DNA of 42,100 nt from Desulfomonile tiedjei (GTDB lineage: Bacteria > Desulfobacterota > Desulfomonilia > Desulfomonilales > Desulfomonilaceae): NCBI GenBank assembly GCA_020722215.1, contig DYLG01000005.1, positions 1 through 42,100 on the forward strand, in the 5' to 3' direction. The notes beneath the pieces were generated by a model. That model had not been told where the DNA came from, did no database searches, and was given only the letters and a program-made list of their open reading frames with translations. The position numbers were made by a program, and so were the translations under genes. Positions 1 to 42,100 of the stretch are shown here, piece by piece; positions within the stretch are counted from its first letter, which is position 1; each line of letters begins with the position of its first letter.

Positions 1-180
1 CAAGAGCAGTAAGCCTAGCGCACTTCGTGCACTAACTTCCACTCCATCCTTGGTCAAGGTGACGTGACATTCGTAATTCTGCATCGCCCGGACCATCATG
101 GTGGCCACGCGGGCGTGAAGTCCCGATCCTGCGCCGACTACAAGCGCTTTTTCAATAGCTTCCGATTGCTTAACCGTCAT
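1..180 (-). CDS. HPr family phosphocarrier protein, partial (3' end outside window)
   Basis: Manual reverse translation from CAT at 178-180: MTVKQSEAIEKALVVGAGSGLHARVATMMVRAMQNYECHVTLTKDGVEVSARSALGLLL; GLHAR motif with phosphorylatable His; ATGA overlap with the upstream PTS IID gene. Confidence 0.8.
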   Translation of the reverse strand, partial: MTVKQSEAIEKALVVGAGSGLHARVATMMVRAMQNYECHVTLTKDGVEVSARSALGLLLL

Positions 181-1085
181 CTGCCCAAACCTGTCAGCAA
201 TATCAGGCCAATTGCCGCGACCGAACTCAAGGCAAGCACATGTGCGAAGCGAGCCCCACGGTCTAACAGCCAGAAAGCCAAGAAGCCCAAACCTAGGATT
301 ACCATCCCTCGTTCAAGTGGAAGGCCTGCCTCGGTCGGCCCCGGCACTTCGATTGCCATCATGACAGCCGCCGCGGCGGTCATTCCCAGCGCCAGTGCCA
401 AGAGCCGTTTCATCCAAACCAGGAGCATATCCGTTTGCTTCCGGAATCGGCTTTCAAACAAGGCGAGGCCTTTCTTGAATCCGCACCCGAATCCCATGGC
501 ACGAAAACACATGTGAGGCACATTATATACTACCAGAAAAACGAACGAACCCGTCGCAAGTCCCAGAAACAGCAAACAGGCCAACGCCGAGCAAATTGAC
601 GCCAATGGCTTGAATCCGTTCCAGAAAATCCGGTCGCCTCGTGCCGCAAGCGCGGTCATGACACTCCTGCGGTAACGGCTGACTTGAGACGCGTCGAACT
701 CCTGCTCCAGCTTCGCCGTGATTCCCACCAGCATGGTACCCATGGCAGGGTGAGTATTGACCTGCTGCAAGTGCCTGGCCATGGCATCCCGCACTTGATC
801 GTGACGGGAATAGATCTTCAGGAGTGCCGGGTGGAGACAGAAACAAAACCCCACATTCTGCATGCCTTTGTAATTCCAAAGGGTTTCCAGGAAAAGGGAG
901 CGAACGAAAATCCTGATTGCCAACCCTCTTACGGAGCGGATTCCCAGCCGCTCGGATCCCCCGCCATGTCCATCATGCGACCCTTCAGGAGACATCAAGC
1001 TCCAACCCGGTCTTCCGAAGCACCTAGATAGGGCGCAGAGCCAGGCAGGCCCTCCGCCGAGTCCGAAATTTTCATAAGAGAACAC
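177..1085 (-). CDS. PTS system mannose/fructose/sorbose family IID component (true start probably downstream of 1085)
   Basis: RSLFLETLWNYKGMQNVGFCFCLHPAL..., HLQQVNTHPAMGTMLVGITAKLE is typical of the EIID-mannose family; C-terminal TM segments; adjacent HPr. Confidence 0.85.
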   Translation of the reverse strand: MFSYENFGLGGGPAWLCALSRCFGRPGWSLMSPEGSHDGHGGGSERLGIRSVRGLAIRIFVRSLFLETLWNYKGMQNVGFCFCLHPALLKIYSRHDQVRDAMARHLQQVNTHPAMGTMLVGITAKLEQEFDASQVSRYRRSVMTALAARGDRIFWNGFKPLASICSALACLLFLGLATGSFVFLVVYNVPHMCFRAMGFGCGFKKGLALFESRFRKQTDMLLVWMKRLLALALGMTAAAAVMMAIEVPGPTEAGLPLERGMVILGLGFLAFWLLDRGARFAHVLALSSVAAIGLILLTGLGR

Positions 1086-1146
1086 TAAACCACCCGTCGG
1101 CGCGTGTCAATCGAAGTTCCGTTTCGCAACGGGGCGGCGCCATCAT

Positions 1147-1683
1147 CTACAAACCCTTGATTCGGTAAACAAGGGCATGGTCGGGGTCTTGATGGTCCAG
1201 GTCAATTTCAGCAATATCGTTGCGCACCATTTCCTTGACTATCTTCTCCGCTTTCTCGAGGGAAATATCCATCTCGAGGGCAAGCCTGGTGACGGTGAGT
1301 TCGTTACCATATTTCAGTGCGATCATCAGAGCTTGAGTGGTTTCCTTGACCTTGGGACGACTCATCATCAGGGCGCCGCCCGCTACGAGAAAACCCAATG
1401 AAGCGAGAATCGTCTCAGGGCCAATCAGACTGAAAGCATAGAAGGGGCAGGAGGTTACGCCCGTTGCCACCCCGAAAAGGATCAGGCTTATGCCTCCCCA
1501 TTTCCGCCGCGTAGACCTTTTCTTCTGTTCCCTTTCGTATCGTCCCATTATGGCCTGTGCGCGGAGCAGCTTCTCTCTTTTCCACTCCTCGCCGGGTAAG
1601 CGTTCGGATTCCATCCATTCCGGCCAATCAGCGAGAACCGGCCCGTGATCTTCTTTCGATTCGCGCCTGCGAAATCTTTCCAT
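1147..1683 (-). CDS. hypothetical membrane protein with C-terminal winged-helix-like region
   Basis: 178-aa ORF; two hydrophobic segments; C-term LTVTRLALEMDISLEKAEKIVKEMVRNDIAEID resembles an HTH. Confidence 0.6.
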   Translation of the reverse strand: MERFRRRESKEDHGPVLADWPEWMESERLPGEEWKREKLLRAQAIMGRYEREQKKRSTRRKWGGISLILFGVATGVTSCPFYAFSLIGPETILASLGFLVAGGALMMSRPKVKETTQALMIALKYGNELTVTRLALEMDISLEKAEKIVKEMVRNDIAEIDLDHQDPDHALVYRIKGL

Positions 1684-1784
1684 TTTTCAAGCCTGACACT
1701 TCAGGAAAGGCCTCCCGTGGAAGCACTTTCCCGTGGAGCGAAGTCAAAGCCGATAAGCTGCAAGAACTCCTGCCTGATCATTCG

Positions 1785-2324
1785 TCAAACCGCTGAAGAG
1801 CCGATCCACTTTCGCATTTCCGGAAGCTCCGTTGATTCCCATTGGTCGGATATCCTGAGTTTCACGAAATGCTCGAAGAGGGAATCCACGATCTCCATTC
1901 CTTCCTCGATAAGTGCGGCCTTTTCCAAGAAGCGCGCTTCGGGGCCTTCATCGGGGTCGGCTTCGCCCTGGGGGAGGACCGGTGGCGTCCTGAAAGCTCC
2001 AAATGAAAACCACGTCCCTTTCAAGAGCATAGTGAACGTATTGTCTCCCGCCCGGACCGACACTCGAGCCTCTTCGATCTTCTTGCCCTCCCGGAGAGCG
2101 GCCATGCCTTCCCGGAGCCCGGAATGCTCGCCTTTGAGACTCACCGTTTGAGGTGTGTCCGCTCCTGCCAGGTCCAGGGTCATCCTATCGAGAAACAGGA
2201 CCTCAACGAACTTGCCGCCGGAGATCTCGATCGTCCCTCCGGTCTTTTCCGACTTGAACCACAGCCAAGTGAGGAACTCCCTTCCCAGGAAAGACTTTTC
2301 GTTGAGTATCTCAAGAAAATCCAT
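1785..2324 (-). CDS. RdgC-like domain protein (putative recombination-associated)
   Basis: FLGREFLTWLWFKSE...VEVLFLDRMTLD...VSLKGEHSGLREGMAALREGKKIEEARV pattern recalled from RdgC-annotated proteins; no search run. Confidence 0.5.
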   Translation of the reverse strand: MDFLEILNEKSFLGREFLTWLWFKSEKTGGTIEISGGKFVEVLFLDRMTLDLAGADTPQTVSLKGEHSGLREGMAALREGKKIEEARVSVRAGDNTFTMLLKGTWFSFGAFRTPPVLPQGEADPDEGPEARFLEKAALIEEGMEIVDSLFEHFVKLRISDQWESTELPEMRKWIGSSAV

Positions 2325-2360
2325 GAAATGTCAGCTCCATATTGCGCGGCGAGGGGCAAG

Positions 2361-3041
2361 CTACCTGCCGGGGGCGAAGATAGGACCGGGGATATGCTCT
2401 TTGACGCCCTTGAAGCACTTGCGGTGAACAGGACAAGGTCCGTAACGGACGATGGCGTCTCTGTGGTCCTTGGTGCCATAACCCTTATGCTTGTCAAATC
2501 CGTATTGGGGGTAGAGCGTGTGAAGCTCCAACATTATCCTGTCGCGGCTCACTTTCGCCACGATCGCAGCAGCAGCGACAGAACAGGAGATCCGGTCTCC
2601 CCCGATTATCGAGTACTGGGGTATGGGCACGCTCAGCCCTATCGGTCCGTCCACCAGCAGATGGTCAGGTAAAGGCCGGATCTGTTGGATGGCCATGGTC
2701 ATGGCCTGTTTTGTGGCCTCAAGGATGTTGATCCTGTCGATGGTTTCCACGTCCGCTATTCCGATCCCGACAGCCGTTGCCAGTTCCATTATCCGGGGGA
2801 ATAGTTCTTCCCTCCGGGAAGCGCTGAGTAGCTTGGAGTCCTTCAGGCCCGGAAGCGGATCTCGGTGCGAAAGAACCACTGCCGCTGCAACTACCGGCCC
2901 GGCAAGCGGGCCTCGGCCGGCCTCATCAACGCCGGCTATTCTCGATGCTCCATGCCCGGCTGCCTTCTCCTCGTAGCGCCAAGATGGGTGTACATCTCCG
3001 GACCGCATCCCGCGAGGCCTCCTTATTGCACTCGCAGCCAC
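2361..3041 (-). CDS. rnhB: ribonuclease HII
   Basis: IAGVDEAGRGPLAGPVVAAAVVL, DSKLLSASRREELF, HKGYGTKDHRDAI motifs; in rplS/trmD cluster. Confidence 0.95.
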   Translation of the reverse strand: MAASAIRRPRGMRSGDVHPSWRYEEKAAGHGASRIAGVDEAGRGPLAGPVVAAAVVLSHRDPLPGLKDSKLLSASRREELFPRIMELATAVGIGIADVETIDRINILEATKQAMTMAIQQIRPLPDHLLVDGPIGLSVPIPQYSIIGGDRISCSVAAAAIVAKVSRDRIMLELHTLYPQYGFDKHKGYGTKDHRDAIVRYGPCPVHRKCFKGVKEHIPGPIFAPGR

Positions 3042-3044
3042 GAA

Positions 3045-3398
3045 TCATGAGGGCCTGGGGCTCCGTTCCTTGAGTCTGGCAGCCTTTCCTCGAAGTTTTC
3101 TGATGTAATAGAGCTTGGAGCGACGGACGCGGCCTCTGTTCACTATCTCAATCTTGTCGATCATCGGAGAATGCAACGGAAAAACCCTTTCCACTCCGAT
3201 TCCGTAAGACACCTTGCGCACGGTGACGCTGGTCCTGGCCCGCTTCCTGTTCATCCCGATAACGAGCCCTTCAAAGACCTGGATTCTCTCCCTCTCGCCT
3301 TCCACTATTCTCACGTGGACCTTGATCGTATCTCCCACGCGGATGTCCGGCAGGTCGAGTCTCACGTGCTCTCTCTCGATGTGCTCCAATATATTCAT
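3045..3398 (-). CDS. rplS: 50S ribosomal protein L19
   Basis: [61 protein letters not shown]. Confidence 0.97.
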
Positions 3399-4144
3399 GG
3401 CTTCTCTCCGCTTGTTGTCTCTCGCCCGATCTCGTCCAGCAGTTCCTGTTCTTCGTCGTCAAGAGCCATTTTCTGCAGGATTTCAGGACGTCGGGCAAGC
3501 GTCCTGATAAGGGCTTGTTTTTTTCTCCACCTTCGAATCTTTTCGTGGTGTCCTTCCAGCAACACTGTCGGCACTTCCATGCCTTCGAAGGAACGAGGCC
3601 TGGTGTACTGAGGGTATTCCAGCAAGCCGTTGTAGAAGGATTCACCGCACTGATAACTGTCCGAACCCAAGACTCCCGGGATCAGTCTGCTGACAACGTC
3701 TACGATGATCATGGCAGCGACTTCGCCGCCTGAGAGTATATAGTCGCCCACCGAGATCTCGCAGTCAACGAAGGCTCTTATTCTCTCGTCGAAGCCTTCG
3801 TATCTTCCGCAGATCAGCACCAAAGCCCTCATTCGAGCGAGTTCCTCGGCATAAGCCTGATCGAGAACCCGTCCCTGGGGAGTCATGAGGATTATCCATG
3901 GCTGATCCAGAATACCCTTGAGGCGCCGAATCCCTCTCACCACAGGTTCCGGCTTCATAATCATCCCCGTTCCGCCGCCGTATGGGTAGTCGTCGGTGGA
4001 ATGATGCCGATCCAGGGCGTAATCTCTCAAGTCATGCGCCTGAACGTGCAAGAGCCCGGCATCAATAGCGCGGGCAGGATTGCCGACCGCCAGGAAGGAG
4101 TCGAACACTCCCGGGAAAATGGTGAGGATTCTCACATCAAGCAT
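3395..4144 (-). CDS. trmD: tRNA (guanine-N1)-methyltransferase TrmD
   Basis: [62 protein letters not shown] at 4144 preferred over ORF-track start. Confidence 0.96.
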
Positions 4145-4643
4145 CCGGGAGGAGCCCTTCCAAAGGATCGACAATCATTTCATTGCGTTGCGTATTCACC
4201 TCCAGCACTACGTCATCAATGAGGGGCAGCAGAATCTCCCCCAGGTCTCCTTGCACTTCCAGGACGTCATTGGCGCCGGTTTCCATGATGCCGGCGACAA
4301 CCCCCAGATCGCGGCCATCCCTTGTGAGGACTCTCATTCCCATAAGCTCGAACCAGTAGTACTCGTCCTCCTCCTTGGGCGGCAGGTTCTCCTCATAGGT
4401 CCTGACAAGACTGCCAACCAGGTTCCGGGCCTTTTCCGGAGTATCGATGCCTTCCAAGGACGCCAACGCCGCTCCCTTGTGGAACCGAAGTCCCAGGACT
4501 TTGTACCTGTGTTCCCCGAACACCAGTACTGCGGATCTCTCGAATGCCTCGAAGGACTCGGTGAAAGGCCTGATCCTTATTTCGCCCTTGATCCCGAAGG
4601 GCTTGCCTGCTTGCCCTATCACTACGAGCCTATCTCCGGACAT
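4137..4643 (-). CDS. rimM: ribosome maturation factor RimM
   Basis: [29 protein letters not shown]-like C-terminal domain; synteny. Confidence 0.93.
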
Positions 4644-4697
4644 TTTTCCGCACCCTGCCCATGCATGACCGGCGGCTTGCGGTACATGGAGGGAAGG

Positions 4698-4928
4698 TCA
4701 CTCAAGAATTTCGAGAACCGCCCTCTTGTTGTGTTTTGTTGAAGCGGCGCTTAATATGGTGCGCATGGCCCTGGCAGTGCGTCCCTGCTTTCCGATAACC
4801 TTGCCTAGATCGGATTTCGCTACCTTCAACTCGATGACCGAAGTAATCTCACCTTCCACTTCAGAAACGGAGACCTCATCAGGGTTGTCCACGAGCGCTT
4901 TTGCAATGAATTCGATCAGCTCCTTCAT
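4698..4928 (-). CDS. khpA: KH domain RNA-binding protein (KhpA family)
   Basis: [21 protein letters not shown]..., [20 protein letters not shown]; next to rpsP. Confidence 0.92.
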
Positions 4929-4987
4929 CGGTCGCCTCCATTTCTACGGACCCTTGCCGGGGACCGCAAGAGAACGGCTCGGCAAAT

Positions 4988-5248
4988 TCAGGTTTCGTCG
5001 ACGGGAGCAGGCTTTGGGGAGAGTCGCATGAGTTTTCTGACGGTACTGGTCATTTCCGCACCGTTGGACACCCACTTGCGGACGGATTCCACGTTCAGAT
5101 TAAGCCCGCTGATTTTGTTTCTTGGATCGTAGGTACCGAGAATTTCGAGAAATCTTCCGTCTCTCGGCGAGGATGAGTCTGCTGCGACGATTCTGTAGAA
5201 GGGTTTCTTCTTGGCTCCGTGTCGAGCGAGTCGGATCTTGACTGCCAT
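4988..5248 (-). CDS. rpsP: 30S ribosomal protein S16
   Basis: [45 protein letters not shown] at 5248 gives canonical N-terminus. Confidence 0.96.
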
Positions 5249-5290
5249 GAGGGGCGTAACCTCCAAGGTGATGACTACGGTAAATTTGTA

Positions 5291-5319
5291 ATTTTATTAC
5301 TGTGGCCATCAGGTGTCAA
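5291..5319 (-). promoter_or_regulatory. sigma70-type promoter for rpsP operon: TTGACA-17 bp-TAAAAT
   Basis: On - strand TTGACA (5319-5314), 17-nt spacer, TAAAAT (5296-5291). Confidence 0.8.
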
Positions 5320-5347
5320 GACAAAACCCGGCTTCTTTTTTTTGAGC

Positions 5348-5376
5348 TTGACATGAAAGCTCAAGAGTGATAAAAT
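5348..5376 (+). promoter_or_regulatory. sigma70-type promoter for rplU operon: TTGACA-17 bp-TAAAAT
   Basis: TTGACA 5348-5353, 17-nt spacer, TAAAAT 5371-5376; AGGAGG at 5392-5397 before ATG 5404. Confidence 0.85.
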
Positions 5377-5403
5377 AAAAATTTACCGTTCAGGAGGATT
5401 GCA

Positions 5404-5772
5404 ATGTACGCAGTCGTCAGGTCCGGCGGCAAACAATACAAGGTCCAGCCGGGCGATTTCCTCAAAGTTGAAAAAATCACGGGGACACCCGGCACCCCTA
5501 TCGAACTGGACCAGGTGCTCGCCATTGGCGATAACGAAGCAATGCGGCTCGGAACACCCGTGATCCAGGATGCCGTTGTCAAAGCCACTATTCTCAGAAC
5601 GGCCCTGCATCCAAAGATCATCGTCTTCAAGAAGAAACGCACACACGGGTACCACAAGAAGCAAGGCCATCGTCAGTACTATACGCTATTGCGAATCGAG
5701 GAGATACTTCCCCAGCCCGTACTAGCAGTGGAACCCGAGCCGCAGGTCTTAGAAACCACACAGGCTGAGTGA
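5404..5772 (+). CDS. rplU: 50S ribosomal protein L21
   Basis: [25 protein letters not shown]...[25 protein letters not shown]. Confidence 0.97.
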
Positions 5773-5795
5773 ACCCGAACCTAGGAGGAACAATC

Positions 5796-6050
5796 ATGGC
5801 CCACAAGAAAGCAGGCGGAAGCTCGAGAAACGGCAGGGACAGCCCCGGTCAACGCATGGGCGTGAAGCGCTTCGCAGGACAGAAGGTGCGGGCCGGGAGC
5901 ATACTCGTCCGCCAAAGGGGAACAGCACTCCATCCGGGCGAAAACGTCGGAGTGGGCCGGGATTACACGCTTTTCGCCAAGATTGACGGCATAGTCAAGT
6001 TTGAGCAGAAAAGCCGCAAGAGAAAGTGCGTGTCCGTGGTTCCAGAGTGA
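5796..6050 (+). CDS. rpmA: 50S ribosomal protein L27
   Basis: [43 protein letters not shown]; start at ATG 5796 after AGGAGG. Confidence 0.97.
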
Positions 6051-6258
6051 CAGAGTAGCAACCTTGGCAGGCTTCATGAACGCGGCCGATTTCTGCCCCG
6101 GCCTCCTGCATGATCCAGCTTCTCACCAGGGCGTCGGTTAGCGCGAAAGCCGGGTCGAGTCGGGATCATGTTATGGGAGCCGGTCAGGTCCGGCGGAACT
6201 TGAGCAATCCACAGTCCCGGCCGTTTGCGGCCATCTCCCCAAGACGCGCAGCATAGCC

Positions 6259-7275
6259 TTGAAATTCGTCGATCAGGCACGTATCAGAGTAGTATCCGGC
6301 CGCGGGGGCCGCGGATGCCTGAGCTTCCGCCGCGAGCCTTTTGTCCCCAAGGGAGGCCCCGACGGAGGAGATGGAGGGAAGGGCGGCGACGTGATCATAG
6401 CAGGCGATTCCTCCATGAACACCCTTCTCGACTGCCAGTACCAGCAGCTCTATAGGGCCAGGCACGGGGCTCACGGCAAGGGCAAGGACATGCACGGCCG
6501 TTCAGCTCCCGACTTGATTATCAATGTGCCGCTGGGAACTGTGGTCATTGACGAAGAGACCGGGCAAGTGGTCGCGGAAATCGACACTGCGGATGCCCGG
6601 GTAATCGTGGCCAAAGGGGGACGAGGCGGACGAGGCAACGCGCGGTTTGCCACGCCTCGAAACCGTGCGCCCAGGCGGTTCGAGGAGGGTGCTCCCGGCG
6701 AGGATCGCCTGCTGCGGCTTGAATTGAAGCTCATTGCGGATGTGGGCCTCATCGGCATGCCCAACAGCGGCAAGTCCACGCTGATCTCAAGGGTCAGCGC
6801 CGCACGACCGGAGATAGCGGACTACCCCTTCACCACCAAGGTCCCCGCTCTAGGCGTGGTCAGAGTTGACGGGGGAATCGATTTTGTTATGGCAGACATT
6901 CCCGGCCTGATAGAGAACGCTCACCAGGGCGCAGGCATGGGAGACAGGTTTCTCAGACACATCGAGCGCACGCGGATACTGCTCCATCTCATCGACCCGT
7001 CGCCCTATCTGACGCCCGGACCTTTGGAAAGGTTCTTCATAATCATGTCGGAACTGAGCCTGTACTCTCAGGACCTCCTGAAAAAACCGATGATCGTGGT
7101 GATAACGAAGATGGACTTACCCGAGAACGAGGCTCCTGCGGCCGACCTGAGATCGGCTCTCCGAAGCAGGGATCTCAAAGTGCATCAGATCTCCGCCGCC
7201 ACCGGCGCAGGTCTGAAGGGGTTATTGGGCGAAACCGCTCTGTTGCTGAAGGGACTTCGAAACCAAAATGGATGA
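6259..7275 (+). CDS. obgE: Obg family GTPase (TTG start)
   Basis: MKFVDQARIRVVSGRGGRGCLSFRREPFVPKGGPDGGDGGKGGDV; G1 GMPNSGKSTL; follows rpmA. Confidence 0.97.
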   Translation: MKFVDQARIRVVSGRGGRGCLSFRREPFVPKGGPDGGDGGKGGDVIIAGDSSMNTLLDCQYQQLYRARHGAHGKGKDMHGRSAPDLIINVPLGTVVIDEETGQVVAEIDTADARVIVAKGGRGGRGNARFATPRNRAPRRFEEGAPGEDRLLRLELKLIADVGLIGMPNSGKSTLISRVSAARPEIADYPFTTKVPALGVVRVDGGIDFVMADIPGLIENAHQGAGMGDRFLRHIERTRILLHLIDPSPYLTPGPLERFFIIMSELSLYSQDLLKKPMIVVITKMDLPENEAPAADLRSALRSRDLKVHQISAATGAGLKGLLGETALLLKGLRNQNG

Positions 7276-8425
7276 GACGACGATTTCAAGGGAAGCGCTT
7301 TTCGCCAATTTGAAGAGGGTGGTGCTCAAGCTCGGCTCAAGCGTTGTGACCGCTGAGGAAGGGCTTGACAGGCAGAACATTCGGAGCCTCGTGGATGACG
7401 TGTGCCGGCTCAAGCAAGCGGGCAAAGAGATTGTCATTGTCTCGTCCGGCGCGATAGCAGCAGGCGTCAAACGCATGGAACTGAAGGGAGGGGCCAAGAC
7501 CATCCCCCAGAAACAGGCTGCGGCGGCGGTGGGTCAGACCGGACTGATGGCCGCTTACGAAGAAGCTTTCTGGTCACACGGCGTAAGGGTGGGCCAGTTG
7601 CTGTTGTCCAAAGACGATCTCTCCCACAGACGGCGGTATCTCAACGCGAGAAACACGTTGATGACTCTTCTTTCCTGGGGTGTGGTCCCGATCATCAACG
7701 AAAACGACACCGTAATGGTGGAAGAGATCCAGTTCGGGGACAACGACAATCTGTCCGCTCTGGTGGCCTCGGTGGCCGAGGCGGACCTCCTGCTCATTCT
7801 CACCGACATGGAAGGTCTCATGGATTGCGATCCTCGGACCAATCCGTCCGCCTGCCTGATCACTCTTGTTGAGGGAATTACGCCTGAGATTCGGAGCTTG
7901 GCCGGCTCCTCAACATCCGCAGTCGGCAGGGGAGGCATGGCGTCGAAACTGGAAGCGGCCTCGAAGGCGGGAGCAGCGGGAGTCCCGGTAGTAATTGCCA
8001 GGGGGAAGATCCCCAGCGTCGTCGACCGAATCATTGCCGGTGAGATGATCGGCACCCTTATCCTGCCCGGGAAGGAGCGAATCTCCGCACGTAAACGATG
8101 GATTCGCTATCACCTGGAACCCGAGGGCGCCCTAGTGGTTGACGCCGGCGCTGCTAGAGCGGTCAAACTCAGCGGAAAAAGTCTCTTGCCCATAGGCGTG
8201 ACAGCGGTGAGGGGGCTTTTCCAGCACGGCGCCGCGGTGACCATCGAAACGGAGCACGGACAGACAATCGCAATAGGCCTGTCAAACTATGCCTCGGACG
8301 AAATGGAGAAAATCAAAGGTCATCAGACCGCTGAAATCGACTGGGTTCTCGGGTTTCGCAGAAATGACGAGGCGGTGCATGCAGACAATCTCGTGCTGCT
8401 GGACAACGGGGAGAACAGCAGGTAG
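7268..8425 (+). CDS. proB: glutamate 5-kinase with C-terminal PUA domain
   Basis: VVLKLGSSVVT, IVIVSSGAIAAGVKRM, FGDNDNLSALVA; PUA-like C-terminus. Confidence 0.96.
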   Translation: MDETTISREALFANLKRVVLKLGSSVVTAEEGLDRQNIRSLVDDVCRLKQAGKEIVIVSSGAIAAGVKRMELKGGAKTIPQKQAAAAVGQTGLMAAYEEAFWSHGVRVGQLLLSKDDLSHRRRYLNARNTLMTLLSWGVVPIINENDTVMVEEIQFGDNDNLSALVASVAEADLLLILTDMEGLMDCDPRTNPSACLITLVEGITPEIRSLAGSSTSAVGRGGMASKLEAASKAGAAGVPVVIARGKIPSVVDRIIAGEMIGTLILPGKERISARKRWIRYHLEPEGALVVDAGAARAVKLSGKSLLPIGVTAVRGLFQHGAAVTIETEHGQTIAIGLSNYASDEMEKIKGHQTAEIDWVLGFRRNDEAVHADNLVLLDNGENSR

Positions 8426-8562
8426 TACGGTCTCCCCGGCGAACTCTCGCCTGCGAAGTGCGAAATTCCCGTCACTGGCGCTTCAACTCGCCGGTCAGCC
8501 CTTGACACCATTCGGATCAGGTGGAAATTATAAGGAAGAATTTGTAGGGGAAAGGGAAGCGA

Positions 8563-9087
8563 ATGGCTTTGAGATCAGTTGTAGTTCTCCCCCACAGGGC
8601 GCTGATGACGAGAGCCGAGGAGATCGCCAATATCACCGAAGATATCGTCGCGCTCGCAGAGGACATGGCAGAAACCATGTACAGGGCTCCCGGCATAGGT
8701 CTTGCCGCGAATCAGGTAGCAAAACCGATCAGATTGATCGTTGTTGACGTTCAATACGGAAGCGCTGATCCCAAGGAAAAGAAGAAGCAGCCGATTTTCG
8801 TAATTAATCCCGTTATAACACTCACCGAAGGAGAATGCACTTTCGAAGAGGGATGTCTGAGCGTGCCCGATTTTCGTGTGGAGATAAGGCGTCCGAAAAT
8901 AGTCCGGGTGGAGGGTGTCGATCTTGACGGCAGCCCGCTCGCCATTGAAGCGGACGGTCTCTTGGCAAGGGCTCTTCAGCACGAGATCGACCATCTGGAA
9001 GCCACTACGATTCTCGATTATGCCTCGGTTCTCAGGAGAAACCTTTATCGCAAGAAGTTGAGAAAGATGGCCGGGAGGGGCGATTGA
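8563..9087 (+). CDS. def: peptide deformylase
   Basis: GIGLAANQV, EEGCLSVPDFR, QHEIDHLEA motifs. Confidence 0.96.
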   Translation: MALRSVVVLPHRALMTRAEEIANITEDIVALAEDMAETMYRAPGIGLAANQVAKPIRLIVVDVQYGSADPKEKKKQPIFVINPVITLTEGECTFEEGCLSVPDFRVEIRRPKIVRVEGVDLDGSPLAIEADGLLARALQHEIDHLEATTILDYASVLRRNLYRKKLRKMAGRGD

Positions 9088-10019
9088 GTGCATCCGTGGT
9101 CTTCATGGGAACGCCTGAGTTTGCCGTACCTACGCTCAAGGCGCTTGCTTCGGTCTTCACTGTTGCAGGCGTGGTCACTCAGCCGGACAAGCCCCGAGGC
9201 CGCGGGCGACTGCCGTCTCCCAGTCCCGTGAAAAGCATCGCGCTGGAACTGGGATTCTCCGTAGCCGACCCGCAGGGCATCTGCGGAGATGACTTCCTCC
9301 GTCTTCTCCGGAGTTGGGAGCCGGAGGTCATAGTGGTTGCCGCGTACGGGAAGATTCTTCCGAAGCGTGTCCTGGACCTGCCGCCAATGGGGTGCGTCAA
9401 CCTTCATGCATCTCTGCTGCCCCGTCACCGCGGTGCGTCGCCTATCAGTGCGGCTTTGCTTGCCGGTGACAAGACAACCGGCGTTTGCACCATCCTCATG
9501 GACGAAGGAATGGATACGGGTGACATCCTTCTTGAAGAGGAAATTTCAATCGAAGAAGAAGACACCGCGGGGTCTCTTCACGACAAGTTGGCGGAACCCG
9601 GGGCGCGATTGGTTGTCCGAACTCTGCAAGTGATGAAGCAAGGCCGGATCCGACCGCGACCGCAGGACCACAACATGGCAACATACTGTGGAATTCTCGC
9701 CAAGCAGGACGGACTTATCGACTGGCAACAGGACGCGGTGAGCCTGAGTCGTCTGGTGCGAGCCATGAATCCGTGGCCGGCCGCGTTCACGTATTTGTCG
9801 GGACAGGCGGTCAAAGTGTGGAATGCCGCTGCGGCTGAAGGTTCAGCCAACCCGGGAGAGATATTGGTCCTGCGTCCCGACGGCGTAGCGGTAGGAACCG
9901 GAAAGGGATTGCTTATTCTCAAGGAGATCCAGGCGCCGGGCAAGAAACGTCTTGGAGCACGGGAGTTCGCTATGGGGCGACGCTTGAAGGCAGGTGACCG
10001 CTTCGACAGCGGGAGATGA
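9084..10019 (+). CDS. fmt: methionyl-tRNA formyltransferase (TTG start overlapping def stop)
   Basis: VVFMGTPEFAVPTLKAL, VNLHASLLPRHRGASPISAALLAGDKTTGV. Confidence 0.96.
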   Translation: MSASVVFMGTPEFAVPTLKALASVFTVAGVVTQPDKPRGRGRLPSPSPVKSIALELGFSVADPQGICGDDFLRLLRSWEPEVIVVAAYGKILPKRVLDLPPMGCVNLHASLLPRHRGASPISAALLAGDKTTGVCTILMDEGMDTGDILLEEEISIEEEDTAGSLHDKLAEPGARLVVRTLQVMKQGRIRPRPQDHNMATYCGILAKQDGLIDWQQDAVSLSRLVRAMNPWPAAFTYLSGQAVKVWNAAAAEGSANPGEILVLRPDGVAVGTGKGLLILKEIQAPGKKRLGAREFAMGRRLKAGDRFDSGR

Positions 10020-10050
10020 AGGAGGGGCAGGCAGTGGTTCTTGATCAGTA

Positions 10051-10107
10051 GGACCGGCATCTTGCCGGTCCGTCAAATCGGGCTCCGGAGACCGGCAAGA
10101 TGCCGGT
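10051..10107. repeat. paired-hairpin REPIN-like repeat
   Basis: GGACCGGCA-TCT-TGCCGGTCC (10051-10071) and ACCGGCA-AGA-TGCCGGT (10091-10107). Confidence 0.75.
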
Positions 10108-10216
10108 CCCACTGCGAATGCGCCGACGCGCATCTTACGGGAACACGGCGCCGAACTTACTCAACGGAGCCCTAACTGATGACAACAATTTGCATAATCA
10201 TAACAGGAGAATACAG

Positions 10217-11068
10217 ATGAATCGGATGAAGACGTTGATTCTTCTTGCTGCGCTCGGCGGGCTGCTGGTCGTCATAGGCGGCCTGATCGGCGGTCAGAAG
10301 GGTGCTCTGATCGCTCTCGCGGTAGCAGTGGCTTTGAATTTCGGAAGCTACTGGTTCAGCGACAAGATAGTGCTTAGCATGTACGGAGCCCAGCAAGTGG
10401 AAGAATCTCAGGCTCCGGATTTGTACCACATGGTGGCCCGGCTGGCCAACCAGGCCGGGATTCCCATGCCCAGGGTGTACATCATTCCCGATGAGTCGCC
10501 CAATGCCTTCGCCACAGGCCGCAATCCCGACCATGCTGTTGTCGCGGTGACGGAGGGAATACTGAAGCTTCTTTCGTGGGAGGAGTTGGCCGGAGTGGTT
10601 TCGCACGAACTGTCCCACATCAAGAACCGGGACATACTTATTCAGTCCGTTGCAGCAACCATAGGCGCAGCCATTACTTACGTCGCCCATTTCGGGCTTC
10701 TATTGGGCGGCGGGTCTCGTGACGAGGAGGGCGAGGGTAGTGCCGCCATGTCCCTGATCGGCGCCTTACTCATGGTTGTGCTGGCCCCGATTGCGGCAAT
10801 GATCATTCAGATGGCTATCTCGCGTTCCAGGGAATATCTTGCCGACGAGACAGGGGCTCAAATCTGCGGGAATCCGCTGTGGCTGGCCGGTGCTCTGAAC
10901 AAGCTGGCCATGGGGGCTGAGGCCATCCCCATGCAAGCGAACCAAGCCACCGCGCACATGTTCATTGTAGCCCCGTTTTCTGGTCAGGCTCTAGCGAGCC
11001 TGTTTTCCACGCATCCGCCAATCGAGGAAAGAATCGCCCGCCTGAAGGAAATGGCGGGGTACAGGTGA
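10217..11068 (+). CDS. htpX: M48 family zinc metalloprotease HtpX
   Basis: [17 protein letters not shown]..., [31 protein letters not shown] 10217 preferred. Confidence 0.93.
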
Positions 11069-11091
11069 GCGTTCAGGGGGCTGGAGCACGG

Positions 11092-11108
11092 GCGGGTTTG
11101 AAACCCGC
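11092..11108. repeat. extragenic palindrome between converging genes
   Basis: GCGGGTTT-G-AAACCCGC. Confidence 0.6.
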
Positions 11109-11182
11109 TTCTACCAAGAACTGGAAATCTCTCTTGGCAACCACTATACTTCAGACGCTGCCCGGCTGATCGCGCAGCGAGT

Positions 11183-13849
11183 TCACACGGCCTTCTGTAC
11201 GCGGCCGGCAGCCCACTGGGAGTCGTCGGTCTCGGGTATCTTGGTGAGCACCGCCAGAGGAACCGCTTCCACTTTGCGGTAAACATGGTGAGGCGCTCGC
11301 CGAGTCCCATCAACGGTAAGCAGGTCGTCCAGACCGATTCCGAAGTGTTTTTCGTTTTCGACAAGATACGGGCGAATGATCTCCCAGTCCTTATCAGTAA
11401 GCTCGGCCAACCGCCCTCCGTTGAGTTGCTCTTCCACCACCTGACCGTCAGGGTCCCGGATGTAAAGAGCGCCGCCTGAAGCAAGTGAAAACAAGTTGGA
11501 GCCGGGATAGGGACGATCGAGGAAAACCATGTTGCCGTCCTCATCAAAGGACAGGCCGTTGACTATGACGAAGCCTCCGCCCTTGAGAGGGTCTCCGGCC
11601 ATGAAGCTCTCGGCGAGGAAGTCAAGCGCGGTGCCGTTAATCACGACCCGCGGATGCCCGGCAGCATTGATCAGGGGCCGCCCCGCCGCGTTACCGCGCA
11701 CGTACGTAGCGCCTCCTTTTGCCCCGTACATGAAACACTGGCCTACATCGCCATGAATAACCAGCACGCCCCTTTTCATGATCTGTGCGACCTGGTCCTG
11801 GGCGTTCGCATGAACGTGCACTTCCATTCCGTCGGCACCGCTGGCAATGTAGTCTCCGGGAGAGCCGTACAGGTCGATCCGCACGTCGTCGGTTTTAGGT
11901 CCCAATCCGCACCCCTCGAACCGCTGGCCTCTGAGATTGAAAACAATGAACTGCCTCCAGCCAAGCCTGTATGCCCCTGTCAGGAGCACTGCATCGCTTT
12001 CGTCACCCTCGGGCGGGAAATCGCCCGCATCGACCACCAGAGTGGTTTCCATGGCGATGGGGGGTCTGAGAGCATCCCGGAGCGAATAGTCCACCAGGGT
12101 GTATCTGCCCACGTCAAGCACATCCACGATCCTCGGCAGGGACCTTAGCAAGGCGTACAGTTCGTCGGTCACGATCCGGATAAGCGCGGAGCGTTTCTTA
12201 TTGCCCAAGGGGATAGGGCGATCCAACACAAGGGTCAATGCCTCGATCACAACAGGCAGGAGGTTGTGAAACCGGCGCGCCCTCCGGCTTAATCTGGTCA
12301 ATGCCCACCTGAGAGTGTTGTAATCCCAGTCCTGCGCGTTGTCCCGCACAAGCCTGAAGATGCGCGCAGGTTCACCCGAACCGACCGCCTCGGTAAGCAT
12401 TGGAGATATTCTGCTTTCGTGGTCGGAGGGCTTGACCACGGCCTGGGTTATGTCCAGCGGCTTTCTCGGCGGAACGGTCACGTTCTCGCCGAACTTGTTG
12501 AAGCACTCGAGCTTTCGTGACCCGTTTTCCGCAGGCGACAGGTTGAAGACAAAAGCTCCACCGTCATCCAGGGATCCGCCCCTCGCGTTCCAATACTTGT
12601 CCGCGATCGGGCTGAACCTGGGATCCTCTGAGGCCAGAGATCTCAAAGTTGCGTCAATAGCCTGTTTTTCCGAGCAGACCAGTCCAACTTGGACCTCGCC
12701 GTCGTACAGGGAGAACACCTGTGGCCTGAGCATGGATGTGTCGGTTACGCCGATAAGCTGATACGTATCCTGCTCGGGGATGTTCCTTGCGATGATGAAG
12801 AACCATGGGCCATCCGGCGACGCATGGATGTGCGCGGACTGGATCGCGTCGTAGAGCGCCTGTTTTTCGCGAGGAAGCATGTCGAAATCGAGTTCTCCGG
12901 TGGGAGCCAGAGCCTCGAAAATGACCTCGAGGGGGTAACCGTACACACGGTTCCACAGGTCGAACAGCATCACGCTCACTTCCGTGTCCGTCATGAAAAG
13001 GGGAAACATTCCACGCTGTCTGAGGTAGTCGCTCGTTGCATGGTAGTTCGCGAAGTCGCCATTGTGGACAAGGGCTTCGTTGAGTCCCATGAAGGGGTGA
13101 GCGCCGCCCGGATGCCAGACTCTCCCCCGGGTGGGATAACGCTGATGAGCAATCCACACGTGGGCCAGCAAGTTTTCCAGTTTGTAGTACCGGACTACGT
13201 GCTCGGCGAAGCCCACCACCTTGAGTATCATCATGTTTCGACCGTGGGAAACCACAAAAGCCTGCTTCTCACCGACAGAGCTGTAGAAATGCCTGTTTAT
13301 GTTAAACGAGTTGCGGCTCACGAACTCATCCTCAGCCGCTCTCGGCGCAATCCCTTGCAGCCCGTTCCTCTCAATGAACTCCTTGAGCACAGCGGGTTTG
13401 ACCCTGACGAATGCCCGCCAAACATCAGGCGGTTGGACTTCGAGCCCTTGCAGGTCTCTGTAATCCTCAAGGCGGTCCAGGGTCTCCTCCTTGGCTATGT
13501 CGAAAACCGGCCGTATCCATTTCTCCCTGAGTTCGTCAAGACTGCGAGCTTCCAGCAACTCAATGTTGAGCAGATAGTGACTGTCCAGAACCTCACGTGT
13601 CACCCCAAGCTGGTCCGGATCGAAGCCCACCGCGGCGATGCCGCCGCCTTTGCCGTTGCCTCGATTGTGCATCCGGATCGAGGGCTCGAATATGTGGCGT
13701 CCCGGAACTGGGATGCTGACGGCAAATCCCGTAACACCGCAGCCCCCCTCGTTCTCTCGTTTGATGTTCACGGGGAGTTCCCCGACTGCCAATTCTCTCC
13801 TGCGGGACTCTATCAACTCTTCAGCGAACGAACGTATATTTCTCATCAT
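11183..13849 (-). CDS. glutamate synthase-like fusion: class-II glutamine amidotransferase + GXGXG domain
   Basis: GGCGVTGFA (candidate Cys nucleophile), HQRYPTRGRVWHPGGAHPF, HNGDFANY; C-terminal GltB-alpha3-like GXGXG region (DYIASGADGMEVHV...GDVGQCFMYGAKGGATYVRGNAAGRP). Confidence 0.85.
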   Translation of the reverse strand: MMRNIRSFAEELIESRRRELAVGELPVNIKRENEGGCGVTGFAVSIPVPGRHIFEPSIRMHNRGNGKGGGIAAVGFDPDQLGVTREVLDSHYLLNIELLEARSLDELREKWIRPVFDIAKEETLDRLEDYRDLQGLEVQPPDVWRAFVRVKPAVLKEFIERNGLQGIAPRAAEDEFVSRNSFNINRHFYSSVGEKQAFVVSHGRNMMILKVVGFAEHVVRYYKLENLLAHVWIAHQRYPTRGRVWHPGGAHPFMGLNEALVHNGDFANYHATSDYLRQRGMFPLFMTDTEVSVMLFDLWNRVYGYPLEVIFEALAPTGELDFDMLPREKQALYDAIQSAHIHASPDGPWFFIIARNIPEQDTYQLIGVTDTSMLRPQVFSLYDGEVQVGLVCSEKQAIDATLRSLASEDPRFSPIADKYWNARGGSLDDGGAFVFNLSPAENGSRKLECFNKFGENVTVPPRKPLDITQAVVKPSDHESRISPMLTEAVGSGEPARIFRLVRDNAQDWDYNTLRWALTRLSRRARRFHNLLPVVIEALTLVLDRPIPLGNKKRSALIRIVTDELYALLRSLPRIVDVLDVGRYTLVDYSLRDALRPPIAMETTLVVDAGDFPPEGDESDAVLLTGAYRLGWRQFIVFNLRGQRFEGCGLGPKTDDVRIDLYGSPGDYIASGADGMEVHVHANAQDQVAQIMKRGVLVIHGDVGQCFMYGAKGGATYVRGNAAGRPLINAAGHPRVVINGTALDFLAESFMAGDPLKGGGFVIVNGLSFDEDGNMVFLDRPYPGSNLFSLASGGALYIRDPDGQVVEEQLNGGRLAELTDKDWEIIRPYLVENEKHFGIGLDDLLTVDGTRRAPHHVYRKVEAVPLAVLTKIPETDDSQWAAGRVQKAV

Positions 13850-13855
13850 AAAGCC

Positions 13856-15394
13856 TCATTCGGGCGGTCGGCGGATATCATCGTCAGGGACATTTGCGTT
13901 GTAGTCCAGGTGCGCCAGGAGATCAGTACGGCCCACCAGCCGGCGAATGCTGTCCAGGCCGAATCTGTAAAGGATCTCCCTCAACTGGTCTCTCCAGCAA
14001 TGCAGCATGTTGATTATGCGCTGGGTTCCCCATTCAAGGTCCATCAGGCCGACAAGTTCCTGGTCCGTAGTAGCTATGCCTCTGGCGCAGCCGCGGCCTC
14101 TCTCGCAGTTGTGGCAGCGCACGCATTCCAGGGCCACCAGTTCGGATGTCCCGGTCACAACCCCGTCCGCACCTAGCGCAATTGCCTTGGCCACATCGTA
14201 AGCGGTACGAATCCCGCCGGAAGCGATCAAGGTCACTTCGTTCCGGATGCCCTCCTCCAGCAGAAATGCGTGGACTTTGGGAATCGCGTATTCGATGGGC
14301 ATCGCGATGTTTTTCTTGGCCACGTCCGGAGCGGCCCCGGTGCCTCCGTAAGATCCGTCGAGGTGAATTATGTGAGCCCCGGCATGGTACGACCCAACCG
14401 CTACCATGTCCACGTCCGTGGGCGTAGAAACCTTGACTGAAACCAGAGCCATGGGGTTAATGGTCTTGATCCAGTCGATGTGCTTGCGGTGATCTTCAAC
14501 CGAATAGACCGAATGAAACGGAAATGGACTGAAAAGTGAGGATCCGGCCACGGTCTCCCTGATACGCGCCACGGCAGGCGTAACCTTGTCGCCGAGCAAA
14601 TGGCCGCCCAACCCGGGTTTTGCCCCCTGAGCGTACTTGAACTCAACGACTTTGACGCGCTGAACGGTCTCTTCCTTAACTCCGAATAGGCCGGTGGCGA
14701 CTTGGGTTATCACGTGGTCGTCAAAGGGATACAGCGATTCGGGATAGCCGCCTTCTCCGGTGCACGTCAGCGATCCCCAGGCGGCGAATGCGCGGACCCT
14801 GCTGAGCATGGTGATCTGACTGATGGAGCCGAACGACATGCCGCCACCGTACAGCGGCAGTGGAATGTCGATCTTCACTCGCCTGTCCGCGCGCCTGTTG
14901 AGGCTTATGGATGTGTCGATCTGATCCGGGTCCAGGTCGGATCTCGGCGGACGCTTGGGGAACAGGAATCGGAGTTTGTCGAACCCGCCGCCTGATGCGC
15001 CGACTCTGTACTCAAGATCATGTTTGGGCAATTTCCCCGTCTCGGACATGTACCAGGTGCTCATGAGCAGATCCGCGGTCCATCTCTTGTCGCCAAGGGC
15101 CTCGGCCGAGGGATTCAAGCCCACGCTTATGGCATGTACAGGACAGTTGCGCACACAGCGGTCGGATTTCCTGGAGCACTGAACGCCCAGGCACAAGTGA
15201 TCGAAGGGCGGAACGAGCTTGCCGCCGCGCGCGCGAAAGACGCCTTCGGGACAGACGGCCACGCACTTCAGACAGTCGTTGCAAGCGTCGGAAATCACAA
15301 CAGCGTATTTGCCCATTCCGCGCTTGAACCGGGAAACGGCATTTGCGACGGCGGCAGGAGGAACTTCACTCCATATATTCTTGTAGGCCATCAA
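13856..15394 (-). CDS. ferredoxin-FMN glutamate synthase-like protein (archaeal-type GltB central domain)
   Basis: CNDCLKCVAVCP / CSRKSDRCVRNCP clusters; YGGGMSFGSIS, GEGGYPES, KPGLGGHLLGDKV, DGSYGGTGAAP, ECVRCHNCERGRGCARGIATTD. Confidence 0.88.
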   Translation of the reverse strand: MMAYKNIWSEVPPAAVANAVSRFKRGMGKYAVVISDACNDCLKCVAVCPEGVFRARGGKLVPPFDHLCLGVQCSRKSDRCVRNCPVHAISVGLNPSAEALGDKRWTADLLMSTWYMSETGKLPKHDLEYRVGASGGGFDKLRFLFPKRPPRSDLDPDQIDTSISLNRRADRRVKIDIPLPLYGGGMSFGSISQITMLSRVRAFAAWGSLTCTGEGGYPESLYPFDDHVITQVATGLFGVKEETVQRVKVVEFKYAQGAKPGLGGHLLGDKVTPAVARIRETVAGSSLFSPFPFHSVYSVEDHRKHIDWIKTINPMALVSVKVSTPTDVDMVAVGSYHAGAHIIHLDGSYGGTGAAPDVAKKNIAMPIEYAIPKVHAFLLEEGIRNEVTLIASGGIRTAYDVAKAIALGADGVVTGTSELVALECVRCHNCERGRGCARGIATTDQELVGLMDLEWGTQRIINMLHCWRDQLREILYRFGLDSIRRLVGRTDLLAHLDYNANVPDDDIRRPPE

Positions 15395-15404
15395 GGACTA
15401 TTCC

Positions 15405-16790
15405 TTACCAAGACTTGCGGTTTCCGAAGAGGCGGCCGAAAGTCTCCGCCTCGAGATTCTCGAAGAACATCACCCGGCCCTGTTCTCCGCGCAGCCTTCT
15501 CGCCTCGCGGATGCCCATTGCGCCCATGATCTCGAGCAATTGGTTGTGCCACGCGGCCATCAGGTTCACAATTCTTTGGGCGCCCCGGCCGGGTTCTACC
15601 TCAGACATCCGAACCGGACAGGGCCCGTTCTCGACGCAGTTTCTGCACACCCGGCACTCAAGGGCTATCAGCAGCGGGATATCAATGGAAACTAGGTTCG
15701 CGCCGCACAGCATGGCCTTGATCACGTGTTCTGCCATGGCAATGCCGCCGCCCGCCACCAGAGTCACCTCGTCCCGGATGCCCAGCTCCATCAGCTTCGC
15801 ATGCGCTTCTCTGAGAAAATCCTTCAGATGCACACCATCCGGCGCGTCCGGTTCGAATCCTCGCTGATCGGCCAAACAATGAATCACTTCCGCGCCGTTG
15901 CGGGCAAGGTCAAGGATCAACGGGATCTCAGCCCGGGCAGCAGGCAGCCGAACCGCGATTACCTGGTCGGGCTTCCTTTGTTTGAGACTGCCAATCACGT
16001 CCATCACGTCGTCGGAGTACGGCACTTGGACCATGTCGAACAAAGAAAGCCATTGGCCGTCCACGTCGCTGCCGTCCAGCACGGGGACAACGCCGGACGG
16101 ATAGTCGCCGAACAGGTTCATTTTCGAATAGGGAACAAGCATCCGGGTGCCGATTTTCGACGCGGCCACGGCCATGGCCCGGCCCACCGCAGGGGAAATC
16201 CGGCCGAAGGGCGGCATGTCAAACAGAATGGGAAGCGGGAGCCTGACAAACGGGATTGTCTCGTTCAGCAATTTTCCGTGGGTGTCAAATCTCAGCCGGG
16301 CCGGCCTGCGTCCCAGGTCGACTACGGTGGAAATGTATTCCCGGCCGTGGATTCCGTCTCGGGTCGGGCGTACGATTTCGCTCATGTCCGTCCACATGGA
16401 ATCGAAGCCGGGACCGGAGAACATGCCGCCGTACCCTGATCCGGAAACAGGGATCTTTCCTGTCTTGGCCTGCTCCCATGTGGCCGAGATTACGGTTGGT
16501 GTGTAGATGTCGTCGCCCAACTGTTCCCATTCGGGATTGATCGTCTTGTGAATAAGGCGCTTGGGGCAACCCTGAACGCAACGGAAGCAGTCCTTGCAGT
16601 ACTCGTCTATAGTGTCGCCGAATATGTCCGCGGAGAAAGTTCTCTTGCCGTACACTCCATAGACGCATTCATACTTGACGCATTGGGCGCATTTGAGACA
16701 CCCTTCACCCCAGTCTATGATTCCCGATCTTCCTATCGCGGGAAAGCGATGCGGGGTTTCGTGCGCTTCGATGTGATACTTCCTGGGCAT
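15405..16790 (-). CDS. degenerate glutamate synthase-like ferredoxin-domain protein (paralogue of 13856..15394)
   Basis: CLKCAQCVKYECVYG and CKDCFRCVQGCP; ECRVCRNCVENGPCPVRM matches the GltS Fe-S loop; GGMSFG and GGTGAAP motifs absent. Confidence 0.75.
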   Translation of the reverse strand: MPRKYHIEAHETPHRFPAIGRSGIIDWGEGCLKCAQCVKYECVYGVYGKRTFSADIFGDTIDEYCKDCFRCVQGCPKRLIHKTINPEWEQLGDDIYTPTVISATWEQAKTGKIPVSGSGYGGMFSGPGFDSMWTDMSEIVRPTRDGIHGREYISTVVDLGRRPARLRFDTHGKLLNETIPFVRLPLPILFDMPPFGRISPAVGRAMAVAASKIGTRMLVPYSKMNLFGDYPSGVVPVLDGSDVDGQWLSLFDMVQVPYSDDVMDVIGSLKQRKPDQVIAVRLPAARAEIPLILDLARNGAEVIHCLADQRGFEPDAPDGVHLKDFLREAHAKLMELGIRDEVTLVAGGGIAMAEHVIKAMLCGANLVSIDIPLLIALECRVCRNCVENGPCPVRMSEVEPGRGAQRIVNLMAAWHNQLLEIMGAMGIREARRLRGEQGRVMFFENLEAETFGRLFGNRKSW

Positions 16791-16844
16791 GTGTCAATTC
16801 TCTCTGAACAAAAAGCAAGTCAGTCCGGGCGGCCCATGCTTTGT

Positions 16845-17768
16845 TCACACTTGCGGCCGCGATGCCAATCCGGCTTGTTCAAGGATTTCCGGCACCTTCT
16901 CTTCCCATTCGATAGCCATTAGATGAATGCCTGCGACCCCTTTGATTTCCCGGACGCGGCTTATGGTCTCTGCCGCGATCTTGATGCCCTCTGCCGCTTG
17001 GTTTCCCTCGGGCACTCCCGAAATGCGTTTGATCAATTCCTCGGGCACATCCATGCCTGCGACCTGTGTCGCCATGTAACGGGCCATGCCCGCGTTCTTC
17101 AAGGGCGTGATTCCTGCGAGGATTTTCACCTTCTCCGTGAGACCGGCTTCCCGCGCCTGCCTCATGAACTCATCGAAACGGTGAAGATTGAATACGCACT
17201 GAGTCTGGATGAAATCCGCACCCGCCTCGATCTTCTTGGCCAGCCGTGCGACTCTGAAGCCCACCGGATCGGCAAAGGGATTAGCAGCGGCTCCGATGAA
17301 CATCTTCGGCGGATCGTCTATCTCATCTCCGCCTATGATTCTGCCCTCATCCCGCATATCTTTGACGGTTCGTACAAGCTGAATCGAATCGAGGTCAAAA
17401 ACTCCAAGCGCCTGCTTCTGATTGCCAAAACTGTGATGATCGCCGGTGAGACAGAGAACGTTGCTGATCCCCAACGCATAAGCCCCGAACAGATCACTCT
17501 GGAGAGCGATGCGGTTGCGGTCCCTGGTGACCATCTGAAGGACCGGTTCGTGACCAAGCCCCTTGAGAATCGAGCACGCTGCCAGGGAGGACATCCTCAC
17601 AATTGCAGTCTGGTTGTCCGTCACGTTAACCGCGTCCACCCGGCCTTTGAGGAAGCCGGCCTTCTTTTCCAGCACCGAAAGGTTGGAACCCTTGGGCGGG
17701 CCGCATTCAGCAGTGACCGCGAAAAGCCCCGCGTTGAGCACCTTCTCCAGTCTGCTTCGAGTCTTCAC
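16845..17768 (-). CDS. metF: methylenetetrahydrofolate reductase (MetF)
   Basis: FAVTAECGPPKG, VNVTDNQTAIVRMSSLAA, NVLCLTGDHHSFGNQ, GADFIQTQCVFNLHRF, ILAGITPLKN. Confidence 0.92.
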   Translation of the reverse strand: MKTRSRLEKVLNAGLFAVTAECGPPKGSNLSVLEKKAGFLKGRVDAVNVTDNQTAIVRMSSLAACSILKGLGHEPVLQMVTRDRNRIALQSDLFGAYALGISNVLCLTGDHHSFGNQKQALGVFDLDSIQLVRTVKDMRDEGRIIGGDEIDDPPKMFIGAAANPFADPVGFRVARLAKKIEAGADFIQTQCVFNLHRFDEFMRQAREAGLTEKVKILAGITPLKNAGMARYMATQVAGMDVPEELIKRISGVPEGNQAAEGIKIAAETISRVREIKGVAGIHLMAIEWEEKVPEILEQAGLASRPQV

Positions 17769-18433
17769 GGTAACTGATCCTCCCTCACCACGCGGCGCGG
17801 ACCGCCCGAATGAGACGTTGACCAGTCAACAGGCGGAATGTACTCGCTCAGCCTGGCCAATTCCCCCAGAGCTTCCAGCCGGTCTATGATCATCTGCCAG
17901 CCGCAACGAATATCGGGGTTCACTTCGCACCTGCCGTCCTTCGAGCCCCCGCATGGGCCGTTCATCAGCCGCTTGGAGCACCTGGTCACCGGACATACCG
18001 CTCCGAAGTATCCCAGTTTGCACTGCCCGCAACCCAGGCAATTCTCTTGCCAGATGCCTCTCATCTCAGTTTCTCCGATGAACAGGGTGTCAAGGGCCGG
18101 GAACACCGGCTTGTCCGAATATACCCTGGCAAGGGCCTGCACGCCGGCGCCGCACCCCAGGGACAGGATCGCGGCGTGTTCAGGCACCAGGCTTGCTATG
18201 GATTCAATGAAATCGTCCACACATTGCCTGTCAATGCAGGCTTCCGTGATCACGGGGCTCTTCCCTTCCTTGCCGAAAGCGAGTTGGAGAGCCGCAGCAA
18301 GAAGCTGCGTTTCTCTGTGGCCTCCCGCAGCGCACTCGGCAACGCAGGAATCGCATCCCACAACAAGAACGGAAGGATACCCCTCCAACATCCGCTTGAT
18401 TTCTTCTATGGGCTTACGCTCCGCTACTATCAC
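17765..18433 (-). CDS. MetV-like methylene-THF reductase C-terminal/zinc protein
   Basis: GCDSCVAECAAGGHRE, ENCLGCGQCKLGYFGAVCPVTRCSKRLMNGPCGGSKDGRCEV; ATGA overlap with metF. Confidence 0.88.
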   Translation of the reverse strand: MIVAERKPIEEIKRMLEGYPSVLVVGCDSCVAECAAGGHRETQLLAAALQLAFGKEGKSPVITEACIDRQCVDDFIESIASLVPEHAAILSLGCGAGVQALARVYSDKPVFPALDTLFIGETEMRGIWQENCLGCGQCKLGYFGAVCPVTRCSKRLMNGPCGGSKDGRCEVNPDIRCGWQMIIDRLEALGELARLSEYIPPVDWSTSHSGGPRRVVREDQLP

Positions 18434-18543
18434 TGTAAATCCTCCCAGGGTGACCGTGTCACTCCTGTGACGTTAGTCGCATTCGTTGACTATTGTGTCG
18501 CCTGCTGTAACCGCCGCGAATCGGCATTGCCGGCGCCGTTGGG

Positions 18544-18957
18544 TCATGGGGATCTCTCGGAGAACATGTTCCCCAGAGCTTCAACGCGCGCCTTGAACTC
18601 GTCGATAAGCCGCTCCAGAGCGTCCAAGTCTCTCGGAGGCACGTGGACGTATTCGACCCTCTCCTGCTCAATACCCAATTCCTCGAGCCAGGATCTCGCA
18701 TAGTCCACTCTCTTGTGGGACCTCATTGAGCCCTCGACGAAGCGGCATGCCTTCTCTTCGCAGGCTACCACAAGGACCCCCTGAGTTCCCGCTGCAAGGG
18801 TCTTGAGCAGATGGTGCGCTTCCACTTTTCCGGAACAGGGTATCGGTACGAGCTTTAGACCGGGCTTGCGGCGTGCAAGAGCTTTCTGATTTCCATTGTT
18901 GAAAAGCTGCAGGTTGCGGCAGTGATACACTACTATCTTAATCGGCTTTGTTTCCAT
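18544..18957 (-). CDS. MvhD/FrhD-like hydrogenase iron-sulfur subunit domain protein (variant)
   Basis: IKIVVYHCRN...PIPCSGKVEAHHLLKTLAAGTQGVLVVACEEKACRF; ATG 18957 preferred. Confidence 0.75.
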   Translation of the reverse strand: METKPIKIVVYHCRNLQLFNNGNQKALARRKPGLKLVPIPCSGKVEAHHLLKTLAAGTQGVLVVACEEKACRFVEGSMRSHKRVDYARSWLEELGIEQERVEYVHVPPRDLDALERLIDEFKARVEALGNMFSERSP

Positions 18958-19349
18958 CCCGACGTAATCCGTCCCGTTTTCCGGCAATGGCCGTAATCCG
19001 TAAGTGTGCCACCATTTGCCGGTGCGATTCAAGTATTTTTTTTCCGCCGGAATGTTTCGATTGAGCCCTGGGGGATCCTGACACGGATAAGTGCTTGATT
19101 ACAAAAAATTAACCTCGATATTGGAAGACGGCTGGTTACCTGAGAAAAGAGCCGTATTTTCGGACTAGCTTAGGCCAGCTAAACTATAGACTTTCATGTT
19201 AGCAAATCTAAGGGTTCTTTGGCAGAAATGCAGTGACGCATTCTGACGGGTCAGGACGCCCGGCCAATGGCCGACGGCATGCTTCTCCCGAGGTGCGGCA
19301 CCGCTGCCCAGTATATCGGCGCTTTTTCCCCTCACAAGTCCGCGGCTCA

Positions 19350-20795
19350 TCACTCGCTGAAGCCCCGTTTTTTCAGCTCATCGTTCAGAATGTCATTGAC
19401 CAACTGGGGGTTGGCCTTTCCTTTGGTAGTTTTCATTACTTGTCCCACAAAGAACTTCTTCAGGCCGGTCTTGCCTGCCAGCAGCTTCTTCAGTTCTTGC
19501 GGGTTGTCATCGAGCACTTGTTTTACCAGGCCTGCGAGTTCGCCCGAGTCCGAAATCTGTACGAGGCCCTTTTCCTTGATTATCGCGGCCGGGTCCTTCC
19601 CGGTTGCGTACATTTCCTCGAAAACGGTCTTGGCAATCTTCCCCGAGATGGTCCCGTCGTCAACGGATTTCAGCAGACCTGCGAGTTGCTCCGCGCTCAC
19701 CAGGCACGATCCTATACCTTCTTCTTCGCCTTTGAGCATTCTCATGAGTTCGGTCATGATCCAGTTGCTGACCGTCTTAGGTTGGGGGAACAGAGCCACG
19801 GTCTGCTCGAAGTATGCGGCCAGATCCCGGGACGCGGTCAAGACACCCGCGTCGTATGGTGGAATGCCGAATTGCTCGACAAATCGGGCTTTCTTCTGAA
19901 ACGGCAGTTCGGGGAGTTCGTTTCGCAGACGCTCCACCAGGGAAGGTTCCACCCGAAGCGGCAAGAGATCCGGATCGGGGAAATAGCGATAGTCGTGGGC
20001 CCATTCCTTGCTCCGCATAGCCGCTGTGGCGCCGGTTGAGGGATCGAAGAGCCTGGTTTCCTGAACGATTCTCTCTCCTGCCTTGACGGCTTCGATCTGG
20101 CGGTCGATCTCATATTCCAATGCGCGCTGGACGTTTCGGAACGAGTTCATATTCTTCACTTCGGTTTTTACTCCAAGGGCCTGTTCTCCCTTGGGGCGGA
20201 CCGACACGTTGGCGTCGCAACGGAAGCTGCCTTCCTGCATATTGCCGTCGCAGATATCAAGGTACACGAGAATGGATCTCAGTGCGCGCAGGTATTCGGC
20301 AGCCTCTTGGGGCGAGTGTATTTCGGGCTCGGAAACGATCTCTATCAGCGGCACCCCGGTACGGTTGAGGTCAACGTAAGAGAGCGGCTTGTTCTCATCG
20401 TGAATAAGCTTGCCCGCATCTTCCTCCATGTGTATTCGGGTCAGGGGTATTCGTCTGTTTCCCTGCTCCGTTTCGATCTCCACGTACCCGCCTTCCGCGA
20501 CTGGGAGTTCGTACTGAGAGATTTGATAGTTTTTCGGCAGGTCCGGGTAGTAGTAGTTCTTTCTTGCGAACCGGCTGAATTCGCTTATCCTGCAATGGCA
20601 GGCCAGAGCCATTTTCACAGTGAATTCAAGTGCTTTTCGATTGAGCACAGGCAATGTGCCCGGCATTCCCTGACAGATAGGGCAGGTGTTCATATTGGGC
20701 TCTGCCCCAAAGCGGGTAGTACATGAGCAGAACGCCTTGGAATCAGTGAGGAGCTGGGCATGCACCTCGAGTCCGATAATTGGTTCGTATTCCAT
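19350..20795 (-). CDS. gatB: aspartyl/glutamyl-tRNA amidotransferase subunit B
   Basis: [59 protein letters not shown]. Confidence 0.97.
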
Positions 20796-20804
20796 GAATC
20801 AATC

Positions 20805-22268
20805 CTACAGAACGGGACTTTTCAGGTGATGATCCGTTTCCCGCTGAAATGCGGATGCTAACTGCACGAGCCTTGCCTCCTGGAAGTGCGGTGCGATGAG
20901 CTGTATCCCGACAGGGAGGCCGTTCCGTGAAAAGCCCCCCGGTATTGCCATTCCGGGGAGACCCGCCATGTTGACAGGTATGGTAAACACGTCCGTGAGA
21001 TACATCTGAATCGGATCGTCGATCTTCTCGCCGATTTTGAACGGAGGCGTCGGCGCGATGGGACAAAGTATCGCGTCGCAGGTCCGAAACGCGTTCTTGA
21101 AATCATTGGTGATAAGCGTTCGGATTTTGGCAGCCTTCAGGTAATACGCGTCGTAGTACCCGGAAGACAGTGCATACGTTCCCAGCATGATCCGCCGTTT
21201 CACTTCCGGGCCGAAGCCTTCGGCCCTGGTTCTGCAGTACATATCTATCATGCTCTCGAATTGTGCCGATCTGTGGCCGTACTTGACTCCGTCAAACCGG
21301 GCAAGATTGGAGGATGCCTCGCTGGGGGCTATGATGTAGTACGCTGCAATGCCGTAATCCAAGTGAGGAAGCGACAGCTCGATGAAGCTAATCCCCATGC
21401 TTTTGAAGACCACCCGAGTTTCCGACATGACCTTGTCCACATCCGGGTCTTCCAGTTTGCTGAAAAACTCGCTGGGGAGGCCGATTGTCATGCCTTTCAC
21501 CGGCTTGTCCAACACCGAGATGAAATCCGGGTGCTCCATGGGCGCCGATGTGGAATCCATGGGGTCATGGCTGCAGATAAGGTTGAGAATCAGGGCCATG
21601 TCCCGCGCGTCGCGTCCAATGGGGCCGATCTGGTCCAGACTCGACGCGTACGCCACCAAGCCATACCTTGAAACTGCGCCGTACGTAGGCTTGATACCGG
21701 TGACTCCGCAGAAGCCGGCAGGGAGTCTTATGGATCCCCCGGTGTCTGAGCCAAGAGCAACCGGAGCCTCCATGGCTGCGACAGCCGCGGCAGGGCCTCC
21801 GCTCGATCCGCCGGGTGTCATCTCGGGATTCCATGGATTACGAGTCGGTCCCCAGTACGACGTCTCGGTTGAGGACCCCATCGCGAACTCATCCATGTTC
21901 GCCATCCCCAAAATGACCATTCCTGCTTCGCGCATGAGACGAACCACGGTAGCGTCATAAGGCGGGGCAAAATTCGCGAGAATTCTCGAACCGCAGGTGA
22001 CTCTGCGGCCCTTGACGCACATGTTATCCTTAACTGCGATGGGCAGGCCGGTCAGGGGGCCGTTGTTTCCGGCAGCAATTCGGCGGTCCGCTTCCTGAGC
22101 CATCTCGATCGCTAGATCAGGGGTGACGGTCACAAAGGCTCGAACCCTTTCTTCCACGGCCTGGATTCGCTCAAGAAAAGATCTTGTGATCTCGACTGAA
22201 CTCGCCTCTTTGTTCGCAAGCAGCTTGCAGAGTTCGGTTGCGGGTTTTTCGTAAAGGTTGGTGTGCAT
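20805..22268 (-). CDS. gatA: aspartyl/glutamyl-tRNA amidotransferase subunit A
   Basis: [53 protein letters not shown]. Confidence 0.97.
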
Positions 22269-22374
22269 CGTGGTCCTTTTCTGAAGGAAAGCTCACGTCG
22301 GTCCGAAAGACGGAAGGCTCCCGCCGGGTATTGCCTCACCTTATGGATGTTCAGGAAACAGGCTGCGCATTCAT

Positions 22375-22455
22375 GGCAGGGGCGGCCCCATGTGTCCGCC
22401 CTATTCGGCGGTGCGCGCCCGGTTTTTGGGGGAGACACGCAGGTCTGCCCCTGCC
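22375..22455. repeat. two-hairpin REPIN-like element in the gatC-gatA gap
   Basis: Terminal inverted GGCAGGGGC (22375-22383) / GCCCCTGCC (22447-22455) enclosing two imperfect palindromes; related copy at 26646-26720 in opposite orientation. Confidence 0.65.
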
Positions 22456-22552
22456 GTAGGATCGACAGCCGTCTCCATCGTCTATTTCGTGACAAACCCT
22501 TGGCGCCGGTCGCCCTTCCGTAACAAGCCGAATCGCAAGCGCATCGGTTCGT

Positions 22553-22861
22553 CTATTCTATGACCTTCGGTACCAGAAAGGAGGTCCCGACCCTGGCAGG
22601 CGCATTCGCCAGCGCTTCTTCCAAGGGCAACGATGGCTTGACCTCGTCTTCCCTGAAAGGGGTATACAGCTCAACCGGACCGGCCATTGGCAGCACGTCG
22701 TCCGTGGGCGCCTCAGCAAGCATGTCCATGTACTTGAGGATGTCGTCCAGTTGCGCCTGATACTTCCTTTTCTCTTCAGGAGCGAGGTGCAGTCGCCCGA
22801 GGTGCGCCACGTAATCCACTTGTTCCGGAGTAATCTTGGATTCGGTCTTTTTCATTGGCAT
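22553..22861 (-). CDS. gatC: aspartyl/glutamyl-tRNA amidotransferase subunit C
   Basis: KITPEQVDYVAHLGRLHLAPEEKRKYQAQLDDILKYMDMLAEAPTDDVLPM. Confidence 0.95.
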   Translation of the reverse strand: MPMKKTESKITPEQVDYVAHLGRLHLAPEEKRKYQAQLDDILKYMDMLAEAPTDDVLPMAGPVELYTPFREDEVKPSLPLEEALANAPARVGTSFLVPKVIE

Positions 22862-22913
22862 CCATCGCGTTCTTCAACTGAAGGTAATACATACAGCCGG
22901 TTCCGAGAGGCTG

Positions 22914-24872
22914 TCAAGGTTGGCTTGGAACAATGGTCAAATACTTGTGCCAAAGAACCCGATGCAGGCTCGAAGGGTTCATGAGTCGGCCGATCGTGTC
23001 CCGATCCAGCGGGCCTGCGCCGGGATGAGTGCTCTTCTGGAGGGCTTTTCCTTCCATGTCCGCCATGGCGTCCCACCTGAAGACATGGCCGGGAATCTGC
23101 TGTTCATGCTTCCAGATCGGAGTGATCCCCGGAGTCTTAATTCCTCGCAGCGCCTCACCCAGTCCAGCCGCTGAGGGATTGCCGTGGCATTCGTGGCAGT
23201 TTCTGCCCCGTTCGCCAATGGTGTGAGGCGCATAGGGGTTGAAAATGAGCGCTGGATCTCCGGAACCGGTCCTGGGAATCACCCTGTCGACCAACAGAGT
23301 CCCAGTGGAATCAACGTGGGAGATCACATACTGATACATGGGCCGCATCAGAGAGATTTTTCCTCTTGAATTGAAACCAAGGGGCAGAGTTTCCCACCGT
23401 CGAGCAGTGTAGCCTCGGAACCACGCTCCGCTGCGAGCTTCTCCAGTGAGCCAATCCTTGGTGACCGGGGGCTTCCATTCCGAAACAGGCTTATCGGGCG
23501 TGGCTCCGCCAGGTGGCGGAAGCACGTCCGCGTAGGTTCCCGCGTATCTGTGGGGGATTTCCTGGATTTGCGGATCATTCTGTCCTTGGGTGAGAGCCCA
23601 CTTCCAGTAGTCTGCTCTTTCTTCAAGCATCAAGTGCAAACCGTAGTCCTGGAAAGACCATGTTGCATGGCACGCGGAACACTTGAGTTTGGCTATGTGC
23701 GCCTCTACCTGATGTGGGATTATGGCACGGTTCCATACGGGGATCTTCCGCCCCTTTCCTTTCAGCAGGATGATCTCTCCGCTATCCTCTTTAAGTGCTG
23801 CGGGGTGGTCGCCTCTGACGTGACAGGCCTCGCACGAAATCGTCACTTGAGACGCGGACGTGCCGGGAAGCTCGCCGGTACCGTGCACTTCGTCGAGTGT
23901 GTGACAGTCCATGCACTCCATTCCGCGTCGAAAGTGTATGTCCGAGGCCAAACGGTGCTGCTCGGAGCCGTAAATTCTCGGCGGCAATCGTCCCGCCATG
24001 AAAGGACTGCGAAATCCGCGTTCGAAATCCTTCTCGAAGAGCCCCACATAGTCCGCTCCCACGTGGTTGGAATTGTGACACTTCAGACACGCGGTGATCC
24101 CGGTTTTCCGAACGATGACGTGGCCACGAGGCCTGCCATCGCTGCTGTTGGGATAGGCAATGTGGCAAGCGGAGCATCCTTTGCCCCGATGCTCTCCGAA
24201 CCGGGATGCCCCTCGGGTGTGGAGATGACAGCGGAGGCACGAGCGTCGAAGCAGGTCGTCGCCAAGGTTTGTTGAAAAGGAAGGGTGGGGAACCTGCTTG
24301 AGGCTTCCGGCATCCACGGTGGCGTATGCCGGTAGAGGCTTGTCCTGAGTGCCGAACGCGAATCGAGTGTGGTTGATAATTCGAGGAGCAAGTGCCATCA
24401 CGGATGTCTTGACTCGGCGACTCTCTTCCGGGTGGCACTTTCCGCAGGTCTTGTCAACGCTCCCCAAATCGCCTGGATCAGGAATGAGGCCTTTGTGAGC
24501 AATCTCTTCGTTCTCCGAGGACGAATCCCCGCCGTGGCACGCGACGCAGGAGACGGCGTGGGAAGGATCCATCTGTGCTTGCTCCTCGTGGCATTTCACG
24601 CACTTCCCGGGTTCCCTGCATTCAATGGGTTCGGGGAGTTGTGCAGGGACGCCCCACCATTGGGGATACAACGGCACTGCCACCCGGGCTGGGGACGGGA
24701 ACGAAGGCACGAGCCGCGGGGCAGGGGGACTCCCATCTTGTTCTGCCGGCAGGCTGCTGTGGCAGGCCAAAGAGACGAGAATAACCGGCGCAGCCGCAGC
24801 AATAAGGCGCGTGAAAAGAGTCGGTCGCCGGCGAAACCCGAACAGGCCTGGCATCTCTGATGGGAATCTCAA
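22914..24872 (-). CDS. decaheme c-type cytochrome, exported
   Basis: 10 CxxCH motifs counted by eye (CVKCH, CVACH, CGKCH, CLRCH, CSACH, CLKCH, CMDCH, CEACH, CSACH, CHECH); hydrophobic N-terminus. Confidence 0.9.
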   Translation of the reverse strand: MRFPSEMPGLFGFRRRPTLFTRLIAAAAPVILVSLACHSSLPAEQDGSPPAPRLVPSFPSPARVAVPLYPQWWGVPAQLPEPIECREPGKCVKCHEEQAQMDPSHAVSCVACHGGDSSSENEEIAHKGLIPDPGDLGSVDKTCGKCHPEESRRVKTSVMALAPRIINHTRFAFGTQDKPLPAYATVDAGSLKQVPHPSFSTNLGDDLLRRSCLRCHLHTRGASRFGEHRGKGCSACHIAYPNSSDGRPRGHVIVRKTGITACLKCHNSNHVGADYVGLFEKDFERGFRSPFMAGRLPPRIYGSEQHRLASDIHFRRGMECMDCHTLDEVHGTGELPGTSASQVTISCEACHVRGDHPAALKEDSGEIILLKGKGRKIPVWNRAIIPHQVEAHIAKLKCSACHATWSFQDYGLHLMLEERADYWKWALTQGQNDPQIQEIPHRYAGTYADVLPPPGGATPDKPVSEWKPPVTKDWLTGEARSGAWFRGYTARRWETLPLGFNSRGKISLMRPMYQYVISHVDSTGTLLVDRVIPRTGSGDPALIFNPYAPHTIGERGRNCHECHGNPSAAGLGEALRGIKTPGITPIWKHEQQIPGHVFRWDAMADMEGKALQKSTHPGAGPLDRDTIGRLMNPSSLHRVLWHKYLTIVPSQP

Positions 24873-24875
24873 GAA

Positions 24876-25403
24876 CTATCTCTTGTACTTTCGCATTATT
24901 GCCCGCAACCTGGCCGTGGGCAGTTGTCCTCCGCCGGGGTTGGTCCGGGCAAATTCCACGAGGACCATCTCAATCTCCCGCAACGCCTTCTCATGATTGG
25001 GATGTTCAGGTCTCATGCCGTTTACGGAAAGGATCTGAGATGCAGCCTCCCATTCCCTTCCCGGGGTGAGGTTCAATGGGTTAGGCCACTGGAAAGCGGT
25101 GGCCGGTGCGGGTGGCCGGCCGCTGGGAGGCCGAGCGGGCCCAGGGCGGGGAGCAGGCGCGGACGTCTTGGCAGTGCAATGGTCGTGGTTGCGGAAGCAT
25201 TTCAACGTGCACTGCTTCTCGAAATAATCGTCATAGCCTTTTTTCTTACAGCAACTGTTGCACTGTTCCCTCGTCTGTGTACCCAGAGCGAGGGAATTCT
25301 GAACATTGGCAAGCATGAGCGTCAACAACCCTGCAACGAGAACCGCAAAGTGCCGGGCAAGAGCGAACAAAGCCCGGTCTCGCCGCCGGAGAATCTCGGA
25401 CAT
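24876..25403 (-). CDS. hypothetical secreted Cys-rich protein
   Basis: N-terminal hydrophobic signal; CNSCCKKKGYDDYFEKQCTLKCFRNHDHC; 3 nt upstream of the cytochrome ORF. Confidence 0.65.
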   Translation of the reverse strand: MSEILRRRDRALFALARHFAVLVAGLLTLMLANVQNSLALGTQTREQCNSCCKKKGYDDYFEKQCTLKCFRNHDHCTAKTSAPAPRPGPARPPSGRPPAPATAFQWPNPLNLTPGREWEAASQILSVNGMRPEHPNHEKALREIEMVLVEFARTNPGGGQLPTARLRAIMRKYKR

Positions 25404-25680
25404 GGTGGAAACCTCCTGTTGTTGCCTTGTGGAGAAGACCTAGGCCGAGTCGGTAGTATCTCCCATCTTGGCGGCGTAACGATCAATTGAAAAGGGCCGC
25501 CTCGGGGCTATCGGATATGTGATCCCTGCGATGATGACACCTGGAGCCTCTTTTCGTTCCACATCACGCCTTACGGCGGTGCGGACAAAGGCTTTGAACG
25601 ACCCGCCTGTCCAGACCACGATCAGGGTCCTGGTCGGGTTCGGTCAATTCATTCCGAATTCCACTACAACCAACCGGTCT

Positions 25681-26454
25681 TCATCTTGGCGTCCCCTTCA
25701 ATACGGTGCAGTCCTTCCCTGCACCGGCATACTTGAGATGGCTCTCCCATCGGGACAGAGGGAGTGGGATGGAAACAAAGGCCTCCTTCCACTTCTCGTC
25801 AATCGGGTCCCAAGCGTGCACGGTGAACACGAAATTCTTCCCTTTTTTCCTGTACATGGTGAGCGACCATTGCCCCGTGATCGAATTAGTACACAGTTGG
25901 GCGAACTCGCACGGAGCTTCCCTGTTCAAAACGTCTATTGCCCTGTTCCTGATGAGGTTTCTGTACTTGTTGTGATCCGGCTTCACGAACAGCTCGTCAG
26001 AGGGAGGTTTTCCGGTGCCGTTATCTCCCGCTTTCTTTCCGGAGACCGCAGCGGAATCAGCCTCAGCCGCGCTGGACGATGCATTTACCGGATCGCTCCC
26101 TCTGTTCCGGGTCGGATCCTCCGGAGCATCTTGAGCGCCCACATCTGCTTGTCCTTCATTGTCAGGTCCGACTGCGGGTTCCCGCAACTCGTCGGTTCCC
26201 TTGCCTTGGATAGATCCCTGCTGGGCAGGGACGGCTGTGTTCCCTGATTCAACCGAGGCAGCGGGGCCAGAATTGTCACTTTTCTTGGACTTCAGCAAAG
26301 AGCTGCAACCGGGCATCAGGATTAGAGCAGCGGTAACTATGGCAAAGATCAGGGCAGCCGCCGGCGCGTGCAGGCATCCGGCGAACGAAGCTTCGGTCGG
26401 TTCATGCCACAAGAAACCAGAATCATTAGTCTTGTCAGCCGTGGAGATGTTCAT
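25681..26454 (-). CDS. hypothetical membrane-anchored protein/lipoprotein
   Basis: AAALIFAIVTAALILMPGCSSLLKS hydrophobic segment with possible lipobox; low-complexity linker; globular C-terminus. Confidence 0.55.
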   Translation of the reverse strand: MNISTADKTNDSGFLWHEPTEASFAGCLHAPAAALIFAIVTAALILMPGCSSLLKSKKSDNSGPAASVESGNTAVPAQQGSIQGKGTDELREPAVGPDNEGQADVGAQDAPEDPTRNRGSDPVNASSSAAEADSAAVSGKKAGDNGTGKPPSDELFVKPDHNKYRNLIRNRAIDVLNREAPCEFAQLCTNSITGQWSLTMYRKKGKNFVFTVHAWDPIDEKWKEAFVSIPLPLSRWESHLKYAGAGKDCTVLKGTPR

Positions 26455-26645
26455 TCGGCTCGGCGCCTGTTCCCATGATCGAGCGCTTCTTCGTCAATGT
26501 GTCCTATCCGTTTTCATGGGAAAACGCAACCGTGCTGCGTACTGTGACCACCATCAGCCACAAGATCAAAAGGGAAGGGGAGTGGGGCGCGCGGCCTGGG
26601 GCCTGTAACGAACTGAACAGTGCTATCGGTTCGGAACCGAGCGCT

Positions 26646-26720
26646 GGGGCAGATCTGCACGCCTGCCCGAAGCGTGGCCTCGATGGCTGGAGAAGGCGGA
26701 CACCTGGGTCCGCCCGTGCC
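26646..26720. repeat. REPIN-like two-hairpin element, second copy
   Basis: GGGGCAGATCTGCACGCCTGCCC (26646-26668) then GGCGGAC-ACCTGG-GTCCGCC (26695-26714); same layout as reverse complement of 22375-22455. Confidence 0.65.
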
Positions 26721-26775
26721 AACAATTCCGACGGCATTTCGGGCAAATTTCTTGAAAGCCACGCTCTGGCGACGC

Positions 26776-27414
26776 TTACTGCTGGGGGGGCTTTTTGCCG
26801 GGGTCCTCCGGTTGGCCTTCAGCCTTGTCGGCTCCTGACTCCGATACAGCAGGCGAAGCCGAAGCCGGTTGTTCGGACGGAGCGGCCTCCGGTGTCGTTT
26901 CGTCCTTGGCTTCCTCCTCGATCGGCTGAGGCTGGCCGGGCGGCTCTATTCCGATTTCCGGGCCCTTCTCCTCTGAAGGCTTTGACTCCAGCGGAGGCGG
27001 GCCCTGAATCGGAGCCGCTTCAGGCTTCTCGGAAGCCGGCATTGCGGCCGCGCCGGTCTCGGCGCCACGGACTCCCACCTTGTTGAATAGGTCTTTGATG
27101 AGGCTTCCGAGCCAGTCGTGGGGAATGAGCTTCTCGGTGATCCACACAAGTGCAAAAACGATTGCGGCAATTATGCCGGCGACAATCAGGAAAGCTATCA
27201 AAGTTATGAGTCCGGCGAGAAACAACGCGAAATACACCGGAAACAGGAATCCGTAGACGAAGGAACGTCCGAGTCTTGCAGAGACCCGCTCGTCCTCCTC
27301 CGCTCCGAGAATGTCATCGAAGGCTCTCACATAGAGATTCCTGTTGAAGTACGTCAGCACGGCGCTGCATATTCCCAGAACGATCATCGCAATGAATTCA
27401 AACAAGTAAATCAT
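26776..27414 (-). CDS. hypothetical membrane protein with Pro/Glu-rich tail
   Basis: Several hydrophobic segments then a PE-rich low-complexity C-terminus. Confidence 0.6.
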   Translation of the reverse strand: MIYLFEFIAMIVLGICSAVLTYFNRNLYVRAFDDILGAEEDERVSARLGRSFVYGFLFPVYFALFLAGLITLIAFLIVAGIIAAIVFALVWITEKLIPHDWLGSLIKDLFNKVGVRGAETGAAAMPASEKPEAAPIQGPPPLESKPSEEKGPEIGIEPPGQPQPIEEEAKDETTPEAAPSEQPASASPAVSESGADKAEGQPEDPGKKPPQQ

Positions 27415-27537
27415 ATTCGTCCTCCGTCAGGATTTTGATTCGTGGACTTCGGCAGTCTCGCTCCTGATGCCGCATCAGGCTGCCGGGCGACTCGGACCCG
27501 GAAAGCGCAGCGATAGACGCCGGCTCCTCGGGGCTTC

Positions 27538-29070
27538 TCAGCGTTTTCTTCCTTTCTTCCTGGCCTGCTTGGCAATCTGTCGCCGCTTTTTCTTCTTTTC
27601 CAGGGCCTTCTTTGACATGTGTTTGCCCGTCGTGACCTCAGGCAATCCGTACGGAGCGTCCGAAGCGGGCCCAGCCCCTTCCGGCCCAAGGCCGGGCATA
27701 CCGGAGTCGAGCATCTTGCGCAGGCCCTTGATTCGTTTAAGACGACCACGGATCTTTCCACCACCCATCGCAACGAACACGTCGCGCATGTCCTTGAATT
27801 TCCCGAGGAGGTCCGTGACGTCGGATTCCTTTCTGCCGGATCCTGCCGCGATGCGTCTCATCCTGCTCTCGTCAATTATCTCCGGGGCTCTTCGTTCTTC
27901 GGGCGTCATGGAATTGATTACGGATTCCATGCGGACCAGTTGGTAGTCATCCGCACGGACTCCCGCGGGCAGGCCGCCAGAGAAAAAGGGCAGTTTCTCC
28001 ATGACGTCCTGGAGGGGACCCATCTTCTTGATGGTCCGGACCTGGTCCAGGAAATCGCTCAGATCGAACCGGCCTTCCAGCATCCTCAGGGCGTCTTCTT
28101 CGGCCTTCTTTTCGTCAACCACCTCCTCGAAGTCTTTGACCAGGCCCACGACATCCCCGAAGCCCAGGATTCGGGAAGCCAAACCTTCGGGCCGGAATTC
28201 CTCGAGGCGATCAAGTGATTCCCCCATGCCTACGAACTTTATGGGGATGCCGGTGGCTTCTTTGATAGACAGGGCGGCTCCGCCGCGCGCGTCGCCGTCC
28301 AGCTTGGTCATGATGAAGCCGGTAAGCTGTATTCTCTCGTTGAAGGCTTTGGCTATATTGACCGACTCTTGACCGATCATCGCGTCGCAAACCAAGAGAA
28401 CGTTTTCCGGAGAAGTAAGCTCCTGGATTCGCCTTAGTTCCTCCATGAGAACATCGTCTATGGTCAGTCTTCCTGCCGTGTCGAAGATCGCCACATCGCA
28501 GCCGACTTCCACAGCGGTTCTTATTGATTTCGTGCATATGGAGGGCGGGTCCTCACCTCCATCGGAAAACACGGGCACCTGGAGATCCGAGCCAAGCTTG
28601 CGCAACTGCTCTACCGCGGCAGGCCGGTAAATATCGGCGGCGACCAGTATGGGTCTCTTGCCTTGTTTCTGGATGTATCTCGCCAGCTTGGCTGCTGTGG
28701 TGGTCTTGCCCGACCCCTGGAGCCCCACAACCATCACCGCACTGACGGGCTTTGCGCGAAAGCTGAGCTGCGAATCGGCTGCGCCCATCAATTGAACCAG
28801 CTCATCGTGGCATAGTTTCGTGAAATGGTCGCTTGGAGAAACCTTCAACTTCTTGTCTTTGTGCTTGACTCTGGTAAGTACTATTTCTCCGAGCGCCTTT
28901 TCCTTCACGCGGTCCAGGAATGAGCGGGTCACTTGGAATTCCACGTCGGCTTCCAGCAGCGATACTCGGATCATCTGGAGCACTTCCGAGAGGTTCTCCT
29001 CGGTGAGAGTCCGCATTCCCTGAAGGTACTGCCGGGCATCCCGGAATCCCTTGGTTAATATTTCAAGCAC
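27538..29070 (-). CDS. ffh: signal recognition particle protein Ffh
   Basis: VMVVGLQGSGKTTTAAKLARY, DTAGRLTIDDVLM, TKLDGDARGGAALSI; M-domain at C-terminus. Confidence 0.97.
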   Translation of the reverse strand: MLEILTKGFRDARQYLQGMRTLTEENLSEVLQMIRVSLLEADVEFQVTRSFLDRVKEKALGEIVLTRVKHKDKKLKVSPSDHFTKLCHDELVQLMGAADSQLSFRAKPVSAVMVVGLQGSGKTTTAAKLARYIQKQGKRPILVAADIYRPAAVEQLRKLGSDLQVPVFSDGGEDPPSICTKSIRTAVEVGCDVAIFDTAGRLTIDDVLMEELRRIQELTSPENVLLVCDAMIGQESVNIAKAFNERIQLTGFIMTKLDGDARGGAALSIKEATGIPIKFVGMGESLDRLEEFRPEGLASRILGFGDVVGLVKDFEEVVDEKKAEEDALRMLEGRFDLSDFLDQVRTIKKMGPLQDVMEKLPFFSGGLPAGVRADDYQLVRMESVINSMTPEERRAPEIIDESRMRRIAAGSGRKESDVTDLLGKFKDMRDVFVAMGGGKIRGRLKRIKGLRKMLDSGMPGLGPEGAGPASDAPYGLPEVTTGKHMSKKALEKKKKRRQIAKQARKKGRKR

Positions 29071-29154
29071 CTGAGAATCTCCTGGCTGAGATCAATGAAC
29101 TGAAACGACATTCAACTACCACAGGTGGAGCCAAAATGTAAGTTCTTTGTTTCC

Positions 29155-29183
29155 TTGCCCGCGATGGGGATTTCTGGTATAAC
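29155..29183 (+). promoter_or_regulatory. putative sigma70 promoter TTGCCC-17 bp-TATAAC upstream of the KdnB-like gene
   Basis: TTGCCC 29155-29160, TATAAC 29178-29183. Confidence 0.5.
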
Positions 29184-29226
29184 CTAACGGCCCTTGCGGG
29201 CGACTATTCAGAGCCTTGGGGAGCGA

Positions 29227-30390
29227 ATGATCGATCAACTGGGAACCTTCAGGATGCGCACGCAAATCGTGTTCGGGTGCGGCAGTCTGCCCGCGCTCGG
29301 GGAATTGGCCCACGAGATGGGCGCGACGAGTTATCTGCTGGTGGCCGACCCGTCTCTGGAAGCGGCAGGGCTACTTAACGCAGCCCGGGCGAGCCTGAAG
29401 AAAGCGGGCATCAACGGCGCCGAGTACCTCGGCGTTGAGCCGGAACCGTACCTGGACAACGCCGATGAGGCGGCAGGCATAGGCCGCAGTGTCAAGGCCG
29501 ACCTGGTAGTGGGTGTGGGGGGCGGTTCCGCCATGGACACTGCCAAAGCCGCGGCTGCGCTTATCACCAATCAAGGGAAGGCCGAAGACTACGTCGGCCT
29601 GAACCTGGTGCCGTTGCCCGGAGTGGCCACGATCATGGTTCCCACCACTGCGGGAACCGGCGCAGAGGTCACCTTTACCGCCGTATTCACAAACAGACAG
29701 ACCAAGGCCAAGGGCGGAATCAACAGCGAGTTCCTTTTTCCCGACATGGCACTTCTTGACCCGGAACTGACTGTTTCTCTCCCCCCGGAGGTTACGGCAG
29801 CCACCGGAATGGACGCGCTCACCCACGCCATAGAGTCGGTAACCAGTCGGTCCTCAACGGTCTTCACCGAGGCTCTGGCTCACGCTGCGGTCCGCCTGAT
29901 CATGGAAAACCTCAGGACCGCCGTTTTCAAAGGAGAGGACATTAAGGCCAGGGAGGGCATGCTCATGGGAAGCCTGCTTGCAGGGATGGCCTTGGCCGAC
30001 GCAGGGGTGGGGGCCTGTCACGCTTTGGCATACCCGCTGGGCGGGTTCTACCGGATTCCTCACGGATTGGCCAATGCCGTGCTGATCCCTCACGTTATGG
30101 AATTCAATCTTCCCGCGGCAGAGAGACAGTTCGCTCTGCTGGCCGGACAGATGGGAGAACCGGTGGGCGGGCTCCCGCCTAGAGCTGCAGGAGCCCTGGC
30201 TGTTGAGGCGGTTATCGAACTCTGCCGGGATATCGGTATACCTGTTTCCCTGTCCGAGTTGGGCGTACCAAGGTCGGACATGTCCGCTCTTGTGGAATCA
30301 GCTCTAAAGGTCACTCGGCCGGTTCAAAACAATCCCAGACGTCTTGGTCCCAGGGAAGCGGGAAGCGTGTATGATAAGGCATTCGGTTGA
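29227..30390 (+). CDS. kdnB: iron-containing alcohol dehydrogenase family; candidate 3-deoxy-octulosonate 8-oxidase (KdnB-like)
   Basis: GVGGGSAMDTAKAAA, VPTTAGTGAEVT, GMDALTHAIE, CHALAYPLGG..HGLANA motifs; adjacent KdnA-like and KdsB. Confidence 0.7.
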   Translation: MIDQLGTFRMRTQIVFGCGSLPALGELAHEMGATSYLLVADPSLEAAGLLNAARASLKKAGINGAEYLGVEPEPYLDNADEAAGIGRSVKADLVVGVGGGSAMDTAKAAAALITNQGKAEDYVGLNLVPLPGVATIMVPTTAGTGAEVTFTAVFTNRQTKAKGGINSEFLFPDMALLDPELTVSLPPEVTAATGMDALTHAIESVTSRSSTVFTEALAHAAVRLIMENLRTAVFKGEDIKAREGMLMGSLLAGMALADAGVGACHALAYPLGGFYRIPHGLANAVLIPHVMEFNLPAAERQFALLAGQMGEPVGGLPPRAAGALAVEAVIELCRDIGIPVSLSELGVPRSDMSALVESALKVTRPVQNNPRRLGPREAGSVYDKAFG

Positions 30391-30566
30391 AAACCGGTGC
30401 AATGGAGCCTGCAACAGGCGCGGACGATTTGGTTCTCATTGACGCATTCCTGCCCCGGTTTTTGAGAAGGAACGTGCTTCGGGAAGAAGGCGTCGAGCAT
30501 ACAATTGAGTAGAAATCAACCCAGCCTTGACTGGATGAGAATCTGAGTCAGAGTCAGGAGGATCTG

Positions 30567-31772
30567 ATGCCCGGGTATGAATGGATCGGGGAAATGGAGA
30601 AGGAGCAAGTCAACGAAGTTCTCGATACGGGGATCCTCTTTCGTTACGAGTTCGACAGAGAGCGTAAGGGCGTTTACAAAGTTAAGGAATTCGAGGACCA
30701 GTTCGCCAGATATACCGGGGCAGTCTACGCGCATGCGGTAACTTCAGGCACGGCCGCGCTAAGGGTAGCTCTGGCGGCGCTAGGGGTCGGGCACGGGGAC
30801 GAGGTGATTACCCAGGGATTCACGTTCATCGCGACCTTTGAGGCAATCATTGAATCGGGGGCAGTGCCGGTGCCTGCTGAGATCGACGAGACCCTCAACC
30901 TGGATCCTGTTGATTTTGAAAAGAGAATCACTGATAAGACAAGGGCTGTTATACCGGTGCACATGCTGGGATCTCCCGCAAGGATACAGGAAATCGTGCA
31001 GATAGCTCAGGGAAAGAACATCAAGATCCTCGAGGACACGGCCCAGGCCCTGGGAGCTGCTGTAGGCGGCAAGAAGCTCGGAACATGGGGCGACATGGGG
31101 ACTTTCTCTTTTGACTTCTACAAGACCCTCACCACAGGCGAAGGAGGGATGGTGGTCACCAACGACAGGGAACTTTACTTGAGAGCTTCGGAGTATAGCG
31201 ACCACGGACACGATCACAATCCTGATTTGCCGCGTGCTCTGGAAAGCAGAAGGTTCCTGGGATTCAACTATCGCATGAACGAGCTTCAGGGCGCAATCGG
31301 CCTTGCCCAGATCAGTAAGCTCGATGCCATGATAGTCCGCCAGAAGCAGAACAGGGAACTCATCGAGGAAACCCTGGGGAGCATCGACGGAGTCACCATG
31401 CGGGAACTGCCGGTTGACGGCAAGGACAGCTACACGCACGTCTGTTTTTTCCTGGAGAACGGCGACAAGGCGCGGTCGTTTCACAAGACTCTAGCCGAGA
31501 AGGGCGTGTCGGCGATCTACTTCAGGGACAATTTCTGGCACTACCTGCGCAATTGGGACCACATTATCGGCAAGAAAACCGTGTGGAATCATCCTCATCC
31601 GTTCGGCGGCCCCATCTATGGGAAGGACTTCACCTATACGCCGGACATGCTTCCCCGGACGGACGAGATCCTCAGCAAGCTGGTTGTCATTCCTGTTTCG
31701 CTTCAGACTGAAGAAGAGAAAATCCGGCAGATGGCCATGGACCTTCAGGCGGCTGCTGAAGAGGTCTTGTGA
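30567..31772 (+). CDS. kdnA: DegT/DnrJ/EryC1 aminotransferase; candidate 8-amino-3,8-dideoxy-octulosonate transaminase (KdnA-like)
   Basis: MPGYEWIGEMEKEQVNEVL..ILFRYEFDRE; FSFDFYKTLTTGEGG (PLP Lys); YSDHGHDHNPD; NFWHYLRNWDHI; features recalled from the KdnA family. Confidence 0.75.
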   Translation: MPGYEWIGEMEKEQVNEVLDTGILFRYEFDRERKGVYKVKEFEDQFARYTGAVYAHAVTSGTAALRVALAALGVGHGDEVITQGFTFIATFEAIIESGAVPVPAEIDETLNLDPVDFEKRITDKTRAVIPVHMLGSPARIQEIVQIAQGKNIKILEDTAQALGAAVGGKKLGTWGDMGTFSFDFYKTLTTGEGGMVVTNDRELYLRASEYSDHGHDHNPDLPRALESRRFLGFNYRMNELQGAIGLAQISKLDAMIVRQKQNRELIEETLGSIDGVTMRELPVDGKDSYTHVCFFLENGDKARSFHKTLAEKGVSAIYFRDNFWHYLRNWDHIIGKKTVWNHPHPFGGPIYGKDFTYTPDMLPRTDEILSKLVVIPVSLQTEEEKIRQMAMDLQAAAEEVL

Positions 31773-31818
31773 AGCGAATGACCCAGGGAATCGAGACAGT
31801 CATCAGGTTCGTTTTCTC

Positions 31819-32595
31819 ATGGTGCAACAGTCCGACGGAATAACGGGGTTCATCCCCGCGCGTGCCGAATCCACACGCTTTCCCGGCAAACCATTGGCTG
31901 ATATCCATGGGCGGCCAATGATTGTACGTGTCCTGGAGACTGTGGCGAAGTCACCGATCATCGCCCGGGCATACGTGGCTACCGACTCGGAGGAAATTTT
32001 CCATGCTGTGCGGAGCCACGGAGGAGAGGCCCTGATGACCTCGCGGGAACATCGCAGCGGTACGGACCGTGTGGCGGAGGCAGCCCGAAAGGTCGGTCTG
32101 GGACCGAGCGACATTGCCGTGAATATCCAGGGCGATCAGCCATTGCTGGACCCTTCGATGATTGAGGAAGTTACCGGGCCCCTCCTGGATGACCCCCGAA
32201 TCCCCATGAGCACTCTTGTCTACAAGATCGTCAGGAACGAAGAGATCACGCATCCAAACGCGGTGAAGACCGTAATGGACCGCGCCGGCAATGCCCTCTA
32301 TTTCTCCAGGGCTACTATTCCTTGCTTCATTGACAAGATGATCGGGCCCGTGTACTACAAACATCACGGCGTCTACGCCTACAGAAACGATTTTCTCCAG
32401 AAATTCGCAAAGCTTCCCCAAGGATACCTGGAAAAAGCCGAACGCCTGGAACAGCTTCGAGCCCTCGAACACGGATTTGCCATACGTGTGGTGATCACTC
32501 GGAAGGACTCCATAGAAGTGGATACTCCGGAAGACTTGGAGCGTGTCCGTCTCACATTCGCCAAAGAGCGTTTGACAACAAGCTCGGGGGAGTGA
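31819..32595 (+). CDS. kdsB: 3-deoxy-manno-octulosonate (or 8-amino analogue) cytidylyltransferase
   Basis: GFIPARAESTRFPGKPLADIHGRPMIVRV, VNIQGDQPLLDPSMIEEV, IEVDTPEDLERVR; ATG 31819 chosen by homology. Confidence 0.92.
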   Translation: MVQQSDGITGFIPARAESTRFPGKPLADIHGRPMIVRVLETVAKSPIIARAYVATDSEEIFHAVRSHGGEALMTSREHRSGTDRVAEAARKVGLGPSDIAVNIQGDQPLLDPSMIEEVTGPLLDDPRIPMSTLVYKIVRNEEITHPNAVKTVMDRAGNALYFSRATIPCFIDKMIGPVYYKHHGVYAYRNDFLQKFAKLPQGYLEKAERLEQLRALEHGFAIRVVITRKDSIEVDTPEDLERVRLTFAKERLTTSSGE

Positions 32596-32737
32596 TATGG
32601 ACAATGGCCGGGCAGCGGGCAAGGCGATCGGGGGCATTCCTTTCAGGCCTCTGCTGTAGTAAAATTGTTATGAACCAAGCTCGGCAATGCCACCGGAGGT
32701 TCCCCAAGGAAACTCTCCGCGAGGAGGATTGGCATAG

Positions 32738-32956
32738 GTGAGTAGAGAAGACAACGTAAAGGTCGAAGGAACGGTGGTCAAGGTTCATTCCGGCGGAATG
32801 TACCAAGTGCAGACCGATGACGGCAGGAGTATACTGACCAAGCTCTCCGGCAGGATGTCCCGTTACAGGATAAAGGTTCTGCTCGGCGACCGTGTCACAG
32901 TCGCTCTTTCCCCGTATGATCTCACCCACGGCCTGATAGTGTATCGAGGCAAGTAA
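32738..32956 (+). CDS. infA: translation initiation factor IF-1 (GTG start)
   Basis: REDNVKVEGTVVKVHSGGMYQVQTDDG..ILTKLSGRMSRYRIKVLLGDRVTV. Confidence 0.92.
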   Translation: MSREDNVKVEGTVVKVHSGGMYQVQTDDGRSILTKLSGRMSRYRIKVLLGDRVTVALSPYDLTHGLIVYRGK

Positions 32957-33192
32957 TCGTCCTCGATGGCACCAACTCTTGATTTGCGCAAGAAAAACCC
33001 TGAGAAATCTTTACCGGATTTTTTCGAGCCCGTCGCAAGCTGTTGGCGCGATGTAGAAGTGCGCCATCCGGATACTCTCTCTCGATTCAATGACCGGCCG
33101 CATCGTTGGCCCGGTTGCTTGTGAAAAGCCATGACAGGATCGGCGATTCAAACCATTGTCGATACCCGGAGTTCTACTGAAAGGACCGCCCT

Positions 33193-34104
33193 ATGGAGAT
33201 CCGCTTTCTTGGGACTGGGAGCGCCTGGGGAGTTCCCGAGCACTCGTGTGAATGCTTCATCTGCAAAAGGATGACCGAGCTTGGAGAAGAGCGCACAAGA
33301 ACCTCATTTCTCGTGATCGGAGAGGAAAGCATTCTTGTGGACTGTGGGCCGGACGTGCGACGCCAGATGCTGCGGCTGGCAGTCCAAAGGCCTGACGCGG
33401 TTCTGATCACACATGAGCATGCCGATCATTTTCTCGGACTGGACGACCTGCTTGCGTTCCGAAGAGCCACGCCCAGAGACGCATGGACACTTATTCCGGT
33501 GTACGCAACGGAAATGACCTGGGCCTCGGTGGAAGCACGTTTCGGTTACCTGGTGGGCTCACTCATCGACAAGCGGCTGGCCGTTCCTGAAAGACCGTTG
33601 GAGGGCTTGCGGACAAAGGTTAGACCTTTCAAGACGTTACACGGACCAACTGCGCCCGGATCAGTTGGATACGTCATCGAAGGCAAGGGCGATCCCGGGA
33701 TCGTTTACACCTCCGACTTCATAGGCCTGGATCGAGAGCCCGAATTCCTTTTCAACCCCGACATTCTTATCATCCAATCCCACTGGCTCAATGAGCCCGA
33801 GCGGAATCGCCCACATCATATGAGCTTTCAGTGCGCCATCGAGTACATTGCTAGATGGAGGCCCCGAAGAGCAACCTATCTTGTTCACGTTTCCGCAGGC
33901 GATCACGTTGAGGGGGATTCGGCAAACAACAGCCTGGGGAAATGGCGCCCCAAGGCGCCTTTGCCGGAACCAGCCACCGGCCGACCCTATCCGGTGCCAT
34001 TGTGTCAGGCGGACTGGCAACGCCTCGTGGACGGAATTGCCGAGGATTACGGTCTTCCAAGACCCATTTTCGTCGCCAGGGACGGAATGGTCGCCAGGTT
34101 TTGA
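33193..34104 (+). CDS. MBL-fold metallohydrolase, PhnP-like
   Basis: IRFLGTGSAWGVPEHSCECFICK, LVDCGPDVRRQML, ITHEHADHFLGLDDL. Confidence 0.85.
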   Translation: MEIRFLGTGSAWGVPEHSCECFICKRMTELGEERTRTSFLVIGEESILVDCGPDVRRQMLRLAVQRPDAVLITHEHADHFLGLDDLLAFRRATPRDAWTLIPVYATEMTWASVEARFGYLVGSLIDKRLAVPERPLEGLRTKVRPFKTLHGPTAPGSVGYVIEGKGDPGIVYTSDFIGLDREPEFLFNPDILIIQSHWLNEPERNRPHHMSFQCAIEYIARWRPRRATYLVHVSAGDHVEGDSANNSLGKWRPKAPLPEPATGRPYPVPLCQADWQRLVDGIAEDYGLPRPIFVARDGMVARF

Positions 34105-34182
34105 GTTGGCGCCTTGTTGCGGAACTTCGGTCGCGTATCCTTGTCGGCCACGGCCTTGGGCTGACGGCCTCGGACAGTAAGA

Positions 34183-34197
34183 CCGGCATCTTGCCGG
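34183..34197. repeat. single REP-like hairpin, same core as 10051-10071
   Basis: CCGGCA-TCT-TGCCGG. Confidence 0.6.
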
Positions 34198-34407
34198 CAT
34201 TGGAGATGGGGCTGGCGCTCGCGGCCGTAGAGACCGGCGTCCCCGCCGTTCCAACCGGATACGCACCGGTACGTGGGAAATCGCGTATTTGTGGTTTGCG
34301 TACGGAATGGTAGTTCCTTTTCAGCCCGATTGGGGGTGTTCCCGGGTGTCAAGTCGTGATACGATGCCGGGCAAGTCAGTCGGTGGGTCCCTAAATGCGA
34401 GGTGATC

Positions 34408-34809
34408 ATGGAGGAAGATCTCAAATCCAAGACTGCACGAACAGCCAAACTATACTTCGAGGGGTATCCGGACGAGAGGCCCTTCGACCTGTGGCGTTCC
34501 TTTGACAAGGGGTTGGCCAAGGACCTTTCCCTGTTCATAACGGGCCGGATGTACGCCCGGGAGCGGATTCCGCACACCACGAGACAGCTCATAACCATAG
34601 CAGCCCTGACGGTACTGGAGCGAACGGATGAGCTGAAGCTGCACACCTATGGCGCCCTGAATGTGGGATGCAACCCCGGGGACGTGGCCGAGGTCATGTT
34701 TCAGTGCGGCATCTACGGAGGAATGCCCGTGGTGAATCGGGCTTTGCAGGTGCTCAGAGAGGTCCTTCAAGAAAGGGGCCAATGGCCTTTGGACGAGGGC
34801 AACAAGTAG
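34408..34809 (+). CDS. carboxymuconolactone decarboxylase family protein
   Basis: TTRQLITIAALTVLERTDELKLHTYGALNVGCNPGDVAEVMFQCGIYGGMPVVNRAL. Confidence 0.85.
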   Translation: MEEDLKSKTARTAKLYFEGYPDERPFDLWRSFDKGLAKDLSLFITGRMYARERIPHTTRQLITIAALTVLERTDELKLHTYGALNVGCNPGDVAEVMFQCGIYGGMPVVNRALQVLREVLQERGQWPLDEGNK

Positions 34810-34954
34810 TCCGAGAAAGCCGCGGCCGCAACAGCCCGGCAAGCACCCTCCAGTCGCCGGGAACGGAGAAGATAGCAGATTCGGCCTTGGCGTAAATGGT
34901 CGCCCCGCCCGCCGCTGCTTAATCCGGAGGCGAAAAAGTGAAAGACCCAAGAAA

Positions 34955-35287
34955 TCAGTCGTCCAATGTGAACTCGAAATCCTCGTCGGCCGTGGTATCC
35001 AGGTCGAGTTCCGCTTCGCCCGAGCCTTCCGTGGCCAAGTTGAAATCGGAGGCATCCCGGGCAGAGGTGTCAAGGTCGAGTTCAGCCTCCCGGGCCGGTT
35101 TGGCGGTCCGCACGGTGGTGGTTCTGAACGCTCCGGAATCACCGGAGAAATAAACGTCGAAGCTCACGATTTCGGGTGGATCCAGATAGCACCCAAGCTT
35201 GCTGCGGGTCATCGAGAGGTCCACATTGCACGCCGGGCACGTCAAATTGTGCTCGAAACTGATATAACCGCACTTGTCGCACCTCAA
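34955..35287 (-). CDS. zinc-ribbon protein with acidic repeats
   Basis: CDKCGYISFEHNLTCPAC zinc ribbon; two EAELDLDT(S/T)A repeats. Confidence 0.7.
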   Translation of the reverse strand: MRCDKCGYISFEHNLTCPACNVDLSMTRSKLGCYLDPPEIVSFDVYFSGDSGAFRTTTVRTAKPAREAELDLDTSARDASDFNLATEGSGEAELDLDTTADEDFEFTLDD

Positions 35288-35339
35288 ATTACACCTCCTG
35301 GGTGGTCATGCAACCTAAAGTATTTGAAATAATGTTAAC

Positions 35340-36209
35340 ATGAACTACTTGATAAATCAACTCATGGGCAACAAGCCACCCGGATGGGGCCTGTCGCGGA
35401 CAGCAGGACGCATCATTGTCTTTGCATTGGTGCTTCTTGCGGCCGCATGCGCGAGCGTTCCCCACACCGGCCGGAGGCAGTTCAATTTCATCTCGGACAG
35501 TCGCCTCAACGCGTTGGGCTTGCAGGCGTACAAGGAGGTCGTGGAAAAGGAACCGGTAGTCAAGGATAAGCGACTGACCGAAATCGTGGAGCGGGTGGCC
35601 AAGAGGGTCGCCGAAGCGGCCGAAGCGATTGACAAGCCGGGATTTCAATGGGAGGTTCGACTCGTTGACAAGGACGAGCCCAATGCCTTTTGTCTTCCCG
35701 GGGGCAAGATCGTGGTGTATTCAGGAATACTCCCGTACGCGAAGAATGAGGCCGGCCTGGCTGCCATCATCGGGCACGAGGTCGCGCACGCGGTGGCTCG
35801 GCACGGGGCTGAACGGCTCAGCCAGGCCCTGACTCTTCAGGGAGCATTGACCTTGGGTTCAGAGATTCTTAAGACCAAGGACGGGAAGCTGACCTCGAAA
35901 GCTCGGCTGATACTGGGAGCCTTGGGACTCGGAGCGACCGTGGGAATTGTCCTGCCTTACAGCAGAGTACATGAGTTTGAGGCCGACCGAATAGGCCAAC
36001 TCTACATGGCGCGAGCGGGATACGACCCCAAGGAATCGGTTCGCTTTTGGACGCGCATGTCCCAAATCAAGAAACCTCCCATTCCAGAGTGGCTGTCCAC
36101 GCATCCCGCGGATGAGGAGCGCATGCGCAAGCTCACGGAGTCCCTGCGCGACGCTCTGAATTACTACGAGGAAGCGCCGGCCAAATTTGGGCATGGCAGC
36201 CTGCTCTGA
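35340..36209 (+). CDS. M48 family metalloprotease, probable lipoprotein
   Basis: Lipobox-like LLAAACASV; IIGHEVAHAVARHGAERLS; HEFEADRIGQLYMARAGYDP. Confidence 0.9.
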   Translation: MNYLINQLMGNKPPGWGLSRTAGRIIVFALVLLAAACASVPHTGRRQFNFISDSRLNALGLQAYKEVVEKEPVVKDKRLTEIVERVAKRVAEAAEAIDKPGFQWEVRLVDKDEPNAFCLPGGKIVVYSGILPYAKNEAGLAAIIGHEVAHAVARHGAERLSQALTLQGALTLGSEILKTKDGKLTSKARLILGALGLGATVGIVLPYSRVHEFEADRIGQLYMARAGYDPKESVRFWTRMSQIKKPPIPEWLSTHPADEERMRKLTESLRDALNYYEEAPAKFGHGSLL

Positions 36210-36289
36210 CAAGTCTTGGGGACTTGTTCCCGGGGCCTCGCAATGGACCTGGCAAGAGCCGTTGGCCCTACCTATCCAGTGGGAAAACA

Positions 36290-36877
36290 ATGCCGGATAG
36301 CAGAGACGAAATCCGCGCGTTTGTTGCAGTGGAAATCCCGGAATCGGTGAAGGATTTTCTGCGTGAACTCGTGGCGGACCTCAAACGGTTTGGGGAGAAC
36401 GTGAGCTGGACCCGCACGGAAGGGATTCACGTGACGTTGAAATTCCTGGGCAACGTGGGAAGAGATCTGGCACCGCGCATCGAATCGGAACTGCGAGCCG
36501 TGTTCTCTCCGGTGACGCCATTTGAATTGCACGTTCGCGGGCTGGGGGCGTTCCCGGGACTGGCAAGGCCCCGTGTGATCTGGGCAGGGCTCCGGGACGA
36601 TTCCGGACGGCTTGCTGCGCTGGCCTCGAAGGTAGAGACTGCGTTGGGGCCCCTGGGTTTCAACAGGGAAAATCGACCCTTCAACCCGCACCTCACCCTG
36701 GGGCGCGTCAAAGCGGGGAAGGTTGGCCCGGAATTGATTTCGGTTATTCGCCGCAACCTCAGCGTATCGGGCCCGTCCTTTCCTGCGGACCACGCAATCC
36801 TTTTTCAGAGCATCCTCAAACCATCAGGGGCCCAGTACATCCCGTTGCGGCGCTTCGACTTTGCGGCAGGAAAGTAA
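36290..36877 (+). CDS. thpR: RNA 2',3'-cyclic phosphodiesterase / 2'-5' RNA ligase family
   Basis: Two HxT motifs: GIHVTLKFLGNV and FNPHLTLGRVK. Confidence 0.92.
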   Translation: MPDSRDEIRAFVAVEIPESVKDFLRELVADLKRFGENVSWTRTEGIHVTLKFLGNVGRDLAPRIESELRAVFSPVTPFELHVRGLGAFPGLARPRVIWAGLRDDSGRLAALASKVETALGPLGFNRENRPFNPHLTLGRVKAGKVGPELISVIRRNLSVSGPSFPADHAILFQSILKPSGAQYIPLRRFDFAAGK

Positions 36878-36924
36878 GGGGCACCCCAATACCGGACCGA
36901 ACCTACGCAAACAGGCACTCAGCC

Positions 36925-37812
36925 ATGTGCATCCGGGCTGTTCTCTTACTTCTCTTCGCGTGCTCGCCGCTTCTCGTTTCTTACTCGTCGTTTGCGGAAG
37001 AGCAGGGCGGAACCATACAACCACCCCAGGCCCCCGCGCAAGTCACGGTCCGGTCGTTTGGAGAGCAGGCCGGCAAGGCATTGGGTTTCGTGTCAACGCT
37101 TCTAGGGCAGGCTCTTGCTAACCGGGAAGACTCGGCAGGGAGACCTCCTTACGACCCGTGCCTCCCCGAAGCATACGGAAACTGGCGGGAGTTCGGCGTT
37201 GTGGAAGGATCCCTCGCGGAACCGCGTTCGGCAGCCAGAATCATCATCGATCGGGACAACTTCCGCCTGTACCTCGAACGTGTCCTTCCCGACGGCAGCG
37301 CGGAAGTGGTCTATCAGACGGAGGTGGCGCTCGGCCAAGAGGAGACGCCCACTCCCGAGGGACAGTTCCTCATCAATCACGTGTACTGCTATCCTGATGT
37401 GCTCTTCTTCACCCCGGAACATGAGAAGGTCGCCACTCTGTACGCCGGATTCATGGCCCCCCTGTTGGCCTGCGACGAAAACGGGAATTGCCGGCGCTAT
37501 CGGGAACTGGCAATCCACGGATTCAACGCGGCGGCTCATCCCGACTCACGACATATCAGGCCCGAGACAGTAGGGCCTGTGTCCAACGGATGTGTCAGAC
37601 TGCCTGATCCGTGCGCGTTCAAGCGACACTTGATCCGATTGGCAGGCGTGGGGCCTCCCGGAAGAGACGAGCGAGGATCCTATCACTGGCTCTCCACTCC
37701 GGTAGACGTATGGGTAGTGAGCAATCAGTCTACGGCGGGTTCGTTGGTCGAGCAAGGGCTGCGCCGGATTGGCCGCGGATTGGAGAGTCTCTTGGGGGTC
37801 TTCAGCCGGTAG
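36925..37812 (+). CDS. L,D-transpeptidase (YkuD-like)
   Basis: Signal peptide-like N-terminus; AIHGFN...VGPVSNGCVRLPDP catalytic motif. Confidence 0.88.
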   Translation: MCIRAVLLLLFACSPLLVSYSSFAEEQGGTIQPPQAPAQVTVRSFGEQAGKALGFVSTLLGQALANREDSAGRPPYDPCLPEAYGNWREFGVVEGSLAEPRSAARIIIDRDNFRLYLERVLPDGSAEVVYQTEVALGQEETPTPEGQFLINHVYCYPDVLFFTPEHEKVATLYAGFMAPLLACDENGNCRRYRELAIHGFNAAAHPDSRHIRPETVGPVSNGCVRLPDPCAFKRHLIRLAGVGPPGRDERGSYHWLSTPVDVWVVSNQSTAGSLVEQGLRRIGRGLESLLGVFSR

Positions 37813-37842
37813 CCGCCTACAGGGGTGAAAGCCCAATACAGG

Positions 37843-37954
37843 CCCCGAAATCAGAACACGCCCAGCCAACGAAGACCCATGCCCATGTAGGGGCGACCGG
37901 CGGTCGCCCTCAGCCCCCCGGAATCAGAACCGACCCAGCCAACGAAGAACCATG
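37843..37954. repeat. 39-bp direct repeat (37843-37881 / 37916-37954) flanking hairpin GGGCGACC-GGC-GGTCGCCC (37891-37909)
   Basis: 34 of 39 positions identical by manual alignment; 8-bp perfect stem between copies. Confidence 0.75.
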
Positions 37955-38007
37955 ACGCCCAGGATCAAGAACAAAGCAATGATGAGCCTTGACAGAGTCT
38001 CTTTCAT
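37924..38007 (-). CDS. 27-aa single-TM micro-ORF
   Basis: MKETLSRLIIALFLILGVMVLRWLGRF*; AGGAAGG Shine-Dalgarno-like sequence 7 nt upstream of ATG. Confidence 0.5.
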   Translation of the reverse strand: MKETLSRLIIALFLILGVMVLRWLGRF

Positions 38008-38111
38008 CTTGACGCCTTCCTGAAAGCGATTGTCTCGGGTTGGCATCCCGGGGTGTCCGAACAACCCTGACTAAGTACAGGTTTTCCTAAATACGGTCGC
38101 GGCTTCGGCAT

Positions 38112-38172
38112 CGTCACCCCGGCGAAAGCCGGGGTCCGGAAATCCCGGATTCCGGCTTCCGCCGGAATGACG
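38112..38172. repeat. paired-hairpin GTCA...TGAC element (CCGGCGAAAGCCGG type)
   Basis: CCCCGGC-GAAA-GCCGGGG (38117-38134) and ATTCCGGC-TTCC-GCCGGAAT (38149-38168), bounded by CGTCA/TGACG. Confidence 0.75.
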
Positions 38173-38276
38173 GGGGTGGCGCCCCAATACGTCACTGTAT
38201 TTTTGCCCTGGACCACTAAGCCTTACCACTTGCACCATAGTGTTGACAAGAGGCTCTTCTCGAACCCCCGAATCGC

Positions 38277-38310
38277 GACAACAGCGGCCTCATCACGGGC
38301 CGCTGTTGTC
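38277..38310. other. perfect 13-bp inverted repeat, 8-nt loop
   Basis: GACAACAGCGGCC-TCATCACG-GGCCGCTGTTGTC; no following T-tract. Confidence 0.8.
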
Positions 38311-38372
38311 CAGGAATAATGGTGGGTCTGATAACGGAACCCGATGATTGAAATGACCTCACGTCCCGGGAT

Positions 38373-38396
38373 GGGGGGGTTATGGGGGAGGGAGGG
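38373..38396 (+). other. potential G-quadruplex
   Basis: GGGGGGG-TTAT-GGGGG-A-GGG-A-GGG. Confidence 0.6.
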
Positions 38397-38705
38397 TGTC
38401 CATCCTGAGATAGAGGTCTAATGCATGGGAACTTCGGCTTTCGCCGAATTGTGTTCTCACGGTTCGGACTATAGAGGAACAGGCCCTGAAAGTCAAGAAA
38501 ATACTTTAATAAATAGACTTAACTAGCCAGTTTACATATTGATTTCCTTTGATCGACGTCCGGGGTGCCCGCGGATTCCCGCGCCACCCCCCAGCACCCT
38601 GACGCGTTACGTTTTCGCCCTATTTGCGAATATTTCTCCAGGACACGGAGTTTCCGTTTGAAAGGAAACCTCGACCGTCCTAGCATGGGGCTCGCCAATA
38701 CTATT

Positions 38706-39341
38706 ATGGAGAGAGGACCGGAGTTGTCCGACGCCCCTGGCTGCCATGATCCCCGATCCCTGATAGAGCGCTGCAATCAGGGCGACAGGCGGGCGTGGGA
38801 GGAATTCTACACGAGGTACTTCGGAATGATATCCTTCGCAGTGCGGAGGTATTGCGCTCCGAGGGTTGAAGACCACGACGATCTGGTCCACGAGGTTTTC
38901 ATTAACCTTTTCAAAGCGTTGAAGCATTATGACTCCAGCAGGCCCCTTGAGGCATATATTCTTGAGATATCCCGGCGCGTTACCATCAGCGGTCTTCGCA
39001 AGAGTTCGGCACTGAAACGCGGAGGAATCAACCCCGCTTCCGTGAGGGTCAACGCTCACGATTCCACGGAGGATGAGGCATACACGCAGGTGGCCTCTTC
39101 CCTGAAAGATCAGGAGAATGCTCTCATGGATGCCCAAGAGACATTCAGGCTGAGAGAATCCCTGGCGCGTCTGTCCGAGAGTTGTCGGGAGGTCTTGGCC
39201 CTTCGATACGACAAGGGTCTATCGTACAAAGAGATTGCCGCTCGAATCAACGTCAAGGAGGGCGCCCTGCGTGTGCGCGTTCAGCGCTGTCTCGACGCGC
39301 TGGCCAGGGAATACTTGATCTTTGATCAACAGGAGGTTTGA
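38706..39341 (+). CDS. ECF-like RNA polymerase sigma-70 family factor
   Basis: CNQGDRRAWEEFYTRYFGMI, HDDLVHEVFINLFKALKHYDSSRPLEAYI; sigma4: LSESCREVLALRYDKGLSYKEIAARINVKEGALRVRVQRCLDAL. Confidence 0.88.
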   Translation: MERGPELSDAPGCHDPRSLIERCNQGDRRAWEEFYTRYFGMISFAVRRYCAPRVEDHDDLVHEVFINLFKALKHYDSSRPLEAYILEISRRVTISGLRKSSALKRGGINPASVRVNAHDSTEDEAYTQVASSLKDQENALMDAQETFRLRESLARLSESCREVLALRYDKGLSYKEIAARINVKEGALRVRVQRCLDALAREYLIFDQQEV

Positions 39342-39346
39342 GCAAG

Positions 39347-40711
39347 GTGGGCGAAGAGACTCACAAGTGCTCTGAAGGGTGGGATGCGTCTCACTTGCTC
39401 CCCTTCGTCGAGGGCGAGCTGGACGCGGAAGCCGCCCGGTTGGTGGCCGCGCACGTCGCAGCATGCCCGGAATGCGCCAGAGAACTTGATTCCGTGCGGC
39501 TTGCGCACGGCTTGCTCCAGGGTCATCCGGCGGCCTTTCACCTTGACCCTTCTGATCTGCGGGCTTACGTCTCTGAAGGGCTGGATCCCGACGGGACCTT
39601 TTCGAAGCATCTCAAGTCATGCGCCAAATGTCAGAGAGATGCGGACATCCTCAGGGGAATGATTCGCATAGGTTCGGAAATGCCCGCCGGACCGACTCCT
39701 CTCCCGAAGAAGCTCCGGATTGCGCTGGAACTACAGTCCATTCCGGACCGCTTTGCATTGCTGCATGATCTGCTCAGACGCGCACGTCACCTATTCTTGC
39801 CGCCGCTTCGTGTACCCTTGCTTGCACAGGCTACGGTTGCCGCTGCAGTGCTTATCCTTGTCATGGCCATTCCTGCATGGAGAATACTCAAGGAAAGCTA
39901 CCCCCCGGATTATCCGATCTCTCCCGAGAGGCAGGAAGTCTTGCCGGAAGTGGCCAAGAAGAAGCTTCTTCGGGAGGAGAAGCCCTCCTCCATCGCGCTG
40001 CCCCCTCCTGCAGGCCGGCCGGTTGCCCTTGCCGAGAGGGATATTTCCGTTGAGAGCAAACTGGAAGAATCGGAACAACCGCGGCCCCAGCTTGAGAGAC
40101 CGGGCGCAGCCGAGCCCGAATCGGCCGATCTGTCGCCTGGCGAGGAAGCGGAGGAGTCGGTTGCGCCGGCGGCTCCGGTTCCTTCTCGCAGACCTGAACA
40201 GAAAGGGCACAGTGATGTCCGGCGCCCGGTTCGTAGGTCTTACGCCGGCAAGCCCCGCCAAATGGCTCCGGGAGCACCCAGCGAGGAGTTCCGCGCGCTG
40301 GCTGCGCCTCGTGATGCTGGCAGAGTTTCTCCCATACCGGTCCGGGTGCGAATCGTGGATCAAACTGGGGTTCCGATCCGGTGGCTCCGCTATTCTCCTC
40401 CGACTGCGCCAGACGCGCGATACAAGTTTTCGGTACAAGACGAGAAAAAAGAGCGCCCACCGGTGGATCTCAAACAAAGGCCGGACGCGGGCGAAGCAGC
40501 GCTCGGTTTCGCGGACAAGGACAAGTTCGGGAAGGGATACCTCGTTGAAATTGTGGTGAAACCGGTCGGCGACCTCTATGACCTTGAGGGGAGGCTCGTG
40601 GACCTGGACGCAAGAAAGGACAGAAAGGCAGTGACGGAAATCGAGGTCCCGCGGGGAGAACTCGAGGAAAGGATCAGCCTGATTGTGTGGTCTTTGCTGG
40701 GAGCGCCCTAG
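39347..40711 (+). CDS. putative transmembrane anti-sigma factor with two zinc-finger-like motifs (GTG 39347 or TTG 39338 start)
   Basis: HVAACPECA and HLKSCAKCQ (HxxxCxxC twice); TM VAAAVLILVMAIPAW; directly after sigma gene. Confidence 0.75.
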   Translation: MGEETHKCSEGWDASHLLPFVEGELDAEAARLVAAHVAACPECARELDSVRLAHGLLQGHPAAFHLDPSDLRAYVSEGLDPDGTFSKHLKSCAKCQRDADILRGMIRIGSEMPAGPTPLPKKLRIALELQSIPDRFALLHDLLRRARHLFLPPLRVPLLAQATVAAAVLILVMAIPAWRILKESYPPDYPISPERQEVLPEVAKKKLLREEKPSSIALPPPAGRPVALAERDISVESKLEESEQPRPQLERPGAAEPESADLSPGEEAEESVAPAAPVPSRRPEQKGHSDVRRPVRRSYAGKPRQMAPGAPSEEFRALAAPRDAGRVSPIPVRVRIVDQTGVPIRWLRYSPPTAPDARYKFSVQDEKKERPPVDLKQRPDAGEAALGFADKDKFGKGYLVEIVVKPVGDLYDLEGRLVDLDARKDRKAVTEIEVPRGELEERISLIVWSLLGAP

Positions 40712-40761
40712 CCTGAACCGGCCAATTGGACGAAATTCGGCACGTCTTGCCCCCGTTTCCG

Positions 40762-42018
40762 TCACTGCCCAATATACGGCGCTAGTATCTCCAGCAGCGC
40801 CTTGAACTTGACAACCCCTTGGATGCGATTTTGCTCATCTACAACCGGTATGGCGCGGAAACCATACTTCGCGAAAAGACCTGCGAGGTCTTTCGCTCCG
40901 TCATGGATTCCCGCAGTGATCATCCTTCGGGTCATTACCGTCTCAAGGGGGGTGAAGATCTCTGTGGACAGCAGTTCCCTGAGGTTGACCACGCCGATGA
41001 GCTTCGAGCCCGGCTCCACGACATAAATATAGTAAATCACGTCCATTTCATCCGCATGCTGCCTGATGTGGGCAAGCGCTTCCACAATGGTGGCGACCGG
41101 AGGGAGAGCCATGAACTTGGTGGTCATCAGACCGCCTGCCTCGTCCTCTTCATGGGCAAGCAGGCGTTTCACTTCCTCCACATAGCCGGCGCTCATTTCC
41201 CGAAAGATGCCTTGGACCGTCTCATCCGGCAAATCCGCAATCAAGTCGGTCGCCTCATCCGGAGACATCTCCTCAATGATGTCCGCGGCTTTCTCCGGTT
41301 CCAATGTCTTGATGATGGAGACCTGAACCTTGGGGTCCATCTCCTCGAAGGCGTCTGCGAGGACTTCTTCTTCCAGAGCGTCCATAACGACCGCACGCTC
41401 GTGTACGTCCAGGTCCTCGATGATGTCCGCCAGGTCAGCGGGGTGAAGGGAAGCGAGGGTGCTCTGAGGAATCTGGAGTCTCAACCGGTCGGCGTCCGCC
41501 AGCGGCTGAACGAAGTGCCACGAGATGAACCTGTCTTTGAGGGAGTAATCAAAGAACCATCTCAGGAAGCCAACTACCGCCTTCTCAAACCCAAGGCGGC
41601 GGAGAAGACCTCGCAGGCTGACATCAACCTGGGCCAGAATGAGTTTGCCCTCAGCCTCGAGAAACTGGAGGTCGTTGACTCGTTCCACCTTGGCTCCATC
41701 AACGTCAACGATCTGCTTATCCAGCAGGAAATCGCGCAGCAGGATTTCCGAGGACGCCAAGGTCAGCGGGACGGGCTCGGGCGCGTCGTCCTTCAGAACA
41801 GTTTTCGACAAGGCGAGAGATGCGACCGACGCCCACGGGACGCAACGCCGTTCCAGAGACCACCTCGGCCGGTAAACAAGCTTCACCACCTCCGGCTCCG
41901 GCAGATCCAGGTCCACCACCAGGTCCCAGGTCTTGCCCAGCATCAGGCCGGCAGCGGAATAGAGCCTTGTTTGGATGAGGCTGCTGAGAAAAAACTGTCC
42001 TTGGGGCGCAGATCCCAC
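40762..42018 (-). CDS. PRC-barrel + MgtE N-terminal + CBS domain protein without MgtE transporter domain
   Basis: MLGKTWDLVVDLDLPE (PRC-like), ADLADIIEDLDVHERAVVMDALEEEVLADAFEEMDP (MgtE_N), CBS pair ending ...KFKALLEILAPYIGQ*. Confidence 0.82.
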   Translation of the reverse strand: MGSAPQGQFFLSSLIQTRLYSAAGLMLGKTWDLVVDLDLPEPEVVKLVYRPRWSLERRCVPWASVASLALSKTVLKDDAPEPVPLTLASSEILLRDFLLDKQIVDVDGAKVERVNDLQFLEAEGKLILAQVDVSLRGLLRRLGFEKAVVGFLRWFFDYSLKDRFISWHFVQPLADADRLRLQIPQSTLASLHPADLADIIEDLDVHERAVVMDALEEEVLADAFEEMDPKVQVSIIKTLEPEKAADIIEEMSPDEATDLIADLPDETVQGIFREMSAGYVEEVKRLLAHEEDEAGGLMTTKFMALPPVATIVEALAHIRQHADEMDVIYYIYVVEPGSKLIGVVNLRELLSTEIFTPLETVMTRRMITAGIHDGAKDLAGLFAKYGFRAIPVVDEQNRIQGVVKFKALLEILAPYIGQ

Positions 42019-42047
42019 GCGGATGTCCCTTCATTGGTAGTAGTCCA

Positions 42048-42085
42048 CCGGGGAGACCCCTTCTTGCAAGAAGGGGCCTCCCCGG
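42048..42085. repeat. 38-bp near-perfect palindrome upstream of the MgtE_N/CBS gene
   Basis: CCGGGGAG-A-CCCCTTCTTG/CAAGAAGGGG-C-CTCCCCGG, one mismatched pair. Confidence 0.75.
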
Positions 42086-42100
42086 CCCCCTCCACCAAGA

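Follow-up and report, generated by a model that had tools for sequence, protein, structure and literature searches.

A split glutamate synthase core with a candidate MetF-MetV-MvhD electron-input arm in anaerobic bacteria

The window, a 42,100-bp stretch of Desulfomonile tiedjei DNA, carries a six-gene set that we file as a glutamate synthase (GOGAT) with a new electron-input arm. Judging from sequence, three of its products, here called GltDeg, GltFMN and GatGXG, very probably form a split glutamate synthase core. We see about an even chance that the whole set is a glutamate synthase in which GltD has been replaced by an electron-input arm of MetF, MetV and MvhD, likely fed from methyl-THF. 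No description of a MetFV-MvhD-GltS cluster was found in the literature searched, which was thin in subscription journals, and to that extent the system is undescribed, as a sequence-only reading of this DNA had supposed.

The six open reading frames (Table 1) form a tight run on the minus strand from 18957 to 11183, in the order MvhD-MetV-MetF-GltDeg-GltFMN-GatGXG, and all six same-strand genes with short gaps that the sequence-only reading had listed were found where it placed them. Their Pfam names, in gene order, are FlpD, DUF5981 (the MetV C-terminus), MTHFR, Glu_synthase with Fer4 (weak and degenerate), Glu_synthase with Fer4 (strong), and GATase_6 with GXGXG. MvhD and MetV are separated by 110 bp, MetV and MetF overlap by 4 bp, and the remaining gaps measure 54 bp (MetF-GltDeg), 10 bp (GltDeg-GltFMN) and 6 bp (GltFMN-GatGXG). 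For MvhD the ATG at 18957 is the most likely start codon, an in-frame TTG at 19032 being possible. Scans for promoters and terminators gave no signal above chance. Neither an HdrA nor a GltD gene adjoins the set in the window, also as first read. Directly upstream lies the glutamine-dependent amidotransferase pair gatB and gatA, which precedes the set in locus L137 as well; near gatA is a gene for a 652-aa protein with cytochrome c3/c7-type haem repeats (22914-24872, minus strand).

Table 1. Features of the six-gene set and its upstream context, in window coordinates
Feature	Position	Strand	Evidence or remark
MvhD/FlpD-like [2Fe-2S] adaptor, 137 aa from ATG	18544..18957	-	PF02662, E 2e-26
MetV-like iron-sulfur protein, 222 aa	17765..18433	-	PF12225/DUF5981, E 2e-35
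MetF, methylene-THF reductase of the MetV-dependent type, 307 aa	16845..17768	-	PF02219, E 2e-38
GltDeg, 2[4Fe-4S] ferredoxin domain and degenerate GltS barrel with its own Cys cluster, 461 aa	15405..16790	-	Fer4 and weak PF01645
GltDeg aa 115-148, SG.GY.G.F.G.GFDSMWTDMSEIVRPTRDGIHG	16347..16448	-	nearly invariant in 33-79 homologues; pLDDT <50
GltFMN, 2[4Fe-4S] and canonical GltS FMN domain, 512 aa	13856..15394	-	PF01645, E 5e-91
GatGXG, class II glutamine amidotransferase fused to GXGXG domain, 888 aa	11183..13849	-	PF13522 and PF01493 (E 2e-12)
GatGXG Cys37 codon, predicted catalytic N-terminal nucleophile	13739..13741	-	100% conserved
gatB-gatA (aspartyl/glutamyl-tRNA amidotransferase), upstream context outside the complex	19350..22268	-	by eye from translations

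The active sites of the core are conserved. The class II glutaminase set of GatGXG (C37, R237, N263-G264, N268 and D288) is invariant in 60 homologues, and GltB is the best PDB fold match of its predicted structure. The stretch before Cys37 matches the GltB propeptide in length, and by analogy with GltB a 36-residue propeptide would be removed to expose this residue. Against the PDB, GltFMN aligns with the FMN domain of GltB (E 3e-51). All its cysteines are kept across homologues, with Cys424/427/430/436 invariant. At the 2-oxoglutarate-binding residues the GEGG loop is retained, but the KPGEGGQLPG of GltB is replaced, almost invariantly, by KPGLGGHLLG. In our phylogeny GltFMN forms a clade of its own (support 99/99), outside GltB, the MgsC-type protein, the haloarchaeal homologue and the GltS of the sister family; a position inside ordinary GltB had been named earlier as one outcome that would speak against a distinct system.

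GltDeg has 12 invariant cysteines, covering both ferredoxin clusters and the barrel cysteines, and a barrel whose residues 155-340 vary freely. Its AlphaFold model (pLDDT 82) keeps the TIM barrel, with glutamate synthase as the best PDB fold. The low model confidence of the monomer at residues 115-148, despite their conservation, suggests that this segment is ordered only by a partner, and it is possibly a docking segment. In some families GltDeg and GltFMN form a single fused protein, and a natural fusion stands at locus L047.

To ask how far the linkage extends, we scanned GTDB contigs with GltDeg and took the best 80 loci of 257 relatives, whose sources are largely metagenome bins, any single one of which may be contaminated. 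The loci fall in Desulfobacterota, Omnitrophota, Hydrogenedentota, Armatimonadota, Planctomycetota, Kiritimatiellota, Poribacteria, Spirochaetota, Fibrobacterota, Sumerlaeota, Chloroflexota and Methanophagales archaea, and the core is present in more than 10 phyla. One contig with the cluster (L087) is labelled Nealsonbacteria and looks mis-binned, because that lineage has reduced genomes. Among 41 loci with complete flanks, drawn from the best matches, GltFMN and GatGXG follow GltDeg in all 41, MvhD precedes it in 40 and MetF lies upstream in 38; the gene order of the window recurs in 38 of the 41, 28 of them with MetV (type A, to which the window belongs) and 10 without it (type B). We also sampled the window's own phylum evenly. 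GltDeg occurs in 114 of 395 genomes (29%), and the 100 GltDeg loci that were read comprise 48 of type A (MvhD-MetV-MetF-trio), 14 of type D (GlcD-like FAD dehydrogenase-trio), 11 of type C (MvhD-trio), nine of type V (MvhD-MetV-trio without MetF), five of type CH (MvhD-trio with downstream Hdr genes), two of type B, two of none and nine cut by a contig end. Since the order recurs in 38/41 full-flank loci and in 48/100 loci of one phylum, the set is not a chance neighbourhood, and the association of GltS-like genes with MetF, MetV and MvhD that the sequence-only reading had noticed proves to be conserved; a lack of linkage in relatives, which that reading had named as counter-evidence, is not what we see. 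One genome carries two complete systems in tandem (L113:211-15846), one of type A with MetV-MetF and one of type B with a divergent MetF.

The core sits in glutamine synthetase/GOGAT operons. Its recurrent neighbours are glnA, amtB, carA, carB, a class I GATase, hisF and NtrC-type regulators, and same-strand nitrogen genes occur at 49 of the 100 surveyed loci; loci L175 and L185, for example, read glnA-mvhD-metV-metF-trio, and locus L054, by eye, guaA-pyrG-nadE-mvhD-trio-hisF. Among relatives in the window's family we found neither another complete GOGAT candidate nor a PF00310 protein, and the PF01645 proteins there were GltDeg, GltFMN and one or two weak single-domain matches. The sister family f2 (L142-L144) has a split GATase-GltS-(GXGXG+GltD)-glnA-carA-carB arrangement; like the window type it has separate subunits beside glnA, carA and carB, but in it GXGXG and GltD share one polypeptide, and it lacks GltDeg, MvhD, MetV and MetF. 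Because of this arrangement and the lack of any other GOGAT found in the window's family, the trio appears to occupy the place of its relatives' GltD-type GOGAT.

We considered whether GltD might be supplied in trans. The window's genome encodes a single full-length GltD-like protein (contig C159); it lies directly behind NfnA, and we rejected it as NfnB. A glutamate dehydrogenase family protein is present in nearly all f1 genomes, which weighs against our reading. At locus L160 a type B cluster has an ordinary GltB (1536 aa) and GltD (299-6335, minus strand) as divergent neighbours, and the new core exists there alongside a conventional GOGAT. Most genomes of the window's family also encode a single-domain FMN GltS-like protein of about 560 aa without an amidotransferase, for example at L134:3438-5117 (minus strand; contig C282 of the window's own genome) and L139:5866-7569.

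What changes from locus to locus is the module in GltD's place: MvhD-MetV-MetF as in the window, MvhD-MetF-HdrCBA-NuoF, MvhD alone, or a GlcD-like FAD dehydrogenase. On a quick tree of the core, module type changes at least 11 times and MetF presence at least seven times. In family f9, GlcD, GltDeg, GltFMN and GatGXG are joined in one chain of about 2530 aa, encoded between glnA and carAB (L152:3969-11567, minus strand; also L153, L172 and L248-L251). This fusion is the best evidence that direct feeding of the core by a dehydrogenase is real; MetFV-MvhD occupies the same position and thereby becomes a candidate input arm as well. A donor role for the module position also agrees with the 2-hydroxy acids that GlcD-type dehydrogenases oxidise, whose potential is similar. 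Outside the GlcD type MvhD is a near-constant companion of the trio, also where MetF is absent. Where the flank is long enough to judge, more than one third of the same-phylum cores have no MetF beside them, and in nine loci MetV is kept but MetF is not (L171, L179, L188, L212, L213, L219 and L225-L227). These nine read GlnA-MvhD-MetV-trio, with AmtB in L226. This counts against the proposed arm, as MetF may act in trans or be dispensable; if it does not act in trans, MetV may have a role of its own in these loci. In type B loci the trio is followed by HdrC-HdrB-HdrA and NuoF; among type A loci L196, L210 and L211 add HdrCBA, and most have no Hdr genes.

These Hdr genes bear on a first alternative, in which MvhD, with HdrABC where present, is an electron hub that splits electrons from NADH or ferredoxin between two acceptors, MetF-bound methylene-THF and GltFMN-bound 2-iminoglutarate, with bifurcation at HdrA as a possibility. 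The HdrCBA-NuoF arrangement of type B is in its favour, as are L196, L210 and L211, whose HdrCBA resemble a Moorella-type MetVF-HdrCBA-MvhD set with a GOGAT added. The type IV MetVF-Hdr complex also has a proposed second, unknown acceptor (PMC8760232). We nevertheless consider a hub unlikely, given that neither the window set nor most type A loci have Hdr genes beside them and that the GlcD variant needs no Hdr.

A second alternative is co-regulation, the trio being a ferredoxin-dependent GOGAT served by its own 2[4Fe-4S] domains and MetFV-MvhD a separate, co-transcribed methylene-THF reductase. Both iron-sulfur flavoproteins, GltDeg and GltFMN, have ferredoxin domains, and these could take electrons from free ferredoxin; MetF has been gained or lost repeatedly on the core tree; and reduced ferredoxin can serve MetVF enzymes as donor in vitro (PMC8760232). 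Against this, MvhD stays with the trio even without MetF, the GlcD-core fusion demonstrates a dedicated dehydrogenase input, and at L048 a different MetV-MetF lineage has joined the trio in another gene order. Co-regulation therefore strikes us as improbable too.

We favour instead electron input from MetFV-MvhD into the GOGAT core, which we regard as probable, and we infer that in the window's lineage the six proteins would act as one complex, with the route, direction and methyl-THF donor described here. GatGXG would release ammonia from glutamine, and GltFMN would combine it with 2-oxoglutarate to give 2-iminoglutarate, to be reduced to glutamate on FMN. GltDeg, apparently a duplicated GltS protein with a decayed barrel and retained iron-sulfur clusters, would be the electron entry and docking subunit. 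Electrons would pass from the MetF flavin to MvhD and MetV and on to GltDeg, and the net reaction would be methyl-THF + glutamine + 2-oxoglutarate giving methylene-THF + 2 glutamate.

Conservation in the proposed arm is consistent with this route. Four cysteines of MvhD (72 homologues) and Cys27/30/34/71/94 and the C-terminal Cys of MetV (48 homologues) are invariant, as are E21, D110 and T189-Q190 in type A MetF, among them the catalytic Glu, Asp and Gln of the MTHFR fold; type B MetF keeps E21 and Q190 and has lost the D110 equivalent, a point against the route. In E. coli the counterpart of E21 is E28, which folate chemistry requires and NADH oxidation does not; the conservation of this residue therefore speaks for a folate substrate. 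Conversion of 2-oxoglutarate and ammonia to glutamate has a potential of about -120 mV. A conserved NADH site is lacking in MetVF enzymes, and E0' is -200 mV for the methylene/methyl-THF couple (PMC8760232). Because MetF of the MetV type is without a known NADH site, 5-methyl-THF is a likely electron source, and as the potential of glutamate formation lies above that of its couple, methyl-THF oxidation could drive it. The reverse direction would have to run uphill and counter to the glutaminase step, which is irreversible.

As to the donor itself, we put methyl-THF at slightly less than an even chance. CODH/ACS is found in 91 of 114 core-bearing genomes and 160 of 281 others (p 2e-5, from raw counts that ignore relatedness); since kinship is ignored and the association is not specific to MetF-bearing types, it leaves the donor undecided. 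Some type A genomes have no CODH/ACS, and the window's genome has four further MetF-family genes, one within a separate MvhD-MetV-MetF set, so methyl-THF need not be abundant. At L132 and L133 (contigs C275 and C276 of the same genome), one MetF-like gene lies, by eye, beside NuoF/HydA-looking genes, and one MetV-MetF pair is followed by an HdrA-like gene.

The sequence-only reading had offered two other functions. The first, a methylene-THF reductase with the GltS-like flavoproteins as its electron module, agrees with the intact MetF active site and the fully conserved MvhD and MetV, but would leave an invariant glutaminase site without purpose and the many loci with the trio, glnA, amtB and carAB but no MetF unexplained; it is very improbable, and the roles are better reversed, with the trio as catalytic core and MetFV-MvhD as exchangeable module. 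The second, an Mgs-like amidotransferase tied to one-carbon metabolism, with N-methylglutamate or some other product built from one-carbon units, shares the three GltS domain types of MgsABC and has a one-carbon gene adjoining, but is hardly credible: the MgsC reference (L149, Rhizobium MgsC-type, 442 aa) lies on another branch and lacks the ferredoxin half, the amidotransferase and GXGXG domains are fused here, the neighbours differ, and gmaS and mgd are not among the recurrent ones, where ammonia-assimilation genes are found instead.

Compared with other known systems, the set shares with NADPH-dependent GltBD the class II amidotransferase, FMN and GXGXG domains and the expected 2-oxoglutarate and glutamine chemistry. 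It differs in having its core in three genes, an extra degenerate GltS subunit and two added ferredoxin domains, and in the absence of GltD, in whose place MetF-MetV-MvhD stand. An F420-dependent glutamate synthase (FGltS) with FrhB10 has been proposed in ANME-1 (PMC9012536); it too would pair a GltS core with an electron subunit other than GltD, but with F420 input. Our Methanophagales loci (L108, L111) have a GlcD-like subunit upstream, unlike that proposal. The type IV MTHFR of Moorella, MetVF-HdrCBA-MvhD, likewise has MetF, MetV and MvhD genes together, whereas the window set is without HdrCBA and is linked to a GOGAT core. None of the four types into which MTHFRs have been sorted includes GltS (PMC8760232), and the GltS electron donors reviewed are NADPH, NADH or ferredoxin (PMC8097209).

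The usual classes of GOGAT follow the electron donor (NADPH, NADH, ferredoxin and, as proposed, F420), and we found no account of the electron source of this widespread core. We tentatively suggest a GOGAT class fed directly by 5-methyl-THF, with sister forms fed through a 2-hydroxy acid or Hdr arm, in which an exchangeable module would let glutamate synthesis pull methyl-THF oxidation and give anaerobes near the energy limit an outlet for electrons at about -200 mV. On the same suggestion, GOGAT may be the second acceptor that is missing from the MetVF-Hdr complex in relatives with HdrABC. The annotation also becomes testable, as databases would name these genes a methionine-pathway MetF beside glutamate synthase fragments. 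If the proposal is true, many anaerobic bacteria would couple nitrogen assimilation directly to one-carbon metabolism.
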